This document shows positions 1-64,000 of a DNA stretch of 64,000 nt, in pieces. The translations under genes and the position numbers were made by a program. The notes under the pieces are model-generated. The model was not told the origin of the DNA. It searched no databases and saw nothing but the letters and a program-made list of their open reading frames with translations. Position 1 is the first letter of the stretch. Every line of letters begins with the position of its first letter. Origin of the DNA: a candidate division FCPU426 bacterium (GTDB lineage: Bacteria; Oederibacteriota; Muellerivitia; Muellerivitales; Muellerivitaceae); contig JASHNQ010000015.1 of assembly GCA_030041545.1 (NCBI GenBank), positions 62,001-126,000 of the forward strand. Direction: 5' to 3'.

Positions 1-645
1 CGGGCGGTATAAGGTGACCGGCCCGAATCCGGCCGTCCCGAAATTAAATTGATAGGTATAAACGGGTGGGGAACCCGCCGTAATGGAATAAACAAAAACC
101 TCGTTGGCGGCCCCACCGGACGCGTAAACGGTGGTTCCCGCCGCGTTGACCGCTACGCCGTCCGATTCCAAGCCGTTCAACTGGGTTTTACCGAAAGTCG
201 TCAGGTAAACCCCCGTCGGGTCGAATACCTCGATCTGGCCGTTTCCTGTATCGTCCAGGTACACATTGCCCGTGGCGGGATCAATGCCGTCCGTGAAAGG
301 AATATCAAAGGTGGCGCCGGAATTGAAGGTTGAAATGGTGGTCGCGGGCGCGCCGCCGTTCGTCACCCACTCTTGAAGATTGCTGCCCGCGAAGTTGAGG
401 TTGACCACCCACAGGGAACCGTTTTCGTATTGGATTCCCCTGACGCTGTTAAAATAAGCGCCGCTGCCGAGGGTCGCGAAGGCGCTGAGGGAATTGGTGG
501 GCGTGCTGGTCGGCGTGTTGGCGGGCGTGGGCGTAGGGGTCGCGTTGGGCGAGGTTAGGTTTTTCCCGCAGGCCATCGGGAATAACACGAATGGAACCGT
601 TAAAAACAGGGCAAAACCGAAAAGAGCATAAGGCGATTGCCGCAT
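1..645 (-). CDS. Propeller-type lipoprotein, C-terminus beyond the window edge
   Basis: The frame runs from ATG at 645 leftwards off the window, giving 215 residues with no stop. A hydrophobic N-terminus ends in PMACGKN, so Cys26 is a likely lipidation site. A short Thr/Pro-rich stalk (TPTPTPANTPTSTPTN) follows, then repeats of NHL/SMP-30 style (DPATGNVYLDDTGNGQIEVFD) expected of a beta-propeller. The ACGKN start recurs in the lipoproteins at 24499 and 25585, so this is a local paralogue family. It probably sits on the periplasmic or outer face of a membrane; any ligand is unknown. The family assignment rests on repeat style only. Confidence 0.7.
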   Translation of the reverse strand, partial: MRQSPYALFGFALFLTVPFVLFPMACGKNLTSPNATPTPTPANTPTSTPTNSLSAFATLGSGAYFNSVRGIQYENGSLWVVNLNFAGSNLQEWVTNGGAPATTISTFNSGATFDIPFTDGIDPATGNVYLDDTGNGQIEVFDPTGVYLTTFGKTQLNGLESDGVAVNAAGTTVYASGGAANEVFVYSITAGSPPVYTYQFNFGTAGFGPVTLYRP

Positions 646-706
646 AAAAATTCCTTAATTAAAACCCTTAAAACCTTAATAAGAATACCATACCCAAAAA
701 ATTTGT

Positions 707-1534
707 TCAGAGTCCTTCCACTCCCAGCCCGCTGCCCGTGAGCTTCAAATAAACGTCCTCCAGGTTGGGCCGCCTTTTCCACACCACGCCGGGGCGCACT
801 TCCTCCTCCACTTCCTCCCGGGCGATGTGCTTGGCGATGAGCTTTTCCGGCGAATCGATGTCCAGGATCTTGCCGTGGGAAAGGATGGCGATGCGGTCGC
901 AAAGCCGCTCCGCTTCCTCCATATAGTGGGTGCAAAGGAGGATCGCCGTCCCCTGGGAGCGGGCCTCGGTGAGGGCCTCCCACAGCATGCGCCGCACGTC
1001 CGGGTCCAGGCCCGTGGTGGGCTCGTCCAAGACCAGCACCTTGGGGTTGGAGACCAGGGCGCGCGCCACCTGCAGCCGGCGCTTCATGCCGCCCGAGAGG
1101 GCCTCCACGTTTTCCTTGGCCTTCTCCGAGAGCCCGAATTTCCCCAGCAATTCCGTGGCGCGCTTTTTCCCCTCGGCCGGGGGGATGTGGAAATAAGTGG
1201 CGTGCAGCACCAGTTGGTCGAGGGTGGAAAAGTCGCTGTCGAGCGTTTCCTCTTGGTTGCACACGCCCAGTTCCCGCCGGGCCTGCTTGGGGTCCAGGTG
1301 CACGTCGTGCCCGCCCACGAAAACCGCGCCCGAGGTCACGGGGTAAAAACCGGAGATGCACTGGATGGTGGTGGATTTGCCCGCGCCGTTGGGGCCCAAA
1401 AGGCCGAAGCACTCGCCTGCCGACACCTCGAAGGAAATGTCGTTGACGGCCTCCACGTCCTCCCCGCCCCAGCGGGATTTGTATTTCTTCGATAGGTGCC
1501 GGACTTCCAGCGGATGGGTGGGGATGAGGGTCAT
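707..1534 (-). CDS. ABC transporter ATP-binding protein (DrrA/NatA-like)
   Basis: 275 residues with all nucleotide-binding motifs: Walker A GPNGAGKS, signature LSGGMKRR, Walker B VLVLDEPTTGLDP and the H-loop of CTHYMEEAE. The C-terminus with NLEDVYLKLTG is usual for drug or ABC-2 exporter ATPases, so the likely role is to power an ABC-2 type permease. No permease gene is adjacent: the downstream gene is a lipoprotein and the upstream one a small hypothetical protein, so the partner is elsewhere or lost. The ATG at 1534 has AGGAG about nine bases upstream, and a TATAAT-type -10 lies near 1584 on the same strand. Confidence 0.93.
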   Translation of the reverse strand: MTLIPTHPLEVRHLSKKYKSRWGGEDVEAVNDISFEVSAGECFGLLGPNGAGKSTTIQCISGFYPVTSGAVFVGGHDVHLDPKQARRELGVCNQEETLDSDFSTLDQLVLHATYFHIPPAEGKKRATELLGKFGLSEKAKENVEALSGGMKRRLQVARALVSNPKVLVLDEPTTGLDPDVRRMLWEALTEARSQGTAILLCTHYMEEAERLCDRIAILSHGKILDIDSPEKLIAKHIAREEVEEEVRPGVVWKRRPNLEDVYLKLTGSGLGVEGL

Positions 1535-1578
1535 GGCGAAGGACTCCTGGAGCCATTCCTGGGTTAAAACTGGAAGGC

Positions 1579-1584
1579 ATTATA
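1579..1584 (-). promoter_or_regulatory. Candidate -10 element of the ABC ATPase gene
   Basis: Read on the minus strand this is a perfect TATAAT, about 45 bases upstream of the ATG at 1534. The hexamer 17 bases further upstream (TTACGA) is a weak -35, so the promoter call rests mainly on the -10. Confidence 0.4.
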
Positions 1585-1670
1585 CTTGCCGGGCACCGGC
1601 GTCGTAAGATAAAGCCATGGCCTATTCTGGACATCGGCTCATCCCCGCCGCGTTCCTGGCCGGCGGTCTT

Positions 1671-1750
1671 AGGGGCTCTAACAAAACCCCCCAGTTCACC
1701 CCGGAAATATGGGTTCGGGACGCCTAAAACGGGTTTTGTTAGAGGTTCTT
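1671..1750. repeat. Inverted-repeat element, 14-bp perfect arms
   Basis: CTCTAACAAAACCC at 1676-1689 is exactly inverted at 1731-1744. The flanks (AAGAACC-like on the right) resemble the outer ends of the element at 27448, so it may be a small deletion derivative of that family. The rest of the 1535-1912 gap holds no convincing gene; a 14-base match to the right end of the transposase relics (GGCCTGACCC core) lies near 1823. Confidence 0.5.
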
Positions 1751-1912
1751 AATTCCGTGGTGGGCGAGCCAAAAGGGTCTGGCCACCCTAATCCATTCCC
1801 AGCACCTAAATGGTTAATGGTGGGCCTGACCCTTTGGGGTGACCCCTTTTTGAATTGAACCGGTTCGTTTTTTCTTGAAACCCGCAATCGGGAGGGACAT
1901 AGTTCTATTTTC

Positions 1913-2176
1913 ATGAATTTCCAGTCGGACGACGGTTCGATCCAAAATTCCGATCCGGCGGCGGCCTGGAACCTCCCCTATGCCTGCCGTTGGGTTGCTT
2001 TCCAGGAATTGGTGAAGAACGATTGGTCCCAACTTTCCAAAAAATACAAGGACCCCAATGGAATGTTGAAGGAGCTCCAGGGGGACGTGGAACAGAATCT
2101 CAAACTCTCCGGACCCGCCCAGGACCTGTTCGGGCTCAAGAACGACCGGGACCCGGTCGCGGGCCTGGGGCAATAA
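1913..2176 (+). CDS. Small hypothetical protein
   Basis: 87 residues, no recognised family. The middle (DWSQLSKKYKDPNGMLKEL and onward) is hydrophilic and predicted helical, with composition more like a real soluble protein than the opposite-strand reading. There is no signal peptide or membrane segment. A GGGAGGG lies 16 bases before the ATG, too far for a good ribosome site, so the start or the whole call is uncertain. It stands alone, convergent with the M48 protease gene. Confidence 0.4.
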   Translation: MNFQSDDGSIQNSDPAAAWNLPYACRWVAFQELVKNDWSQLSKKYKDPNGMLKELQGDVEQNLKLSGPAQDLFGLKNDRDPVAGLGQ

Positions 2177-2225
2177 GGGCCTGCCCGCCTGGTAAAAACA
2201 GGGGTTGGTGCGCCATGCCCCCCGC

Positions 2226-4124
2226 TCAAAAATGGATGAACGGGGAAAACCGCATGCCGGCGTTCCGCCAATTCCCCACCACCGTCCACTTCAGCATGCC
2301 GCCCTTCTGAGCGTTGGCCTGGCCGATCTTGCCCACCACGAAGCCGGTCTTGGCCGGAAGGGTGACCTTGGCGTAGCCGGTGGGGGCCGAAGGAAGGGAG
2401 AGCCCCTGTTGGAGCTGGGCGGGGGTGTACTGGCTGGGGTCGAAATTGACCAGGTCGTTCCCTTCCACGTCCGGGTCGGCGGCGCCCGCCCCGCCCCCCC
2501 CGTCCGACGAAGGCGTGAGGACGCGGTAGAAGGTCTCATCTCCCGGGGTGCTGCCCTGGTACACGTCCTGCCCGGCCTGGTAGGTCGGTAGGGGGTTGTC
2601 GGCGTTGGCCCAATTCGCCAGGTCGCCCAGGCTTTTGGCCTCGAATTCGGTGGAATCGTGGATGGCTTGGGCGACATCCGAGTAGTTTTGCAGGGCATTT
2701 CCGGTCAGCTGTTCCCCTTCCGACAGGCCGTCCATCAAACCGGACAAATTGGAGCCCAGGGAACCGGCCCCGGCCATGGCGCCGATGCCGCTGAGGACTC
2801 GGTCCGCGTTCGAAAGCGGCTCGCCCGTGAAAAGGTCCCTGCCTTCGGCGGACTCATAGGCCCCGATGCCGATATTGACCAGCTCCACTTCCGGAATAAA
2901 AGTGGCAAGGCCCGTCAAACCCACCTTGAAGGCGTATTCCAGCCCGTCCACCGCGAATTTCCCGGCCGGGCCCAGGTTTTGGTACCACGGATAGGGCTGG
3001 TCCTGGCCCAGGTTGTCGTCCATGAAGGACTTGCTGCCCTTCGGCGCGGAAAGCTTTTCCACGGCTTCGTCGGCCGCGGCCTCCAATATCGCCTCGCGGG
3101 TAACGTGGTACTTCTGGAAATAGGCCGAGAACCGGTTCAGGGTTTGCGCAAGCTGGGCCGGCGTGATCTTGGTCCCGCTGTCCACGGCCTGCTTCATCTG
3201 GCCACAGAGGTCGGTTATTTCCGCCGCGTCCTTCTTTTCATCCCCGCTCAAGGGGGCCGGGGGCTGGTCCCCGCCATCCCCCGTGCGGATGGCCTGGAGG
3301 TCCGCCATGGCCGTCTGGAATGGCTGGGTCCCGCGGAAACCATGTCCGGGCTTGTAGCCTTTCGCCTGGAGGAACTCGAACAGGTGCTGGGCCCGCACGT
3401 CGGAGGACTTGTGGCCCTCGGTCAGGGCGTTCAGGTGCACGCCCAGGTCCGTGCCCCGCTTTTGGGCCAGGCGGTTGAAGAGGTCCACGAAGGCGTAGGG
3501 GTCGTAGCCGGCCTTGGCGGCCAAAACCGCGCCGTATTCGTCCGCGTCCTGTTCCAGTTTCTGGCCGAAGTTGGCGATGGTCATGTTGCTCCGGGCGTAG
3601 TCCGCGGCGCTGGCCGTGTCGCTTTGCCCGGAGAGCTGCCCGATCAGGACGATGCCCTTGCTTTGGGCCGAATCCATGTAGCTTTCCTGGTACACCTTGT
3701 CCGCGTGGTTCAGGTCAGCGTGGCCTATCTCATGGCCGATCACGCAGGCCAGTTCGGCCTCGTTGTGCGTCATGTTGAGCAAGCCGCGCGTGATGTCGAT
3801 TTCATGGGTCGCCCCGCTGAACCCGTTGATCTTGGCGGTCTTGAAGACCTGAAGGGTGAAATCCTTGTTAATCGCGTAGGGCTGCAGGCGGGCGAGGATT
3901 TTTTTGGCGTAGGCGTTGACGGCTTGGTCCTCCAGCGGGTCCTCCGGGTATTGGCCCAGTACCTGCGGGGTAAAAAGCTTTTGAGCGGCCCCCAGGGCCA
4001 GGCTTTTGGCGTCGGTGGGCACCCCAACCGCATTCCCCAAGTCGTCCAGGCCAAAGGCAAAGACCCCTGGGCCGATGTTTCCTAGGATCAGTACCGGTAA
4101 AAACAACCTGAGTATCCTTTTCAT
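2226..4124 (-). CDS. Secreted or periplasmic M48-family metalloprotease with C-terminal extension
   Basis: 632 residues. A signal peptide (about 1-24, ending GVFAFG) is followed by an M48 domain with the zinc motif HEIGH at 131-135 and the downstream glutamate in KLEQDADEYG near 190, as in BepA/LoiP-type proteases of envelope quality control. Residues after about 300 are an extension with no recognised domain, including a hydrophobic Gly/Ala/Ser-rich stretch around 400-480. The start is supported by AGGAGG seven bases upstream. A hairpin terminator separates it from the membrane-protein gene upstream, so it is probably transcribed alone. Metalloprotease call firm; substrate unknown. Confidence 0.9.
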   Translation of the reverse strand: MKRILRLFLPVLILGNIGPGVFAFGLDDLGNAVGVPTDAKSLALGAAQKLFTPQVLGQYPEDPLEDQAVNAYAKKILARLQPYAINKDFTLQVFKTAKINGFSGATHEIDITRGLLNMTHNEAELACVIGHEIGHADLNHADKVYQESYMDSAQSKGIVLIGQLSGQSDTASAADYARSNMTIANFGQKLEQDADEYGAVLAAKAGYDPYAFVDLFNRLAQKRGTDLGVHLNALTEGHKSSDVRAQHLFEFLQAKGYKPGHGFRGTQPFQTAMADLQAIRTGDGGDQPPAPLSGDEKKDAAEITDLCGQMKQAVDSGTKITPAQLAQTLNRFSAYFQKYHVTREAILEAAADEAVEKLSAPKGSKSFMDDNLGQDQPYPWYQNLGPAGKFAVDGLEYAFKVGLTGLATFIPEVELVNIGIGAYESAEGRDLFTGEPLSNADRVLSGIGAMAGAGSLGSNLSGLMDGLSEGEQLTGNALQNYSDVAQAIHDSTEFEAKSLGDLANWANADNPLPTYQAGQDVYQGSTPGDETFYRVLTPSSDGGGGAGAADPDVEGNDLVNFDPSQYTPAQLQQGLSLPSAPTGYAKVTLPAKTGFVVGKIGQANAQKGGMLKWTVVGNWRNAGMRFSPFIHF

Positions 4125-4142
4125 ATTCGTACCTCCTCAATA

Positions 4143-4176
4143 TAAAAGGCGGACCCCCCGAAGGGCCCGCCCGTTT
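4143..4176 (-). terminator. Rho-independent terminator of the Yip1-like gene
   Basis: On the minus strand GGCGGGCCC and GGGTCCGCC form a nine-pair stem (one G-U) around a short TTCGG-containing loop, followed by TTTT. It lies between the stop at 4192 and the protease start at 4124. Confidence 0.75.
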
Positions 4177-4191
4177 TGGGAATAGGTGTTC

Positions 4192-5256
4192 TTAGAACCC
4201 GATGCTTTTGATGGCGCCCCCGACCGCGTTATTGACCGCGTTCCCCACCACGTCGTTCTTGGGGGGGGTGGGCGTGGCCGCCGCGGCCTGGGATGAATTA
4301 TCACCCGCGGAGGAATCGGCGGGGGCGTTCCCGCCATCCGGCGCGGCCTGGGAATTGTCGGCCTCCTCGGAAGCTTGAGACGAAGCCGTGGATGTGGATT
4401 TGGCCTTGTGTTTCTTGGCCGTCTTCACCGGCGTCGGGGCCGCTTCGGCGGGGGTCGGCGGGGGCGGGGCAGCCGCTTGCGCCGCCGCCATCGGCGTGGG
4501 CGCGATGGCCTGCGCCGTAGGCGCGGCAGGGGGATTGGCCTTTTCGGCGATCGCGGCCGTGGAGGAACCGCTTCCATTATGATCATCATAAGTGGGGTGA
4601 TGGAGCAGCAAGGCCATCAAACCCAGGCCCGCGGCCCCGTTCACCCCCAGCCAAAGCGCCGCGAAAGCCCAACCAATCAACCAAAAGGGGAGCCCCATCG
4701 CCACCGCTAAAACAACCGCGCCCAGCACCGCCGAGCCGACGGCCTGGCCCCTTTCGATCCTCAGGACGTTTTCATAGGCGATCACCAGGTAGATGATGAA
4801 AACGGCCACGGACAACAGGCTTCCGAAGCCGGGAATGACGCTGGTCAGGCCCGAGACGCAGAGGGCGAAAAGGATGGGGCGGATTCGTTTGGCTTCGTCC
4901 TTACCGGTAAGCCATTTGTAAGCGGCGGCGAAGGCCCATGTTCCCAAATAGTAGAGAAGGTATTGGCCGGCCAGCCAACAAACGAATTCCACCGCGATCC
5001 AGGCCGGTAAAAAGACCAGCGCCTTCCCCAGGGTGAAAAGCCCGAAGGTTAAAACGTAAAAGACGGTGAGGAGGACCCAGACCAGGAAGGTGCTCGACAT
5101 GCCCAGCAGGTAGGCGCCGGCCTCGTTTTCTTTTTTATCCAGCGACTTGAAATAATCAGCCGGGTGAAGGACCATCTGCCGGAAGTTTTCCCGCCTGTCC
5201 TTCCAAAACGCCGCGGTAAAAACCCCCTGGAAAAATAATTTTAAATAACCGCCCAT
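4192..5256 (-). CDS. Multi-spanning membrane protein, Yip1-like, with Ala/Pro-rich tail
   Basis: 354 residues. The N-terminus (HPADYFKSLDKKE) and following hydrophobic helices between about 50 and 215 resemble bacterial Yip1-domain proteins, which begin with a similar amphipathic segment. From about 240 the chain is a hydrophilic Ala/Pro/Thr-rich tail with a KKHKAKS basic patch, ending in a small Gly/Asn motif. It is monocistronic, with a terminator directly downstream. Role unknown; Yip1 assignment moderate. Confidence 0.65.
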   Translation of the reverse strand: MGGYLKLFFQGVFTAAFWKDRRENFRQMVLHPADYFKSLDKKENEAGAYLLGMSSTFLVWVLLTVFYVLTFGLFTLGKALVFLPAWIAVEFVCWLAGQYLLYYLGTWAFAAAYKWLTGKDEAKRIRPILFALCVSGLTSVIPGFGSLLSVAVFIIYLVIAYENVLRIERGQAVGSAVLGAVVLAVAMGLPFWLIGWAFAALWLGVNGAAGLGLMALLLHHPTYDDHNGSGSSTAAIAEKANPPAAPTAQAIAPTPMAAAQAAAPPPPTPAEAAPTPVKTAKKHKAKSTSTASSQASEEADNSQAAPDGGNAPADSSAGDNSSQAAAATPTPPKNDVVGNAVNNAVGGAIKSIGF

Positions 5257-5601
5257 GGCCGCCTCCTGAAATAAGGTGATTTAAAATGGAATCGAAAAGT
5301 GGAGCGGCAAGACGTTATTAAAATGTCGCAAAAATATCAACCTCTAATTTTGCCAAAAACGATTTTTGTTCGAAAACCATGGCCCAAAAAATTTCACCCT
5401 TGGAATGAAAAAACCCCCGATCCACGGAAGAGCCTTACTGCCGCCCTCCGAAGCCGGTAAAATCCCTCTTCATCGCCGGGGATCCCGGTTTTGCCGGAAA
5501 ACGCCCCTTTTTATATGACAATTCCCTGTTGGTTTTGTTTTCCGGTTTATACTGTATCCTCAATGCGAGGTTCTTTTGACGAAGGCCCGGGGGCGCATCC
5601 C
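5257..5601. other. Intergenic region between divergent genes
   Basis: 345 bases between the minus-strand Yip1-like gene and the plus-strand STAS gene. A TATACT at 5548-5553 could be a -10 for the STAS gene, but no good -35 is placed for it. Nothing else was recognised. Confidence 0.4.
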
Positions 5602-5982
5602 ATGGAAAGTATTTCGATCGAAGTGGTCCACCACCACCTGAAGCCGGACACCGTCACCCTGCGCATCGTGGGTTTCCTTTACGCCCATACCCTGGACCAC
5701 TTGGAAAAAACCCTCCAATCCGTCCTGTCTGCGGACAGGAAAAAGCTGGTCTTCGACCTTTCCGAGACCAATTACATCAGCAGCGGCGGTTGGGCTATGA
5801 TCATCGCTTTCCTCCACCGTATCCGGGGGGACGGTGGAGGGCTGGCTTTGACGGGCATGAAGCCCGAGGTTTACGATTCCTATGAACTGCTGGAATTCGA
5901 TAAAGTCCTGAAGTCCTTCCCCACCGTCGAAGCCGCCCTCAAGGATGATTTCGCCAGCCCCACCGGCAAGGCCCAAAAATAA
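5602..5982 (+). CDS. STAS-domain protein (anti-sigma-factor antagonist type)
   Basis: 126 residues from the ATG at 5602; an in-frame ATG at 5563 would add 13 residues. The fold pattern matches SpoIIAA-like STAS proteins: strand, then LVFDLSETNYISSGGWAMII, where SSGG occupies the position of the phosphorylatable serine loop, then a helix and a final strand. Such proteins switch partners by Ser phosphorylation to release sigma factors or signalling phosphatases. No kinase or phosphatase gene is adjacent, so the partner is unknown. A possible -10 (TATACT) ends at 5553, which would put transcription start close to 5560. Confidence 0.85.
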   Translation: MESISIEVVHHHLKPDTVTLRIVGFLYAHTLDHLEKTLQSVLSADRKKLVFDLSETNYISSGGWAMIIAFLHRIRGDGGGLALTGMKPEVYDSYELLEFDKVLKSFPTVEAALKDDFASPTGKAQK

Positions 5983-6304
5983 AAATCCTTTTTCAATCAT
6001 CATCGGCGCCTTTTGTGTAACTTTTTTGGCTCGATCAGGAAGTTTTAACTGAATTTTAACAATCGCAATTTCATTTAAGAAAAAACACTAAAATCCTTCC
6101 GCCCTGAAATCGTTTCCAATCGGAAGAAGCTCCGTTAAACCAATGATTGACAATTATTATTCAATTAATTATTTGGCGCCGAAACTCAACTGATGTTCTA
6201 AAAATAAGCCTAGAAAAAATCACATCACCTTCGTTAATTGCTTGAACTTCAAGGCCCTTTCCTGGTAAAAAAGGGCCCTTATTATTGGGCAATTGGAGGT
6301 AAAA
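5983..6304. other. AT-rich intergenic region
   Basis: 322 bases without a supported gene. It is clearly AT-richer than the flanks around 6040-6230 and ends in the hairpin described next, so it probably holds the promoter of the NHL gene. Confidence 0.4.
6251..6280 (+). terminator. Hairpin upstream of the NHL gene, possible terminator or leader structure
   Basis: AAGGCCCTTT pairs with AAAGGGCCCTT (one bulged base) and is followed by TTATTATT. It lies just before the ribosome site of the gene at 6305, so it could end upstream transcription or act as a leader hairpin. Confidence 0.35.
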
Positions 6305-7570
6305 ATGGGCAAAACCTTATGGGTCGTTGTTTTTTCCACGTGTTTTTTACCGGTGTTTAGCTCCTGCCAAAACAAATCCTATCCTCTCAATCCAGGCGCG
6401 CCTTCCTTCACTTTGTTATTCCCCCCGCTGTTTTTCCAATGGGGCAGCGAAGGCTCGGGTAATGGTCAATTTGACAACCCTGTGGACGTGGCTGTGGATT
6501 CCTCGGGAAATGTTTACGTAGCGGATGATCAAAATTATCGGATTGAAAAATTTGATTCCAATGGCAATTACCTGACTCAATGGCAAGACGAAGCTGAAGG
6601 CCAAAAGTATACAACGTGTGGACCTGCTGCAGTGGCAGTGGATTCCTCAGGGAATGTTTACGCAACGAATGACTGCAGCGAACAGGTGGAAAAATTCAAT
6701 TCCTATGGCAATTCCTTGACCCAATGGGGAGGTGGTGGCACCGGTAATGGACAATTTAGTTCTCCTCAGGGGATTGCAGTGGATTCCGCCGGGAATGTGT
6801 ACGTAGCAGATGCCGGCAATTATCGGATTGAAAAATTTAATTCCAACGGAAATTACCTGACCAAATGGGGAAGCGAAGGCACGGACAGCGGACAATTTAG
6901 AAGTCCTATTGGAGTGGCCGTGGATTCCTTAATCAATGTGTACGTGGTGGATTCGAGTAACAACCGAGTGGAAAAATTCAATTCCAACGGGAATTACCTG
7001 GCCCAATGGGGAAACAGCGGCACCGGCAACGGACAATTTAATACTCCTTTGGGAGTTGCGGCGGATCCCTGGGGGAATATCTATGTGACGGATTATGGCA
7101 ACAACCGATTGGAAAAATTCGATTCCAACGGGAATTACCTGGCCCAATGGGGCAGCCAAGGCACGGGCCCCGAGCAATTCAGTGATCCTCGGGGAGCGGC
7201 AGCAGATTCATCGGGGGATTTGTACGTGGCAGATTCAGGCAACAACCGGATTCAAAAAATCACCCTTCCGCCCGTTTTCAACGCTTTAAACCCGGGCAAC
7301 CTGAAAGTTTATCCCAACCCCGTGCAGGGCGGCGAGGACCTCCAATTCGCTTTCGTGCTGAACGCTTCCGCTGGTTTTTCCATCACTGTCAAGGACGAAA
7401 CAGGCAATGAGGTCATGCAATACCAGGGGCCGGGAGAATCGGGCGAAAACCTTTTGCAATGGAACGGCGTTCCCACAACGGCGGGCTATTCGATGAGTTA
7501 TGGCTCCTACTACGCGATATTCAACTCGGGAAGTTCGGCGTCAACGGTTGGGTTTGCCTATTCCCCTTAA
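6305..7570 (+). CDS. NHL-repeat beta-propeller lipoprotein with C-terminal FlgD/sorting-like domain
   Basis: 421 residues. GGAGGT four bases upstream decides for the ATG at 6305 over an in-frame TTG at 6293. The signal peptide ends VFSSCQN, so lipidation is likely. Six NHL repeats follow, each about 45 residues of the form QWG..GTGNGQF..P.GVAVDSSGNVYVAD..N.RIEKF. After the propeller comes KVYPNPVQGG and a small beta domain (DETGNEVMQY...LLQWNG), as in FlgD-Ig or type-A secretion-system C-terminal domains. The next gene encodes a PorV-like protein, so surface delivery through such a system is possible but unproven. Confidence 0.85.
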   Translation: MGKTLWVVVFSTCFLPVFSSCQNKSYPLNPGAPSFTLLFPPLFFQWGSEGSGNGQFDNPVDVAVDSSGNVYVADDQNYRIEKFDSNGNYLTQWQDEAEGQKYTTCGPAAVAVDSSGNVYATNDCSEQVEKFNSYGNSLTQWGGGGTGNGQFSSPQGIAVDSAGNVYVADAGNYRIEKFNSNGNYLTKWGSEGTDSGQFRSPIGVAVDSLINVYVVDSSNNRVEKFNSNGNYLAQWGNSGTGNGQFNTPLGVAADPWGNIYVTDYGNNRLEKFDSNGNYLAQWGSQGTGPEQFSDPRGAAADSSGDLYVADSGNNRIQKITLPPVFNALNPGNLKVYPNPVQGGEDLQFAFVLNASAGFSITVKDETGNEVMQYQGPGESGENLLQWNGVPTTAGYSMSYGSYYAIFNSGSSASTVGFAYSP

Positions 7571-7658
7571 GATTCCTTGGTATGAATTTGGCTACAAATC
7601 CCGGAAAGAGCCGGGAGGTTTTGTTGCCGTCTCTTTAAAATCAAGGAACAAAATTGAA

Positions 7659-8549
7659 ATGAAAAAATATACAGGCTTTTTGTTGGGCTGGCTGCTGGCT
7701 TCCGCTCTCCCCCTGATGGCGGGCCCGGCGGCGTACTTGGATTTCGATCCCGGCGCCCGGCCCGCGGGAATGGGCTCCGCCTTCACGTCCGTGGCCGACG
7801 ACGCCAACGCGCCCTTGTTCAACCCGGCGGGCTTGTCCCTGATGGGCTTGAACCTCACGGAAGCGACCGTTTCGGCGGGTTTCCTGCCCCTGGACCGCCT
7901 CAATGATTTCTTGGGCGCCTGCCAGCAACTGCCGCCGTACGATTACTTGGGTTTTTACGTCAACCATTACCAGGCGAACGGCTTGCTTGGGTTTAACGCT
8001 ATTGGGGTTCCAGCCCCAGCCACCAGCGATTTGAACCTGGCCTTTGGCGGCGGCTATGCGCGCGACCTCGGCTACTATTTCAAGGTGGGGGTGGGAGCCA
8101 GCTTTATTTACGAAAACCTGGCGGGCGTTAATGCCAGGGGCTTTGGGGGCCTCGATCTCGGCCTCCTTTATGTCCCCTCGGTCATGGAGGACTTGACGCT
8201 GGGGGCCTCCGCGCTCCACTTGGGCGGGTTTTTAAGCTGGGTTGGAGGCCCGTCAGAGGCGGTGGCCGGCGATTACAGGGTGGGGATCAGCAACCGATTC
8301 TTCGAAAAAATACTGCTTTTAAGCTACGACGCGGAGTGGCAGGGAGGCGCGCCTTTCATCCTTCTCCACCATTTCGGCGCCGAAGTTACCCCCTGGAGTT
8401 TCATGGCCTTGCGCGCGGGGCTGGACAATGGGAACCCGACCCTGGGGGCCACGGCGAAATTTTTGAACTACGGCCTGGATTATGCTTATGAGTTCAACCC
8501 CGACGGCTTTGGCGACATCCAGAGGATCAGCGCCGGGCTTTTCTTTTGA
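7659..8549 (+). CDS. PorV/PorQ-family outer-membrane protein
   Basis: 296 residues from ATG 7659, preceded by AAGGA. A signal peptide ends near MAGPAA. The mature start contains the diagnostic segment GARPAGMGSAFTSVADDANA and then FNPAGL, typical of PorV/UPF0164 proteins of the FadL-like barrel class, and the chain ends in Phe. In Bacteroidetes PorV shuttles type IX cargo; in other phyla the same family occurs without a known system. It lies 88 bases after the NHL lipoprotein with a sorting-like C-terminus and is likely co-transcribed. Confidence 0.85.
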   Translation: MKKYTGFLLGWLLASALPLMAGPAAYLDFDPGARPAGMGSAFTSVADDANAPLFNPAGLSLMGLNLTEATVSAGFLPLDRLNDFLGACQQLPPYDYLGFYVNHYQANGLLGFNAIGVPAPATSDLNLAFGGGYARDLGYYFKVGVGASFIYENLAGVNARGFGGLDLGLLYVPSVMEDLTLGASALHLGGFLSWVGGPSEAVAGDYRVGISNRFFEKILLLSYDAEWQGGAPFILLHHFGAEVTPWSFMALRAGLDNGNPTLGATAKFLNYGLDYAYEFNPDGFGDIQRISAGLFF

Positions 8550-8601
8550 TGCTGTTTGAATATTTGGTAGCGAGTCATTTTAAATATTTTGGTTTTATTA
8601 C

Positions 8602-8753
8602 TGTCATTGCGAGGGCTGGTCCCCGAATAGGGGACTGGTCCTGCCCGAAGCAACCCCAGTTAAAATATGCCTATTCCAAAGAAGATTATTTTGGAACTGA
8701 GGTTGCTTCGTCATAAACAGCCACCTATTCGGCGGCTATTCCTCGCAATGACA
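8602..8753. repeat. MITE-like palindromic element, copy A
   Basis: Starts TGTCATTGCGAGG and ends with its exact inverse. Inside are CAACC...TTGGAACTGAGGTTGC stem arms and GCCACCTATTCGGCGGC. Related copies lie at 28173-28362, 53123-53254 (right end missing) and 59010-59032 (tip only). It has no coding capacity. Confidence 0.85.
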
Positions 8754-8797
8754 CACAAACTTTTACTACCGAGGATTTGACGCCAAGGCGGACATTC

Positions 8798-8821
8798 ATG
8801 AACTTGGAATTTAAATTTTGA
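8798..8821 (+). CDS. Seven-codon leader frame overlapping the TPR gene start
   Basis: ATG with AAGGCGG six bases upstream reads MNLEFKF and stops at TGA 8819-8821, which overlaps the TTG start of the next gene. Either this is a translationally coupled leader, or one T is missing in the TTTT run and the two frames are one gene with a longer signal peptide. Confidence 0.3.
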   Translation: MNLEFKF

Positions 8822-9747
8822 AGGCGCTGGATATTTCTTTGGGGAGCGCCCTGTTCCTAGCCCTCGCGGGAAATTTCTTGAACCCTGCCGGGGCCTATGC
8901 CGGCCCCGTGGATTCTACCCCGGTCGTTTCGACGCCGGATGTGGCCCAGGCCGACACTCCCACGCCAGCGGCCCAACCGGCGGATTCCGCCAAGGCCAAG
9001 CGGGCCAGGGAGTTTTTCGGCCTGGCCAACGCCTACGCGGCCGAGGGCCTCATCGATAAGGCGAATGAATATTGGACCCTTGCCCGGGAGTTGGACCCTT
9101 CCGTTGGCGGCAAAAACGCGGAAAAGATTTTCCCACTGGAACCGGGGTTCGTTCCCCCGGAGTTCAAGCCCAATCACGACCGTCCCTACAACCGCATGGT
9201 TAAAATTCTTTATGAGCAGGCGGTGGAAAGTTATGCCAATGGCGACACCCTTGATACAGTTAACTATTTAAAGGAAGCCGAGAAAATCGACCCGATTCAA
9301 CCGCAAGTCCAGGATTTCCTGGGAAAACTCCAGGGGCCGCCGGAAAACCCGGTGGACCCCTTGGAAAAAGTAAAGGAATCCCTAAAAAACGGAAAAAACG
9401 AGGAAGCCCTCGCCGAATTGGACGATTACCTGGACGATCATCCGGACGACGAGGAGGCGCTGAAACTAAAGGATAAAATCGAAAGCGCACGGCCCCACCC
9501 TAAAGTCAAAAAACACGCGGCCGGCAAGGAAAAGGCATCCCTTAAAAAAACACCCACCTCCCAAGACGACCAAGCCGCCCAGGCCCAAGCCGACCAGGCT
9601 TATAACTTGGGCCTCGACAGCTACCGCCAGGGCGATTACGCGGCGGCCAAGAAATTCTGGGAGGAAACCCTGGAGATTGAGCCTACCCACCTCCAGGCCC
9701 GCCACAATTTAGACCGTCTCTTGGAAGATCATCCTGAATTAAAATAA
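8818..9747 (+). CDS. Secreted TPR-like protein
   Basis: 309 residues if started at TTG 8818. The first 28 residues form a signal peptide (LFLALAGNFLNPAGAYAGP). Helical repeat segments of TPR type occur at about 60-95, 125-155 and 175-210. After a Lys-rich linker (KVKKHAAGKEKASLKK) a clear terminal TPR follows (YRQGDYAAAKKFWEETLEIEP). TPRs act as protein-interaction scaffolds; no partner is evident. Its own ribosome site is poor, whereas a good one precedes the overlapping seven-codon frame at 8798. The next gene also has TPRs, suggesting a shared envelope assembly. Confidence 0.75.
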   Translation: MKALDISLGSALFLALAGNFLNPAGAYAGPVDSTPVVSTPDVAQADTPTPAAQPADSAKAKRAREFFGLANAYAAEGLIDKANEYWTLARELDPSVGGKNAEKIFPLEPGFVPPEFKPNHDRPYNRMVKILYEQAVESYANGDTLDTVNYLKEAEKIDPIQPQVQDFLGKLQGPPENPVDPLEKVKESLKNGKNEEALAELDDYLDDHPDDEEALKLKDKIESARPHPKVKKHAAGKEKASLKKTPTSQDDQAAQAQADQAYNLGLDSYRQGDYAAAKKFWEETLEIEPTHLQARHNLDRLLEDHPELK

Positions 9748-9884
9748 CTTAAATAAAACCTCTTTAGCCGGGGATTCATGGGACAAATGGGATTAGTCTT
9801 TTCTTTGAAGGCTTTCTTTTCCCTAATTTTCCGTAACGTTTTGAGCCCATGGGACGTCTAATTCCTTACAGAGCGAGGTGAACT

Positions 9885-11150
9885 ATGAAAAAAACGACGC
9901 GCAGTGCTTTGTTTGCCTTTTTGTTTTTAGGGGCCCCGGCGATCCTCTTGGCCCAAGCCGCCTCGGATTTAAGGGGTATGGGCGAGGCCGTGGCCCAACA
10001 GGGCCTTTACGCGAAAGCCATTAGCTACTACCAACAGGCGGTGGCGGCTGACCCTAACGACTGGCAGTCCTACCAGGACATGGGCGACGCTTACATGAAA
10101 ATGAACGACAACGCCGAGGCCCTGGGCGCCTACCAAAAAAGCCTCCAGATCAATCCCAACAACAGCGCGGCGCAGGCCCAGGTGAATAGCCTGACCTCCG
10201 AAGGCGTGACGGCCCAGGCACCGGCCCCTGCGGCACCACCGGCCGCTTCCTCCCCTTCCGGCCCCCCGGGGAGCCAATTCAATGAAAGCCAGCCCATGGA
10301 GCCGGGCCAGTATCCACCCTTCGGGCATCCGCACCACCGCCAGCCCCAGCCGGAGCCCAACTATAAGGACAACCTGGCGCCCATGGACCACGCCAAGATG
10401 TGGTTCAAGTGGGACTTTGCATACAACTATTCCACCCAAGAGGACCTCATCAACAGCGCCAACGCCACCAACACCGAGGCCCAGAACGGCACCCTTTTTT
10501 ACAACTTCACCAACGCCAATGCCCTGATGTCCAACAGCGGTTTTTCAACCGGCGGCGAGTTGGGCTTCCTGGTCAACCCCAACTTCGGTATCGGCATTGG
10601 AGCGCGTTATATCCAGGCCGGTACCTACACACTGACTGCGGTCGATACGAGCTCGTCCCAAGTCTACCCTGAAGATTTTGAAAACGCTACCTTCACGCCT
10701 TCTGTCGTGCCCATCACCCTGGATTTCTACCTCTTCATGCCGGACCATGATGGCCGATTTTTCATCTCGGCGGGTGCTGGATATTATTGGGGCGTGGTCA
10801 ACGTTAATGAAAACTACAGTCTTCAAAATTACAGAAACAATCCCAACGCTCAGGACAACCCGCTGGGCAACCTCTACGCCGGCAACGTGGGGTTCCAGGT
10901 GGGCATCGGCCGCGATTTCGCCATCGGCCGCAATTTCGGCATTTCCCTTTTCGCCAGGGGCCGTTTCTGCCAAATTAGCGGTTTCCAAGGTACGCTCTCG
11001 GACGGCGACAACTACGCCTTGGTCAAGTACTCGGATGGGACTGTGGACATCGACAGCCCGGCCAATGTGGGCGTAGGCGGCGAGAAATACGCCGTGATCG
11101 ACTATACCGGCTTTGACGCGGGCATTTCCCTCAACTGGTTCAGTTTGTAA
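9885..11150 (+). CDS. Outer-membrane beta-barrel protein with N-terminal TPRs
   Basis: 421 residues, GAGGTGA upstream of the ATG. A signal peptide ends ILLAQA. Two TPR units (about 30-105: AISYYQQAVAADP, ALGAYQKSLQINP) are followed by an Ala/Pro/His-rich linker to about 165. The remaining 250 residues alternate hydrophobic and polar positions with Gly/aromatic turns (GGELGFLVNPNFGIGIGARY, FFISAGAGYYWG) and end in ISLNWFSL, as expected for an 8-12 strand barrel. The TPR part would lie in the periplasm. A strong terminator follows the stop. Confidence 0.75.
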   Translation: MKKTTRSALFAFLFLGAPAILLAQAASDLRGMGEAVAQQGLYAKAISYYQQAVAADPNDWQSYQDMGDAYMKMNDNAEALGAYQKSLQINPNNSAAQAQVNSLTSEGVTAQAPAPAAPPAASSPSGPPGSQFNESQPMEPGQYPPFGHPHHRQPQPEPNYKDNLAPMDHAKMWFKWDFAYNYSTQEDLINSANATNTEAQNGTLFYNFTNANALMSNSGFSTGGELGFLVNPNFGIGIGARYIQAGTYTLTAVDTSSSQVYPEDFENATFTPSVVPITLDFYLFMPDHDGRFFISAGAGYYWGVVNVNENYSLQNYRNNPNAQDNPLGNLYAGNVGFQVGIGRDFAIGRNFGISLFARGRFCQISGFQGTLSDGDNYALVKYSDGTVDIDSPANVGVGGEKYAVIDYTGFDAGISLNWFSL

Positions 11151-11160
11151 CCGTATTTTA

Positions 11161-11197
11161 AAAAAGGCCGTTTCCCTTGCGGGAAACGGCCTTTTTT
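11161..11197 (+). terminator. Rho-independent terminator after the TPR-barrel gene
   Basis: A perfect stem (GGCCGTTTCCC / GGGAAACGGCC, extended by A/T pairs) with loop TTGC is followed by a six-T run. It begins ten bases after the stop at 11150. Confidence 0.92.
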
Positions 11198-11254
11198 ATT
11201 TCAGGCCCGCCCGTTAGGATGGCATCGTTTCCATCCTTCCCTCCGGGGTTTCCC

Positions 11255-13528
11255 ATGAATAAACTGGTATTGCCGCGCCTGGCCGTCTTGCTGCTATGCC
11301 TTTCCATTTCCTCAAAGGGGTGGCCCTTGGACTCCGATACCCAGCCGGTCTTGCTTCCCATGCCCCTTGAGGCGCAATGGGCCCCGGGAGGCTTCCCCAT
11401 CACGGGGAGTTTGAGCCCCACCCTGGCGGGGGTCAAGGAAGAGCGGGTCGAGGGCGCCCTGAGGCGTTTCATGGACCGTTTGGGGAAAAAAACGGGGATT
11501 TCCTTTTCTGTCGATCTCATCGTCCCTGCGAATTTCGTGATCGATTGCAGGGGCAAGGGCCTTCCCGTGCAGTCCGTTGGCGAGGACGAATCCTACGACC
11601 TCATCGTCACGCCCGGTCAGATCACCCTTTCCGCGCCCAACCCCCTGGGCATCCTCCACGGCCTGGTGACCCTCCGCCAATTGGCGCAAACCGACGGGCA
11701 GGGCTGGTCCTTCCGTTGCGCGGTCATCCACGACAAGCCCCGGTTCCCCTGGCGGGGCCTTTTGATCGACGCCTGCCGCCACTGGATGCCCCTTGACGTC
11801 ATCCTGCGCAACCTCGACGGCATGGAGGAGGCCAAGCTCAACGTGTTCCACTGGCACCTGTCGGATGACCAGGGCTTTAGGATCGAGTGCAAAACCTACC
11901 CGAAGCTGCGGCAAATGGGCTCGGACGGCCATTACTACACCCAGGACCAGGTGCGGCAGGCGCTCTCTTACGCCCGCGACCGCGGCATCCGCGTGGTGCC
12001 GGAGTTCGACATGCCCGGCCACTTCACCTCCTGGCTGGCGGCCTACCTGGAGCTGGCCTCCGCGCCCGGGCCCTATGAGGTGGAGAAAAAATTCGGCGTC
12101 TTCGACCCCTGCCTCAACCCCGCCCAAGAGGAAACCTACCGGTTCCTCGATGGCTTCCTTGGCGAGATGGCCGCCCTTTTCCCGGACGAATACTTCCACA
12201 TCGGCGGGGACGAGGTGAACGGCAAGCACTGGAACCAGAACCCCGCCATCCAGCGCTTTATGTACGCCCACGGCCTCAAGACCAACGAGGACCTGCAGGG
12301 TTATTTCAACGGCCGGGTGGAGAAGATCCTCGCCCATAACCACAAGCGCATGGTGGGCTGGGACGAAATCCTGCGGCCCGGCCTTCCCAAGACCATCGTG
12401 GTGCAGTCCTGGCGCGGCACCGAGGCCCTGGCCCAGGCCGCCCGCCTGGGCTATGACGGCATCCTCTCCAACGGCTATTACCTGGACCTGGCCCATCCCG
12501 CCTCGGCCCACTACGCCGTGGACCCCCTGCCCCAGGCCCTCGCTGGCGGCCAACCCCAAGTTGGCCAGCCGAGTGCCGAAACCGGAGCGGTTTCGGCCCA
12601 ATCCGGTGGGCAAGCTTTGGGTGTGCCGGGGCAAACCGGCCCCGGCCCACTGCCGGAAAATGGCGGCTTGACGCCGCAGGAGGCGGCCCACGTGCTGGGA
12701 GGGGAAGCCTGCATGTGGAGCGAGCTGGTGACGCCGGAGAACGTGGACTCGCGCATCTGGCCCGCCGCCCTGGCCGTGGCCGAGAGGCTCTGGTCGAGCG
12801 CGAGCGTGAGGGACGCGGGCGATTTTTACCGCCGCCTGGATGTGGAAAGCCCGCGGCTGGAGGAAGTCGGCCTCACCCACCGTTCCAGCTACCTGCCCAT
12901 GCTCCGGCGCCTGGCGGGCGGCGCGAACATCGTCCCCTTGGGGATCCTGGCCGACGTGGTGGAGCCCGTGAGGGATTACCAGCGCCACAAGTGGGGCGGT
13001 TATTCCACGGATTTCCCCCTCAACCGCCTGGTGGACGCGGTGAGGCCCGAAAGCGAGGAGGCCCGCCACTTCGGGGCCTCGGTGGACGCTTACTTGGCGG
13101 GAACGGCTTCCCGGGACCGGCGGGGCCTCAAAAGATCCCTGGAGGTCTGGGAGAAAAACCACAAGGCCCTGGAGCCTATCTTGGAGAAATCCGACCTCCT
13201 GGCCGACGCCCTGGGACAGTCCCAGGACCTTTCGGCCTCGGCGCGGGTGGGTTTGGAGGCGCTCCAGTACCTGGACTCCGGCCGCGACGCGCCCCCGGAC
13301 TGGGTGGAAAAAGCCTCCCAAACCCTTTCCCGTGCCTGGGAGCCCAAGGCCCAGGTGCGGATCGCGGTGGTCCCGGCCATCTATAAGCTGGCGCTGGCCG
13401 CGGGGGAGCAGGACCAGCGCAAAGCCCCCGGGGACAAGGGGACCTGCCCTGGGCACCCAGGGGGAGTCGAAGGGTGGGTCAAGGCGCTGGACGCCCAGGT
13501 GCAGGCGGCGCTGAACGGCGGCCCATAG
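11255..13528 (+). CDS. Secreted beta-N-acetylhexosaminidase, glycoside hydrolase family 20
   Basis: 757 residues from ATG 11255; a longer in-frame reading begins inside the preceding terminator and is not used. A signal peptide (MNKLVLPRLAVLLLCLSIS) leads into a GH20b-like N-domain, then the TIM barrel with FHWHLSDDQGFRIE, the catalytic pair D319-E320 in HIGGDEVN, and the late motif GGEACMWSE. It removes terminal GlcNAc/GalNAc by substrate-assisted catalysis, fitting chitin or glycan scavenging outside the cytoplasm. About 40 residues at 430-470 are a Gly/Gln/Pro-rich insert coded by three back-to-back DNA palindromes, just before the GGEACMWSE segment. Confidence 0.95.
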   Translation: MNKLVLPRLAVLLLCLSISSKGWPLDSDTQPVLLPMPLEAQWAPGGFPITGSLSPTLAGVKEERVEGALRRFMDRLGKKTGISFSVDLIVPANFVIDCRGKGLPVQSVGEDESYDLIVTPGQITLSAPNPLGILHGLVTLRQLAQTDGQGWSFRCAVIHDKPRFPWRGLLIDACRHWMPLDVILRNLDGMEEAKLNVFHWHLSDDQGFRIECKTYPKLRQMGSDGHYYTQDQVRQALSYARDRGIRVVPEFDMPGHFTSWLAAYLELASAPGPYEVEKKFGVFDPCLNPAQEETYRFLDGFLGEMAALFPDEYFHIGGDEVNGKHWNQNPAIQRFMYAHGLKTNEDLQGYFNGRVEKILAHNHKRMVGWDEILRPGLPKTIVVQSWRGTEALAQAARLGYDGILSNGYYLDLAHPASAHYAVDPLPQALAGGQPQVGQPSAETGAVSAQSGGQALGVPGQTGPGPLPENGGLTPQEAAHVLGGEACMWSELVTPENVDSRIWPAALAVAERLWSSASVRDAGDFYRRLDVESPRLEEVGLTHRSSYLPMLRRLAGGANIVPLGILADVVEPVRDYQRHKWGGYSTDFPLNRLVDAVRPESEEARHFGASVDAYLAGTASRDRRGLKRSLEVWEKNHKALEPILEKSDLLADALGQSQDLSASARVGLEALQYLDSGRDAPPDWVEKASQTLSRAWEPKAQVRIAVVPAIYKLALAAGEQDQRKAPGDKGTCPGHPGGVEGWVKALDAQVQAALNGGP
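12548..12646. repeat. Three consecutive perfect palindromes inside the GH20 gene
   Basis: 12548-12566: GGCCAAC/GTTGGCC, loop 5. 12575-12597: GCCGAAACCG/CGGTTTCGGC, loop 3. 12625-12646: GCCGGGGC/GCCCCGGC, loop 6. The block is in frame and codes the low-complexity insert of the hexosaminidase. Confidence 0.8.
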
Positions 13529-13553
13529 CCGACGGTCGGCGGCTTGGATAAAA

Positions 13554-13702
13554 GGGTCAGGCCTATAGAATATACTTATCGGAAAAAGATGGGGGTCCGT
13601 TTGGGGGCGGTCAGCCGCCTTTGTGCCAGCGCCAAGAAGCGGTTGACGCAGGACAAGGCTTTTGCTCAAAGGATCTGAAAGTATATTCTATAGGCCTGAC
13701 CC
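13554..13702 (+). mobile_element. Relic of a REP-associated tyrosine transposase, copy A
   Basis: 24-bp perfect terminal inverted repeats (outer GGGTCAGGCC, inner end AATATACTT) bound 149 bases. The inside still codes KKMGVRLGAVSRLCASAKKR and DKAFAQRI, a C-terminal helix-turn-helix as found in Y1/TnpA_REP transposases. The right repeat supplies the last codons (KYIL, stop) in the ancestral frame; here a TGA precedes them. The catalytic HUH domain is gone, so it is not autonomous. Confidence 0.7.
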
Positions 13703-13763
13703 CTTGTGTGTGTGGAAAAAAATTTAATCGGTTTTGGATTATCCGCCCTGGGGAGGCGCAAAA

Positions 13764-14906
13764 ATGGGGAAAAATAATATCTTTCTGATGCTTAATTTTT
13801 TCGTGAGCTTGGCGCTTCTTTTGTCGCTCGGTTTTTTATGGTACCGAATGGGCAAGCTGGAGGGTCGAATGGCCCAGATCCCATTACCGGTCGTCCCTTC
13901 GCAGGCCATGAGTCCGGCCCCACCCATTCCTCAGTCAACGGGGGTTATCGCCGGGGATAATGATGATGGATCGGACAGTATCCAAGATGAAACCCAAACG
14001 GCCCAGGTTGGACCCACGCTATCGGTCAGTGAAGCGGATAAAGGTGTTCCAGGGAAAGATTGGGGGCTGGTCACTCGTTCGACCGGTTACCGTAGCCACT
14101 ATGGGACCGTTCCTTTGGTTTTCAACGGCATGATATTCGCCGTTGGGGGGGAAGGTTTGGATGCGGTATGGGAATCCACCGACGGCGACCAATGGACTGA
14201 GGCGGCTCCTGATTTTTATATTCCGTCGCTCTGTCACGGCGCCACGGTATTCAAGGGCCGATTATGGGCCGTGGGGGGAAGGGGCCGGGTCTCAAGCTCC
14301 GCCGATGGCGTCCACTGGGACTTGGCCACGGATAACGCTCCCTTCGGTCCCCGGAACAAGATCAGTTTGACCGCGTTTAACGGCCGCCTTTGGATGATCG
14401 GAGGCGTCAGCAACGACGTCATGGACGATGTTTGGTGCTCGGATGATGGGAAAAATTGGCAATGCGCCCTCGTCCATGCGCCCTTTTTATCCCGGCGGGA
14501 TCATCAAGCAACGGTCTTTAACGGAAAAATATGGATCACCGGTGGAATCCATGACAGTGTTTATACGCCCCTGGATGATATCTGGAATTCCCCCGATGGG
14601 TTCCATTGGCAGCAGGTTCCCGCCGGCCCTCATTACTCGGGAAGGCATAGTTTTGGGTTCGTCGCCTATCAAGGAAAACTTTGGGTGACCGCGGGGGACA
14701 ATGGAAAAGTAATAGGGGGAGTGGGTGATGTCTGGAACAGCCCCGACGGGATCCATTGGGATTGCGTCAATCCTGATGCGGGCCCGGTTTTTCGTGGCCG
14801 GACGGCCAACCAGGCTTTTGTTTTTAAAGACCGGTTATGGATATTAGGTGGGTACACGGGGACCGTTTGGTGTTCTCCCTCCTTGCCAGCCTCCGGCTCA
14901 AATTAA
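13764..14906 (+). CDS. Membrane-anchored Kelch-like beta-propeller protein
   Basis: 380 residues from ATG 13764, with GGGAGG seven bases upstream. One N-terminal membrane segment (about 8-25, VSLALLLSLGFLW) is followed by a short helix and a Pro/Ser/Asp linker to about 95. The rest is Kelch-like repeats: FNGMIFAVGGEG, FKGRLWAVGGRG, FNGRLWMIGGVS, FNGKIWITGGIH, YQGKLWVTAGDN, FKDRLWILGGYT, i.e. six blades with the paired glycines. It would hang on the outside of the inner membrane. Function unknown; one of seven propeller genes in the window. Confidence 0.8.
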   Translation: MGKNNIFLMLNFFVSLALLLSLGFLWYRMGKLEGRMAQIPLPVVPSQAMSPAPPIPQSTGVIAGDNDDGSDSIQDETQTAQVGPTLSVSEADKGVPGKDWGLVTRSTGYRSHYGTVPLVFNGMIFAVGGEGLDAVWESTDGDQWTEAAPDFYIPSLCHGATVFKGRLWAVGGRGRVSSSADGVHWDLATDNAPFGPRNKISLTAFNGRLWMIGGVSNDVMDDVWCSDDGKNWQCALVHAPFLSRRDHQATVFNGKIWITGGIHDSVYTPLDDIWNSPDGFHWQQVPAGPHYSGRHSFGFVAYQGKLWVTAGDNGKVIGGVGDVWNSPDGIHWDCVNPDAGPVFRGRTANQAFVFKDRLWILGGYTGTVWCSPSLPASGSN

Positions 14907-14924
14907 GGTGGCGGGGAGGGGCCC

Positions 14925-15068
14925 ATGAAACGATTCTTTTTCCTGTTCGCGGGGTTGGTTTTCAACGAAGGAGTGATTCATTTCTTCCGCTTGCAAGAAT
15001 GGAAAACCTCCAGGGGTTGTCCGCGACGGGGAGGCAAAATGGGCCCCGTCAACAAAAGGAAAAAATAG
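14925..15068 (+). CDS. Small hypothetical protein, possibly membrane-associated
   Basis: 47 residues with a hydrophobic start (MKRFFFLFAGLVFN) and a strongly basic tail (MGPVNKRKK). GGAGGG five bases upstream makes translation plausible, and the stop lies one base before the ATG of the VOC gene, so the two may be coupled. No family recognised. Confidence 0.4.
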   Translation: MKRFFFLFAGLVFNEGVIHFFRLQEWKTSRGCPRRGGKMGPVNKRKK

Positions 15069-15069
15069 C

Positions 15070-15513
15070 ATGGCGAAAAATCAACCCAAGGGCAAAAAAG
15101 CGAAACAGAAACAAATGATCATAATCAGCTTGCCAGTAACAAACCTCACGAAGTCGGTAGGTTTTTATCTGGCCATTGGTTTTACCCGGAAATTTTCTGA
15201 CAAGGGTTCAGCCTGTATGGTTCTATCGGACACCATCAGCGTAATGCTGATCACCCATTCAATGTGGAAGGGCTTCACCACGAGGCTAATTCCGGACCCC
15301 AAAAAATCGGCGCAAATGGCCTTGATCCTATCCCGCGATAGCCAGAAAGCGGTCGATGCCATGGTTGAAAAAGGTAAAAAAGCCGGCGGCAAAGCCGACC
15401 CAAACCCCAAAGAAGACTACGGGTTCATGTATGGGCGCAGCCTTGAGGACCCCGATGGCCATATTTGGGAGCCTAAGTGGATGGATAGGGTCCCAATGAT
15501 TAAACAAAGTTAA
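15070..15513 (+). CDS. VOC-superfamily (glyoxalase/bleomycin-resistance fold) protein
   Basis: 147 residues. A Lys-rich N-terminal tail (KGKKAKQKQ) precedes a VOC core: IIISLPVTNLTKSVGFYLAIGF opens the first beta-alpha-beta unit, and YGFMYGRSLEDPDGHIWEP carries the usual closing motif with the metal-ligand Glu. Such proteins include lyases, dioxygenases and drug-binding proteins; the nearest general match is the PhnB/glyoxalase-like group. The substrate cannot be read from sequence. The first 26-bp palindrome of the downstream series begins 16 bases after the stop. Confidence 0.8.
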   Translation: MAKNQPKGKKAKQKQMIIISLPVTNLTKSVGFYLAIGFTRKFSDKGSACMVLSDTISVMLITHSMWKGFTTRLIPDPKKSAQMALILSRDSQKAVDAMVEKGKKAGGKADPNPKEDYGFMYGRSLEDPDGHIWEPKWMDRVPMIKQS

Positions 15514-15528
15514 ATTTGCGTTCGTGTT

Positions 15529-15554
15529 GTCCACGACGGGGACCCATCGTGGAC
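15529..15554 (+). repeat. 26-bp array palindrome R1
   Basis: Left arm GTCCACGACGGG, centre GA, right arm CCCATCGTGGAC (one mismatch). It lies 16 bases after the VOC stop. The remaining bases to 15773 show no gene. Confidence 0.9.
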
Positions 15555-15773
15555 AGGAGCAATCGAAGGAAGTACAACCCCGTATACGGCGGAATGGATA
15601 TAAATGAATTTCAGAACGGTCAAAGAAATTAAATACGGAGCTTTAGGAATAGGTCACCAGGCAATATCGCCGGATAAAGTCATCTAGGAAATTCCGGTTT
15701 AAAGGAAAAAAATAAGGCCCACTCGGATCGCCCCAGCGTCTAAATCCCGAGCACCTTTATTTCAGGCGGGACC

Positions 15774-16508
15774 ATGAAAAACATCCTCCGAATCCTGCGG
15801 CCTTGCCTTTTCGGGTTTTTGGGCCTGGCGGCAAGCTACATCTTGTTGATCTGCTTTCCCCAGCCGCTTTTTGCCTATAGCCATACTTGGAACAACCTGA
15901 CCCTTTATTGCGACGACCCCATTCCGCCCCAGGCCGACCAGGTGCTCCAGGACGCGCAACGCCGCCTGGGCAGGAGCCCCTTTTACGCGAATAAACCGCA
16001 CGAGAACATCTTCCTCTGCAACCATATCTGGCGTTACCGACTTTTGTTCGCGGCCAACGAAAACGCCAAAGGGTTTGCCTATTTATTCGCCCCTTGGAAT
16101 GTCTTTCTTGGAAAGGCCGATATATCGGAAAATGTCCTTTTCCGGAAAGACGGCCGGACCCCTTCGGGCCCGGCCCGGCCGCTTTCCTATTTTCTTGCCC
16201 ATGAGATTACCCACAACCTGACCAACCGGTTCCTGGGACCCTGGGCCCAATGGCGCCTACCGGTTTGGAAGAGGGAAGGCTATGCCGATTACATCGGCAA
16301 GGGCGGCGACTTCGACTTTAAGAAAAACCTAGCGCTTTTCAAAAAAGGGGACCCTTTGCTGGACCCGCATGCCTCGGGACTTTACCTGCGCTACCAACTG
16401 CTGGTGGCCTATCTACTGGAAAAGAAGGGACTGACGGCGCCGCAGCTTTTGACCGGTTCTTTTGACCAGGCCGCGCTTGAAAAAGAGATCCGGAGCCTCC
16501 CGGATTGA
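15774..16508 (+). CDS. Signal-anchored gluzincin-type metallopeptidase-like protein
   Basis: 244 residues. The N-terminus is a long hydrophobic segment (LFGFLGLAASYILLICFPQ), probably a membrane anchor. In the centre HEITHN fits HExxH and is followed 20-25 residues later by WKREGYADYIG, where Glu is the expected third zinc ligand of gluzincins. It resembles short membrane-tethered peptidase-like proteins of unknown substrate. The last codon overlaps the TTG start of a broken GNAT gene by four bases, so the two once formed an operon. Confidence 0.7.
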   Translation: MKNILRILRPCLFGFLGLAASYILLICFPQPLFAYSHTWNNLTLYCDDPIPPQADQVLQDAQRRLGRSPFYANKPHENIFLCNHIWRYRLLFAANENAKGFAYLFAPWNVFLGKADISENVLFRKDGRTPSGPARPLSYFLAHEITHNLTNRFLGPWAQWRLPVWKREGYADYIGKGGDFDFKKNLALFKKGDPLLDPHASGLYLRYQLLVAYLLEKKGLTAPQLLTGSFDQAALEKEIRSLPD

Positions 16509-16639
16509 ACAGCCCACTTCACATCAGGCCCGGGGTGGCCGCGGACATCCCCCGCCTTTCCAAGGCCTACGCCGAATCCTGGAGGAGCACCTACCAGGGA
16601 ATGACGCCGGAAGTTTTGGTGAAGGGCATCACCGCTTAA
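16505..16639 (+). pseudogene. Truncated GNAT acetyltransferase, N-terminal fragment
   Basis: TTG 16505 overlaps the preceding stop and reads 44 residues (HIRPGVAADIPRLSKAYAES, then WRSTYQGMTP), a classic first beta-strand and helix of a GNAT domain. A TAA then stops it. The following 90 bases still look like mutated coding sequence. The acetyl-CoA binding motif is absent, so no enzyme can be made. Confidence 0.65.
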
Positions 16640-16820
16640 TACTCGTTTGGGACCATGAGGACCGCTTGGCCTGGGTCCACCACCAGGTAGAATTTTCATC
16701 GGCCTTCCGGGAAATCCGTGATTAAACATACAAATTCCAAAAGATATCTCCCGAACCGGTGAAGAATACCAATATCCTGAAAAATTTTCGTTCGTTGAAG
16801 GCTGAAAAGCCTCGGACGGC

Positions 16821-16846
16821 GTCCACGGCGGGGACCCATCGTGGAC
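16821..16846 (+). repeat. 26-bp array palindrome R2
   Basis: GTCCACGGCGGG-GA-CCCATCGTGGAC, with two arm mismatches. It lies between the GNAT remnant and the PIN operon. The rest of the 16640-17048 gap shows only the promoter noted next. Confidence 0.85.
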
Positions 16847-17012
16847 AATCAGTAGTTCTGATTATTTGTTCAGGAAATATTTTCCGGGGACCTTTGGGAC
16901 TTTCGCCCAAAGTTTTTGAGGACCGGTGGTTTGCGCTTCCCGCTTTAAGGTTTTCTTTTCTACTCGAGTAGTGACTTAACCATGGCACAAACTTGGGGAC
17001 GGCCGGTCAAAG

Positions 17013-17048
17013 TATTTAAATTTTAGTGATATCACCTATAATATCATC
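17013..17048 (+). promoter_or_regulatory. Promoter and operator of the PIN/RHH module, apparently leaderless
   Basis: A perfect TATAAT at 17037-17042 ends six bases before the ATG, so transcription should start at the A of the start codon. No Shine-Dalgarno is present. TTTAAA 16 bases upstream is a weak -35. The perfect palindrome GTGATATCAC (17026-17035) abuts the -10 and is a natural site for the RHH antitoxin. Confidence 0.6.
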
Positions 17049-17474
17049 ATGAAAGCGCATGGAACCGTCCTTGATACCAATGTCATTGTGGCGGCCATGC
17101 GATCCAAGCGGGGGGCCTCTAATCGCCTTCTGGGGCTGTTTGCCAGGGGAAAACTTCAAGCGCATATTTCGGTGCCCCTGGTCCTGGAATATGAATCGGT
17201 TTTGAGGAGACAGGCGAAAACTTTAGGTCTTTCGCAATCGGAAGTCTCGGAATTTGTGAATTTTATTTGCCGTGGCGGGAAGAAACAAGATATCCATTTC
17301 ATGTGGCGGCCCACCTTGAAGGACCCCAATGATGACATGATCCTGGAACTCGCGGTGGCGTCTGGCGCGGACTTGGTGACTTTCAACGTTCGGGATTTTC
17401 TCGGGGCCGAACGGTTTGGAGTGCGGGTTTTTGAGCCAGGAACCTACCTGAAAAGAATGGAGGAAAGACTATGA
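17049..17474 (+). CDS. PIN-domain ribonuclease toxin
   Basis: 141 residues with PIN-domain acidic residues: D9 in VLDTNV, E48 in PLVLEYESV, the pair in DPNDDMILELA near 95, and the Asp of VTFNVRDF near 115. This is the pattern of the 'putative toxin-antitoxin system toxin component, PIN family' group, metal-dependent RNases that cut tRNA or mRNA. It overlaps the RHH antitoxin gene by four bases (ATGA), with the toxin first. The promoter arrangement suggests a leaderless mRNA repressed by the antitoxin. Confidence 0.9.
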   Translation: MKAHGTVLDTNVIVAAMRSKRGASNRLLGLFARGKLQAHISVPLVLEYESVLRRQAKTLGLSQSEVSEFVNFICRGGKKQDIHFMWRPTLKDPNDDMILELAVASGADLVTFNVRDFLGAERFGVRVFEPGTYLKRMEERL

Positions 17475-17713
17475 GTGCTGTTAGTTTAAGATTGCCGGAT
17501 TCGCTTCATGAATCCATAAAGAAAATGGCCCAGCAGGAGCACGTTTCCGTCAACCAACTCATTACCTTGGCTGTGGCCGAGAAATTGTCCGCACTGATGA
17601 CCTCGGATTACCTGCAAAAACGCGGGGCCAAGGGGAATCGCGATCGCTTTCTTAAGATTCTGGCGAAAGCCAAGGATGAAGAACCTGATCCGAAGGACCG
17701 GCGTTCCAGATAA
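17471..17713 (+). CDS. Ribbon-helix-helix antitoxin, partner of the PIN toxin
   Basis: 80 residues. SAVSLRLPDSLHESIKKMA followed by EHVSVNQLITLAVAEKL is an Arc/HicB-like RHH domain: one beta strand and two helices that bind DNA as a dimer. The C-terminal tail (FLKILAKAKDEEPDPKD) would wrap the toxin. It overlaps the toxin stop by four bases. The tail ends ten bases before the transposase relic at 17724, so the relic lies immediately downstream without breaking the module. Confidence 0.88.
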   Translation: MSAVSLRLPDSLHESIKKMAQQEHVSVNQLITLAVAEKLSALMTSDYLQKRGAKGNRDRFLKILAKAKDEEPDPKDRRSR

Positions 17714-17723
17714 AAGGATAAAA

Positions 17724-17898
17724 GGGTCAGGCCTATAGAATATACTTAAAGAATCGGGCTTAAGCCTGAAAGAGATCGGGAAAAAGATGGGGTCAGTTGG
17801 GGGCGGTCAGCCGCCTTTGTGCCAGCGCCAAGAAGCGGTTGACGAAGGACAAGGCTTTTGCTCAAAGGGTCTTTAAGTACATTCTATAGGCCTGACCC
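17724..17898 (+). mobile_element. Relic of a REP-associated tyrosine transposase, copy B
   Basis: 175 bases with the same 24-bp terminal inverted repeats as copy A (one mismatch on the right). It keeps more coding sequence: LKESGLSLKEIGKKMG, then after a one-base loss in a G run GAVSRLCASAKKRLTKDKAF and AQRVFKYIL with a stop inside the right repeat. This shows the terminal repeat formed the 3' end of the transposase gene. Confidence 0.72.
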
Positions 17899-17904
17899 CT
17901 TTGT

Positions 17905-18032
17905 GTGAGGCCGAGGCGGAATGTATCGCCAAGCTGGTCCTGGAAGGGTTCAGCTTTGCCTGCAACTCGCCTTCCCCGAAGGATGCCTTGAACATGGCCT
18001 TCAAGACCCTCAAGAACGGCTGGAATAAATAA
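17905..18032 (+). pseudogene. 3' end of an unknown gene cut by the transposase relic
   Basis: An open frame without a start begins at the right edge of the relic and reads EAECIAKLVLEGFSFACN, then KDALNMAFKTLKNGWNK and a stop. Composition is protein-like and helical. No family recognised. The monooxygenase gene begins 33 bases later. Confidence 0.35.
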
Positions 18033-18065
18033 CCCTTTTAATATGAGTAGTACGGAGAATAAACC

Positions 18066-19538
18066 ATGAAGACTGAACCCTCACGGTGCGACGTTTTGAT
18101 TTGTGGGGCCGGTCCGGCCGGGTTAGTGTTGGCCATCGACCTCGCGAGAAGGGGGGTATCGGCGCGCCTTGTGGAGAAGCTTGACCGACCCTTCACCGGC
18201 TCCCGTGGGAAAGGCATCCAGCCCCGCACCCAGGAGATTTTTGAGGACCTTGGCGTGATCGACCATATCATTGCCCGCGGCGCCGAGTACCCGCCGCAGA
18301 GGTTCTATTCCGCTGACGGGCGCTTCCACGACGAATCCATGGTCGAACCTTTCGAGGTGACCGCTGAAGAGCCCTACCACCTTGCCCTGGTGATTCCGCA
18401 ATCCACGACCGAAGGTGTGCTTCGCGCGAAACTCCTCGAATACGGCCGGGCACCCGAGTTTGCCAAGGAGTTGACAGACTTTACGCAAGACGCAGGGGGC
18501 GTCCAGGCGACCTTGCGCACCCCGCAGGGCCTGGAAACCGTCCAGGCAAGTTACCTGGTTGGATGCGATGGCGGCCGGAGCTTCGTGCGGCACCACCTGG
18601 GGATCGACTTTCCGGGCAAATCGCTCGGCATCCGCGCGCTTACCGCCGATGTCCGTGTGCCGGGCCTATCGCGCGAGGTGGGGCACCGCTGGAACGACGG
18701 CGACATGACGGCCCAAGTCGGCTTTGATCCCCTGGCCGGGTCGGACTTGTTCTGCTTGCAGGTGCCGGTTCCGCTGGAGGGCGATGTGGATTTGAGCGCG
18801 AAAAACCTAACCGCCCTCGTGCGCCAGCGCACCGGACAGGCTTTGACGATCACGGACGTCGAATGGTCTTCGGTCTTCGTCATGGGCGCGCGTTTGGCGG
18901 CGAAGTACCGGGTGGGGCGCGTGTTTCTTTGTGGGGATGCGGCGCACGTCCATCCGCCGACAGGGGGACAGGGGCTCAATACCAGCGTTCAAGACGCTTA
19001 CAACCTCGGCTGGAAGCTGGCCCGGGCCCTGGAAAGGGGCGACGAAGAGATCTTGGCGACCTATGAGGAAGAGCGGCGTCCCATTGCCGAGTCAATGCTG
19101 GGGCTTTCGCAGACAATCCTGGACAAGGAAAAGGAACAAGGGGGGAGAAAGCGGGGCCGTGAAGTGCTTCAACTGGACTTAAGCTATGCTGGCTCTTCGA
19201 TCACGGTGACGGAGCCGGCCAACCGCCCCCTCGCCGCCGGTGACCGTGCGCCGGACGCGCCCTTTACGACGGCAGCCGGCCTGCCAAAGAGGCTGTTCGA
19301 CGTGTTCCGGGGGCCCCATTCCACTCTGCTCGCGTTCGAGCCCTCGATCGAATTGAAGCCGTTGGTCGGGGGTCAGGTCTATCGCATAGGAGAGCACGGG
19401 GAAATTCGGGACACTCAGGGTGCGATCGCCCGATCCTACGGGCTCGCAAAGGGCGATCTCGTACTGATTCGCCCCGACGGATATATTGGGGCCATTGTCC
19501 CGGAATCGAGTTTCGAGAGGCTGAGTCCGCTGACATGA
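18066..19538 (+). CDS. FAD-dependent aromatic-hydroxylase-type monooxygenase
   Basis: 490 residues of the PheA/TfdB class (group A flavoprotein hydroxylases). The dinucleotide motif GAGPAGL lies at 14-20 with acidic E37 at the end of strand 2 (ARLVEKLDRP). The DG motif is in VGCDGGRSFVR near 165. The second FAD motif CGDAAHVHPPTGGQGLN is near 290. The C-terminal 90 residues (about 390-490) form the thioredoxin-like domain found in phenol hydroxylases and in rifampicin/tetracycline-modifying relatives. Substrate unknown. GGAGAA precedes the ATG, and palindrome R3 starts two bases after the stop. Confidence 0.92.
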   Translation: MKTEPSRCDVLICGAGPAGLVLAIDLARRGVSARLVEKLDRPFTGSRGKGIQPRTQEIFEDLGVIDHIIARGAEYPPQRFYSADGRFHDESMVEPFEVTAEEPYHLALVIPQSTTEGVLRAKLLEYGRAPEFAKELTDFTQDAGGVQATLRTPQGLETVQASYLVGCDGGRSFVRHHLGIDFPGKSLGIRALTADVRVPGLSREVGHRWNDGDMTAQVGFDPLAGSDLFCLQVPVPLEGDVDLSAKNLTALVRQRTGQALTITDVEWSSVFVMGARLAAKYRVGRVFLCGDAAHVHPPTGGQGLNTSVQDAYNLGWKLARALERGDEEILATYEEERRPIAESMLGLSQTILDKEKEQGGRKRGREVLQLDLSYAGSSITVTEPANRPLAAGDRAPDAPFTTAAGLPKRLFDVFRGPHSTLLAFEPSIELKPLVGGQVYRIGEHGEIRDTQGAIARSYGLAKGDLVLIRPDGYIGAIVPESSFERLSPLT

Positions 19539-19539
19539 A

Positions 19540-19565
19540 GTCCACGACGGGGACCCGTCGTGGAC
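19540..19565 (+). repeat. 26-bp array palindrome R3
   Basis: Perfect 12-bp arms (GTCCACGACGGG and inverse) around GA, starting two bases after the monooxygenase stop. Confidence 0.92.
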
Positions 19566-19577
19566 AGGGGGGCAATA

Positions 19578-19613
19578 TTGCATTGTAACTACATTGTAGT
19601 GTATCCTTAAAAC
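19578..19613 (+). promoter_or_regulatory. Promoter and operator of the first BrnT/BrnA module, apparently leaderless
   Basis: TTGCAT (19578-19583), 18-base spacer, TATCCT (19602-19607), then six bases to the ATG. The perfect palindrome ACTACATTGTAGT (19588-19600) lies between the two hexamers, a fitting BrnA operator. There is no Shine-Dalgarno. Confidence 0.5.
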
Positions 19614-19886
19614 ATGCTCGTCATTTGGGATCCCCAGAAAGCCACTTTCAATCAAAGAAAGCACGGGGTTTCATTTGAGGAGTCCCAATCGGTCTTGAAA
19701 TCCGACGTTCAGTTGGTGCTGGAAGACAGGGAGCACAACGAACAAAGATTCGTCGTGCTTGGGTACTCCAAGAAACTAAACCTATTGGTGGTGGTTTACG
19801 CTTACCGGGATGTGGATGTGATTCGAATCATCTCGGCCAGGAAAGCCACGCGAAAGGAACGGGAAAACTATGAAAAAAGAATATGA
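19614..19886 (+). CDS. brnT: BrnT-family ribonuclease toxin (first copy)
   Basis: 90 residues with the BrnT signature from end to end: WDPQKATFNQRKHGVSFEES, a variable strand, RFVVLGYSKKLNLLVVVYAY, and IRIISARKATRKERENYEK. BrnT is a RelE-fold RNase that inhibits translation under stress. Its gene precedes and overlaps brnA by 17 bases, the standard order. The start codon coincides with the predicted transcription start. Confidence 0.95.
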   Translation: MLVIWDPQKATFNQRKHGVSFEESQSVLKSDVQLVLEDREHNEQRFVVLGYSKKLNLLVVVYAYRDVDVIRIISARKATRKERENYEKRI

Positions 19887-20127
19887 CTTTTCAAAAGCTA
19901 AGGTTCATCGAGGCTCTCTCCTGGCTTCCAAAGGCTCGAAGATTCAGAAAACCTTCCGGTTGGATGAGTCGGTTTATCATTGGCTTATCGAGGAAGGCAA
20001 AAAACAGGGAATACCCTATCAAACTCTGATGAACTCTATCTTAAAACGCTCAATGTCCGGTCATTCAACCCTCGAAGAACGGGTCCGGAAAATCGAGAAC
20101 AAATTGGGACTGAGGAAGACCGGATAA
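19870..20127 (+). CDS. brnA: BrnA-family antitoxin (first copy)
   Basis: 85 residues. The N-terminus MKKEYDFSKAK is the typical toxin-binding start of BrnA. The core KIQKTFRLDESVYHWLIEEG and GIPYQTLMNSILKR is a ribbon-helix-helix DNA-binding domain. A short C-terminal helix (EERVRKIENKLGL) may mediate pairing. It should autorepress from the palindrome at 19588. Confidence 0.92.
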   Translation: MKKEYDFSKAKVHRGSLLASKGSKIQKTFRLDESVYHWLIEEGKKQGIPYQTLMNSILKRSMSGHSTLEERVRKIENKLGLRKTG

Positions 20128-20165
20128 AAAGCCCGAGTGTTTTGGTTTTTTGGGTCGAAAGGTTT

Positions 20166-20191
20166 GTCCACGACGGGGACCCGTCGTGGAC
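20166..20191 (+). repeat. 26-bp array palindrome R4
   Basis: Perfect 12-bp arms around GA, extended on both sides by TTT/AAA to 15-bp arms. It lies 39 bases after the first brnA. Confidence 0.92.
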
Positions 20192-20250
20192 AAAGAATTA
20201 TGGATAATGAGTTCTGGCCCCGATTTTTGTGAAAAAGGATACGATCAAGG

Positions 20251-20556
20251 ATGGAGCCTATAACGCCGGTCTATGAATTCGAATGGGACCCGGAAAAAGC
20301 CAAGGGAAACCTCCGAAAGCACGGTGTAGCGTTTGAAGAATCGGCGACTGTTTTTCTCGATTCACGGGCAGTGTCGGTATACGATACAGAGCATAGCGCG
20401 GGGGAAGACCGTTGGATCACGCTAGGATTGGCTTCAACGGGACGGGCCCTGGTTGTCTGCCATACCTTTCGGGAGATCAGGCGCAATCGGATTGTTGTGC
20501 GTATATTTTCAAGCCGGAAAGCGACCCGGAAGGAGCGTAAAGCCTATGGGGGATAA
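20251..20556 (+). CDS. brnT: BrnT-family ribonuclease toxin (second copy)
   Basis: 101 residues: YEFEWDPEKAKGNLRKHGVA, FEESATVFLD, TEHSAGEDRWITLGLASTG and RIFSSRKATRKERKAYGG cover the BrnT domain. It is only about half identical to the first copy, so the two modules are not a recent duplication. Upstream, TACGAT (20240-20245) ends five bases before the ATG and could be a -10 for a leaderless message; the evidence is weaker than for the other modules. Confidence 0.94.
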   Translation: MEPITPVYEFEWDPEKAKGNLRKHGVAFEESATVFLDSRAVSVYDTEHSAGEDRWITLGLASTGRALVVCHTFREIRRNRIVVRIFSSRKATRKERKAYGG

Positions 20557-20560
20557 TCGC

Positions 20561-20764
20561 ATGAAAAGAGAATACGATTTTTCAAAGGGAAAAAGGGGAA
20601 AGTTTCACCGGCCGAATGCCCGTTTGAGCCTTCCCGTCTATCTCGACGCCGACGCGTTGGCTTTTGTCCAAAAGATCGCCAGAAATAAAGGCACCGACAT
20701 CTCCAGCGTCGCCAGCCAACTCATTCTTACCGACAAACGGCTCGCCGAAATGGCGGGTGGTTGA
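20561..20764 (+). CDS. brnA: BrnA-like antitoxin (second copy)
   Basis: 67 residues from ATG 20561, four bases after the toxin stop and preceded by GGGGGA. MKREYDFSKGKRGKF matches the BrnA start; the following LSLPVYLDADALAFVQKIA and GTDISSVASQLI form a ribbon-helix-helix domain. It is shorter than copy one, lacking the C-terminal helix. Confidence 0.85.
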   Translation: MKREYDFSKGKRGKFHRPNARLSLPVYLDADALAFVQKIARNKGTDISSVASQLILTDKRLAEMAGG

Positions 20765-20888
20765 AACTTTATTCCCAAAAGCGCGGAAGCTGATCCGCAC
20801 TCAATTGCCATAGGGTTCCAAAAAATAAACTCCCCATATTGATAACTTCAACGTTCCAAAATTAAAAATCATTTTCAAAGGGGTGGTT

Positions 20889-20914
20889 GTCCACGATGGG
20901 GACCCGTCGTGGAC
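20889..20914 (+). repeat. 26-bp array palindrome R5
   Basis: GTCCACGATGGG-GA-CCCGTCGTGGAC, one mismatch, flanked by TT/AA. It lies between the second brnA and the barrel gene. Confidence 0.9.
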
Positions 20915-20972
20915 AAATATTTCCGAAAAAAATAAAAGAGCCGAAAATATTTTCTTTTTAAGGAGAAATAGA

Positions 20973-21752
20973 ATGGGAACAAATCCTCTGAAGAAGTTTT
21001 TTCCGGTGATCCTATTTTGCTTGGCGGTGGCGAAGGTTCAGGCACAGGACACGGCCCCGGTTGTTTCGACGACGCCAACAGTCGTGGTCACGCCTTCGGT
21101 GACTCCGGATGCGGAAAAACCCTTAAGCTTGGCGGGAAGGTTCGGAATAGGCTCCGATAGTATCCGCTTGGACGAAGACCAATTAAATACGGTAAGTATA
21201 AGTATAAACACGATAAGTTTGACAGCATTGGATGCCACTTATTGGCTGTCGAATGGGTCGGCCTTGGATTTCCTTGGGGCTTTTTCCGCTTCGGACAACC
21301 CTAACTTCGATTTCAACGGCAATACCACCAACTATCCTAACCAAACCTGGGGGATAGGATTGGGTTACCGGCAAAATCTCTCGACGCCTATCAGGGATTT
21401 CAGGATTCAAGGCTTGCTCCGGGCCTCGTACGCTCAGTATAAAAATGACCAACTCATTTGGTGGAATACTCAAACGGGCGTCGGCTATGACGTTCAAACC
21501 CAATTTTCTGAAACCATCCTTTTTTCGGCGGGTTTGGGCTTTGAATTTTTTGCGCCCTTTTGTGAATCCCTTTCGCTGCAATCCAACCTTGCCTACTCCA
21601 TCAGCCAAAACGACGGTTGGGTGACTCAGACCTTTAACGCTCCTTTAACGCCGGGCTACAAGAATTTCACCAGTACTTATTCTTATGTGCGGTCCGGTTT
21701 AGTTTTGAGCGGACTTTCCTTGAGCACGCTCTCAGTCCATTTCTATTTCTAA
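20973..21752 (+). CDS. Outer-membrane beta-barrel protein
   Basis: 259 residues from ATG 20973, with AAGGAG seven bases upstream. A signal peptide ends VAKVQAQ; a Thr/Val/Pro stalk (VVSTTPTVVVTPSVTP) precedes about 200 residues of alternating strands (ALDATYWLSNGSALDFLGAF, TWGIGLGYRQ, ILFSAGLGFEFF), ending LSVHFYF with the terminal aromatic expected by the BAM machinery. Probably an 8- or 10-strand barrel of unknown role. An in-frame extension would begin inside palindrome R5 and is not used. Confidence 0.75.
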   Translation: MGTNPLKKFFPVILFCLAVAKVQAQDTAPVVSTTPTVVVTPSVTPDAEKPLSLAGRFGIGSDSIRLDEDQLNTVSISINTISLTALDATYWLSNGSALDFLGAFSASDNPNFDFNGNTTNYPNQTWGIGLGYRQNLSTPIRDFRIQGLLRASYAQYKNDQLIWWNTQTGVGYDVQTQFSETILFSAGLGFEFFAPFCESLSLQSNLAYSISQNDGWVTQTFNAPLTPGYKNFTSTYSYVRSGLVLSGLSLSTLSVHFYF

Positions 21753-21762
21753 CGCGGGCGTT

Positions 21763-22863
21763 TTGGTTCGTCGAAAAGACGGCGAAGGAATAACGGGGAA
21801 AAGAGCTGTCCACGACGGGGAGGGTTTTATCTCACGGGGAACATCGAAATCCAAACCTGCTCCGGTCATTATCTCCGCGCCTTCCCCGGAGTTCCTGGCC
21901 GGCTGGGCCCGGAAGAATTACGGCCTAAGCCGTAACACACGCTGTTTCTTTTGGTTCCATGGCCTGAACCTTGTTTACCACATCCATGATGGTCCTAAAA
22001 AATACGCGTTGAAGATATACCGCCCTTGGTGGCGCACAGCCGAACAAGTGGATTACGAATTGAAGGAATGCATATTCCTTAGGAAATCAGGCATTCCGAT
22101 TTGCGTCCCCCTGCCGACCCAAAAGGAGGCCTATTTCTCGCCCTTGAACCTTCCGGATGAAGTGGCGACCGCCGTCCTGTTCACCTTCGCTGAGGGGGAG
22201 AACCGGCAAGACCCCATGGTTCCATTGGCCCGGAAGGTCGGAAGACTGCTGGCCCGGCTTCACCAGGCCCAGGACCGGTTTTTCGCGGTTCCACCCAGCC
22301 CGCCCATGGAGCCGGAGCTTTTAACCAGCGAGCAGGTGAAAAAACTGGAGCCTTACCGATCCAGTTTCGGAAGGGACTGGCCCTTGCTGAAAAAGGCGTC
22401 GGTTCGCCTCAAAAGGGAGCTGGCCCGCCTGCCCCGCAGGGGTCCCGCCTATGGCTTAATCCATGGGGACGTACACTACGGCAATATGCGCTACGACCTT
22501 TCCAAGAGAAATTTCGTCCTCTTCGACCTGGAACTTACGGTTATTGGATGGCGCCTTTATGATGTCGCCACATTTTTATGGGATCTGTGGGACGACAGTC
22601 CCGCCTTCAGCCGCGCCGAAAAGCGGCAAGGGACCAAGGCTTTTATAAGATCCTACTCGGACCTGCGTCCCATGAGTCCGGTTGAGATAAAAGCGATCCC
22701 GACCATGATGGCGGCCCGCCAACTGCACTGGATGGGCGCGCAGGCGGATTATGCCCCGAGGTTATCGGGCATCCTGGTTAGCCCGGAAAGACACCGCCAA
22801 AAGATGAAGTTCCTAAAAAGCTGGATGTCGGGCGAATTGACTAAAATGGTTTTGGGTCGATAA
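21763..22863 (+). CDS. APH/CotH-type kinase-fold phosphotransferase
   Basis: Up to 366 residues. KKYALKIYRP supplies the ATP-contacting Lys, GLIHGDVHYGNMR (H about 234) the Brenner-type catalytic loop, and VLFDLE the metal-binding Asp. This is the aminoglycoside-phosphotransferase superfamily, near SrkA/homoserine-kinase-like stress kinases; substrates range from antibiotics to proteins and sugars. The start is unclear: only TTG 21763 is available before residue 80, and the next 30 residues are coded partly by half-palindrome R6, so the true N-terminus may have been altered by that insertion. Palindrome R7 begins ten bases after the stop. Confidence 0.8.
   Translation: MVRRKDGEGITGKRAVHDGEGFISRGTSKSKPAPVIISAPSPEFLAGWARKNYGLSRNTRCFFWFHGLNLVYHIHDGPKKYALKIYRPWWRTAEQVDYELKECIFLRKSGIPICVPLPTQKEAYFSPLNLPDEVATAVLFTFAEGENRQDPMVPLARKVGRLLARLHQAQDRFFAVPPSPPMEPELLTSEQVKKLEPYRSSFGRDWPLLKKASVRLKRELARLPRRGPAYGLIHGDVHYGNMRYDLSKRNFVLFDLELTVIGWRLYDVATFLWDLWDDSPAFSRAEKRQGTKAFIRSYSDLRPMSPVEIKAIPTMMAARQLHWMGAQADYAPRLSGILVSPERHRQKMKFLKSWMSGELTKMVLGR
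21808..21821 (+). repeat. Half-copy of the array palindrome, R6
   Basis: Left arm and centre only (GTCCACGACGGGGA); the right arm is replaced. It lies inside the 5' part of the kinase-like frame. Confidence 0.7.
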
Positions 22864-22872
22864 CAAAGGGTT

Positions 22873-22890
22873 GTCCACGACGGGGACCCA
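22873..22890 (+). repeat. Partial copy of the array palindrome, R7
   Basis: GTCCACGACGGGGACCCA is intact, then the sequence diverges (ATTTTAGACCC). It starts ten bases after the kinase stop. Confidence 0.75.
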
Positions 22891-22945
22891 ATTTTAGACC
22901 CAGATGTGTGAACTTTTAAAAACTGTTTAACTCCGGAGATGCGCG

Positions 22946-23686
22946 ATGGAGACAACGCGTTCGGAAATTTTCCAAAAAGCCTGGGATGAGGTATCGGACC
23001 CGCCACCAAGGCGCATTCGTTTGCGGCCTTTGGGTGAGGTAAAGGCGCTTTGGATAATCATTTTCTTTTCGTTCCTCGGCGACCTCCTAATTTTGTGCTA
23101 CTCGATATTTTGGCTTCAGGGCCCCTATTTCTCGGCGCAATACGGCCATCCAGTCCAAGGCACAATTGAAAAGCTCTCCACTTACACAACAAAGGGCGTT
23201 CCGCATTACGTGGTGCATCTTGGGTATGATTACCAAGGTAGCCATTACGAGGGAAAAAGCGACAACGTGGGCAACTTGCCAACCGACCTTTCAGTGGGGC
23301 AAACGGTGCCGATTCATTGTCTTGCTGGGTTCATGTCCACTCCCGCCTTAGATGCCCACCCGCCCCACGACTATAGCCTTGTTTTTTACTTCTTTCCGGT
23401 TCACTTCATCGCGCTTCTTCTTGTTTTTCTGATATTGAGCACCCGGCGCTTGTTGAAACTCGGAAAGGCCTATGTGGGCCGCATTGAGGACCCAAGGAAT
23501 GCCAAGGGGGGACGGGTAATCGTGGACGGGAAAGAGTACCCCGTTACCATTCCTACCCGGGGCTATGATAAAAGTTACTTTGTGCCGGAAAAGGACTCGA
23601 AGATCATTGTGTTGGTCGACCCGAAGGACCCCTTGAAGAATCGCATTTATATGCCGACGAGCTGTTTTTATGTTCCGGAGAAGTAA
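22946..23686 (+). CDS. DUF3592-like membrane protein
   Basis: 246 residues. Two membrane helices at about 35-53 and 148-166 enclose an extracytoplasmic beta domain with the pattern HPVQGTIEKLSTYTTKGVPH, YVVHLGYDYQGSHYEG, VGQTVPIHC, the layout of DUF3592 proteins. The soluble C-terminal part (RVIVDGKEYPV, ILVDPKDPLKNRIY) is a second small beta domain. Function unknown. It forms one gene unit of the palindrome-punctuated segment. Confidence 0.65.
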   Translation: METTRSEIFQKAWDEVSDPPPRRIRLRPLGEVKALWIIIFFSFLGDLLILCYSIFWLQGPYFSAQYGHPVQGTIEKLSTYTTKGVPHYVVHLGYDYQGSHYEGKSDNVGNLPTDLSVGQTVPIHCLAGFMSTPALDAHPPHDYSLVFYFFPVHFIALLLVFLILSTRRLLKLGKAYVGRIEDPRNAKGGRVIVDGKEYPVTIPTRGYDKSYFVPEKDSKIIVLVDPKDPLKNRIYMPTSCFYVPEK

Positions 23687-23727
23687 AGTAAAAGAATTGG
23701 GCTGACCCCGTGGTTTTTGAGTTCTGT

Positions 23728-23744
23728 GTCCACAACGGGGACCC
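23728..23744 (+). repeat. Partial copy of the array palindrome, R8
   Basis: GTCCACAACGGGGACCC, one change, then divergence. It is the last member seen on the right. Confidence 0.65.
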
Positions 23745-23816
23745 CGTTCGACTCCCTTTGGTCGCTCAGGGCCGGGCCGCATGGGACGGGCAAAAGCGTA
23801 AAAACACAGAACTTTG

Positions 23817-23913
23817 GCCTTTAACATTCGATGAACCGGGCCGGATGGGGCCATTGCAACGGGGTGGGGACAAAAGTAGAATCTGGCAAATTACCGGCGG
23901 GAAATTCATGAAA
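23817..23913 (+). promoter_or_regulatory. Leader and promoter, duplicated at 25494-25590
   Basis: TTGCAA (23854-23859), exactly 17 bases, then TAGAAT (23877-23882). The whole block, up to GGCGGGAAATTCATGAAAAAA, is closely repeated before the propeller gene at 25585, with identical hexamers and spacing, which supports a real sigma-70-type promoter. Confidence 0.65.
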
Positions 23914-24434
23914 AAAGCTTTTTTCCTTGGGGCGGCCCTTCTTTTCGCGGCAGGCGGGGCCCGGGCGCAGGGCCCGATAAGTCCCCCAGCCCCTTTTATG
24001 TCGGATTGGGAACGGGAGCGGATTTACCCGGCGCCAACTGGAATCCCGACTATTACCTGGGCGGCGGGGCCGAAGTTTTCGGCGGTTACCAGGCGGACAA
24101 GAACTGGTCCGCCCAGTTGGAGGTCGGGGAATGGTTCTTCACCGGCGGCGGGAACTCCCTTTATAACCTGCGGCCCCTTCTGGAGGCCAAGTACAACTTT
24201 GAGGGCCAAGGCTGGCAGCCCTATCTTTTGGCCGGGTCGGGGCTGGTTTTCCAAGCCCTTTCCCCCTCGGGGGACAGCACCGTCAACTTCGACGCCCTGG
24301 GCGGGTTGGGAATCCAGTTGGACCTGTCCGCCCGGACCCATTTTTTCATCGAAGCCAAGTACAACTGGATCCTGAGCCAGACCACGGCCTTCACGGACCT
24401 GCCGGTCTCGGCGGGATTATGGACGGGGCTTTAA
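23908..24434 (+). pseudogene. Outer-membrane beta-barrel protein gene with a frameshift
   Basis: ATG 23908 opens a signal peptide (FFLGAALLFAAGGARAQG). The barrel strands are in another frame: SPFYVGLGTGAD, YYLGGGAEVFGGYQADKNW, LRPLLEAKYNFEG, LGGLGIQLDLSARTHFFIEA. The switch falls in the run CCCCC at 23983-23987; one more C would join them into one ~175-residue barrel protein of the OmpW/acyloxyacyl-hydrolase-like size class. It may be a sequencing error, a phase-variable tract or a true pseudogene. Confidence 0.65.
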
Positions 24435-24498
24435 CACCGGCGGAGGGTGGCGCGCGGCCAACCCAACGGCAATTTGAAAAGTCGGAAGGGGAGGGGTT

Positions 24499-25488
24499 AT
24501 GAAAAAAATACTGGTCATTTTGGCGCTGTCGGCCGGGGCCCTGTGGCCGCTGGCCTGCGGAAAAAACCTGCCCACGGGCGCATCCACCGGGACACCCACG
24601 ATCACGCCGACCCCGACCGTCACCCCCTATCCGGGTTCGATTTGGACGGCCCAAACCCTCCCCAGTTCACAGGACTGGCAATCCGTGGCCTATGGAAACG
24701 GGGTGTTTGTGGCGGTTTCTTATGATAGCGCGGCGGCGGCAACCTCACCGGACGGGATCCATTGGACCCAGCAAACCCTCCCCAGTACACAGTTCTGGTC
24801 ATCCGTGACCTATGGGAATGGGATATTTGTGGCGGTTGCCAGTGGACTAACCACCGTGGGGGCGACATCGCCGGACGGGATCCATTGGACCCAGCAAGCC
24901 CTCCCCAGTCTACAGTACTGGATATCGGTGACTTGCGCGGATGGCGAGTTTGTGGCGATTGCTGAGGATAGCTCGGCAGCGGCAACCTCACCGGACGGGG
25001 TTACCTGGACGGCCCGCACCCTCCCCAATTCACAGACCTGGGCTTCAGTAGCCTACGGAAATGGTGTGTTTGTGGCGGTTGCCAACAGTAGTTCCGGTAC
25101 TGGGGCGGCGGCAACCTCACCGGACGGCGTCACCTGGACGAGCCGCAACCTCCCCAGCGCACAGGACTGGCAATCCGTGGCCTACGGGAACGGTGTGTTT
25201 TCGGTGGTTGCTAATGGCAGCGCGACGGCGGCAACCTCCCCGAACGGGACCACCTGGACAGCCCAAACCCTCCCCAGTTCACAGCAATGGTATTCGGTGG
25301 CCTACGGGAATGGGGTGTTCGCGGCGGTTGCCGCGGATAGCGCGGTGGCGGCGACCTCCCCGGACGGGATCAATTGGACGGCCCGCGCCCTCCCCAGTTC
25401 ACAGAACTGGTATTCAGTGGCCTATGGGAATGGGGTGTTCGCGGCGGTTGCTGCGGGGCCAAGCACGCTGGCGGCCACATCCTGGTAA
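24499..25488 (+). CDS. Seven-bladed beta-propeller lipoprotein, paralogue 1
   Basis: 329 residues, GGGGAGG upstream. The signal peptide ends ALWPLACGKN (lipidated Cys), followed by a Thr/Pro stalk. Then come exactly seven repeats of about 41 residues with the consensus G..WTA.TLPSSQ.W.SVAYGNGVFVAVA..S..AATSPD. Seven blades fit a closed propeller; the repeats are related to those in sialidase/WD-like 'SPDG.NWT' proteins. The chain ends right after blade seven (AATSW). The blades are near-identical at DNA level, implying recent amplification or gene conversion. Ligand unknown. Confidence 0.8.
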   Translation: MKKILVILALSAGALWPLACGKNLPTGASTGTPTITPTPTVTPYPGSIWTAQTLPSSQDWQSVAYGNGVFVAVSYDSAAAATSPDGIHWTQQTLPSTQFWSSVTYGNGIFVAVASGLTTVGATSPDGIHWTQQALPSLQYWISVTCADGEFVAIAEDSSAAATSPDGVTWTARTLPNSQTWASVAYGNGVFVAVANSSSGTGAAATSPDGVTWTSRNLPSAQDWQSVAYGNGVFSVVANGSATAATSPNGTTWTAQTLPSSQQWYSVAYGNGVFAAVAADSAVAATSPDGINWTARALPSSQNWYSVAYGNGVFAAVAAGPSTLAATSW

Positions 25489-25493
25489 TCCGG

Positions 25494-25590
25494 CCTTTAG
25501 CATTCCATTAACCGGGCCGGGTTTGAGCCATTGCAACGGGGCAAAAACAAAAGTAGAATTTGCCAAATTCCCGGCGGGAAATTCATGAAA
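25494..25590 (+). promoter_or_regulatory. Second copy of the duplicated leader and promoter
   Basis: TTGCAA (25531-25536), 17 bases, TAGAAT (25554-25559), then the conserved segment to the ATG at 25585. The spacer differs from the first copy while the hexamers are unchanged. Confidence 0.65.
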
Positions 25591-26610
25591 AAAATAGCAC
25601 TGATGATGATTTTATTCTCGGCGGCCCTGTGGCCCTTGGCCTGCGGGAAAAACCTGCCGACGGCCAATGGGCCGGTGACGGTGGTGCAGGTGCCGCCCAC
25701 GGCCAGCATCACGCCCAGCACCCCCACCCAAACCCCGACGGTCACTGTCACTCCTTGGCCGGGTGCGGCCTGGACAGCCCAAACCCTCCCCAGTTCACAG
25801 GATTGGTTTTCGGTGACCTACGGGAATGGGGAGTTTGTGGCGATTTCCGGCGGGCCCAGCACGGTTGCGGCGACATCGCCGGACGGGGTCAACTGGACGG
25901 CCCGAACCCTCCCCAGTTCGCAGTTTTGGTATTCAGTGGCCTACGGGAATGGGGAGTTTGTGGCGATTGCTTACCTTAGTTCGGTGGCGGCGACATCCCC
26001 GGATGGGATCAACTGGACGCCGCGCACGCTCCCTTATACACAGGAATGGCGGTCCGTGACCTACGCGGATGGGGTTTTTGTGGCGGTCGCGCAAGGGCCC
26101 ACCTCGATAGCGGCCACATCCCCGGACGGGATTAATTGGACGGCCCAAACCCTCCCTAGTTCACAGGATTGGAATTCCGTGACCTACGGCAATGGGGTGT
26201 TTGTGGCGGTTGCCGTTGGTCCCAGCACGGTGGCGGCGACGTCCCCGGATAGTGTCACCTGGACGGGCCAACCCCTCCCCAGTTCACAGGATTGGAATTC
26301 CGTAACCTACGGGAATGGCGAGTTTGTGGCGGTTGCTTTAAACAGTGCGACGGCGGCGACTTCGCCGGACGGGATCAATTGGACGGCCCGCGCCCTCCCC
26401 AGTGCGCAGGAATGGAATTCAGTGGCCTACGGGAACGGCATTTTTGCGGCGGTTGCTTTTGCCAGTGCCGTGGCCGCGACCTCGCCGGACGGGATCAATT
26501 GGACGGGCCGCACTTTGCCCAGTACACAGAATTGGACATCCGTGACCTACGGGAACGGGGTATTTGTGGCGGTTCCGGATGGTGGCATAACGGCGGCGAC
26601 ATCCTGGTAA
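25585..26610 (+). CDS. Seven-bladed beta-propeller lipoprotein, paralogue 2
   Basis: 341 residues from ATG 25585. The signal peptide (LFSAALWPLACGKNLPT) is nearly that of paralogue 1. The stalk (TASITPSTPTQTPTVTVTP) is longer. Seven blades follow with the same consensus, again ending AATSW. Since the blades are interchangeable between the two genes and the promoter block is shared with the barrel gene at 23908, this cluster arose by local duplication and recombination. Probably cell-surface or periplasmic, role unknown. Confidence 0.8.
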   Translation: MKKIALMMILFSAALWPLACGKNLPTANGPVTVVQVPPTASITPSTPTQTPTVTVTPWPGAAWTAQTLPSSQDWFSVTYGNGEFVAISGGPSTVAATSPDGVNWTARTLPSSQFWYSVAYGNGEFVAIAYLSSVAATSPDGINWTPRTLPYTQEWRSVTYADGVFVAVAQGPTSIAATSPDGINWTAQTLPSSQDWNSVTYGNGVFVAVAVGPSTVAATSPDSVTWTGQPLPSSQDWNSVTYGNGEFVAVALNSATAATSPDGINWTARALPSAQEWNSVAYGNGIFAAVAFASAVAATSPDGINWTGRTLPSTQNWTSVTYGNGVFVAVPDGGITAATSW

Positions 26611-26646
26611 TCCGGCCCTTCGTGTAGCCCTGCCTCCAACAAAAAC

Positions 26647-26756
26647 AGGTGTCAGGTGAAAAAAGACAGGTATCAGGTGTCAGGTTTTAGGTCTCAGCAA
26701 AGGCCGCCCGAAAATCGAAAATCCTGTCACCTGATACCCGACACCTGATACCTGCC
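26647..26756. repeat. Palindromic element of the CAGGTATCAGGTGTCAGG type
   Basis: The left part is made of AGGTGTCAGGTG and CAGGTATCAGGTGTCAGG; the right part (26723-26756) is its inverse, CCTGTCACCTGATACC and so on. A single half-copy lies at 50414-50445. Confidence 0.7.
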
Positions 26757-26826
26757 TCCCGATGTAACTTCGCCCGTCCCCCGGCGTATTTCCCATTGAA
26801 ACCGCTTTGAACCCAAGGAGACGCCC

Positions 26827-27429
26827 ATGATGAATTGGACTAGGAAATGCCTGGCCTTTCTTCTTATAGTGGCGGCCATGAGCCCCGCCGCCCAAGCCAA
26901 ACCTAAGACCGAGACCGCCACCTTCGCGGGCGGCTGTTTCTGGTGCATGACCCCGCCCTTCGAGAAGCTGACGGGCGTCTTGAGGGTCGTGGCCGGCTAC
27001 ACCGACGGCACCGGGCCCGACCCCACCTACGAGGATTACGGGGACAAGGGTTACACCGAGGGCGTGCAGGTGATCTACGACCCCTCCAAGGTCACCTACG
27101 CCCAGCTGGTGGACGTGTTCTGGCGGCAGATCAACCCCACCGACCCCAACGGCCAGTTCGTGGACCGGGGGCCCCACTACCGCGCGGCCATTTATTACCA
27201 CGACGCGGGGCAGGAAAAAATCGCCGAGAAGTCCAAGGAGGAGTTGGGCAAGTCCGGCCGCTTCGACAAGCCCATCGTGGTGCCCGTCAAGAAGTTCGTG
27301 AATTTTTACCCGGCCGAGGACTACCACCAGGACTACTACAAGAAGAACCCCATCCATTACGGGATGTACCACATGGGATCGGGCCGCGACCAGTACCTGG
27401 ATTCGGTCTGGGGCCAGGGAAACCACTAG
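26827..27429 (+). CDS. msrA: Peptide methionine sulfoxide reductase MsrA, exported form
   Basis: 200 residues, GGAG six bases upstream of the ATG. The core has the MsrA active-site segment ATFAGGCFWCM with catalytic C37, GVLRVVAGYTDG, YEDYGDKGYTEGVQVIYDP, and FYPAEDYHQDYY. It reduces the S-epimer of methionine sulfoxide using thioredoxin-type reductants. Residues 1-24 form a Sec signal peptide (LLIVAAMSPAAQA), so the enzyme acts outside the cytoplasm and needs an envelope reductant. No MsrB is adjacent. Confidence 0.95.
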   Translation: MMNWTRKCLAFLLIVAAMSPAAQAKPKTETATFAGGCFWCMTPPFEKLTGVLRVVAGYTDGTGPDPTYEDYGDKGYTEGVQVIYDPSKVTYAQLVDVFWRQINPTDPNGQFVDRGPHYRAAIYYHDAGQEKIAEKSKEELGKSGRFDKPIVVPVKKFVNFYPAEDYHQDYYKKNPIHYGMYHMGSGRDQYLDSVWGQGNH

Positions 27430-27447
27430 AAAGCAATTTTGAATCTT

Positions 27448-27638
27448 AAGAAACCCTAACAAAACTTCATTGAACCACGAGGATGCTTCGCATCCCACGA
27501 AGGGCACGAAGAAAGGCCAAGACATTTCCTTGATTTTGCACCTTACTTTGTGAACTTTGTGGCCCCGACTTGCTTGGCGTAGCCTCAGCGAAGCCAGGAG
27601 GGGCTTGTGGTGAAAATCTTTTATTGTTATGGGTTCTT
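27448..27638. repeat. CCACGAAG-type palindromic element
   Basis: Ends resemble inverted AAGAACCCTAACAA; inside are TTGAACCACGAGG and CACGAAGGGCACGAAG, with the loose inverse (TTTGTGGCC, TTGTGGTG) on the right. It fills the gap after msrA. Relatives are at 30570-30708 and 31155-31277. Confidence 0.6.
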
Positions 27639-27683
27639 GGTATCTCCCAAAGCCGCCAAAAACCCGGGGATGTTTGACGCTTC

Positions 27684-28130
27684 CTAAGGGCTGACGGGCG
27701 TGGGGTTCTGGTAAAGCGTGTGGTATTGGAGCTGCCGGGGCCCCAGCACGGAAACGGCCCCGTTGAGGGGCTTCACGCGGGGGGGCTCCTTAGGCCTGGT
27801 GGGCGTCACCCAATGGGTGGGATAGGTGACCTGGCGCGGCTGGGGGGCCGTCCCGGCCCGGTAGGGCGGCGGCTTTTTCATCTTTTGGACCCGGATGGGC
27901 GTGGGACGGGACGCGGGGTTGAGGGGGAAAAACCGGCCCTGGCCCTGGGAAACCTTGGCCTTCCCGCGCATCCGCTTGTCGTGGGTGGAACGGGCTCGGG
28001 GGTGGGTCATCGGGGGCGGCGTGACGAAGGGCCTTACGGCGTATCCCGTGGAGGACACGACCTGGGCCCGCGCCACCAGGGTGGCCAAAAGCGAGGCGCC
28101 CAGGACTGCGGCCAAAAAGATGGGTCTCAT
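27684..28130 (-). CDS. Secreted Pro/Arg-rich hypothetical protein
   Basis: 148 residues from ATG 28130; a TTG six codons earlier is the alternative. The signal peptide ends ATLVARAQ. The mature chain is low in hydrophobics and rich in Pro, Arg, Lys and Thr (PFVTPPPMTHPRARS, KMKKPPPYRAG, TRPKEPPRVKP), thus basic and probably disordered. In style it matches the small basic secreted proteins at 40366 and 41981. No family known. Confidence 0.55.
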   Translation of the reverse strand: MRPIFLAAVLGASLLATLVARAQVVSSTGYAVRPFVTPPPMTHPRARSTHDKRMRGKAKVSQGQGRFFPLNPASRPTPIRVQKMKKPPPYRAGTAPQPRQVTYPTHWVTPTRPKEPPRVKPLNGAVSVLGPRQLQYHTLYQNPTPVSP

Positions 28131-28172
28131 GGGGCCAGCATATCCCAAAGTTCCTTAGTGAAACAGTTTAAC

Positions 28173-28362
28173 TGTCATTGCGACCTGGCTTCGCCAAGGC
28201 TACGCCAGGCAAGGGAAAGGGAGACGACTTGTGGGCCGTAGCTTTTAGCGAAGGCACAAGCAACCCCAGTTGAAATAAGCCTTTTCCCAGGGAAGTTATT
28301 TTGGAACTGGGATTGCTTCTTCATAAACAGCCGCCTATTCGGCGGCTATTCCTCGCAATGAC
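28173..28362. repeat. MITE-like palindromic element, copy B
   Basis: Starts TGTCATTGCGA and ends CCTCGCAATGAC; contains the family blocks CAACCCCAGTTGAAATAAGCC and GCCGCCTATTCGGCGGC. It carries an extra 40-50 bases near the left end compared with copy A. Confidence 0.85.
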
Positions 28363-28463
28363 GTCCCAAGTTCAAACTGGCTCACTACAAAAATTCCAAT
28401 TATAACTCCTACCAAATAATTCCCCCCTGGAAAGAACCTCGGGTTCGCCTAAAATACCCCTCC

Positions 28464-29231
28464 ATGAAATCACCCCGCCCTTTTTCCCTCACGGCGCTCC
28501 TCCTCCTTTCCGCCGTCCAGTTGCGCGCGCAGGAAGCGCCCGCCCTCGACACCCCCACCCCGCCCAGCCATGAGGACATCCGGGCTTTTAAGGACGCCCT
28601 GCGCCAGGCCCAAGGGGGCGACCCCGAGGCCATGGGCAACGTGGGGCTGATGTACGAAAAAGGCATGGGCTGCGCCCCGGATCCGGCCCAGGCTTTCCAC
28701 TGGCTCCAGCGGGGGGCGAAGAAGGGCGACGCGGCCTCGGAAAACAACCTGGGTTACCTCTTCCTCAAGGGACTGGGCGTGAGGGAGGACGACGCGCAGG
28801 CCCTGGCTTGGATCCAAAAGGCTGCGGACCAGGGCCTGGCCTCGGCCCAAGGCAACCTGGGCCTCATCTATGGAAGGGGCCTGGGGGTGAGGAAGGATTA
28901 CGACCAGTCCCTGCTGTGGTTCAAGAAAGCCGCCGAGCAGGGCGATTCCGACGCCCAGGTCAACCTGGCCCAAATGCTTTCCCTGGGCGAGGGGGCGCCC
29001 CAGGACTACGTGGAGTCCTACAAGTGGTTCACCATCGCCTTGAGGGACCATTCCCTCACCGACGCCCAAGTGGTGGATTTGAGGGACGACATTGAGTGGC
29101 TGGAAAAGCGCATGACCGGCGCGCAGGTCAATGAGGCCAAGAAGCGCGCCGCGGAATGGGAAAACGGTCCGGCCTCTTCGGGCGGCTCAACGGGCCCCTC
29201 AGGGCAGGCCACCCCCACGCCCCAGGATTGA
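28464..29231 (+). CDS. Secreted Sel1-repeat protein
   Basis: 255 residues. The signal peptide ends VQLRAQ. From about 45 to 195 there are four Sel1 repeats (MGNVGLMYEKGMGCAPDPAQ, NLGYLFLKGLGVREDD, NLGLIYGRGLGVRKDYDQS, NLAQMLSLGEGAPQDYVES), forming an alpha-solenoid used as a protein-interaction scaffold. A Gly/Ser/Pro-rich tail ends the chain. A TAAAAT near 28450 ends about eight bases before the ATG and there is no Shine-Dalgarno, so the message may be nearly leaderless. Confidence 0.85.
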   Translation: MKSPRPFSLTALLLLSAVQLRAQEAPALDTPTPPSHEDIRAFKDALRQAQGGDPEAMGNVGLMYEKGMGCAPDPAQAFHWLQRGAKKGDAASENNLGYLFLKGLGVREDDAQALAWIQKAADQGLASAQGNLGLIYGRGLGVRKDYDQSLLWFKKAAEQGDSDAQVNLAQMLSLGEGAPQDYVESYKWFTIALRDHSLTDAQVVDLRDDIEWLEKRMTGAQVNEAKKRAAEWENGPASSGGSTGPSGQATPTPQD

Positions 29232-29360
29232 GGCCCCGCGGTTTAATGCACAAAAATACGCACAATTAACGGCTTTGAGTTTCCAACGTATTTACCTTGG
29301 CTTAACTTCCGCATCATTCCCTTCCCCGAAAATACCATCATCCCAACCTCAAGGGTTCCC

Positions 29361-29552
29361 ATGGCCGCCGCATCCACCTCCCAAAACGGTTCCTCCCGCC
29401 GACCTGCCGGCGTTTCCGATTCAAAGTGGAAGGAAATCCTCCACGCCAAGCTGGTGGCCAAGCGTAAAAAGGGCCGGCCCTCTTCCTCCCTTTTTTTGGA
29501 TTGGAAGAAGGACGTGAAGGATTCGGCCCCTTCCCCGAAAAACCTCCGGTAA
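29361..29552 (+). CDS. Small basic hypothetical protein
   Basis: 63 residues, Lys/Arg/Ser-rich (KWKEILHAKLVAKRKKGR), soluble, no family. No clear ribosome site. Upstream CCTTCCCCGAAAATACC resembles the sequences before the dioxygenase gene. Retained because the 29232-29734 gap otherwise has only AT-rich sequence. Confidence 0.3.
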   Translation: MAAASTSQNGSSRRPAGVSDSKWKEILHAKLVAKRKKGRPSSSLFLDWKKDVKDSAPSPKNLR

Positions 29553-29734
29553 GTGCCTTTTTGTATCGCCTCATACTTCCTCCCCTAGAAGGCTTTTCAA
29601 AAGGGGAAATAACCTACCGAACAGTTCATTCGATACTTCATTTGGTATAAAGGGATAATTACCCTCGTTAATTATTTTCGCCCTTCCCTTTCCCCGAAAA
29701 ACCCCTATCTTGAGGGGCCCGGAAAGGACCAAGA

Positions 29735-30544
29735 ATGGATTCGCCCCAGACGCCCCCACTCATGCCGGTCGGTTTTATCGGCCACGGCGCCCCCACCCTG
29801 GGCCTGGAAAAAGGCGGCCCGGCGGTGGAGGCCTGGCGGGCCTGGGCCCGGTCTCTGCCCCGCCCCCAGGCCGTGCTCGTGGTTTCCGCCCACTGGCTGG
29901 AGCGGCCGCCCCACCTGGGGCCTACGGCCCCGGCCGGGCTCATTTACGACTTTTACGGTTTCCCTGAGGAACTCTACCGGGTCGCTTACCCCGCGCCGCC
30001 CGCGCCCGAACTGGGCAAGGAGGTTCTTTCGCTCCTCAAGGGGGCGGGCTTGAAGCCCATCCTAAGTCCCACCCGCGGCCTGGACCACGGGGCCTGGGTG
30101 CCGCTCGTGCACCTGTTCCCCGAAGCGGACATCCCGGTGCTGCAGGTGTCCCTGGGCACGCGCGTTCCCATGGCGGAGCACCTGGCCCTGGGCCGGGCCC
30201 TTTCACCCTTGCGGGCCCAGGGCGTGTTGATCCTGGGAAGCGGCAACCTGACCCACAACCTGGGCAAGGTGGATTTCGCCGACCGCTACGGCCGCGTGGA
30301 AACCTGGGCCCGGGAGTTCGACCAGTGGGCCGTGGAGAAGCTGGACGCTTTCGACCTGGAGGCCCTGGCCCGTTACGCCTCCGGGGCGCCCGGCGCGCGC
30401 TTGGCCCACCCCACCGACGACCATTACACGCCGCTTTTGGCGGTGGCGGCCGCCGCGGGGGTTGCCGGCAGACCCCGGGTGCGCTATCCGCACGAGGGGT
30501 TCGAGTACGGCGCCCTCTCCATGCGCTGCGTGGAGTTCAATTGA
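29735..30544 (+). CDS. DODA-type (LigB-fold) extradiol ring-cleavage dioxygenase
   Basis: 269 residues, AAGGA six bases before the ATG. Conserved metal-site segments are visible: VGFIGHGAPTL, VVSAHWLE, GLDHGAWVPL and HPTDDHYTP, matching the 4,5-DOPA dioxygenase/YgiD group of class III extradiol enzymes that bind one Fe(II) or Zn(II) with His ligands. They open catechol rings. Length is normal for the group. No pathway genes are adjacent, so the substrate is unknown; cytoplasmic. Confidence 0.93.
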   Translation: MDSPQTPPLMPVGFIGHGAPTLGLEKGGPAVEAWRAWARSLPRPQAVLVVSAHWLERPPHLGPTAPAGLIYDFYGFPEELYRVAYPAPPAPELGKEVLSLLKGAGLKPILSPTRGLDHGAWVPLVHLFPEADIPVLQVSLGTRVPMAEHLALGRALSPLRAQGVLILGSGNLTHNLGKVDFADRYGRVETWAREFDQWAVEKLDAFDLEALARYASGAPGARLAHPTDDHYTPLLAVAAAAGVAGRPRVRYPHEGFEYGALSMRCVEFN

Positions 30545-30569
30545 ACCCCGGCTTGTGATAAAGTTGCTT

Positions 30570-30708
30570 AGAAGCCCAACAAAACCTGATGATATTGAAC
30601 CACTAAGACACTAAGGCACGAAGAACTCAAAGGGCGAGAATGGAAAAATGATTTAAACCAATTCTTTTCAGGCCTTTCTTGGTGCCCTTTGTGCCTTTGT
30701 GGTTCAAA
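30570..30708. repeat. CCACGAAG-type palindromic element
   Basis: CCCAACAAAACC then TTGAACCACTAAG on the left; TTTGTGCCTTTGTGGTTCAA on the right inverts the left arm. It fills the gap between the dioxygenase and the next gene. Confidence 0.65.
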
Positions 30709-30749
30709 TAGTTTTTATTTTTGATTTTTAGGGGTGGCCCATCCTTTTC

Positions 30750-31148
30750 TTGCGCCGTATCCTCAGCCTTTTTCTCTTCCTGGCGGCCCTGGGCTGCATC
30801 GGGGCTTTCATACCCCTTTTTTCCGTGCGTTATTGGGGGGAGCAAGGCGAGGTTTCCCAGGTGTTTCAATTGAACCGGGCGGTGGCTTTGGGCGAAAACG
30901 ACTTCATCGGCGTTTACAGCGTCGCGATCACCCCGAAGGAGGAAACGGCCCAGATTTGCGACCTGGTGGCGTGGACTCCCAAGCGTTACGTCAACATGCT
31001 GGACCGCCTGGTATGGCTTTGGCCCGTGGACAAACCCGTCTTTGCCTATGACGAAAGCCCCCAAAGCCGTACCATGATGTGGGCGGCCTTGGTTTGCGGC
31101 ATCTTCCTGCCCATCCTGGCCTATTACCTTTGGCAAAAATCAGAATAA
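30750..31148 (+). CDS. Small two-helix membrane protein of unknown function
   Basis: 132 residues from TTG 30750, the only start before an in-frame stop. Membrane helices lie at about 4-24 (LFLFLAALGCIGAFIPLF) and 107-127 (MWAALVCGIFLPILAYYLW); the loop between is extracytoplasmic and acidic to neutral. The ribosome site (GGGGTGG) is distant, so expression may be low or the start mis-set. No family recognised. Confidence 0.5.
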   Translation: MRRILSLFLFLAALGCIGAFIPLFSVRYWGEQGEVSQVFQLNRAVALGENDFIGVYSVAITPKEETAQICDLVAWTPKRYVNMLDRLVWLWPVDKPVFAYDESPQSRTMMWAALVCGIFLPILAYYLWQKSE

Positions 31149-31154
31149 AGCCTG

Positions 31155-31277
31155 TTTCAAAACTCTCTCACCACGAAGTACACAAAGGTCACGAAGTAAA
31201 ACCAATGGTTTTTCATCATAATTTTGCCTTACTTTGTGTACTTAGTGCCCTTTGTGGTAAGAGTTTGAGTTTTGAAA
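31155..31277. repeat. CCACGAAG-type palindromic element with TTTCAAAACTC ends
   Basis: TTTCAAAACTC at 31155-31165 is exactly inverted at 31267-31277. Inside, ACCACGAAGTACACAAAGG faces CTTTGTGTACTTAGTGCCC and TTTGTGGT. Nothing else is seen in the 31149-31450 gap. Confidence 0.7.
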
Positions 31278-31450
31278 TGGCCTCAGTCTTCTCCCCCCTT
31301 GAAATCCCTTAAAAAATGCTAAAATTGATGGTGGTTCCTTTGTTCCCCGGCCCTGCGATTCAGGCCGGAATAACCTTTTTAGGTGGACTTAACCGTCCAA
31401 ATAAGGCTAAAAAGGGAACCCTAATTTATCGATTTCGGAGGATGTAAACC

Positions 31451-31891
31451 ATGTTGAGAGGATTTTTAACCTGGGGCCTGACCCTGGCCTTCCTGGCGCT
31501 CGTGGCCGCGGGCTGCAATTTGTTCAGCCCCCAAAGCTCCAAGTCCACCATCGAAGTGAGCAGCACCGTAAACGACAACACCGCTTCGGATTGCACCATT
31601 TCGGCCGGCCTCAATGGCGGAACCATGGTCACCGTCGGAAATGGAACCTATTACACCTTTCCGTCCGTGAACCCCGGGAGCCAATCGGTGAGTTTGAGCC
31701 TGGCCACCAACGACAGCAGCCAGTGCCAGACGAGCCAACAATGCTATTTCAATGGAAACACCAACCAAACCAGCGACAACGTTTCCTTTAACACCACTGC
31801 CGGAAACGTTTATGTGGTCCAGGTGACGGATGGCCCCAATGCCTCCGGTACCGGCGCCAGCTGCCGGGGCGTCTCCGTCATTACGCCCTAA
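31451..31891 (+). CDS. Cysteine-containing lipoprotein of unknown function
   Basis: 146 residues, GGAGG eight bases before the ATG. The signal peptide ends LVAAGCN, a textbook lipobox. The mature part is Ser/Thr/Asn-rich and beta-like (STIEVSSTVNDN, NVYVVQVTDG) with four further cysteines (SDCTIS, QCQTSQQC, ASCRG), suggesting disulfides in the periplasm. No family recognised. The stop is in frame with, and 36 bases before, the TPR-glycosyltransferase gene. Confidence 0.7.
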   Translation: MLRGFLTWGLTLAFLALVAAGCNLFSPQSSKSTIEVSSTVNDNTASDCTISAGLNGGTMVTVGNGTYYTFPSVNPGSQSVSLSLATNDSSQCQTSQQCYFNGNTNQTSDNVSFNTTAGNVYVVQVTDGPNASGTGASCRGVSVITP

Positions 31892-31927
31892 CCGGCCTCC
31901 CAAGCCGGCGACTTCCCACCGCCCCCC

Positions 31928-34006
31928 TTGGAACCTACCCGGCCCTCCCGCCCTTCCGATGCGAGCATTCGGGAAGCCGTCTCCCTGCACCTCTCCGGAA
32001 AATTGGCGGAGGCGGCGGAGCGGATGCGCGGCCTGCTGGACTCCTTCCCGGACCATCCCGATCTCCTGGCCCAGCTGGGAACCGTCCGCCTCCAGCAAGG
32101 GCAAACCGCCGAGGGGATCAGCCTGCTGGAAAAAGCCCTCCGCGTCTCACCCGACCATCCCATGGCCCTGGCCAACCTCGCCGCGGGCCTGGCCGCCTCC
32201 GGGAAGTTTGAGGAAGCCTTGGCGGCCTCTTCGCGCCTCCTGGCCCTCCAGCCTTCCTTCGCCGACGCCTTTCGCCTCCAAGGCGACGCGCTCAGGGGAT
32301 TGAACCGGCGGGAGGAGGCCCTGGCCGCTTACGGCCGCGCCATCGCCCTTCAGCCCGGCAACGCCCCCGCCCACAACAACCGGGGAAACGCGCTCTTGGA
32401 GCTCGGCCGCGCTTCGGAATCACTGGCCGCTTACGACGCCGCCCTCTCCGCCGACCCTTCCTACGCGGACGCCCACTTCAACCGCGCCAACGCGCTGAAG
32501 GACCTGGGCCAGACGGCCGAGGCCCTGGAGGGCTACGACCGCGCCATCGCCCTTAAGCCCGCGTCCGCCTGGGCCCACAACAACCGGGGGTTCCTGCTGG
32601 AGCGACTGAAACGCCCGAGGGAGGCCCTGGCCGCCTACGACGCCGCCACCGCCCTGGACCCCCGCTTCGCCGGCCCCTACAACAACCGGGGCAATGTGCT
32701 CAAGGGCCTTCACCGGTTCCGGGAAGCCCTGGCTAATTATGACCGCGCCATCGCCCTGGAGCCGGGTTTCGCCCAAGCCCACAACAACCGGGGTGCCCTG
32801 TTGAAGGAGATGGACCGACCCCTGGAGGCCTTGGCCTCCCTCGACCGGGCGCTCTCCCTCCAGCCTTCCTACGCCGAGGCCCACAACAACCGGGGCAACG
32901 CCCTCTTGCGCTTGAACCGGACGCAAGAGGCCCTGGCCGCCTATGACGCCGCCATCGCCTTGAGGCCCGGCTACGCGGAGGCCCACGGCAACCGGGGCAA
33001 CGCGCTCAAGGACCTGGGCCGCCTGGAGGAGGCGCTGGAAAGCTACGACCGCGCCATCGCCCTGGATCCCGCCTTCGCCCGGGCCTATTGCAACAAGGCC
33101 TTGCTGCTGCTTTTAAAAGGGGACTTCACCGGGGGCTGGCCCCTTTTCGAGTGGCGCTGGAAGGATACCCTGCGGCCGGAGGCTTCCCGCTTTGCCCAGC
33201 CCGCCTGGGCCGGCGGGCCCCTCGCGGGCCAGACGCTCCTCATCCATCCCGAGCAAGGTTACGGGGACATCCTGCAGTTTTGCCGCTACGCGCTCCTGGC
33301 TGAAAGGGCGGGCGCCCAGGTGGTGTTGGAGTCCCCCCGGTCCCTGGTTCCCGTGCTCTCGACCCTCCGGGGCGACTTCACGGTGGTGGAAAGGGGCGGG
33401 CCCCTGCCTCCCTTTACCCTGCGCTGCCCGGTAATGAGCCTTCCCCTGGCTTTCGGCACCCGGGTGGAAACCATCCCGGCGGAGGTGCCCTACCTCTTTG
33501 CCGATGAGGCGAAAAGGGCCGCGTGGCGGGAAAAGCTGGGGCCTCGGTCAAAGCCCAGGGTGGGCCTTGTTTTTTCGGGGAAAAAGGAAAACAGCAACGA
33601 CCACAACCGCAGCCTGCCGCTTGAGGCCCTGGCACCCCTTTTCGGACTGCCGCTGGAATTCCATTCGCTGCAAAAGGAAGTCCGGGAAGCGGACCAGGAA
33701 GCCCTCTTACGCCTGCCCCAACTGCGGGACCACCAGAAGGAGCTGGCGGATTTTTCCGACACCGCGGCGCTCATCGCGGAAATGGACTTGACCCTCTCGG
33801 TGGACACCGCCGCGGCCCACCTGGCCGGCGCCCTGGGAAAGCCGGTCTGGGTGCTTTTGCCCCGCTGGCCCGACCCGCGGTGGCTCCTGGGCCGCGCCGA
33901 CAGCCCCTGGTACCCCACGGCGGTCCTTTTCCGCCAGGGCGCCATCGGCGACTGGGACAGCGTGATGGCGGAGGTCATCTCGCGTTTAAGGGAAAAGTTT
34001 GGGTAG
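31928..34006 (+). CDS. TPR-repeat protein with C-terminal glycosyltransferase-like domain
   Basis: 692 residues from TTG 31928, the only start after the in-frame TAA of the previous gene. About eleven TPRs (roughly 10-400) have the pattern AHNNRGNALLELGR..EALAAYD.AIAL.P. The C-terminal part (about 400-690) has LLIHPEQGYGDILQFCRYA, PRVGLVFSGKKEN, LTLSVDTAAAHLAGALGKPV and WVLLPRWPDPRWLLGRADSPWYP, the layout of family-9/41-like domains in bacterial TPR glycosyltransferases. Such proteins are candidates for protein or lipid glycosylation; O-GlcNAc transferase resemblance is structural only. Some blade DNA is repetitive. Confidence 0.85.
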   Translation: MEPTRPSRPSDASIREAVSLHLSGKLAEAAERMRGLLDSFPDHPDLLAQLGTVRLQQGQTAEGISLLEKALRVSPDHPMALANLAAGLAASGKFEEALAASSRLLALQPSFADAFRLQGDALRGLNRREEALAAYGRAIALQPGNAPAHNNRGNALLELGRASESLAAYDAALSADPSYADAHFNRANALKDLGQTAEALEGYDRAIALKPASAWAHNNRGFLLERLKRPREALAAYDAATALDPRFAGPYNNRGNVLKGLHRFREALANYDRAIALEPGFAQAHNNRGALLKEMDRPLEALASLDRALSLQPSYAEAHNNRGNALLRLNRTQEALAAYDAAIALRPGYAEAHGNRGNALKDLGRLEEALESYDRAIALDPAFARAYCNKALLLLLKGDFTGGWPLFEWRWKDTLRPEASRFAQPAWAGGPLAGQTLLIHPEQGYGDILQFCRYALLAERAGAQVVLESPRSLVPVLSTLRGDFTVVERGGPLPPFTLRCPVMSLPLAFGTRVETIPAEVPYLFADEAKRAAWREKLGPRSKPRVGLVFSGKKENSNDHNRSLPLEALAPLFGLPLEFHSLQKEVREADQEALLRLPQLRDHQKELADFSDTAALIAEMDLTLSVDTAAAHLAGALGKPVWVLLPRWPDPRWLLGRADSPWYPTAVLFRQGAIGDWDSVMAEVISRLREKFG

Positions 34007-34070
34007 CGGGAATTTCCTAATGAAAGATTAACAAGACATCTTCCGATGTCCGGCGTCAAAATAAAAACGG

Positions 34071-34237
34071 AACTATGCACTTGGCGTCAGTTCGCAGTTG
34101 ATTTGTCGTCTATCCCCCTCTCCCTCGATGGGAGAGGGCCGGGGTGAGGGTGATTTAATGGGTTTCACCGCACCCCTCACCCTACCCTCTCCCGCAAGGG
34201 GCGAGGGTTTTTGGAAACTGACGCCAAGTGCATAGTT
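34071..34237. repeat. Small element with 22-bp perfect terminal inverted repeats
   Basis: Arms 34071-34092 and 34216-34237 (AACTATGCACTTGGCG... and its inverse) are identical over 22 bases. Inside is the CCCTCTCCC/GGGGTGAGGGTG block also present in the long inverted repeats at 38051 and 40061. No coding capacity. Confidence 0.8.
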
Positions 34238-34277
34238 CCCAATAAAAATCCTTCAAAATCCAACGCGGAGGAAAACC

Positions 34278-35201
34278 ATGAAACATCCCTTGAGCCGGGC
34301 CCTTTTTCTTTTTTCCCTCTGCCTATCCCTTCCCCTTTTCGCCAACGAGGATAACGCCTTCCAAGCCCCCTATGCCCGCAACCCCCAGGAACCGGCGGCG
34401 GAAATCGAAGCCTCCCCAGCGGTCCAGGCCCAGGTGGCCTTAAGCCAGAGGCAGGTTTCCGAAAAAGCCGGGGCCGCCCTGATGGAAAGCCGGGGGGCCC
34501 TGGAATCCCTCCAGGAAGGCCGTCAGGACGATGCCCGGGAGTCCCTGGAAAGGGCCCTCGCCGACCTGGAATCCATCCACGCCTCGAATCCCGGCGAGGT
34601 CCTGGCCCCGGCCGAGGTGGAAACCACGGATATTGAATTCAACGGCGGTGGGAGCGGGGAAGAAGTCCGAGAAGTCGTCCAGGCCGCCCAACAGGCGCGG
34701 GACCTGCTTTCCAACGGCCGGCCGCGGGAAGCCCGGCGCCTGCTGGATTCCCTGCGCAGCGAAACCGTGGTGAACGTGGAAAACATCCCCCTTTCCACCT
34801 TCCCCGCGGCCCTGAGGGACGTGGCGCGGCTCTTGGGCGCCGGCGACAACCAGGCGGCCGAGGATTCCCTGGAGGCCGCCCTGGACAGCCTGGTGGAAAC
34901 CGGAACGGTCGTCCCCCATCCCCTGGCCCAGGCGCAGGAAATGCTGGAAAAGGCCCGGCAGCTGGCGGGAAAAAGCGGGGCTGGCGCGAAGGACAAAACA
35001 GGGATGGGCGGCCTCTTGGACGGGGCCAAGGCCCAGTTGAAGCTGGCCCAGGCCTACGGTTACGGCGACCCCAAGGATTTCGAGGACCTCTTCGCCCAGA
35101 TCGATTCGGCGCGAAGCGCCTCCGGAGGCCAGGCGGACCAGGCCTTCGCGCAAATGGAATCCCTGCTTTCCCAGATGCTCAAGGCCGCCTGGGCGCCTTA
35201 A
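34278..35201 (+). CDS. YfdX-like periplasmic protein
   Basis: 307 residues, GGAGG before the ATG. A signal peptide ends LPLFAN. The chain is mainly helical with Ala/Leu/Glu-rich repeats (LESLQEGRQDDARESLERAL, ARDLLSNGRPREARRLLDSL) and a strand VNVENIPLSTFPAALRDVARL, then ALDSLVETGTVVPHPLAQAQ. This order matches YfdX-family proteins, which are acid-stress associated in enterobacteria and of unclear biochemistry. Monocistronic by spacing. The assignment rests on pattern, not on a search. Confidence 0.55.
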   Translation: MKHPLSRALFLFSLCLSLPLFANEDNAFQAPYARNPQEPAAEIEASPAVQAQVALSQRQVSEKAGAALMESRGALESLQEGRQDDARESLERALADLESIHASNPGEVLAPAEVETTDIEFNGGGSGEEVREVVQAAQQARDLLSNGRPREARRLLDSLRSETVVNVENIPLSTFPAALRDVARLLGAGDNQAAEDSLEAALDSLVETGTVVPHPLAQAQEMLEKARQLAGKSGAGAKDKTGMGGLLDGAKAQLKLAQAYGYGDPKDFEDLFAQIDSARSASGGQADQAFAQMESLLSQMLKAAWAP

Positions 35202-35271
35202 GGGTTTCCCGCCTCACTTGCCTTCCCAAGCCACCACTTGGGGGCCGGCGGTGCCTTAATTTGAAATTGGC

Positions 35272-35712
35272 TTATTTACTGCGTTTTGAGGGAGGGCCAT
35301 CTTTTCCAAAAATAAATGCGGTAACCAAACTACCCATTTGAATAACCAGGGCGATTAAACCTGCAATTGTTTTCCCAATAGAAATCAAATAAATGGCACC
35401 GGCAAGTAATCCGCAGCAAACAATAAATCCCAAAATTAATCCCAAGGTGGAATTTCTGGAATTGGTTTTGATTTCAATCTTTTCACATTCCTGCCTGTGT
35501 TGCGATTGATTCTCTGCCATTTTTAATATACGTTCGGCAGCTCCCGGAACAATTTGATTGTATTGGGCAAAATGCGAAGGCAAAGGAAGGGGTCCACTGA
35601 AAGTTTGACGCACGGCCACAAAACCTGATTTTGATTTCTTCTTTGATTTTGGTAAACGGAGGGTTCGCTCCGGAAGATGTTGGGGTGTTATTGAATTTTT
35701 AGGATTTGGCAT
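35272..35712 (-). CDS. DUF2335 membrane protein
   Basis: 146 residues. The segment SGPLPLPSHFAQYNQIVPGA followed by AERILKMAENQSQHR is the hallmark of DUF2335, followed by two membrane helices (LGLILGFIVCCGLLAGAIYL and IAGLIALVIQMGSLVTAFIF). Such genes are often near phage defence or mobile loci; the role is unknown. The N-terminal 30 residues are basic. Together with the next gene upstream it is noticeably AT-richer than the surroundings, hinting at transfer. It overlaps that gene by 14 bases. Confidence 0.85.
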   Translation of the reverse strand: MPNPKNSITPQHLPERTLRLPKSKKKSKSGFVAVRQTFSGPLPLPSHFAQYNQIVPGAAERILKMAENQSQHRQECEKIEIKTNSRNSTLGLILGFIVCCGLLAGAIYLISIGKTIAGLIALVIQMGSLVTAFIFGKDGPPSKRSK

Positions 35713-35986
35713 TTACTTTTTTATTAGGATTTTCATTTTCAAATGTTTCCATAGAAATATAAATGTCGTTTCCTATTTTTTGCCAATCCTCTAAAAGACA
35801 ATCGTAATCTGATTTTTTCTTATCAAAATAAATTTTTCTTTTATGAAAAATTGAATTTCTAAAATCAATAAATCTTCCCACTTCATTTCCGATATGTTCT
35901 AAAAAAGATGTTTTATTCCCTAAACGATAAGACACAAAAGTGGGAGCGCTGGAAACGACAAAGTGGTAAGTGTGTTTTTTTTTCAT
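35699..35986 (-). CDS. Hypothetical protein upstream of DUF2335
   Basis: 95 residues, strongly AT-rich codons (Lys/Asn/Phe/Tyr) unlike the flanking genes. It begins MKKKHTYHFVVSSAPTFVSY and is soluble with mixed charge; no known family. The 14-base overlap with the DUF2335 gene means one transcription unit and a likely shared function. A homologous pair elsewhere would test this. Confidence 0.6.
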   Translation of the reverse strand: MKKKHTYHFVVSSAPTFVSYRLGNKTSFLEHIGNEVGRFIDFRNSIFHKRKIYFDKKKSDYDCLLEDWQKIGNDIYISMETFENENPNKKVNAKS

Positions 35987-36345
35987 GACTACCCGCCAAG
36001 GTTTGGTTTGGAGGATTATTTATAGTATATCGAAGGCGGCTTTTCTAGGGGATTATTTTACTTATATGTAAACTTTAACGGTGGTTTGTGGATCAACTAT
36101 TTGAGCAATACTAGACCCTATCTCAAAATTGATTTTTTGTCCCCAACAGGGTTGTTGGCGGACGATCAATTGGGCCACCGCTCCTCCTACTCCCCGTCCG
36201 GCCCCGGCAGGCGGGAATTCGCCTCGCGTCAAAAGGCGGTTATAGCTTGCTTTCCCAGGGATCGACCAGGATATCCCCAGGCTTGGAAATAAGGGTGCCA
36301 GGTCCGTAAGTTGCCAAAAGGCACACATAAGGCTATGATTGGTAC
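35987..36345. other. Intergenic region, AT-rich then GC-rich
   Basis: 359 bases between divergent units. No gene is convincing. GGCGGGAATTCGCCTCGC near 36211 resembles GGCGGAAATTCGCCTCGC inside the cNMP-protein gene near 36701. The promoter of the orphan antitoxin lies at the right end. Confidence 0.4.
36311..36345 (+). promoter_or_regulatory. Leaderless-type promoter of the orphan RHH antitoxin
   Basis: TTGCCA (36311-36316), exactly 17 bases, TATGAT (36334-36339), then six bases to ATG 36346. Both hexamers match five of six consensus bases, so the start codon should be the first transcribed triplet. Confidence 0.7.
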
Positions 36346-36654
36346 ATGGCCGCCTTTTCCTGGGACCCACTTAAAAACGAAAAACTCATCTTGGATAAAT
36401 ACGAATCGGAAGTTTTACGGGGTTTTGAGTCCGGAAAGTTCAAAAGAGTCCGGAATCTCCCCGCCGAGAAAAAACGTTACGAAACCTATGCCCGTGAGAC
36501 CCTCAAAAAGAACCGACGCATCAATATCCGCATGTCCGAGTACGACTTGAAGGCCATCCAACTCAAAGCCATGGAGGAGGGTATCCCCTACCAAACCTTC
36601 ATTTCCAGCGTGCTTCACAAGGTGGCGGACGGGCGCATCCCCCATCACTCCTAG
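36346..36654 (+). CDS. RHH (CopG/BrnA-like) antitoxin without an adjacent toxin
   Basis: 102 residues. ESEVLRGFESGKFKRVRNLP is the usual N-terminal toxin-binding part; KKNRRINIRMSEYDLKAIQ and GIPYQTFISSVLHKVADGRI form the ribbon-helix-helix domain. This is a common small-antitoxin family normally found beside a RelE/BrnT-type toxin. Here the upstream gap and the opposite-strand genes contain no toxin, so it is an orphan or a solitary regulator. The promoter gives no leader. Confidence 0.85.
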   Translation: MAAFSWDPLKNEKLILDKYESEVLRGFESGKFKRVRNLPAEKKRYETYARETLKKNRRINIRMSEYDLKAIQLKAMEEGIPYQTFISSVLHKVADGRIPHHS

Positions 36655-36677
36655 CAGGCTTCCCACCCCCTCCGCTT

Positions 36678-37142
36678 TTACTTCCCTTCCGGGCCGCTCA
36701 GGCGGAAATTCGCCTCGCCCCTTTGCTGGGTGGCTTCCCGGATTTTTTGGGCGATGGCGGGGTTCCTCATGAGGATCCGCTCGAAGTCGGACTTCCGCAG
36801 CATGAACAGCTCGGTCAGGCCCTCGGCCATGACGGTGGCGGCGCGGGGCTCGTTGGAAACCAGCGCCATTTCCCCGAAATACTTGTCCGGCCCCAGTTCG
36901 GCCACCTTGGCGCGGTAGGCGCCCTTGTCCACCCACACCGACACCCGGCCCGAGGCGATGAGGTAGAAGGAATCCCCCATGTCCCCCTGCTTGATGATCT
37001 CGTAACCCTTGAAGACCCGTAGGGGGGTAAGGCTGATGGTGAGCTTGTCCAGCTCGTCCGTGCCCATGGACTGCAGGAAATAGGCCTGCTGCAGCACCCG
37101 GCGCAGGTTCTTGAAGATGGCGGAGGTGGGTTCCAGGGGCAA
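36678..37142 (-). CDS. Cyclic-nucleotide-binding-domain protein
   Basis: 154 residues, a single cNMP-binding domain: LTPLRVFKGYEIIKQGDMGD, SFYLIASGRVSVWV and the phosphate-binding cassette YFGEMALVSNEPRAATVMA with the Glu and Arg that hold the cyclic phosphate. No output domain follows, so it probably regulates a partner or is a structural sensor. The gene lies 45 bases downstream of the Bax-inhibitor-1 gene on the same strand, likely one operon. Confidence 0.9.
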   Translation of the reverse strand: MPLEPTSAIFKNLRRVLQQAYFLQSMGTDELDKLTISLTPLRVFKGYEIIKQGDMGDSFYLIASGRVSVWVDKGAYRAKVAELGPDKYFGEMALVSNEPRAATVMAEGLTELFMLRKSDFERILMRNPAIAQKIREATQQRGEANFRLSGPEGK

Positions 37143-37187
37143 GGCTTCGGTTTCCTTTTTATTTTTTCACCTGGACGCGCCGGTCCG

Positions 37188-37964
37188 TCAGCGGCGACGC
37201 ATCTTGGACAGGAGCCTCAGGATTTCCAGGTAAACCCAGATCAAGGTCACCAACAGGCCGAAGGCCCCGTACCATTCCATGTACTTGGGCGCGCCGTCCT
37301 GGGCGCCGCGCTCGATGAAGTCGAAATCCAGCACGAAATTCATGGAGGCGATGAAGACCACCAAGAGGCTGAAGGCGATGCCCAGGGGCCCCGAGTCGTT
37401 GAGGTAGGGGACGTTGATGTGGAAAAAGCCGAGGACCCATTCCACCAGGTAAAGGAGCGCGACGGCCCCGGTGGCGGCCACAATACCGGCCCTCAGGTGG
37501 TCGGTCACCTTGATGAGCCGGGTCTTGTAGGCGGCCAAAAGCAAAAGGAGCACGCAAACCGTCAGCCCCAGGCTTTGCGCCACGATGCCGTTGTAAGCCT
37601 TCTCGTAGGCGAAGGAAATGGCGCCCAGGAACAGGCCCTGCGCCAGGGCGTAAACCGGAGCCAAAAAGGGCGCCCAGCTTTTGGCGAAGCAGGTGATGAG
37701 CCCCACCCCGAAACCTGCCACAGCGCCGCCGAGCGCCAGCCCCATCGCCATGGGCGCGGTGTCGGGTTTCCCCACCCAGTTCCAGGTGGTGGCCGCGGCC
37801 GCCAGCATGAGCACGGTGAGGATGAAAAGCCGGTCCACCGTGCCTTGGATGGTCATGGCCTGGGCGCGGGGCGCGGCGCCGGCGTCGTCGAAGATCTTGT
37901 CCGAGAGCGTGGGGTTGCTGGAGCGGAAGATGGAATTCGGTTGAGGGGAAGAATCCGGCGCCAT
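37188..37964 (-). CDS. Bax inhibitor-1/YccA-family membrane protein
   Basis: 258 residues from ATG 37964, chosen because GGAGG lies five bases upstream; an in-frame start 15 codons earlier lacks one. About seven membrane helices follow a 50-residue soluble head. GVGLITCFAKSWAPFLAPVY, ALAQGLFLGAISFAYE and FVLDFDFIERGAQDGAPKYMEWYGAFGLLV with the conserved acidic pair identify the BI-1/TMBIM family, pH-sensitive Ca2+ leak channels or FtsH modulators in bacteria. Likely co-transcribed with the cNMP-binding protein. Confidence 0.92.
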   Translation of the reverse strand: MAPDSSPQPNSIFRSSNPTLSDKIFDDAGAAPRAQAMTIQGTVDRLFILTVLMLAAAATTWNWVGKPDTAPMAMGLALGGAVAGFGVGLITCFAKSWAPFLAPVYALAQGLFLGAISFAYEKAYNGIVAQSLGLTVCVLLLLLAAYKTRLIKVTDHLRAGIVAATGAVALLYLVEWVLGFFHINVPYLNDSGPLGIAFSLLVVFIASMNFVLDFDFIERGAQDGAPKYMEWYGAFGLLVTLIWVYLEILRLLSKMRRR

Positions 37965-38050
37965 AAGGCCTCCTTCGATCAACGGCAGGATGACAGGCCG
38001 AACCATCATAGGAGGATGGCCCCAAAGGTCAATGCCCGGGAGGCCGCAGT

Positions 38051-38336
38051 AGTGTCTCAGTTTGCCTTCATTCCGAGCTTGGACCCCCTGGGAACGGCCA
38101 GGGGTAAAGCGAAGCAGAAACAGTCACCCTCACCCCGGCCCTCTCCCCTTAAGGGAGAGGGGGTCCGCAAAGCACCTACTCCAAGTTCCCTCGCCCCAAA
38201 TGGTGAGGGCTTCGACTGAGGGGTTCGACTGGCTCACCCCCCTGGGCTAAGTCGAAGGGCTCAGCCGAATTTCCCTGTCGAACCATTGCGGGAGCCCATC
38301 GAGAGCCTCAGGGCAGGAGGGGAGGGTGAGGGGTGT
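38051..38336. repeat. Left member of a long inverted-repeat pair
   Basis: About 286 bases, inverted at 40061-40294 with roughly nine in ten bases matching in the shared blocks: AGT(G/A)TCTCAGTTTG, CACCCTCACCCC, GGTGAGGGCTTCGACTGAGG, CAGCCGAAT, AACCATTGCGGGAGCCCATC. The pair encloses the glycosidase-like gene. Confidence 0.85.
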
Positions 38337-38353
38337 TTCTTTATCTCTACTTT

Positions 38354-40042
38354 TCAATCATTTACCACTACAACCGAATAAGCCACCAATTTCGGGATGA
38401 CCACCGTGAGCTTCCCATCCGAATACTCGTAATTCAACGCCTCATCCCCGGATTGGTCGGGCGAGGCCACGGTGACCTTTTGGGGCCGGTAACCCAGGTG
38501 AATCGTGACCTTCACATTGTGTTGCTCCTCGAACCCCCTGTCGTATTCGTGGTTCACGACGTGGACCAAGACCCGGTCCTTCCCTTCCATCACCGACACC
38601 ATGGCCGAGGGCAGCGAGCAGTCCGCCACGGTGTCCGAGGGCGCCACGTGGTGGTAGAGCGCCGCGTGGTCGCGGTAAAAGGCCGTGTATTCCTCGAAGA
38701 AAGGCATCATGCCCTGTTGCTCGGCGGTGGGCTCGCCCGTGGTGGTCTTCAGGTGGAAGCAGAAGAAAAGCCCGTTGGCGTAGGCCTCGGCCGCGTACAT
38801 GCGCCAATAATCCTCCCGCTCTGACTGCGGCAGGGCCGTGTAACGGTTCAGGTTGCCCGTGGGCCAGTCGATGAACAAAACCACCGGCGCGCCGGGCGCC
38901 AGGACGGCGGATTGTTGGTAAAACCGCCGGAACACGCCTTGGAGCGAGACCGTTCCGTTCAGGTGGCCTCCGGTTACGGGGCAGTAATCGGCCATGCCGC
39001 CGTTGTCCCCGTCGTGGTTCCCGTCCCAAAGGCCGATGCTCTGGAAATCCACGTTGGGCAGGATGCCGTTGCCCGTGATGAGGAGCTTCCGGCCCTTTTG
39101 GGCCGCGTAGGCCTTGAGCCGCTTGACGATGTCGCCGAAATAGCGGTAGGGCTCGGCCGCGCTGGTGTAGGTCTTGGCCCCGGGCGCCACGTGGTCGTCG
39201 TAGGGCCTGCCCCATTCGGCGGCCAGGGGATTGCCGGGGGAGAAGGGGTTCCAGGACCAGCCGTGGAAGTCCAGGTAGCGCAGGTAGTTGAAGTTGCGGC
39301 GCAGGTCGCCCGGGGGCAGGTCGCGCCGCAGGATATTGCCGGGAGGCATCTGGAAGAGCCTGCCGAAATCCGTGCCCGGCGGGTACTTGGCCAGGAGGTA
39401 GGAATTGAAGTCCGCCAGGTGGAAGTCGTCGAAGCCCTCGTCGTTGTCGTACCGGGCGCCCTGGTAGTCCATGTCCACCTCGTCGAAGAAAAGGCCGTCC
39501 ACGCCCCCGTCGATCTGTAGCTCGCCGATCTTCACCAGGTAGTCGCGGTACTCGGGGTCGGCCAGGCTGCCCCGGTGCGCGCCCGGCACGATGTTGTCGT
39601 GGTTGACGATCGTCCCCCGGGCGTCGCGGCAGGCGATGCGGTCGAATTCCTCCGGGGGGAACTCATCGGCGAAAAGCACCGTGGCCGTGGTGCCGCCGAT
39701 GAAGGTGATATGGGAGGCGTGGCAGTCATCCACGTACTTGAAGCCGTAATCCCCAAGGTTGGCGCCGTAACGGTCCCATTTGGCCCAAGCCCGGATGACG
39801 ATGTCGGGCTTGAGCTCCAAAACCTGGGGGTCCTCCTCGTTATTGCCCGACTGGCTGAAGGCGTAAACCGTGAGGCCGTCCATGGGGAGGACCGGCATGG
39901 GCGTGGGCGCGAGGTTCCATTGCCCCAAGCCCGGGTCCGCCACCCCGCCGGGGTGGGCGCTGGATTGGGCCAAGGCCGCGCCGCAGGCGCAAAGCGCCAA
40001 AAGAAGCAGGCACCCCGGCCATCGGTGCTGTGTCAATTTCAC
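38354..40042 (-). CDS. Secreted TIM-barrel glycoside-hydrolase-like protein
   Basis: About 562 residues from GTG 40042; ATG 40069 at the edge of the right repeat is possible. The signal peptide ends CGAALAQ. The main domain looks like a (beta/alpha)8 hydrolase: KPDIVIRAWAKWDRYGANLG, DGGVDGLFFDEVDMDY with acidic residues at the strand-4 position, KGRKLLITGNG, VVLFIDWPTGN. A C-terminal beta domain (VLVHVVNHEYDRGF, VVIPKLVAYSVVVV) resembles the galactosidase-type ending. It is near the unclassified GHL / endo-alpha-galactosaminidase-like groups; substrate unknown. The gene sits between 0.25-kb inverted repeats. Confidence 0.7.
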   Translation of the reverse strand: MKLTQHRWPGCLLLLALCACGAALAQSSAHPGGVADPGLGQWNLAPTPMPVLPMDGLTVYAFSQSGNNEEDPQVLELKPDIVIRAWAKWDRYGANLGDYGFKYVDDCHASHITFIGGTTATVLFADEFPPEEFDRIACRDARGTIVNHDNIVPGAHRGSLADPEYRDYLVKIGELQIDGGVDGLFFDEVDMDYQGARYDNDEGFDDFHLADFNSYLLAKYPPGTDFGRLFQMPPGNILRRDLPPGDLRRNFNYLRYLDFHGWSWNPFSPGNPLAAEWGRPYDDHVAPGAKTYTSAAEPYRYFGDIVKRLKAYAAQKGRKLLITGNGILPNVDFQSIGLWDGNHDGDNGGMADYCPVTGGHLNGTVSLQGVFRRFYQQSAVLAPGAPVVLFIDWPTGNLNRYTALPQSEREDYWRMYAAEAYANGLFFCFHLKTTTGEPTAEQQGMMPFFEEYTAFYRDHAALYHHVAPSDTVADCSLPSAMVSVMEGKDRVLVHVVNHEYDRGFEEQHNVKVTIHLGYRPQKVTVASPDQSGDEALNYEYSDGKLTVVIPKLVAYSVVVVND

Positions 40043-40060
40043 TTCAACACAAACATCTAA

Positions 40061-40294
40061 GACACCCATCACCCTGCCCTCCTGCCCTGAGGCTCTCGAT
40101 GGGCTCCCGCAATGGTTCGACAGGGACATTCGGCTGAGCCCTTCGACTTCGCTCAGGGGGGTGAGCCAGTCGAACCCCTCAGTCGAAGCCCTCACCATTT
40201 GGGGCGGGGGTTTTAACGGGTTTTCCCCCTCTCCATTGAGGGGAGAGGGCGGGGTGAGGGTGAAGTTGGGTCGGGTCATCCAAACTGAGATACT
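40061..40294. repeat. Right member of the long inverted-repeat pair
   Basis: Inverse of 38051-38336 with a few small gaps. The block CCCTCTCCATTGAGGGGAGAGGGC forms its own hairpin and is shared with the element at 34071. Confidence 0.85.
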
Positions 40295-40365
40295 ACCCAG
40301 CCACCGCTGAAGGAATCGATTGCATCCACGTGGGGGAACACCGGAAGCGGTCATTCGCGCCCGGC

Positions 40366-40575
40366 CTAACGCGCCAGGATATGGGCGGCCTTGGGCTTGG
40401 GGAGATGGCTTGCCTGGCGGTGCGGGCGCGGGGAGACAAGGCCCGGAGGGGCCTTACCGCCTTTTTTCAACCGGGGGCCCGAATAGGGGGGACGGGTGTG
40501 GTGGCGCGGGGTTTGGGCGCGGGCGGTCGCGGCCAGGAACAACGCGGCCGCCGCCAGCATGAATAACTTTTTCAT
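40366..40575 (-). CDS. Small basic secreted protein, copy B
   Basis: 69 residues, GAGGAGG before the ATG. The signal peptide ends AATARAQ. The mature 48 residues (TPRHHTRPPYSGPRLKKGGK and onward to PKAAHILAR) are His/Arg/Lys/Pro-rich and lack acidic residues. About 85 percent identical to copy A at 41981, including the ending PHPRRQASHLPKPKAAHIL or close. It follows an NHL lipoprotein gene by 16 bases, so it is translated from the same message. Possibly a wall- or LPS-binding peptide; function unknown. Confidence 0.7.
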   Translation of the reverse strand: MKKLFMLAAAALFLAATARAQTPRHHTRPPYSGPRLKKGGKAPPGLVSPRPHRQASHLPKPKAAHILAR

Positions 40576-40591
40576 GGAAGCCTCCTCATCC

Positions 40592-41935
40592 TCATTGGGG
40601 GTAGGTGTATTCGTCGACCTGGTAGTTATACATGTCGCTGACGAACAAGTCGCCGGCCGGATCCAAGGCTATGAAATTGGGAAAAACCATGCCGTCGATC
40701 TCGCCCAGGTAGGCTCCCTGGGGCGTGGCGTAAACCACCCGTGGCGTGGTGTTTTCGGGGTCGGAAACAAAGAGATTGCCCTTGGAATCCACCCCGATGC
40801 CGTAGGGGACGTTCAGGGGATTGGGCCAACCCGACCCGTTGAAGGAAACGGTATAAACATATTGGTTGTTATATTCGTCGACCTCCAGGTTGGGGGAGTT
40901 CTGGTCCGCGACGTAAAGGTTCCCGGCGGAATCCAAGGCCACGTCGTAGGGTTCCAAGCCCGCTGCGGGCCCGGTGGTCGTTTGGTTCAGGACCGAATCG
41001 TCCCCCCAAGCCAGGTTCCAGACGGTCCAGGCGCCATAATCGGCCACCACCAGGTTGCCGTTGGCGTCGATCTGGACGCCCGAGGGCACCTCCATCTGCC
41101 CCTGGGCGGTCCAGGTATAGTCGTAGGTATAAGTCGCGGGAGCCAGCAGGTACCCGTCCACCTCGCCGGACCCGTAATCCGCCACGTAAAGCTCGCTGTT
41201 GGAGTCGATGGACATGCCCCAGAGGCTGGGCGTGGCTCCGTGGGGCGTGATGTTGTAAAGGTAGGTCCCGCTGGGGTTGAATACCTGGACGAATGGGGAA
41301 TTTTCGTCGCTGACCGCCACAAAGCTCACCCCCACCGCCACGCCCGTGGGATTACCGAAATAACCGTTGGATCCGGCGGGGTTGGCGGCGCTGGCCTCCT
41401 GGCCCAAGGTAGCGTAAAGGGACCAGGCCGTGGTGGGATAGGGCGTGACCGTGGAAGTGGCCGTTTGCGTGGGCGTGGAGGTCGGCGTAAGCGTGGCCGT
41501 CGAGGTGGCGGTGTACGTGGGCGCGGGAGTAATCGTGCCCGTGGTGGTCGCCGTGTTGGTCGGCGTGGGCGTGAAGGTCGGCGTGAGCGTGGCCGTCGAG
41601 GTGGCGGTGCAGGTGGGCGCGGGAGTAATGGTGCCCGTGATGGTCGCCGTGTTGGTTGGCGTGGCCGTGGGCGTTATCGAGGGCGTCGGGCTGGGGGTCG
41701 CGGTGGGCTGGCCCGTGGCGGTCTGGGTGGCCTTTTCTTCGTGGGTGGCCACGAAAATAGCCTGCTGGGTGGCGGTCTCCTGGATGATGGTGAGGTTGGG
41801 CGTGAAAGTGTTCGTGAAGGTGGGGGTATCCGTGGGGCCGGAGGCGGAGGAGGGACTGTTCGTGCCCGGGCAGCCGGCCAGGAACAAGGACCCCGCCAGG
41901 GGCAGGGACAAAGCCAGGAATAACCGGAATTTCAT
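40592..41935 (-). CDS. NHL-repeat lipoprotein with Thr-rich stalk, copy B
   Basis: 447 residues from ATG 41935 (GGGGGAA upstream). The signal ends SLFLAGCPG (lipidated Cys). Residues about 35-175 are a Thr/Pro/Ser-rich stalk (TPTATPTNTATITGTITP). The rest is an NHL-type propeller: NGYFGNPTGVAVGVSFVAVS, ELYVADYGSGEVDGYL, NGNLVVADYGAWTVWNLAW, NLYVADQNSPNLEVDEY, LFVSDPENTTPRVVYATPQG. Paired with the small basic protein gene at 40366. The stalk is about 70 residues longer than in copy A. Confidence 0.85.
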   Translation of the reverse strand: MKFRLFLALSLPLAGSLFLAGCPGTNSPSSASGPTDTPTFTNTFTPNLTIIQETATQQAIFVATHEEKATQTATGQPTATPSPTPSITPTATPTNTATITGTITPAPTCTATSTATLTPTFTPTPTNTATTTGTITPAPTYTATSTATLTPTSTPTQTATSTVTPYPTTAWSLYATLGQEASAANPAGSNGYFGNPTGVAVGVSFVAVSDENSPFVQVFNPSGTYLYNITPHGATPSLWGMSIDSNSELYVADYGSGEVDGYLLAPATYTYDYTWTAQGQMEVPSGVQIDANGNLVVADYGAWTVWNLAWGDDSVLNQTTTGPAAGLEPYDVALDSAGNLYVADQNSPNLEVDEYNNQYVYTVSFNGSGWPNPLNVPYGIGVDSKGNLFVSDPENTTPRVVYATPQGAYLGEIDGMVFPNFIALDPAGDLFVSDMYNYQVDEYTYPQ

Positions 41936-41980
41936 GATTCCCCCTTGGGAGCGCCGCAAGCGGCCATTCGCGCGACCGGC

Positions 41981-42190
41981 CTAACGCACCAGGATATGGG
42001 CGGCCTTGGGCTTGGGAAGATGGCTTGCCTGGCGGCGCGGGTGCGGCTGAATCAGGCCGAGAGGGAGCTTGCCGGCTTTTTTCAACCTCGGTCCCGAGTA
42101 GGGGGGCCGGGTGTGGTGGCGCGGGGTTTGGGCGCCCGCGGTTGCGGCCAGGAACAGGGTTGCCGCCGCCAGCATGAATAACTTTTTCAT
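41981..42190 (-). CDS. Small basic secreted protein, copy A
   Basis: 69 residues from ATG 42190 (GGAG upstream). Signal peptide MKKLFMLAAATLFLAATAGAQ, mature part TPRHHTRPPYSGPRLKKAGK, PLGLIQPHPRRQASHL, PKPKAAHILVR. Same position relative to an NHL gene as copy B, hence a duplicated two-gene unit. The strong conservation of the mature part in a non-enzymatic peptide argues for a binding role. Confidence 0.7.
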   Translation of the reverse strand: MKKLFMLAAATLFLAATAGAQTPRHHTRPPYSGPRLKKAGKLPLGLIQPHPRRQASHLPKPKAAHILVR

Positions 42191-42207
42191 GGAAGTCTCC
42201 TTAATCC

Positions 42208-43401
42208 TCACCGGGTGAACTCGTCGACTTGGTTATTATCCGTGTCGGTGACGAACAAGTCATCGCTGCTATCCAGCGCAAGGAAGGTGGGATAGGCAAA
42301 ACCATCGATCTCGCCAAGGTAGGCCCCCTGGGGCGTGGCGTAAACCACCCTCGGCCCGGTGGAAGTCACGGTGGGATTATCGGGATCGGAAATGAAAAGG
42401 TTGCCCTGGGAATCCACCCCGATGCCGTTGGGGATGTTCAGGGGATTGGCCCAACCCGACCCGTTGAAGGAGCCCGTATAGGCGTACTGGCTGTTGAACA
42501 CGTCGACCTGGTGGTTGCTCTCGTCGGAGACGTAAAGGTTGCCGGACTTGTCCAGGGCCAAATCAAAGGGGTCCATGTTGGGGACGGCCCCAAAGGCAGT
42601 CTCATTCAAAACCGAATCGTCCGCCCAAGCCAGGTTCCAGACCGTGTTCGTTCCGATGTCCCCCACCACCAGGTTGCCGCCGGCGTCGATCTTCACGCAA
42701 AAAGGGCTGGACATCATCCCCTGGGCGGTCCATGTGTAGTCGTAAGTATAGGAAGAGGAGCCCAGGAGATATCCGTCCACCTCGGCGTCGCTGCCGTAAT
42801 CAGCCACGTAAAGCTCGCCGTTGGAATCAATGGCCATGCCCGCAAGGTCGGGAGAGGCGCCGTGGGGCGTCACGCTGTAAAGATAACCCCCCGTGGAGTT
42901 GAAGACCTGGACGTTTTTAACCCCATTGTCGCCCACCGCCAGGTAACCATCGCACACCGCCACGCCTAAGGGCTCCTCGAAGTAGCCGTTGGAGCCGAGG
43001 GTGGGGGCGGGGGTGACGGACGGCAGGGTCGAGTAAAGGGACCAGGCTGTCGAGGAGTAAGGGGTGACTGTCTGGGTCGGCGTGGAGGTGATAAGGGGGG
43101 TGGGGGTCGCGGTGGGCTGGCCCGTGGCGGTTTCGCTGGCCTGTTGGTCCGCGGTGGCGGCCTGCTGGGCCGTGGCCGTGGCCTTGGCGTCGTGGGTGGC
43201 CACGAAGAGGGCCTGCTGGGTGGCGGTTTCGGCCGCCTGGAGGGTGGCCGTGGCGTTGGGCGTGGAAGTGGGCGTGAAGGTGGGGGTGGGAGTGAAGGTG
43301 TCGGTGGGGGCGGAGGCGGACGAGGGGCTGTTCTTGCCCGGGCAGCCGGCCAGGAACAAAAACCCCGCCAAGGACAAAGCCAGGAATAACGCGAATTTCA
43401 T
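42208..43401 (-). CDS. NHL-repeat lipoprotein, copy A
   Basis: 397 residues from ATG 43401 (GGGGGG upstream). The signal ends FLFLAGCPG. The stalk here is short Thr/Pro followed by an Ala/Gln/Thr-rich, probably helical segment (LQAAETATQQALFVATHDAK). The propeller parallels copy B (ELYVADYGSDAEVDGYLLG, NLVVGDIGTNTVWNLAW, GIGVDSQGNLFISDPDN, RVVYATPQGAYLGEIDGF). First gene of the duplicated unit on this strand. Likely an outer-membrane lipoprotein; ligand unknown. Confidence 0.85.
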   Translation of the reverse strand: MKFALFLALSLAGFLFLAGCPGKNSPSSASAPTDTFTPTPTFTPTSTPNATATLQAAETATQQALFVATHDAKATATAQQAATADQQASETATGQPTATPTPLITSTPTQTVTPYSSTAWSLYSTLPSVTPAPTLGSNGYFEEPLGVAVCDGYLAVGDNGVKNVQVFNSTGGYLYSVTPHGASPDLAGMAIDSNGELYVADYGSDAEVDGYLLGSSSYTYDYTWTAQGMMSSPFCVKIDAGGNLVVGDIGTNTVWNLAWADDSVLNETAFGAVPNMDPFDLALDKSGNLYVSDESNHQVDVFNSQYAYTGSFNGSGWANPLNIPNGIGVDSQGNLFISDPDNPTVTSTGPRVVYATPQGAYLGEIDGFAYPTFLALDSSDDLFVTDTDNNQVDEFTR

Positions 43402-43577
43402 GGTCCCCCCTCGATGCGGCGCCGGAACGGAAGTTTGGCGAAAGACGCCGTTTTTAACGGCCTTTAAAGATACCAAATCCTATTTCCTTTTTCAAAAGGC
43501 CTCCACTTTTTTAGCGGCCCTTTTCCGCCAAGGGCCGCGTCTAATGTTCATCGCTTAAATCACCGACGGAGGATACC

Positions 43578-44195
43578 ATGCTGAAATTTCGTGACCTTTG
43601 GATGCCCGGTTTGTTGGCGGTGGCGGCCACCGGCTTCACCCTGGCCCCTTCCCTGGCCTTGGCCCAGGATGACGCTTCCACGACGGCCCCGGCGGGCGAC
43701 AACGGCGGCCCTTCCAAGGGCGGCTGGGACCACCCCCATGGCGGATGGGGCGGGCCCATGGGTGGATTCAAGGAAATGCTCGGCCTTACCGACGACCAGG
43801 AATCCCAATTGAAAGACCTCTTCAAGTCCCAAATGGAGGAATCCAAGATGTTAAGGGACAAGGTCCGGCTGGATACGGACATGCTGCGCCTGAAGCTGGA
43901 CGGCAAGGCCTCGGACGACGAGATCAAGGATGCCTTGGACAAGTTGAAGACGGAAAAGAAAGAAATGCAGGCCGCTCATGAGAAGTTCCAAGCCAAGCTG
44001 GATTCCATCCTCACCCCCCGGCAGCAGGCCCAAATGATGCTGGACCACGGCCACCGCGGCGGATGGGGGCGGGGCGGGATGATGGGCGGGCGCCCCGGTT
44101 TCGGCGGCGGCCACGGATGGCATAAAGGCGGCAAGGGCAAGGACATGAAGGGCGCGCCCCAAGGCGGCGATGCCCAAGGCAACGGCAACAACTAA
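43578..44195 (+). CDS. Spy/CpxP-like periplasmic protein
   Basis: 205 residues, GGAGG before the ATG. The signal peptide ends LALAQ. The helical core (about 60-150) carries two LTxxQ-type elements, LGLTDDQESQLKDLF and ILTPRQQAQMML, as in Spy/CpxP chaperones and CnrX-type metal sensors. The flanks are His/Gly/Trp-rich (GGWDHPHGGWGGPMGG; GGHGWHKGGKGKDMKG), so metal binding is plausible. Transcribed alone, ending in the hairpin at 44269. Confidence 0.85.
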   Translation: MLKFRDLWMPGLLAVAATGFTLAPSLALAQDDASTTAPAGDNGGPSKGGWDHPHGGWGGPMGGFKEMLGLTDDQESQLKDLFKSQMEESKMLRDKVRLDTDMLRLKLDGKASDDEIKDALDKLKTEKKEMQAAHEKFQAKLDSILTPRQQAQMMLDHGHRGGWGRGGMMGGRPGFGGGHGWHKGGKGKDMKGAPQGGDAQGNGNN

Positions 44196-44226
44196 CCGCG
44201 GCGCTTAAAACCGCGACCGGCCCTAG

Positions 44227-44326
44227 GGCCGTTCTAGAAACCCTCACACTCTCCTTCCAGCAGGTTAGGCCCGGTGGATAAACCCCCCGCCGGGCTTTTT
44301 TCCATGTGAGGGTTTCTGGAACGGCC
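44227..44326. repeat. Nested inverted repeat around a terminator
   Basis: Outer 22-base arms (GGCCGTTCTAGAAACCC... and inverse, one mismatch) at 44227-44248 and 44305-44326 enclose the terminator. The rest of the 44196-44518 gap shows no gene. Confidence 0.75.
44269..44301 (+). terminator. Rho-independent terminator of the Spy-like gene
   Basis: Stem GCCCGGTGG / CCGCCGGGC (one G-U) followed by six Ts, 74 bases after the stop. Confidence 0.75.
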
Positions 44327-44518
44327 TGGGGGTTGAAGTACTCCTAGTAGATGCCCACGGACAAGCCCGTGGAACTCCAACCGGCACGATTAGAACTTCC
44401 ACTGATGTTTACATTTACGGTTACGCCAAACGCTATATCTGGAAAAGCGTTTGGTGTAACTCAATAATGCAACCATCCGTAGAACCTGTTTCATCCCCCT
44501 AAAGCAAATAATTCCATC

Positions 44519-47500
44519 TCAATGCACAACCGCGACCTGCCCGGTGACGGGCGATCCCGGGAATCCATTCGGGATCACCAACTCGAACAGGTACAGGCCG
44601 CTGGCCACCGACTGCCTGGCCTGGTTGATAAGGTTCCAGGTGATCACGTTCGCCCCCGTGTTGCCCTGCACCGTGACCTGGTAAACCAATTCGCCCGAGA
44701 CGGTATACAGGCTCAGGGAGATGGGCGAGGGCTCGTCCAAGGTGACCGCCATTTGGATAGGCTGTCCCGCCGTGGACAGGTTGGTGTAGGCCAGCCGGTG
44801 GTGGCGGGGAGTGGGGGTGAAAGTGGGCGTGGAGGTGGGAGAAGGCGTCGAAGTGGAAAGGCCCGTAGGAGTGCTTGACGGCGTCCCAGTTGGTGTTAAA
44901 GAGGCCGTTGGAGTCAGGGAGGGTGGCGGTGAGCTTGTCGAACTCGCTGTCGCGCTAGCCGTCAACGTATTCAAAGGCGTGTAGGTCGGGGTCAAAGACG
45001 GCGTGGAGGTGGAAGTAAGCGTAACGGTGGAAGTGGGGGTGGAGGAAGCCGTCGAGGTCGCCGTTTGGGTCGACGTCGGCGTCGGCGAAGGAGTATCGCT
45101 AGATGTGGCGGTGGAAGTCGGTGTCAGCGAGGCGGTCAGGGTCGAAGTGAAAGTGGAAGTGGCCGTAGGCGTCGCCGTTGAGGTCGTGGTGGAGGAAGCG
45201 GTGGAAGTCGCCGTTTGGGTCGATGTCAGCGTCGGCGAATGGGTGGCGGTCGCCGTGGCGGTGGAGGTGGACGTGGCGGTTGGGGTTGAAGTGGCGGTCC
45301 ACGTGTCCGTGGCGGTATTCGAGGAGGTTTCCGTCGGCGTGGAAGTGGGGGTGGAAGAAGCCGTCGAAGTCGGCGTACCGGTCGATGTCAACGACGGCGA
45401 ATGGGTGGCGGTCGCCATGGCGGTGGAGGTAGGCGTGCCGGTGGGGGTTGAAGTGGCGGTCCACGTATCCGTGGCGGTATTCAAGGAGGTTTCCGTCGGC
45501 GTGGAAGTAGGGGTGGAGGAAGACGTCGGGGTTGGCGTGAAGGTGGCGGTGGCCGTGGACGTCGCCGTTGAGGTTGCGGTGGAGGAAGCCGTCGAGGTCG
45601 CCGTTTGGGTCGACGTCGGCGTCGGCGAAGGAGTATCGCTAGATGTGGCGGTGGAAGTCGGTGTCAGCGAGGCGGTCAGAGTCGAAGTGAAAGTGGAAGT
45701 GGCCGTAGGCGTCGCCGTTGAGGTCGTGGTGGAGGAAGCCGTCGAGGTCGCCGTTTGGGTCGACGTCGGCGTCGGCGAAGGAGTATCGCTAGATGTGGCG
45801 GTGGAAGTCGGTGTCAGCGAGGCGGTCAGGGTCGAAGTGAAAGTGGAAGTGGCCGTAGGCGTCGCCGTTGAGGTCGTGGTGGAGGAAGACGTTGGGGTCG
45901 GCGTGAAGGTCGAAGTAGCCGTCGATGTGGGAGTGGAAGTGGCGGTGGCGGAAGCCGTCGAAGTTGCCGTTTGGGTCGACGTCGGCGTCGGCGAATGGGT
46001 ATCGGTGGGCGTGGCGGTGAAAGTGGGCGTCAGCGAGAAGGTCGGGGTCGAAGTGGTTGTGGAAGTTGAAGTGAGAGTTACGGTGGAAGTAGCCGTGGAC
46101 GTCGGGGTGGAAGTGGCCGTGTTGGTGGAGGTTGGGGTTCCTGTCCGGGTCGGCGTCGCGGAAGGCGAAACCGTCGGGGTGGCGGCCGGCGAAGTGGGGG
46201 TGGGCGTAGTAGTACCGCAGGAGGAGGCGGCCAGCCCGGTCAGGCCGTTGATGAGGGCCTGGCCCGTGGGCGACCCCCATCCCGTGGCCAGGTCGTAACC
46301 GGTGACGGCGGAATAAAGCGAGGGGTCGCCGTCGAGGTTGTTGTTACCCGTGGTGATGTCGTGGAATTCGCTCCCATAACCGCTTCCCTGCCCGAGGGTG
46401 TAAAGGGCGGGGTTGGCGAAACCGATGGTCACCCCGCCCGCCGCGCCCTGTTGGTTGGTAAGGGCCAGGAACCCGGCCCAAAGGGGCGTGGCACAGCTGG
46501 TACCCACCACCGTGTAATAGGAGTAATTCGTATTGCTGACGTAGCTCTCATCCGCCGTGACGAAGACGTTCACCGCGTTCATGGAAACGTCCGGGATGTT
46601 CCTTTGGGTGGCGGACCCGCCGTTGGAGGACATACTGAGGGTTTGCTGGTAGGAGGGGATGGTGACCCCGGAACAAACGCCCCCGCCCCCCGCGTAAGTG
46701 GACCCGTTAAAGGGCGCGTTCCAGGTGGTTTCGGAACCATAGGCGCCGCCCTGCAGGGTCAGTTCGGTGCCCCCTACCACCGTCATGGTAATTTGGGAAT
46801 AAAGGTTGATGGGCGCCGGCACCGTGGGCGTGGGGTCCCCGCTGACGTAGGCGCCGTAATCCCCCGCCGCCTGGAAGAAGGCCTGGCCCTGGGCTTGGAA
46901 CTCCTCGAAGATGACCGTGGTGCCCGCGTCCCCGAAGCCGCTCCAGGAACAGCTGATCTGCTCGGCCTCGTCGTTGGAGGCGATCTCGTCCAGGAGGGCG
47001 TCCGCGTCCGAGGAGTTGTTGGGCGCCTCGTACACCAAAACCTGGGACAGGCCGGGCGCCATGCAAATGGACATTTCGATGTCCAGGGAGCATTCCACGA
47101 TGCCGTCGGAGTCGGATTTGTCGAGGGTGAAACCGTCCACCGCCACGTTGGTCAGGGTCACGTTGGGAAGCCCGGTGAGGCTCTCATAGCCCGTGATGTC
47201 GCTGGCGTAATACCCCTCGAACTCCACCAAGGCCACGGACTGGCCCGTGCCGGTCAGGCATACGCCCGGCGCGTAGCCGTTCCGGAAGTCGCCGCCCCAA
47301 AAAAGCCCCCCGGGCGCCGAACCCGTGCCTGGGGCTGGGGTAGGCGTGGGGGTGGCGCGGCCGCCAAACGCGGGCGAGGCGCCGGAAGCCGGGGAAGGCG
47401 CCGACCAGCGCCGCAAGGCCCCGACGTGGGCCGCAGGCCGGGGCCGCCGGAAATCATCCAGGCCGCTGATATGGGCGACGGGAACGTCCAGGTCCAGGGA

Positions 47501-48001
47501 GGGCTCGTTTTGCGGCGCGTAAAACAGGCTGCCGTCCGGCCTCTGGTAACGTCCCAAGCGGACGTAGAAGGCTTTCTCGACATCCGCCGCGGCCCCCCCC
47601 ACTTCCAAAAGGACCCGGTTGGAGGCGGTGGAAAGCACCGTCAAATGATGGGACCGCATAAAGGCCGCCACGGCCTGGTAGTCGTCCTCGGTGGGGCTGT
47701 ATTTTTCGGCGAACTGTGGGGCGGTGAGGAAATGCCGGTAAAGCGGGCTGTTGGGGTCGCTGACCTGCTTTAAGAAAGCCTGGAGGTCTTCCGGATGGCG
47801 CAAGGGGAGGATGACGGAGAGCGTCATGGGCGCGCTGTCCTCCACGGGCCCCACCGGGGACAAGCCGGCCGTTTCAGGCAGCATGTGGCCGCTCAATGGC
47901 TGGCGGCCCTGGGCCCAGGCCTGGGTTCCAACCCCGGCGAGGGCGATCAAGCTGAAAACGATTCCTAATCTGCGCAAAACCGTCACCTTCAATTGTGGCA
48001 A
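44519..48001 (-). CDS. Giant secreted S53 (sedolisin/kumamolisin) peptidase with Thr-rich linker
   Basis: 1160 residues from TTG 48001 (AGGGA five bases upstream). Signal peptide to about 30; pro-kumamolisin activation domain about 40-195; S53 catalytic domain about 235-590 with E and D in [11 protein letters not shown], the oxyanion Asp in [11 protein letters not shown], catalytic Ser in [13 protein letters not shown], and the Ca site around [13 protein letters not shown]. Residues about 596-1063 are Thr/Ser/Pro repeats. The final 95 residues ([24 protein letters not shown]) form a FlgD/type-A-like beta domain. An acid-type endopeptidase tethered or presented far from the surface. Linker length is exceptional. 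Confidence 0.9.
44810..46215. repeat. Imperfect tandem repeats coding the Thr-rich linker
   Basis: About 1.4 kb of hexamer-like units (coding TPTSTA, STATST). A block of about 140 bases recurs almost unchanged near 45061, 45601 and 45741, showing expansion by unequal recombination. Confidence 0.85.
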
Positions 48002-48211
48002 GGCCGTCCCTGCAAGGACCGGCGTTTAAATTTCTTGGTTGGTTAAGGGTGGAGGAATTATAAACGAAACCGGCAAAAGGCTTGCGTTAAAAAGATGGAA
48101 CTCCATGGGGAACGCCGGGGAACCGGGAGATTTATGGAGGATAGGCCTTCGTTTTCCCTGTTGGGGAAGCGTATTTTGAACGTTTCAGCGGGGATACCGC
48201 GGCCGGCAGGC

Positions 48212-50229
48212 TTAGGAGTGGATGTTCCTCAACTCTTCATCCCCTCCATCTTCCTTCGAATTCTTTCTTTGGAGCCTTTGGTAATTGCGCAGGGCCCTTT
48301 GGTAACCCTTGTCCGCGGCTTCCTTGTACCACTTCATGGCCTCGCCCATGTCCGGATTGACCCCCCGGCCGCGCTCGTAAACAAAACCCATATTGTTCAT
48401 GGCGTGCACGTTGCCCTGGGCTGCGGACTTCTTGAACCATTCGATGGCCTGGGCGTAATCCAGGGGCAGCCCCCACCCGTGCCGCAGCAGGTAACCCATG
48501 TCGTTTTGCGCCGGGGCGTTGCCCTGGTCCGCGGCTTTCCGGTACCACTGGGCGGCCTGCGCATAGTCCTTGTCCACCCCCCGGCCATGGTGGTACATGG
48601 TGCCCAGGTGGAATTCGGCCCAGGCGTAGTCTTTCTCCGCCGCCTTACGGAACCAGTCCAGGGCTTTGTCGTAATCCTGGTCCACGCCCCAACCGTTCTC
48701 GAAGGTCAGGCCCAAAAAATCCTCGGCCTGGGCACCGCCCTCGTCGGCGTATTTCTGGAAATAGTCCTCGGACCGCGACGGGTCCTTGGAAACGCCCGCT
48801 CCCCGGCTGTAAAGCTTGCCCAACTGGAGCCAGGCGAGTGGGCTGCCGTCGTCCGCGGCCCTCTGGTACCACTGGACCGCCTGGGTTAAATCGGGTTTCA
48901 TTAAACGGAGGGGGGCGTAATATTGCAAGACGCCCCCCCCTTTTTCAAAGCACCAACCCAGGTAGGCCTCCCTTTCTTTCCCCGCCTGGCCCACGTACTC
49001 GCCGAAATACTTTCCGGCTTTGGCTTGATCCCGGGGAACTTCCTCCCCCATCTCATAGACGAGGCCCAACTCAAAGGGGGCTGTTGAAACGCCTTGCGAG
49101 TCCGCCTCCTCCAGGTCCCTGAGGCCTTTGGCCGTGTCCTTGGCTATGTTGAAACCGGTGAGAAGTGCCGACCCGACGAATTCCAGGGCCGGGCCATAGC
49201 CGTTGTCCGCCGCCTTTTGGATCCATTGCAGGGAAGTATTGACATCCACTCCTGAACCGGTTTCGTGAGAATACATCTGGCCCAGTTCGCATTGGGCCAG
49301 GCCCCACCCCTGGTCCGCGGCCTTCCTCATCCACTCCAAGGCCTTGGAATAGTCCTGGGAAACCCCCATACCGTACGCGTAGTAGCAAGACAGGATTTGT
49401 TCGGCATAAGGTGCGTTCTGGTCAGCGGCCTTTTGGTACCAGTTGAAAGCCTCTTGAAAATGATCCTTTTCCCCGCTTTTGAGCGCATGGAAATGGCCCT
49501 CGAAAATCTGGCCCAGGGCGCTTCCCCTTCCGGCCGAATCACCGACCAGTTTCTCAGCCTTTTGGGGGTCGGCTGTCACCCCCACCCTTGCCGGTACATC
49601 AAACCCAACAGGGCTTCGGCTTCCTTGTTTCCCTGGTCCGAGGATTTTTGGAGCAGGGTCGCCGCCTGGGCATAATCCACCGGCTGCCAGCATCCGGTCA
49701 AATAACTCCATCCCAGGATCAATTGGAACGTAGGGTCGCCGCTGGCAGCGGAGGCCTCCAGGCTGATGGGTTCCGAGTCCGAGTTTGAGAAAGGTGATCT
49801 TCCCAGCCATTGGGCCACCTGGACTCGGTCACGATGCGTGAAATACCGGAAGTCGAAAAATCTTTCTACGCCCAAAGGAGTAGGGGTAGGGGTAGCCTGG
49901 TTGGATGCCGGGGCATAAGCCGCAGCCTTGTCCCATTCCCCATTTCGGAATATGTAAAGGAATTGGTCGACTTTCCTCTCCGGTGTGCCGGTGGCGGAAG
50001 GAGTGGTTGTTTCTTCCGGGGCTGGTAAGGAAAGCTGGCCCGGCGCGGTGGGCGTCGCGGTCGGAAAGAGGTCGGCCGCATCTTCCTCCGAATCGGCCGA
50101 ATCGGCCTCAGGAGGGGGGGTGGCCGTCCAAGCGGGAGACGGTTGAGATCCAGGTGGACCGCCCGCCCAAAGGGGCACGGCTGAAAGAAGGACGAGCAGG
50201 CAGCCAACGGCTGAGCATCGTGGTTTCAT
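48212..50229 (-). pseudogene. Sel1-repeat protein gene with a frameshift
   Basis: ATG 50229 opens a signal peptide (VGCLLVLLSAVPLWAG), a Pro/Thr stalk and the first Sel1 unit (ALLGLMYRQGWG), then hits TGA. The frame continues one base over with VTADPQKAEKL and about ten further Sel1 repeats (WYQKAADQNAPYAEQILS; LGTMYHHGRGVDKDYAQA; MGFVYERGRGVNPDMGEA) to 48212. Adding one G to the GGGGG run near 49579 joins both into ~672 residues. Upstream part 49576-50229, downstream part 48212 to about 49580. A scaffold-type secreted protein if functional. Confidence 0.75.
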
Positions 50230-50413
50230 AGGGACTCTTTAATAAGCCGGACTTTCGACCGGATGACACTATATGGCATTTTCCAGAGGGGCGGTTAAAT
50301 CCGTTTAAAATTTCGTTTGGACTTTGGAAAGTGAATAAAAAGGGGGCGGCTCAGGGCACCGCCCCCAACTCTCTCTCCTGGGTTTTGGAAGTGTGGATGT
50401 TTTTCCGGTTTTG

Positions 50414-50445
50414 CTGAGACCTGATGCCTGACACCTGATACCTGG
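50414..50445. repeat. Half-copy of the CAGGTATCAGGTGTCAGG-type repeat
   Basis: CCTGACACCTGATACCTGG just after the efflux-pump stop; the full palindrome is at 26647. Confidence 0.6.
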
Positions 50446-50449
50446 TTTT

Positions 50450-52075
50450 TTAATGCGCATCCGCCGGGTTGCCCATGTGCTGCGGTTTCTTCATGAACAG
50501 GATCGGGAGGCCCGCCACCGCGAAGCCGATCACCATGACCCAGGCCATCTGGTCGAAAGCCATGACGAAAGCCTGCTTCTTCACGCGGAAATAGGCTTCC
50601 TTGACCATCAGGGTGTCTGGGTTGTAAAGGCCCACCTCATTTGAAAAACGGTAGGCCATGCCCTGGGCGCCCCGGGCCCATTGGGAAAAGCCCATGGTCA
50701 GCGGGCTGATGTATTGCCGCAAGTGATCGTAGGCCGCGTCGGAGGCGTTGCCGAACATGGTGGAAAGAAGGGCGATCCCCAAGCTTCCCCCCAGCTGGCG
50801 CGAGAGGTTCATGATGCCCGCGGCCTGGCCCAGGGCGGGCCCCTTGAAACCCCCCAGCACCATGGCGTTGATGGGGATGAAAAGCGCGGCCATGCCCAGC
50901 CCCCGGATCATCAGGGGCCAGAAGAGGTTCCAATAAGTGGACTGGGGGGTGAAATGGGCGATCATCAAGAGCGCCACGTCCGTGATGCCGATGCCCCAGA
51001 CCATGAAAAGCCGGGGGTCCCGCTTTTGCAGCTGGAAGCCGATGATGGGCATCATCATGCCCGACGCCAGGGCCCCGGGCGTGAAAAGGTTGCCGGTCTG
51101 TCCTGCGTCCAGCCCCAGGATGGTGGAGGCGAATATGGGGATGAAAAAGATGAGGCCGTAAAGCATGCCGCCCACGCAGGCCATCATGAAGGTGCCGTTG
51201 ATGAGGCCGGGATAGCGGAATAGTTTCAAGTCCACGATGGGGTGTTCGATCGTGACTTCCCACCAGATGAAGGCGGGGATGCAAATGGCCGCTACGATGG
51301 TGAAGGCCATGATAAGTTTCGAGGAAAACCAGTCATCGGCCCGGCCCCGCTCCAAAACGAACTGCAGGCAGCCCACCCCCACGATCAAAAGCGCCAGGCC
51401 CAGGCTGTCCACGGGCGCGGCCTTCATTTTTTGGTGGGCTTCGGCGTGCTCGCCTTCCTCGGCGTGGTCGTGGATGTAAAGGGTGGCCAGGAAGGCCGCC
51501 AGGAGCCCCAGGGGCAGGTTGATGTTGAAGATCATGCGCCAGCCGAAATGGTCGGTGAGGTACCCGCCCAAGGGGGGGCCGATCGTGGGCCCGATGATGA
51601 CCACCATGCCGTAAAGGGCGCTGCCGATACCCGATCGCCTGCCCGGGAACATTTCCTGGATCAGGGCCTGGGAGGTGGGCAACAGCGCCCCGCCCGCCGC
51701 GCCCTGCACCACGCGGCAAAGCACGAGCGTCCAAAGGTTGGGGGCCAGGCCGCAGCACACCGAGGTGGCCACGAAGAGCAGGATGCAGGTGATGTAGTAC
51801 TTGCGGCGGCCGAAGCGGTTGCCCAGCCAGCCCGAAATGGGCAGGACGATGGCGTTGGAGATGATGTAGCCCGTGACCACCCAGCCGATCTCGTCCAGGG
51901 TGGCGCCCAGGTTGCCCATCATGGTGGGGATGGCCACGTTGACGATGGAGGTGTCCACGATCTCCAAGAGGGACGCCAGCCCGGCGGTCAACACCACCAG
52001 GAAGGCGGCCCTGGTAATGCCGCTTTGCGGCGGGGCCACGGCTTGGGTTTTGGTCATGACGCCTGCTTGTGCCAT
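50450..52075 (-). CDS. DHA2-family (EmrB/QacA-like) multidrug efflux transporter
   Basis: 541 residues, 14 predicted membrane helices. Family motifs: LEIVDTSIVNVAIPTM (motif D1), GWLGNRFGRRKYY (motif A), LCRVVQGAAGGALLPTSQAL (motif B) and GSALYGMVVIIGPTIGPPLGGYL (motif C, antiporter). It is a proton-driven drug exporter of the inner membrane that works with an EmrA-type fusion protein and TolC, both encoded upstream on the same strand. GAGG lies eight bases before the ATG. Separated from emrA-like by a methyltransferase and a small membrane protein gene. Confidence 0.94.
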   Translation of the reverse strand: MAQAGVMTKTQAVAPPQSGITRAAFLVVLTAGLASLLEIVDTSIVNVAIPTMMGNLGATLDEIGWVVTGYIISNAIVLPISGWLGNRFGRRKYYITCILLFVATSVCCGLAPNLWTLVLCRVVQGAAGGALLPTSQALIQEMFPGRRSGIGSALYGMVVIIGPTIGPPLGGYLTDHFGWRMIFNINLPLGLLAAFLATLYIHDHAEEGEHAEAHQKMKAAPVDSLGLALLIVGVGCLQFVLERGRADDWFSSKLIMAFTIVAAICIPAFIWWEVTIEHPIVDLKLFRYPGLINGTFMMACVGGMLYGLIFFIPIFASTILGLDAGQTGNLFTPGALASGMMMPIIGFQLQKRDPRLFMVWGIGITDVALLMIAHFTPQSTYWNLFWPLMIRGLGMAALFIPINAMVLGGFKGPALGQAAGIMNLSRQLGGSLGIALLSTMFGNASDAAYDHLRQYISPLTMGFSQWARGAQGMAYRFSNEVGLYNPDTLMVKEAYFRVKKQAFVMAFDQMAWVMVIGFAVAGLPILFMKKPQHMGNPADAH

Positions 52076-52084
52076 TTTAGGACC

Positions 52085-52465
52085 TCACAAAAAATAAGCG
52101 GCCAAGGTGGCGGCCAGGCTGATCGCCGCGGACAGGGCGATGAGTCCCAGGGCCCTTTGGCGGTCCTTGCGCCGGAACGCTTCTTCCACGACGTTTTCGG
52201 TTTGGAAAGCCGGCTTGTCCATGTTCACGAGGCCCCGCATCCCGAAATTAACGCAGAAACGGTGGGCGTACTGCACCCATCCGGTGACGGACAGGAGCGC
52301 GGGAAGCAAGAGGAAAAACCGGGCCCACTGGGGGGCGTGGGAGGCGTAAAGGATTCCGAGGAGGGCCAGGAAAAGGCCCAAGCCGATCCATCCGGCTGTC
52401 TTGCGCAGCTTGCGTTCCTGCGGGCCGATGTTGCAGGCGCCGGGTATGTATTTTTCCTGTTCCAT
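52085..52465 (-). CDS. Small membrane protein in the efflux cluster
   Basis: 126 residues from ATG 52465 (GGGAGGG upstream). The start KYIPGACNIGPQERKLRK with the Cys-Asn-Ile-Gly motif is seen in small three-helix proteins of unknown function; membrane helices at about 28-46, 52-70 and 104-124. It lies ten bases upstream of the transporter, so they are co-expressed. Possibly an accessory subunit; not established. Confidence 0.65.
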   Translation of the reverse strand: MEQEKYIPGACNIGPQERKLRKTAGWIGLGLFLALLGILYASHAPQWARFFLLLPALLSVTGWVQYAHRFCVNFGMRGLVNMDKPAFQTENVVEEAFRRKDRQRALGLIALSAAISLAATLAAYFL

Positions 52466-52479
52466 TTTTCCCTCCCGGC

Positions 52480-53106
52480 TCACCGTTTCCGGAATACCGT
52501 GAAATACGAGTGGGGCTTTCTCGGTCCGTGAAAGACGCCTTCCTTCAACGTCACCATCTCAAAGGCGCCTTCGAAGATGCCCCCCAATTCCTCCCCCGTA
52601 AAGCGATAGGGGCCCGCCCCGTCCGCCATCTTCGGTTCCTTGAAGCTGAAGACCTTCAGCGCCAGGAGACCGTTTTTCCTTAAAAGGCCCGCCGCCACGC
52701 GGGCGTAATCCCCCCAGTTTTGCGAGGGCAGGGTGTGGAAGCAACCCCGGTCGTTCACCAGGACGGCGTCGCCTTGGGCCGGGAGGGAAAGCACGTCCGC
52801 GGCCAGGAATTCAATCTTTTCCTCCACCCCGGCCTTCGCCGCGGTTTGACGGGCCAGATGAAGGGCCGTGGGGGAAATATCCACCGCGGTCACGTGGAAA
52901 CCACGGTCCGCCAGGAAGGCGGCGTCATTGCCCGGCCCACAGCCCAGGTCATAGGCCCTGCCCGCCTGCGGGCCCATGGCCTCCAGCAGGTCCCTCAAGT
53001 CCCCGTCGGCCATGCCCGCGTTCCAGGGAAGTTCTCCCGCCGGCGTTTGGCGGTAGGTTTCCTCCCAGGATTCCCCGAAGCCCGTGGTGCCTTGGTACTC
53101 CACCAT
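52480..53106 (-). CDS. Class I SAM-dependent methyltransferase
   Basis: 208 residues. Motif I YDLGCGPGNDAAFLAD near 51-66, acidic loop VTAVDISPTAL, and the TehB/TPMT-like phrase DAVLVNDRGCFHTL followed by LLALKVFSFKEP. A thiopurine- or tellurite-type small-molecule methyltransferase is the closest class; substrate unknown. Being inside the efflux cluster, it may modify a toxic compound before export. A MITE-like element lies between it and the emrA-like gene. Confidence 0.88.
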   Translation of the reverse strand: MVEYQGTTGFGESWEETYRQTPAGELPWNAGMADGDLRDLLEAMGPQAGRAYDLGCGPGNDAAFLADRGFHVTAVDISPTALHLARQTAAKAGVEEKIEFLAADVLSLPAQGDAVLVNDRGCFHTLPSQNWGDYARVAAGLLRKNGLLALKVFSFKEPKMADGAGPYRFTGEELGGIFEGAFEMVTLKEGVFHGPRKPHSYFTVFRKR

Positions 53107-53122
53107 AAGAAAACCTTTTTGC

Positions 53123-53254
53123 TGTCATTGCGAGGAGTAGCCCGCGAATAGCGGGCCGTTTACGACGCGGCAACCTCAGTTGATATAAGCCTTTTCCCCA
53201 ATAGAGTTTTGTGGTGCCTTTAGCACCTATTTTAAACTGAGGTTGCTTCGTCAT
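53123..53254. repeat. MITE-like palindromic element, copy C (right end missing)
   Basis: TGTCATTGCGAGG start, CAACCTCAGTTGATATAAGCC inside, and AAACTGAGGTTGCTTCGTCAT at the right, where copies A and B continue to a second tip. It splits the efflux cluster. Confidence 0.8.
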
Positions 53255-53291
53255 TTTCGATCACCTAGCCCCATTTATCCTTTTGAAAGAC

Positions 53292-54200
53292 TTAATGAAC
53301 CTTCACATCCACCTCGCAGGACAACCCCGCCGCCAGGCGGTCGATGTCATCGGGCGCCAGGTTGAGGAACTTGATGCGCACCGGCACGCGCTGCACCACC
53401 TTGGTGAAGTTGCCCGTGGAATTGTCCGGGGGCAGCAGCGTGAAGGTGGAACCGGTGGCCGGGCCGATGCTTTCCACCTCGCCCTGGAAGGTCTTGCCCG
53501 AGATGGCGTCCACGTCCACGGTCACCTTCTGGCCGATTTTGATGCGCGAAAGCTGGGTTTCCTTGAAGTCGGCCGTCACCCAGCGCTGCGAGGAGGAAAC
53601 GAAACCGAACAGCGCCTGGCCGGCCGGCACCACCATGCCCACTTCCACCGACCTCTTGGCGATGACGCCGTCGTCGGGGGCGGTCACCTGGGTGTAGCTG
53701 AGGTTGAGCTTGGCCTGGTCGGCCTTGAACTGGTCGGACTGCAGGCGCGCGGCCAGGTTGCGGTAGCGGGCCAGGGCCGCGTCGTAATCGGCCTTGGAAA
53801 CGGCCTGGTCCTTGTAAAGCTGGCTGTCGCGCACGTAATCGTTTTGCGCCTGCACCAGCTGGGCCTGCACCGAGGCCTCGTCCGCCATGTCCTGGTTGTA
53901 TTCCGCCGAGTAGTCCTGGTCGTCCAGTTGGGCCAGCACCTGGCCCGCCTTGACCTTGTCGTTTTCCTCCACCAACACCTTGGTGATGGTGCCGCTGATA
54001 CGCGGGGCCAACATAAGGGCGTGGGCCTCCACGTAGGCGTCGTCCGTGCCCTCGTAGAGGTAGTTCTTCACGATGAAATAAACGGCGATCACGGCCGCGA
54101 CGACGGCCACGATGCGCAGGATGGTTTTCCGTTTCCCGTTCCCGGGGGCCCCGGCTCCCGGGTTCGTCGGATGGCTTGCGGCGGCGGAGGGCTTAGTCAT
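53292..54200 (-). CDS. EmrA/HlyD-type membrane fusion protein
   Basis: 302 residues. A membrane helix (about 26-46) follows a Pro/Gly/Ala N-tail. YLYEGTDDAYVEAHALMLAP is the EmrA lipoyl-strand entry, then a helical hairpin (about 95-165), second lipoyl half LSYTQVTAPDDGVIAKRSVE, and beta-barrel PVRIKFLN. It bridges the inner-membrane transporter and TolC across the periplasm. The gene overlaps the tolC-like stop by eight bases, so they are co-translated. Confidence 0.93.
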   Translation of the reverse strand: MTKPSAAASHPTNPGAGAPGNGKRKTILRIVAVVAAVIAVYFIVKNYLYEGTDDAYVEAHALMLAPRISGTITKVLVEENDKVKAGQVLAQLDDQDYSAEYNQDMADEASVQAQLVQAQNDYVRDSQLYKDQAVSKADYDAALARYRNLAARLQSDQFKADQAKLNLSYTQVTAPDDGVIAKRSVEVGMVVPAGQALFGFVSSSQRWVTADFKETQLSRIKIGQKVTVDVDAISGKTFQGEVESIGPATGSTFTLLPPDNSTGNFTKVVQRVPVRIKFLNLAPDDIDRLAAGLSCEVDVKVH

Positions 54201-55572
54201 GGGTCAACCTCTTTCCTGTTAAAAGTTCCAAATGAATGAGGGCTTCCAAGGCGCCTAGTTGGGACTGCACCAGTTCGGCGGAAGCCCGGTACTGTTCCAC
54301 TTCCGCGTCCAGCACGTCGGTGGTGGTGCGCGTGCCGGCCTTGAACCCCACGGTGGCCAGGCGGGTGCTCTCCTTGGCCTCATCCACGTTCTTCAACTGC
54401 GCCTTGTAAAGGGCCACGCTGGAGACCAGCCGCCTCTTCCACTGGTCGAAATCGTAGGGGGTCTGGATTTGGGCGGCGACGTAGTCGTCTTGGGCCTGTT
54501 TTGCCTGTTCGTCGGCCTCGTTGGCCTTGGCCACCGATTCCCCGCCGTCCAGGATGTTCCAGGTGGCGGACGCCCCGAAGAAATAGCTGCCGGGGTAGAC
54601 ATTCAAGTCCGCGGGAGCGGGCTGTCCGAAGGTCAAGGACTGTTCGTTGTACCACTGGTATTCGCCGATCAGGGATATCTTCGGCACCCAGAGGGAGGCG
54701 CCGGCGGCCGCGCTTTGGTCGCCCGCGGCCAAGGACCGCAGTTTTTGGGCCCGCAGTTGGGGGCTTTGGGTGATGTCGATCGTGGCGACGTCCTTAAGCA
54801 GGGTATCCAGGTCCAGCACCGGCAGGTCGCCGGTCAGGGGCCTTTCGTCGCCCTCGAGGCCCATGGCTTGGGCCAGGGCTTCCCGCGCCAAAATGACGTT
54901 GTCGTGATAGGAAACCGCCTCCGACTTGGCCTCGGACAACTGCACGTCCACGCGCAGTTGGTCGTACTTGGTGGCCTGGCCGTTGTCCAGCTGGTCCTGC
55001 ACGATCTGCAGGTGGCTTTCCAGGGTCTTCACGTTTTCGTCCGCCATGTCCGATAGCAGTTTGGAGGCCAAGGACTCGTAAAACCGGAGGCGGATTTCCT
55101 CCTGGAGCTGGAGCAAGGCGTAATCGGAAAGTATTTTTTTCGCCTCATGGCCGTTGTTGGCGGCGTCCAACTGGTGCACGTTTTGGAACCCGTCAAAAAG
55201 GTCGAAATCGGCGTCCAGGGAAAGCGTGGTTTTAGGGAAATTTTCGGGAAATGCCCCCGAAAGCGCGCCGAACGCCACCTCCTCAAAGGCATATTGGGTG
55301 TCGAAAAAATGCTTGCCGCTGGCGGTCACGTGCGGGAGGAAGCCCTTGGACCAGGCTTCCAACTGTTCCCAGCCCGCCTCTTTTTCCGCGTCCTGGGCCC
55401 GGCGGTACTCGGGGGAATGTTCCAGAGCCTCCTTTTGGGCCTCCTCCAGGGTCAGGCTGGAACCCGGTGTCTCAAGGCCCGAACCGGCCGCCGCCGGGGC
55501 CGTATCCTGGGCCCAGGCCGGGGAAACCGCCCAAACCGCCGCCATGAGGAACCACGCCGCCGTTCTTTTCAT
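54193..55572 (-). CDS. TolC-family outer-membrane efflux protein
   Basis: 459 residues. The signal peptide ends AVSPAWAQ. The chain is two alike halves of long helices and short strands typical of OEP domains: SLTLEEAQKEALEHSPEYRR opening, YFFGASATWNILDGGESVAK before the second half, and TVGFKAGTRTTTDVLDAEVE. It forms the trimeric exit channel for the EmrAB-type pump. It overlaps the MarR stop by four bases and the fusion-protein start by eight. Confidence 0.93.
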   Translation of the reverse strand: MKRTAAWFLMAAVWAVSPAWAQDTAPAAAGSGLETPGSSLTLEEAQKEALEHSPEYRRAQDAEKEAGWEQLEAWSKGFLPHVTASGKHFFDTQYAFEEVAFGALSGAFPENFPKTTLSLDADFDLFDGFQNVHQLDAANNGHEAKKILSDYALLQLQEEIRLRFYESLASKLLSDMADENVKTLESHLQIVQDQLDNGQATKYDQLRVDVQLSEAKSEAVSYHDNVILAREALAQAMGLEGDERPLTGDLPVLDLDTLLKDVATIDITQSPQLRAQKLRSLAAGDQSAAAGASLWVPKISLIGEYQWYNEQSLTFGQPAPADLNVYPGSYFFGASATWNILDGGESVAKANEADEQAKQAQDDYVAAQIQTPYDFDQWKRRLVSSVALYKAQLKNVDEAKESTRLATVGFKAGTRTTTDVLDAEVEQYRASAELVQSQLGALEALIHLELLTGKRLTHD

Positions 55573-56084
55573 CCTTCCCCTCTTTCGCTTTCTTTGGTTG
55601 ACGAATAATGCGTGACGACCAGTTTCCTCAAAATCCTCATGAGTTCCTTTTGTTCCTTCGCCGAAAGGCCCGAGAAAAACTGCTTGTCCACTGCGGAAAC
55701 CAGGTGGTGGGCCTTGGCAAGCGCTTCTTTGCCCTTGGCCGTGAGGTAAACGGCGTGGGAGCGGCGGTCCGTGGGATGCTCCTTGCGTTCCACCATGCCC
55801 GACTTCTCCAGGTCGTCAATGATCCCTACGATAGTGGTGCGGTCCACGTAGACGCATTTCCCGATTTCGTGTTGGGTAATGGAGCCCTTCTCCTCCAAAA
55901 CCAACAGGACGCCGAAATGCTTGCCGGCCAGCCTTAGGGGGGCAAGGCGCTCCTCGTAGGCTTCCTTGATCCGGATGGCGGATTTGTTCAGCAGGAAGCC
56001 GGGCCTTCGCAGGAGGCACTCGGAGAGGCTTAGTTCACCTTCGCGGGCCTCCTCGGGTTTCTTATCCAACTTCTTTAAGGTCAC
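55569..56084 (-). CDS. MarR-family repressor of the efflux cluster
   Basis: 171 residues from GTG 56084, with GGAGG eight bases upstream. Winged-helix core: FGVLLVLEEKGSITQHEIGK, recognition helix region VDRTTIVGIIDDLEKSGMVE, wing RKEHPTDRRSHAVYLTAKG, flanked by dimerisation helices. It is the first gene of the marR-tolC-emrA order, overlapping the next gene by four bases. A 25-bp perfect operator over its own -10 means autoregulation, relieved by a small-molecule inducer. Confidence 0.94.
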   Translation of the reverse strand: MTLKKLDKKPEEAREGELSLSECLLRRPGFLLNKSAIRIKEAYEERLAPLRLAGKHFGVLLVLEEKGSITQHEIGKCVYVDRTTIVGIIDDLEKSGMVERKEHPTDRRSHAVYLTAKGKEALAKAHHLVSAVDKQFFSGLSAKEQKELMRILRKLVVTHYSSTKESERGEG

Positions 56085-56109
56085 CAGGGATCCTCCAAAT
56101 CACCATCAG

Positions 56110-56134
56110 TGATAATCAGTAATACTGATTATCA
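56110..56134 (-). promoter_or_regulatory. MarR operator, 11-bp perfect inverted repeat
   Basis: TGATAATCAGT and its inverse, spaced by AAT, 26 bases upstream of the GTG start. It covers the -10 hexamer, so bound repressor would block RNA polymerase. Confidence 0.85.
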
Positions 56135-56147
56135 GCAATCATGTCAA
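56119..56147 (-). promoter_or_regulatory. Sigma-70-type promoter of the efflux cluster
   Basis: Read on the minus strand: TTGACA (56147-56142, full consensus), exactly 17 bases, TATTAC (56124-56119). The -10 lies inside the MarR operator. Confidence 0.75.
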
Positions 56148-56293
56148 TACCCATTTGAATATTTTCCCTTGCCGTAACTCCCGCCACGGGCCTTGGCCTC
56201 GAAAGGCTTGAAATCGATTTTGGACCCCAGGGGAAACGGCAATCCACGGGTAAATTTTTCCCACCCCGCTGGGGAGCCACCCAAACTGCCCTT

Positions 56294-56917
56294 TTAATAA
56301 CCGATCAGGGGCGATTGCCGGACCCATTGGTCCGACTCAAGCTGTTTCACCATGAAATCCGCCAGGTCCTCGTAGGACAGGTAGGCCTTCAAACCTTTCG
56401 AGTCGAGGGAAGCCTTGACGCCGCCCCGCGCCGGGGAAGCGGTCAGCCTTCCTGGCCGCACGTTGACGTAGTCCAAACCGCTGGACATAAGATGAGACTC
56501 GCCCCTTTCCTTGTCCTCGAAGATCCCTTTGAGCAACAAGGGCACGATCATCGCCCGGAAAAACCATGGAGCCTGGCCTCGGCTGTCCCCGCAGCCCATG
56601 GCCGAGAGGTTCACGATGCGTTTTACGCCGTGTTTCTCCATGGCCGCCACGATATTGCCCAGGCTTTTTTCCTGCAGGTCGGTCTTGCCCAGGGCCCTGG
56701 GGCCAATGGCGCAGAAAACCGCGTCCTGCCCCTCCATGGCCTTGTCCACGGCCAGGGGGTCCCGGGTGTCGCCCTGGAAAACCCTCAGGCCCTTCCCCTC
56801 CTGGAAAAAGGCGGTGGGGTTGCGGGCAAAGGCCGTCACTGTATGGCCCCCGTCCAAAAGCCGCCGCACGGCCAGCCGGCCCGTGTGGCCCGTCGATCCG
56901 ATGACCAGTACTTTCAT
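56294..56917 (-). CDS. NAD(P)-binding SDR-like protein (atypical, NmrA/BLVRB-like)
   Basis: 207 residues from ATG 56917 (AGGAGG upstream). GSTGHTG at 7-13 is the dinucleotide loop of atypical SDRs; FARNPTAF gives the Arg that prefers NADP; AIGPRALGKTDLQ and RIVNLSAMGCGDSRG follow the fold; no classical YxxxK is seen, so it may be a sensor or an NAD(P)H-dependent reductase of the biliverdin/flavin type. Upstream of the marR unit and on the same strand, but separated by 209 bases with a promoter. Confidence 0.88.
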   Translation of the reverse strand: MKVLVIGSTGHTGRLAVRRLLDGGHTVTAFARNPTAFFQEGKGLRVFQGDTRDPLAVDKAMEGQDAVFCAIGPRALGKTDLQEKSLGNIVAAMEKHGVKRIVNLSAMGCGDSRGQAPWFFRAMIVPLLLKGIFEDKERGESHLMSSGLDYVNVRPGRLTASPARGGVKASLDSKGLKAYLSYEDLADFMVKQLESDQWVRQSPLIGY

Positions 56918-57047
56918 GGAAACGCCTCCTTGTTTGGATGAATGAAAATTTTGGCCACCGGTGATTCTCACAGGATCAAAGCCACAAAACCCTGCAGGAT
57001 AACGCCCGCCGTAGGGGCCCATGGTAGGGTTGGCATGCTTCCCCCAC

Positions 57048-57368
57048 TTACTTATTCGCCGGCGGTTGGGGCGCGGGGGCCGACTGGGGCGCCGGATAAG
57101 GATAGCCATAGTAGCCGGGGTAGCCGCAAAAGAAGGGCCTATGCCACATGTGGAAGAGGCCCACGATCAGCAAGGCCAGCAGGATCCCCTTCAAGACTCC
57201 GAAACCGCCGCAACGATAGCCGTGGCAGCCGTAGCCGTGCCATCCCCCCCGCCAGGGGCCGCCCCACCCGCCCCTGCCGAAGTTTTCCCTAAAAAACTCC
57301 TTGCGGGTCTCCATGCGAAGCTTCTCTTCCGCGATGATGCGTTCTTTTTCTTGTTCGTTAAGTTCCAT
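57048..57368 (-). CDS. Small single-pass membrane protein, Gly/Trp/Tyr-rich
   Basis: 106 residues, GGAG before the ATG. A charged helix (ELNEQEKERIIAEEKLRMET) is followed by a Gly/Trp/His-rich patch (GRGGWGGPWRGGWHGYG), one membrane helix (VLKGILLALLIVGLFHMW), and a Tyr/Pro/Ala tail (GYYGYPYPAPQ). Similar small proteins in other bacteria are unannotated. Function unknown. Confidence 0.6.
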   Translation of the reverse strand: MELNEQEKERIIAEEKLRMETRKEFFRENFGRGGWGGPWRGGWHGYGCHGYRCGGFGVLKGILLALLIVGLFHMWHRPFFCGYPGYYGYPYPAPQSAPAPQPPANK

Positions 57369-57504
57369 TTTTTCTTCTCCTTAAGTTGAACTAGGGCCTG
57401 AATCATACCCCTAGCTTGAGGATAGGGAGAGGACTGGGAAAAAGCTTTTCGGCGCTGTTTCACTTTGTAACAAGATGTAACGTTGCAAAGGCGAAGTCTT
57501 ATTG

Positions 57505-57622
57505 GCCACAGATGAATGGGATGAACACAGATAAAATCTTTAGCTTAAAAAAAATCGAAACGAAACTAAAAATGGACTGAATTTTCTTTAGCCTTATCAC
57601 ATGTATCCCATTCATCTGTGGC
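57505..57622. repeat. Palindromic element with 17-bp perfect arms
   Basis: GCCACAGATGAATGGGA at 57505-57521 is exactly inverted at 57606-57622; the middle is AT-rich. It accounts for most of the gap before the porin-like gene. Confidence 0.75.
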
Positions 57623-57635
57623 TAAATGACTTTTT

Positions 57636-58904
57636 TTAAAAGCTCACGTCCATGCGGGCCCCGGCCTGTCCCCAAAGGCCGGACAGGTTGAAGACGCCTC
57701 CCGGGCTGCCCCAGGGGGCGGCCACGTAAACCCGGCCGTCGATGCGGTCCGTGAACTGGCAGACTGTGTCCAACCGCGAATAGCCGCTTTGGCCGTCGAA
57801 GTCGTAGAGGTTGGTCTCGTCCAGGGTGATGTCCAGCCACTGGAAGGGCCCGGCCACGTCGATGGCGAAGACCCCGAATTGGGTGGAGGAAAAGCTCTCG
57901 AAGCTGGAGCCGCCGCTCAGGGTGGGGTAATTGGCGTACTCCAACTCGAAGGTGGCGGTCTGCGCCTGCTGGTCGGCGTAGCGCGTTTCCCAGCCGGCGC
58001 CCGTGCTGAAGGCCCCTTGCCAATTCCCGCTCGTTTCCTGCCCCGCCGCGCCCTCGAAATAGACGTCCAGGTCCCCCACCCCTTGGGAAATATCGAAGCC
58101 CCCGCGCCCCATTTGGCCCTTGGGCAGGTAGGCGGAAAGGGATATCTCGCCGCTCTCCAGGAAGGCGAAGCTGTCGTAGCCCGCTTCCCCCCGGAAGTAG
58201 CCGCCGGCGGGGTTGCCGTAGGTGGGGTTTCCCGGAAGCCCGGTCAGGTAGAGGTTGGCCGTGCCCGAGGGAATCTGGGCCATGACCATGTCCACGCCCG
58301 TGCGTTCGTCCGAGGGCAGGAAAAAGTCGTAGGGTTGGGAATTGAGGAAGTCGGTCGGGTTAAAGAACTTGGCGGCCCCATATTTCACCTTCTGGCGGCC
58401 GATGGTGAAGAAGATCTCATGGTCGATGTTGGCCGAGATGCGTAGTTCCTGCAGCTCCACCGACAGGTTGTCGCTGGTTTGGGTGCCGAAACCATAGGGG
58501 TTGGTGTAGGTGCTTTCCGTGGGATTGCCGCTGGAAACCCCGGTGGGGTCATAGAAGGCGCGGATGCGGGCGAAAACCCGGTTGTCGTTCTCCAGCTTGG
58601 AATCCAGGTAAAGGAAGAGGATGTTGGGGTTGCTGATAAGGTCTTGTTCCAGGGAAGTCCCTTTTTGCAGGTAATAGTCCGCCTCGGTGGAAAGGGTACC
58701 GCCGATCTGCATGTTCTCCTCGGCGGAGGTTAAAAGGTTATGGAGATTGCCGGCCATGGTATCCGGGCTGGAAGCGGCCGGCGTGGGAGCAGGGGTGGCG
58801 ACGGCCGGGGGCCCGCCGAACATCTCGCTTTCGGACGGGCGGTCATCCGCAAAGGCGGAGAATGGGCTTGCCAGCACAAGCATTAAAAGAACAATCCATC
58901 GCAT
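57636..58904 (-). CDS. Outer-membrane porin-like barrel protein
   Basis: 422 residues. The signal peptide ends SPFSAFAD. A Pro/Thr linker leads to about 330 residues of paired strands (SVELQELRISANIDHEIFFT, IGRQKVKYGAAKFFNPTDFL, GDLDVYFEGAA, ATFELEYANYP) ending ARMDVSF. The GRQKVKYGAAKFFNPTDF segment recalls DUF1302/alginate-type porins. It is the last gene of the row ABC ATPase, two permeases, LolA-like, barrel, which suggests it is the outer-membrane end of that system. Confidence 0.7.
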   Translation of the reverse strand: MRWIVLLMLVLASPFSAFADDRPSESEMFGGPPAVATPAPTPAASSPDTMAGNLHNLLTSAEENMQIGGTLSTEADYYLQKGTSLEQDLISNPNILFLYLDSKLENDNRVFARIRAFYDPTGVSSGNPTESTYTNPYGFGTQTSDNLSVELQELRISANIDHEIFFTIGRQKVKYGAAKFFNPTDFLNSQPYDFFLPSDERTGVDMVMAQIPSGTANLYLTGLPGNPTYGNPAGGYFRGEAGYDSFAFLESGEISLSAYLPKGQMGRGGFDISQGVGDLDVYFEGAAGQETSGNWQGAFSTGAGWETRYADQQAQTATFELEYANYPTLSGGSSFESFSSTQFGVFAIDVAGPFQWLDITLDETNLYDFDGQSGYSRLDTVCQFTDRIDGRVYVAAPWGSPGGVFNLSGLWGQAGARMDVSF

Positions 58905-59009
58905 TTTTACGCCCCCTAAGTTTAATAGCTTTAAGATTCATTACATTTCCTATTTTTTCTATTTCATACCCCGAAAAAATATTTAAAAATTTATGGAAAT
59001 GTGGGGATC

Positions 59010-59032
59010 GGCGGGCATTCCTCGCAATGACA
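59010..59032. repeat. MITE-like element, tip fragment (copy D)
   Basis: GGCGGGCATTCCTCGCAATGACA matches the right tip of copies A and B; nothing else of the element remains. It ends six bases after the LolA-like stop. Confidence 0.6.
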
Positions 59033-59037
59033 GTTAA

Positions 59038-59859
59038 TTACCTGCTCTTGGTTTCCAGCCACGCCTTGGTGAACATGTTCTCCGGCAGGGCCGAAAGGTC
59101 CACCGACTGGATGATGACCAGCGTGGAATTGCCCTTGTCGATCTCGTCGTAGATGTGGATCTCGTGCGGGAACCACTGGTAGCCCTTCTTGGAGTCGCTG
59201 TAGAGTTTGTCCCACTTGGGGTCGTAGCTGGTGCGCATCAGGCGCCCCGAGAGGGCGAAGTCCTGCCGCTTGAGGTAGTTGCCGGTGGCTTCGTCCACCC
59301 AGAATTCCACCAAAGGGTAGGCCACGTCCACCCCGTTTTTCACGGTCAATTTCAGGTGCCAGACGGTGAAGTTACCCAGCTTTTCCTCACCCACGAACTG
59401 GGGGTCGTACTCGCCGGCCAAATCCGACTGGTCGAAGTCCTCGCGGTCCGAATCCGTGCCGCCGATGCGCTCCCGGTCCGTGCGGCGCTCCCACTTGCCA
59501 ACGGTCGGGTCGTAGTACCAAAGGTTGCGGTCCACCCGCAGGTAACCCTTCCCCGCGTCGGTCTTGGGTTGGGTGAAGAGGATCATCAGCTTCTGGTCGA
59601 TATCCCTCCGGTAGACCAGGGCCTCCTGGGCGATGTCGGGCTTGTCCTTCTGGTGCTGCTCCAGGTAAACCAGGGCCTTGTAGTCCCCGCCGCTTCGGAT
59701 GCGCAGGTCGATGCCCTTGAGGATATCCACCATCTGGGCCTGGGTCAGGGCGTCCGCCGCCCACATCATTCCAGGCAAAAACACCGAGACCACGGCTAAA
59801 AGGAATATTTCACCGCGAAGGCGCGAAGCCCGCGAAAAAAACCGTTCAAATCTTTTCAT
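59038..59859 (-). CDS. LolA-like outer-membrane lipoprotein-sorting protein
   Basis: 273 residues from ATG 59859 (GGGAGGG upstream). The signal peptide (about 1-35) has an unusual Arg-rich front, FFSRASRLRGE, coded by one arm of the palindrome at 59811. The mature chain is a LolA/LppX-type half-barrel: YLEQHQKDKPDIAQEALVYR, LMILFTQPKTDAGKGYLRVD, NLWYYDPTVGKWERR, GDSDREDFDQSDL-like loop, WHLKLTVKNGVDVAYP. Such proteins carry lipids or lipoproteins between membranes and often accompany FtsX-type ABC or MMPL transporters, as here. Confidence 0.88.
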   Translation of the reverse strand: MKRFERFFSRASRLRGEIFLLAVVSVFLPGMMWAADALTQAQMVDILKGIDLRIRSGGDYKALVYLEQHQKDKPDIAQEALVYRRDIDQKLMILFTQPKTDAGKGYLRVDRNLWYYDPTVGKWERRTDRERIGGTDSDREDFDQSDLAGEYDPQFVGEEKLGNFTVWHLKLTVKNGVDVAYPLVEFWVDEATGNYLKRQDFALSGRLMRTSYDPKWDKLYSDSKKGYQWFPHEIHIYDEIDKGNSTLVIIQSVDLSALPENMFTKAWLETKSR

Positions 59860-59922
59860 TATCTCAATCCCTCCCTTTTGTTGTTTTATGCCGTTCTTCG
59901 CGATCTTCGCGCCTTCGCGGTG
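59811..59922. repeat. CACCGCGAAGGCGCGAAG palindrome across the LolA-like gene start
   Basis: 18-bp perfect arms at 59811-59828 (inside the coding region) and 59905-59922 (upstream). The intervening part holds the ATG and ribosome site. Confidence 0.85.
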
Positions 59923-59930
59923 ATAAGCCG

Positions 59931-61256
59931 CTACCCAACGCGGGACATGGCCGTGATGGGCCTCATGCGCGCCGCCTTGAACGAGGGGATCAACGAAACC
60001 AGCGTGCAGCAAAGGGTGATGATGGACGCGCCGCCTAGGATGCGTATTGGGTCCAGCGCGAAGTGGAAGGTGGTGGACATGAGGAACATCTCAGCCCCCG
60101 GCGGCATCGGAAAATGTAGGGTGTCAAGAATCACCGCCAAAAGGCTTCCCAAGAGGGCTCCTGTGGCCGTGCCCATGGCCCCCAGGCAGAAGGCCTCCAT
60201 CACGAACATGGTCAACACGGCCCGACGCCGCATGCCGATGGCGCGCAGCGTCCCGATTTCGCGGGTACGCTCGCGGATGGCGATCCAAAGGGTATTCATG
60301 ATGCCTACGGCGATGATGACCAAGAGGATGGTGGTTAAAAGATAGCTCAATCCGTCTACGCCTTTTAGGCCCCACATGGCCCAGCTGATTTCGTCTTCCC
60401 AGGTGGTGATATCCAGTTTTTGGCCCGTCCATTCCTCCCGGTTGACCTCATCGAATTTCTGCCAGAAGACCTTGTCGGCCTCCCGGTCCATGACCGTATA
60501 ACCCGCTCCGGTGAGGGCCTTGCGCAGCAGGTCCATGTCCCGTGGGATGTGGTTCATGTTCTTCAGGTAAACGAGGATGGCGCCCGTGGCGGAATCGTTG
60601 ATCTGGTAGAGCTGGTTCAATGTTTCTTGGGGTATGAAGACGTTGAAGGAGGTCATCATCCCCATGTCCTTGGCCACGCCGCAGACCCGAACGTCCACCG
60701 TGTTGTTGACCCCCCGGTCGGTCAGGACGGAAAAGACCAGGCTGTCCCCGGTCTTGACCTTGAGTTTTTGGGCCAGGCTTTCAAACAGGAGGATGGATCC
60801 GGGTTTCGCCAGGTCTTCCAGCTTTCCCTCCTCCATCTTGATGACCTTGGGCAGTCGTGGTTCGTGGGCTATGTCCACGCCCGCGATGCCTACCTGGGTG
60901 CTGTCGGTCGCCGAAACAAGCCGTGCCCAGCCCCGGCCCCGGGCCGTCAGGTAATCCAGGTCTGGCAGCGTCTTGGCGATGATCTCCTCGATCTTCTTGT
61001 AGTCGGTGACCAACGGCGCGCTTTGGCCCGCCGTCACCTTGTAGAAACCACCGATGTTGAGGTGCCCGGTGGCCACCGTGGTGGCCGACTCGATCATGGT
61101 GGCCTTCACCCCCGAGGAAAGGCAGCCTAGGAAGACCAGCAGGGTGGTCACGCCCGCGATGGCGCCGCCTAAAAGCAGGCTCCGTCGGCTGTGGGTCAAA
61201 AGATTTCGAAAGGCGATTAGGAACAATTGGGAGACGCCTTCGAGCCAATGTTTCAT
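59931..61256 (-). CDS. FtsX/MacB-type ABC transporter permease (short)
   Basis: 441 residues: one membrane helix near the N-terminus (about 27-47), a MacB-like periplasmic domain, and three C-terminal helices (about 315-430) with the FtsX phrase NTLWIAIRERTREIGTLRAI. The N-terminus FLIAFRNLLTHSRRSLLLGG fits LolC/E-type permeases that extract lipid-linked substrates mechanically rather than pump them. One base separates it from the long permease gene (stop 61258), so they are co-translated. Confidence 0.92.
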   Translation of the reverse strand: MKHWLEGVSQLFLIAFRNLLTHSRRSLLLGGAIAGVTTLLVFLGCLSSGVKATMIESATTVATGHLNIGGFYKVTAGQSAPLVTDYKKIEEIIAKTLPDLDYLTARGRGWARLVSATDSTQVGIAGVDIAHEPRLPKVIKMEEGKLEDLAKPGSILLFESLAQKLKVKTGDSLVFSVLTDRGVNNTVDVRVCGVAKDMGMMTSFNVFIPQETLNQLYQINDSATGAILVYLKNMNHIPRDMDLLRKALTGAGYTVMDREADKVFWQKFDEVNREEWTGQKLDITTWEDEISWAMWGLKGVDGLSYLLTTILLVIIAVGIMNTLWIAIRERTREIGTLRAIGMRRRAVLTMFVMEAFCLGAMGTATGALLGSLLAVILDTLHFPMPPGAEMFLMSTTFHFALDPIRILGGASIITLCCTLVSLIPSFKAARMRPITAMSRVG

Positions 61257-61257
61257 T

Positions 61258-63408
61258 TTAGTCCTCCGCCGCGATGGCCTGGATGGGCGACACCCTCGTT
61301 GCCATCCAGGCGGGATAAAGCGCCGAGATGCAGGTGACGATCACCACCACGATGAAAGCCCCGATGAGGCTTCCCGCGTTGAGCCAGGGGAAAAACTTGG
61401 GCCCGGAAAAGAAGAAATAAAACCAATCGTTGGGCGCGGCCATCCCGACATGCTCCAGGAGGACCACCAGGGCGCTGCCCAAGGCCGATCCGATGGTTCC
61501 GAAGACCAGTCCCAGGGCCATCGTTTCCACCACGACCATGAACAACACGAAAAGTCGGCGGGCGCCGATGGCGCGCATGGTGCCGATTTCCCGGACGCGC
61601 TGCAGGGTGGCCATGACTACCGCGTTATTAATGATGACCAGCATCACCACGAAGATGATGAAGCTGGCCAGGAATAGAATGAGTTTGGTAAGGTTCACGA
61701 ACTGGCCCACGAAGCCCGTGGACTGCTGCCAGTCGATCACCTTCAAGCCCAGGTTGTCCTTGTCCGAAATCGCCTGGAGGTTCTTCATGGTTTGTTTCAA
61801 CTTGGAGGGATCTTTCAGGATGACGGCGGCCCCCATGACTATGCCCTTGTCAATCTCGTCCTGGGTATAGGCCTGCCTGGTCAGGTCCACCCGCTTCACC
61901 TTGGCCCCGCCCATGGCGGCCTCGTCGTTGATGGCCTTCGGCTGGCTTTGCACCACGTCCGTCTTGGTGGAACCACCGAAGAGATCGGCCTCGGCCTGGT
62001 CCCTCGGCACGAACTTGACGCCCGCGGCCTTTTCCAGCGATTTTGTTTCGGCGATCTTTTCCGGCGTCACGTAGCCGTAGAGGTCCCGGAAGCTCATCAG
62101 GTCCATCAAGCTTAAGGATCCCGCCATGCTGGATTTCTCCAGCCCCCTGAACTGAAAGGTGCCGTAGATTTTCACGTTGACGGCTTCCACGTAACCCGAC
62201 TTGGTATAGGTCTTGATGGTCAGGGTGTCGCCCGGCTTCAGGCGGTAAAGCTCCAACATCGGGGCCAGTTGGTCGTAAAAAATCTTGTAACGGGCTTCGA
62301 AGTTGGAATCATTCGTGTCAAAAAAGGAAGAAAGCAGTTTGGGCAGGTCTGTTTCCTTCGAATGCAAGGCCCCCTGCAATATCGATACGGCCTTCTGGCT
62401 GGAAAGGGGGTCCAATTGCAGCACGATCTCGTGAGTTTGTTCGCGGTTCTGCCTCACCAGGTCCTGCAGGTCGGGGTTCTTGGCGATGGTCTGCCGCTTT
62501 TCCGTAATGGCTTCGTGGATTTGGTCCAACCGGTGGGCCGATTTGAGCTTGAACATGTTCTCATAAACGTACTTGGACAAAAGCATTCCCCGGTGGCCTG
62601 GGGGGACCATCCCTCCGTCCACGATCTGCAGGCGGTCGAAGGACTTGGCAAAAGCGTCTAGGTCCGTCCCAACGTAGGAAAGGAAAATCTGGTCCGAGTC
62701 GGGCACCAGGTAGGCGATCTTGTTCTCCAAAAACTCCAGGTGGTTGAGGGGGTCGGCATCAAAGCCGGCCCAGAAGGCCGGGGAAGCCGCGTGTTGTAGG
62801 TCCTTGATCGACTGGGGGTCCACCGAACCCGCCGCCCCGATCTTGTTGTGTTTTTCCATGTCGTTTTGGATGACGAAAATCATCTGCCGCACGTGGGCCT
62901 TGAGGCTGTCGATCATCTCTTTCCTTTGCTGGCGGGTCATCTGGCCCGAGGCCTCATGCGGAGGGCCGGGGTTTGATTGTGCCGGTTCCATAATGGAACC
63001 GGCGCCCGGCGATTCGGCCTTGCGCAGTTTCTCCAGGATCTGGTCGATGGTGTTGCCGTAGACCACGATGGCCGTGTTGACGCCCTCGGGCACCACGGCG
63101 GAGACGTTGGGGTCGGACAGGAGGGGCCCCTTGATCTTGGAGAAGTCCGGGATGGGGTCCAGGTCCGGGATCTGCCAGCTGTCGAAAAGCGCGGGTTTGT
63201 CCTTTGAAGAACTCTCGTAAACCTGCGCATGGCCGGCCACCGAGTCGATGATGCTCTTGCTCATGGTCTTGTCCATGCTGTTAACCAAGGAGCCGCCCAC
63301 CACGAAGAAAAAGGTGGCGGCCAGGATGATCAAGCCGACGATGACGTTCAAAAAACTGGAGAAGATGTTGCGCAGGGAGATGCGCAACAGCAGGAGCGCC
63401 CAGCCCAT
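61258..63408 (-). CDS. FtsX/MacB-type ABC transporter permease (long)
   Basis: 716 residues, larger than the usual 400: the periplasmic part (about 45-590) is expanded with helical segments (RQQRKEMIDSLKAHVRQMIF; REQTHEIVLQLDPLSSQKAV) and contains YTKSGYVEAVNVKIYGTFQF as in MacB domains. C-terminal helices include MATLQRVREIGTMRAIGARR and TCISALYPAWMATRVSPIQA. Its start overlaps the ATPase stop by one base (TGATG). Likely dimer partner of the short permease. Confidence 0.92.
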   Translation of the reverse strand: MGWALLLLRISLRNIFSSFLNVIVGLIILAATFFFVVGGSLVNSMDKTMSKSIIDSVAGHAQVYESSSKDKPALFDSWQIPDLDPIPDFSKIKGPLLSDPNVSAVVPEGVNTAIVVYGNTIDQILEKLRKAESPGAGSIMEPAQSNPGPPHEASGQMTRQQRKEMIDSLKAHVRQMIFVIQNDMEKHNKIGAAGSVDPQSIKDLQHAASPAFWAGFDADPLNHLEFLENKIAYLVPDSDQIFLSYVGTDLDAFAKSFDRLQIVDGGMVPPGHRGMLLSKYVYENMFKLKSAHRLDQIHEAITEKRQTIAKNPDLQDLVRQNREQTHEIVLQLDPLSSQKAVSILQGALHSKETDLPKLLSSFFDTNDSNFEARYKIFYDQLAPMLELYRLKPGDTLTIKTYTKSGYVEAVNVKIYGTFQFRGLEKSSMAGSLSLMDLMSFRDLYGYVTPEKIAETKSLEKAAGVKFVPRDQAEADLFGGSTKTDVVQSQPKAINDEAAMGGAKVKRVDLTRQAYTQDEIDKGIVMGAAVILKDPSKLKQTMKNLQAISDKDNLGLKVIDWQQSTGFVGQFVNLTKLILFLASFIIFVVMLVIINNAVVMATLQRVREIGTMRAIGARRLFVLFMVVVETMALGLVFGTIGSALGSALVVLLEHVGMAAPNDWFYFFFSGPKFFPWLNAGSLIGAFIVVVIVTCISALYPAWMATRVSPIQAIAAED

Positions 63409-64000
63409 CAGTGCCTCCCCGCCGCCGCCTTGCCCGCGGCGATCTTCCCATCGGCCAGCCGGATGACGGAATTGGCGTGGCTCATCACCTTGGCGTCATG
63501 GGTGGAAAAGATAAAGGTGGTCTTCTCCTCCTCGTTCATTTCCTTCATGAGGTCGATGATGTTTTCCCCCGTGACCGAGTCCAGGTTGGCCGTGGGCTCG
63601 TCGGCCAGCACGATCTTGGGGCGGGTCACCAGGGCGCGGGCGATGGCCACCCGCTGGCGCTGGCCACCGGAGAGCTCGCTGGGCCGGTGCTGGGTGTGCT
63701 TGTCCAGGCCCACCTTTTTCAAAAGTTCGTCCACGCGCTGGGCCCTTTCCGCGGCCGTGAACTTGCGCTGGAGCAGGAGGGGGAATTCCACGTTTTGGAA
63801 GACGGACAACACAGGCACCAGGTTGAAGCTCTGGAAGATGAATCCCAGCGTATGGAGCCGTAGGTCCGTCAGCTGGCGGTCGTTCAGGCCCTTGGTATCC
63901 TGGCCGTCCACCATCACCGTCCCCCGGGTGGCCGTGTCCACGCAGCCGATGAGGTTTAGGAGGGTGGTCTTGCCCGACCCGGAGGGGCCCACGATGGAAA
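63408..64000 (-). CDS. LolD/MacB-type ABC transporter ATP-binding protein, N-terminus beyond the window edge
   Basis: 197 residues present, entering in frame at 64000. Walker A GPSGSGKTTLLNLIG, Q-loop FIFQSFNLVPVLSV, signature LSGGQRQRVAIARAL, Walker B IVLADEPTANLDS and H-loop FSTHDAKV are all visible; only about 30-35 residues are missing. It energises the two permeases downstream. The 3' end overlaps the long permease by one base. Confidence 0.95.
   Translation of the reverse strand, partial: SIVGPSGSGKTTLLNLIGCVDTATRGTVMVDGQDTKGLNDRQLTDLRLHTLGFIFQSFNLVPVLSVFQNVEFPLLLQRKFTAAERAQRVDELLKKVGLDKHTQHRPSELSGGQRQRVAIARALVTRPKIVLADEPTANLDSVTGENIIDLMKEMNEEEKTTFIFSTHDAKVMSHANSVIRLADGKIAAGKAAAGRH

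Follow-up and report, generated by a model that had tools for sequence, protein, structure and literature searches.

A palindrome-bounded array of probable gene cassettes in a candidate division FCPU426 bacterium

The window, the whole stretch of DNA analysed here, comprises 64,000 nucleotides (C49:62001-126000) of a 3.8-Mb MAG in 115 contigs, from an uncultured soil bacterium of candidate division FCPU426. This genome is referred to as G000 and its contigs by C-numbers alone, while G001-G008 denote relatives; one genome per species was compared. Between 15018 and 23744 the window holds nine copies of a 28-bp palindromic site, TGTCCACGACGGGGACCCGTCGTGGACA, all on the plus strand. Five copies are full and begin at 15528, 16820, 19539, 20165 and 20888. 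The four that consist of the left arm only begin at 15018 (degenerate), 21807, 22872 and 23727. An earlier note on this DNA had listed eight copies, five full and three left-half; those eight were recovered, and the degenerate ninth at 15018 had been missed. The sites alternate with genes as follows.

15018..15045, plus strand: degenerate site, left arm only (TGTCCGCGACGGGGAGGC), the first of the array
15033..15542, plus strand: cassette 1, VOC/glyoxalase-like gene (15070-15513); limits drawn from GGGGA^CCC to GGGGA
15528..15555, plus strand: full site, 15 bp 3' of the VOC stop
15543..16834, plus strand: cassette 2, 244-aa protein without a Pfam match (15774-16508) and a short remnant
16820..16847, plus strand: full site, left arm CGTCCACGGC
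16835..19553, plus strand: unit 3, PIN toxin and RHH antitoxin (17049-17713), RAYT relic, FAD monooxygenase (18066-19538)
19539..19566, plus strand: full site, immediately 3' of the monooxygenase stop
19554..20179, plus strand: cassette 4, BrnT/BrnA
20165..20192, plus strand: full site, perfect palindrome that folds on both strands
20180..20902, plus strand: cassette 5, second BrnT-type pair (20251-20764); homologous unit in C77 (89%)
20888..20915, plus strand: full site, left arm GAT
20903..21821, plus strand: cassette 6, exported 259-aa protein without a Pfam match (20973-21752)
21807..21824, plus strand: left-arm-only site, without a fold
21822..22886, plus strand: cassette 7, APH-type kinase (ORF 21763-22863, start likely internal)
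22872..22889, plus strand: left-arm-only site, without a fold
22887..23741, plus strand: cassette 8, DUF3592-like gene (22946-23686)
23727..23744, plus strand: left-arm-only site, the last of the array

The window cassettes thus encode VOC, PIN, FAD monooxygenase, BrnT/BrnA, APH-like kinase and DUF3592-like proteins. Unit 3 is possibly two fused units, and its 5' end resembles cassettes in C32, C25, C45, C47 and G003. All window sites read GGGGA on the plus strand and lie 3' of co-directional genes, in agreement with the earlier description of a GA centre that always points the same way as the genes. The distances from stop codon to site reported there (16, 2, 39, 10 and 42 bases) agree with ours within 1-2 bases, and, as also stated, no copy with a GGGGA centre occurs in the window outside the array. 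A GGGGA centre was an entry condition in site collection, and its invariance is therefore no evidence. Beyond the window, C49 carries two more sites, at 47467 and 49635, on the minus strand.

The constant part of the site is its left arm, TGTCCACGACGGGGA; the right arm is variable, and in about 28 of 171 sites a recognisable right arm is missing, which counts against the cassette model. When the half-site GTCCACGACGGG was searched with at most two mismatches, 29 matches were obtained in the window, as compared to a mean of 8.97 and a maximum of 16 in shuffled sequence, and a reversed control pattern gave no match in any genome scanned. The palindrome series is therefore not a product of chance.

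Approximately 65 sites were found in G000, on C25, C32, C43-C45, C47, C49, C53, C60, C77, C83, C112 and a few other contigs. Exact sites occurred in 9 of 98 genomes (G000, seven others of the same family and one of a sister family) and in none of the other 89. In a scan of a wider collection, a supporting right arm was present only on FCPU426 contigs among the matches listed and checked, and the non-FCPU426 matches among those listed were near chance expectation. A viral scan gave six matches, none with a right arm, and no site match was found in plasmid and phage collections. Within nearly every contig the sites are co-oriented, the exceptions being G002 C349, C83 and C49; on the latter two, separate groups of sites face opposite ways. 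A solitary site between opposite-strand genes (C83:5372) counts against the cassette model.

Site sets differed among the analyses, with 167 sites in the logo and flank comparisons, 171 in the right-arm count and 172, from fetched loci, in the neighbour statistics; cassette genes were called by our own script in the fetched loci. In this last set 152 of 162 upstream neighbours shared the strand of the site, the median stop-to-site distance was 29 bp and the median site spacing was 897 bp. Of the genes between sites, 107 of 112 had the same strand as the sites, versus 116 of 160 control genes. The genome-wide check of orientation that the earlier note had proposed thus showed palindromes that are clustered, fixed in orientation and placed at gene 3' ends. 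The 101 cassette proteins include PIN (10) and BrnT (5) toxins, VapB/BrnA/CopG antitoxins, TPR proteins and hydrolases.

An all-against-all comparison of the array contigs of nine genomes revealed homologous stretches bounded by sites at both ends. Examples are C47 versus G003 C17 (1943 bp, 80%), G003 C47 versus C4 (1029 bp, 91%), and C77 versus G003 C2 (699 bp) and versus G003 C50 (839 bp). The BrnT/BrnA unit of the window has homologues in C25 (652 bp, 93%), G003 C11 (85%) and G002 C320, with different neighbours in all of them, and families f1 and f2 share, at 94.6% identity, a two-gene nucleotidyltransferase/HEPN-like unit with a site at its end. Of the 40 alignments that were 250 bp or longer, 21 had an end that coincided with a site in both partners, compared with 0.3% by random placement; some of the other 19 are group II introns. 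Among the 167 sites, 19 pairs had a homologous flank upstream and 39 downstream, but none of the 58 had both. Some of the 39 represent copies of an intron and not of a cassette; the zero is unaffected by this. Since no pair is homologous on both flanks, every shared unit has new neighbours.

The position of the breakpoint could be narrowed from the same pairs. In downstream-only pairs, identity rises above background from about position 18 of the site, in the right arm, and left-arm positions 8-9 are unshared; in upstream-only pairs, positions 18-19 are at background identity. C43 and C53 agree in the right arm and in 179 bases downstream and differ at position 9; G003 C2:112 and C64:86 agree in the left arm and in 85 bases upstream and differ from position 18 onwards. 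These two pairs, G003 C11/C17 and the pooled profile support a breakpoint in positions 10-17. Flank profiles and sharpest pairs therefore place the exchange within GGGGACCC, the centre of the palindrome, so that each cassette has as its own the right arm at its front and the left arm at its rear. The right arm AAAAGGAACA, for instance, accompanies one downstream cassette in three G003 contigs. A contig with the remainder of the cassette duplicated in C43 and C53 was not found in the MAG.

Group II introns (Rfam RF02003, RF00029) lie directly after the palindrome foot TGGACA in C90, G003 C42 and G004 C387, and sequence likeness indicates the same foot insertion in C77 and C29. In two genera an intron sits inside the site itself (G003 C40, L239:6093-8045; C44, L037:836-1640), and the interpretation of these two loci as arrays inserted in native DNA was rejected on that account. 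In G003 C40, TTGTCCACGATG is followed by an intron with a reverse transcriptase (376 bits to TIGR04416) and then by GGGACCCATCGTGGACAA; the two halves joined give a canonical site. Both kinds of insertion argue, independently, for the palindrome as a stable landmark that recurs. Group IIC-attC introns target the attC hairpins of integrons, usually against the cassette direction (PMC7923331), whereas the RT-encoding intron here runs with the cassettes.

Loci with and without an array were also compared. The C60 array sits between gmhB and rfaE2, two genes that overlap in the congener G001. Its edges, CAAAATGGGAACCCGTCGTGGACA on the left and TTGACGGGGAGCTCATGG on the right, suggest insertion at a short GGGGA-like target. 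The window array is flanked by conserved genes, one for a 757-aa protein (11255-13528) and msrA (near 26863); in G003 and G007 these are separated by two other genes, and the region is not among the site matches of those genomes. Simple insertion into native DNA does not account for the first sites of C53, G6C19 and G1C192, each of which follows a gene that looks native and already possesses a good left arm. The earlier note had offered a cassette array as one of two readings, and the exchange of gene-plus-palindrome units between arrays and genera, together with array loci that lack an array in relatives, supports that reading.

As judged from these sequence comparisons, the window region is very probably one of about a dozen mobile gene cassette arrays in G000, with units moved by site-specific recombination. 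A given cassette recurs in separate arrays and in more than one genus, beside unrelated neighbours and almost always in site orientation, and the switch of neighbours falls inside GGGGACCC. A cassette would consist of a gene or a toxin-antitoxin pair, with the palindrome's right half (CCC-NNNN-TGGACA) at its start and the left half (TGTCCACGAC-GGGGA) at its end, just 3' of the stop codon. A trans-acting, site-specific recombinase would excise cassettes as circles carrying one whole site, and the circles would insert at other sites in direct orientation, with crossover in the central bases. Occasional insertion may take place at a plain GGGGA-like target, as at the gmhB/rfaE2 locus. The orientation would be set by the asymmetry of the site, whose left arm is strong, right arm loose and GA centre fixed.

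No recombinase linked to an array was found in the arrays examined. The TIGR02249 profile for IntI reached at best 79 bits in nine genomes, against a cut-off of 265. For serine recombinases, PF00239 had no match in G000, G002, G004, G005 or G007, and its matches in G001, G003, G006 and G008 were off the array contigs. IS110/DEDD enzymes, with two matches in G000 and none in five relatives including G003, were rejected, as was a recombinase trio of G003 C16 and G006 C19 that was not seen in G000. Integrases of about 370 aa (MSKPNVHGLPQ...) are present in several copies per FCPU426 genome (at L044, L046, L047 and L048, and at loci in relatives); the tRNA-like 3' ends that lie shortly downstream give them the appearance of tRNA-integrating elements, and they too were rejected. 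The host Xer was set aside because it has its own, different 28-bp dif-like palindrome beside its gene. A single host xer gene is preceded by this 28-bp palindrome, with a TATAA-N6-TTATA core, in C101 (L276), G003 C90 (L277) and G006 C3 (L281). The palindrome is probably the dif of FCPU426, and no resemblance to the cassette site was found in the three genomes.

The cassette enzyme is most likely a tyrosine recombinase. With the other candidates eliminated, the best lead is a tandem XerC/D-like pair on C26, which also occurs, with a primase-like gene, in a mobile element at an RHS locus in G003 and G006 (L260 on C26, L261 on G003 C97, L262 on G006 C3). Two of these three loci have iterated repeats of about 150 bp and a TGTCCGACAGTCGGACA-type palindrome upstream. 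It is a rather doubtful but conceivable proposal that the two proteins, in the way that XerD and XerC occupy a 28-bp dif site, bind one each of the two unequal arms of the cassette site and act in trans. Both members match the XerC/XerD families, and the remaining classes of recombinase are either missing or associated with different sites. A strong and a weak arm in a 28-bp site are typical of dif (PMC6449649) and would suit a two-protein Xer system. The palindrome upstream of the pair in C26, TGTCCGACAGTCGGACA, has the same outer five bases as the cassette site, and that of C97 has one mismatch. One copy of the pair is present in each of the genomes G000, G003 and G006, and G000 and G003 are the most site-rich of all. 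No copy was found in G001, G005 or G007, each with a few sites, or in the incomplete G002 and G004, so that its distribution fits that of the sites only loosely. Moreover, the sequence out to 13-15 kb from the pair is free of cassette sites, and the pair seems part of another element with its own iterated repeats, primase-like gene and RHS locus.

A different explanation of the palindrome is a conserved terminator or RNA-processing hairpin, with the genes shuffled by ordinary homologous recombination. Full sites fold strongly on both strands and place a strong hairpin about 29 bp after stop codons, which speaks for it. It is nevertheless very unlikely. The sites have no T-tract and drew no terminator-like call, consistent with the absence of a T-run described earlier; the sequence hardly varies between unrelated genes or between genera; the right arm is passed on together with the gene that follows it; and 28 bp is very short for homologous recombination. 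Left-arm-only copies have no fold, yet they bound the same kind of unit. The arms of one cassette were not clearly better paired than shuffled arms, and thus there was no sign of folding conserved over sequence. This weakly favours a site read as double-strand sequence rather than in an attC-like folded form.

It is highly improbable that these are true integron cassettes (CALIN) with unusual attC sites and IntI encoded elsewhere. The layout, orientation, content, intron targeting and unit exchange are as in integrons: in both, promoter-poor or toxin-antitoxin cassettes form one-orientation arrays with one palindromic site just 3' of the gene, units pass from one array or species to another, the site is a target of group II introns, and the content is TA-rich, as it is in chromosomal integrons. 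However, integron membership failed already on the features tested. No IntI exceeded the cut-off in the nine genomes, and the logo of 167 sites shows a 28-bp site without the RYYYAAC/GTTRRRY (R/L) boxes, in keeping with the earlier statement that no integrase or attC consensus was visible. Crossover falls at the site centre, not at the hairpin foot or R' box, and the left-arm-only sites do not fold. The many arrays at separate loci of one genome, and an RT-encoding intron that runs in the cassette direction, are further differences. We filed the FCPU426 arrays as working like an integron without being one.

The least credible reading, and the one that the earlier note preferred because of a RAYT relic within the series (present at 17797-17886), takes the palindromes for REP/REPIN-type elements of a RAYT transposase inserted 3' of genes; short palindromes in many copies per genome, in gaps after genes and near RAYT relics, speak for it, but here the sites are clustered in arrays of uniform orientation, the genes belong to the moving unit and are exchanged whole with breakpoints at the palindrome centre, which REPs do not do, none of the 13 Y1 transposase matches in G000 is inside an array, and RAYT occurs in the arrays as relics that go with a different inverted repeat, GGGGTCAGGCCTATAGAATATAC, at 17720-17902. 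RAYT C-terminal relics were seen in the window at 13583-13690 and 17797-17886, and a longer broken RAYT in C60 (L031:19035-19802).

The arrays were also compared with two other known systems. The dif (pdif) modules of Acinetobacter plasmids, which use XerC/XerD, likewise have a 28-bp site with a conserved and a looser arm around a short centre, and are rich in toxin-antitoxin genes. They differ in that the cassette site is unrelated to the host's own putative dif, that the arrays here are chromosomal and of one orientation, and that there was no evidence of the host Xer acting on the site. In the shufflon (Rci, sfx sites), too, one arm and the centre are conserved and the other arm is variable; shufflons invert segments at one locus, whereas the sites here are direct repeats and the units move between loci and genera.

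On balance we lean towards a gene-cassette capture system apart from integrons, in which the centre of a 28-bp palindrome would be recombined by a dedicated two-protein Xer-like recombinase or other enzyme, and which would extend across one family of an uncultured phylum and have its own site-specific group II introns. No account of this system was found in the open-access papers searched on FCPU426 with integrons and on cassette arrays outside integrons. The textbook example of swapping cassettes one gene at a time is the integron, and what is described here looks like a second, unnamed bacterial route for exchanging genes as cassettes. If this second array system is unrelated, the cassette mode of gene exchange arose more than once in evolution; it would also explain the trade of toxin-antitoxin and accessory genes among uncultured soil bacteria and would offer a short direct-orientation recombination site. 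With a short site and few candidate enzymes, the system is testable.

Two minor features were noted. Within the C60 cassette array lies an IS21-like istA/istB pair, named from its sequence (L031:9510-11830). In the window, self-alignments showed internal repeats of about 120 bp in two adjoining putative lipoprotein genes at approximately 24500-26620.
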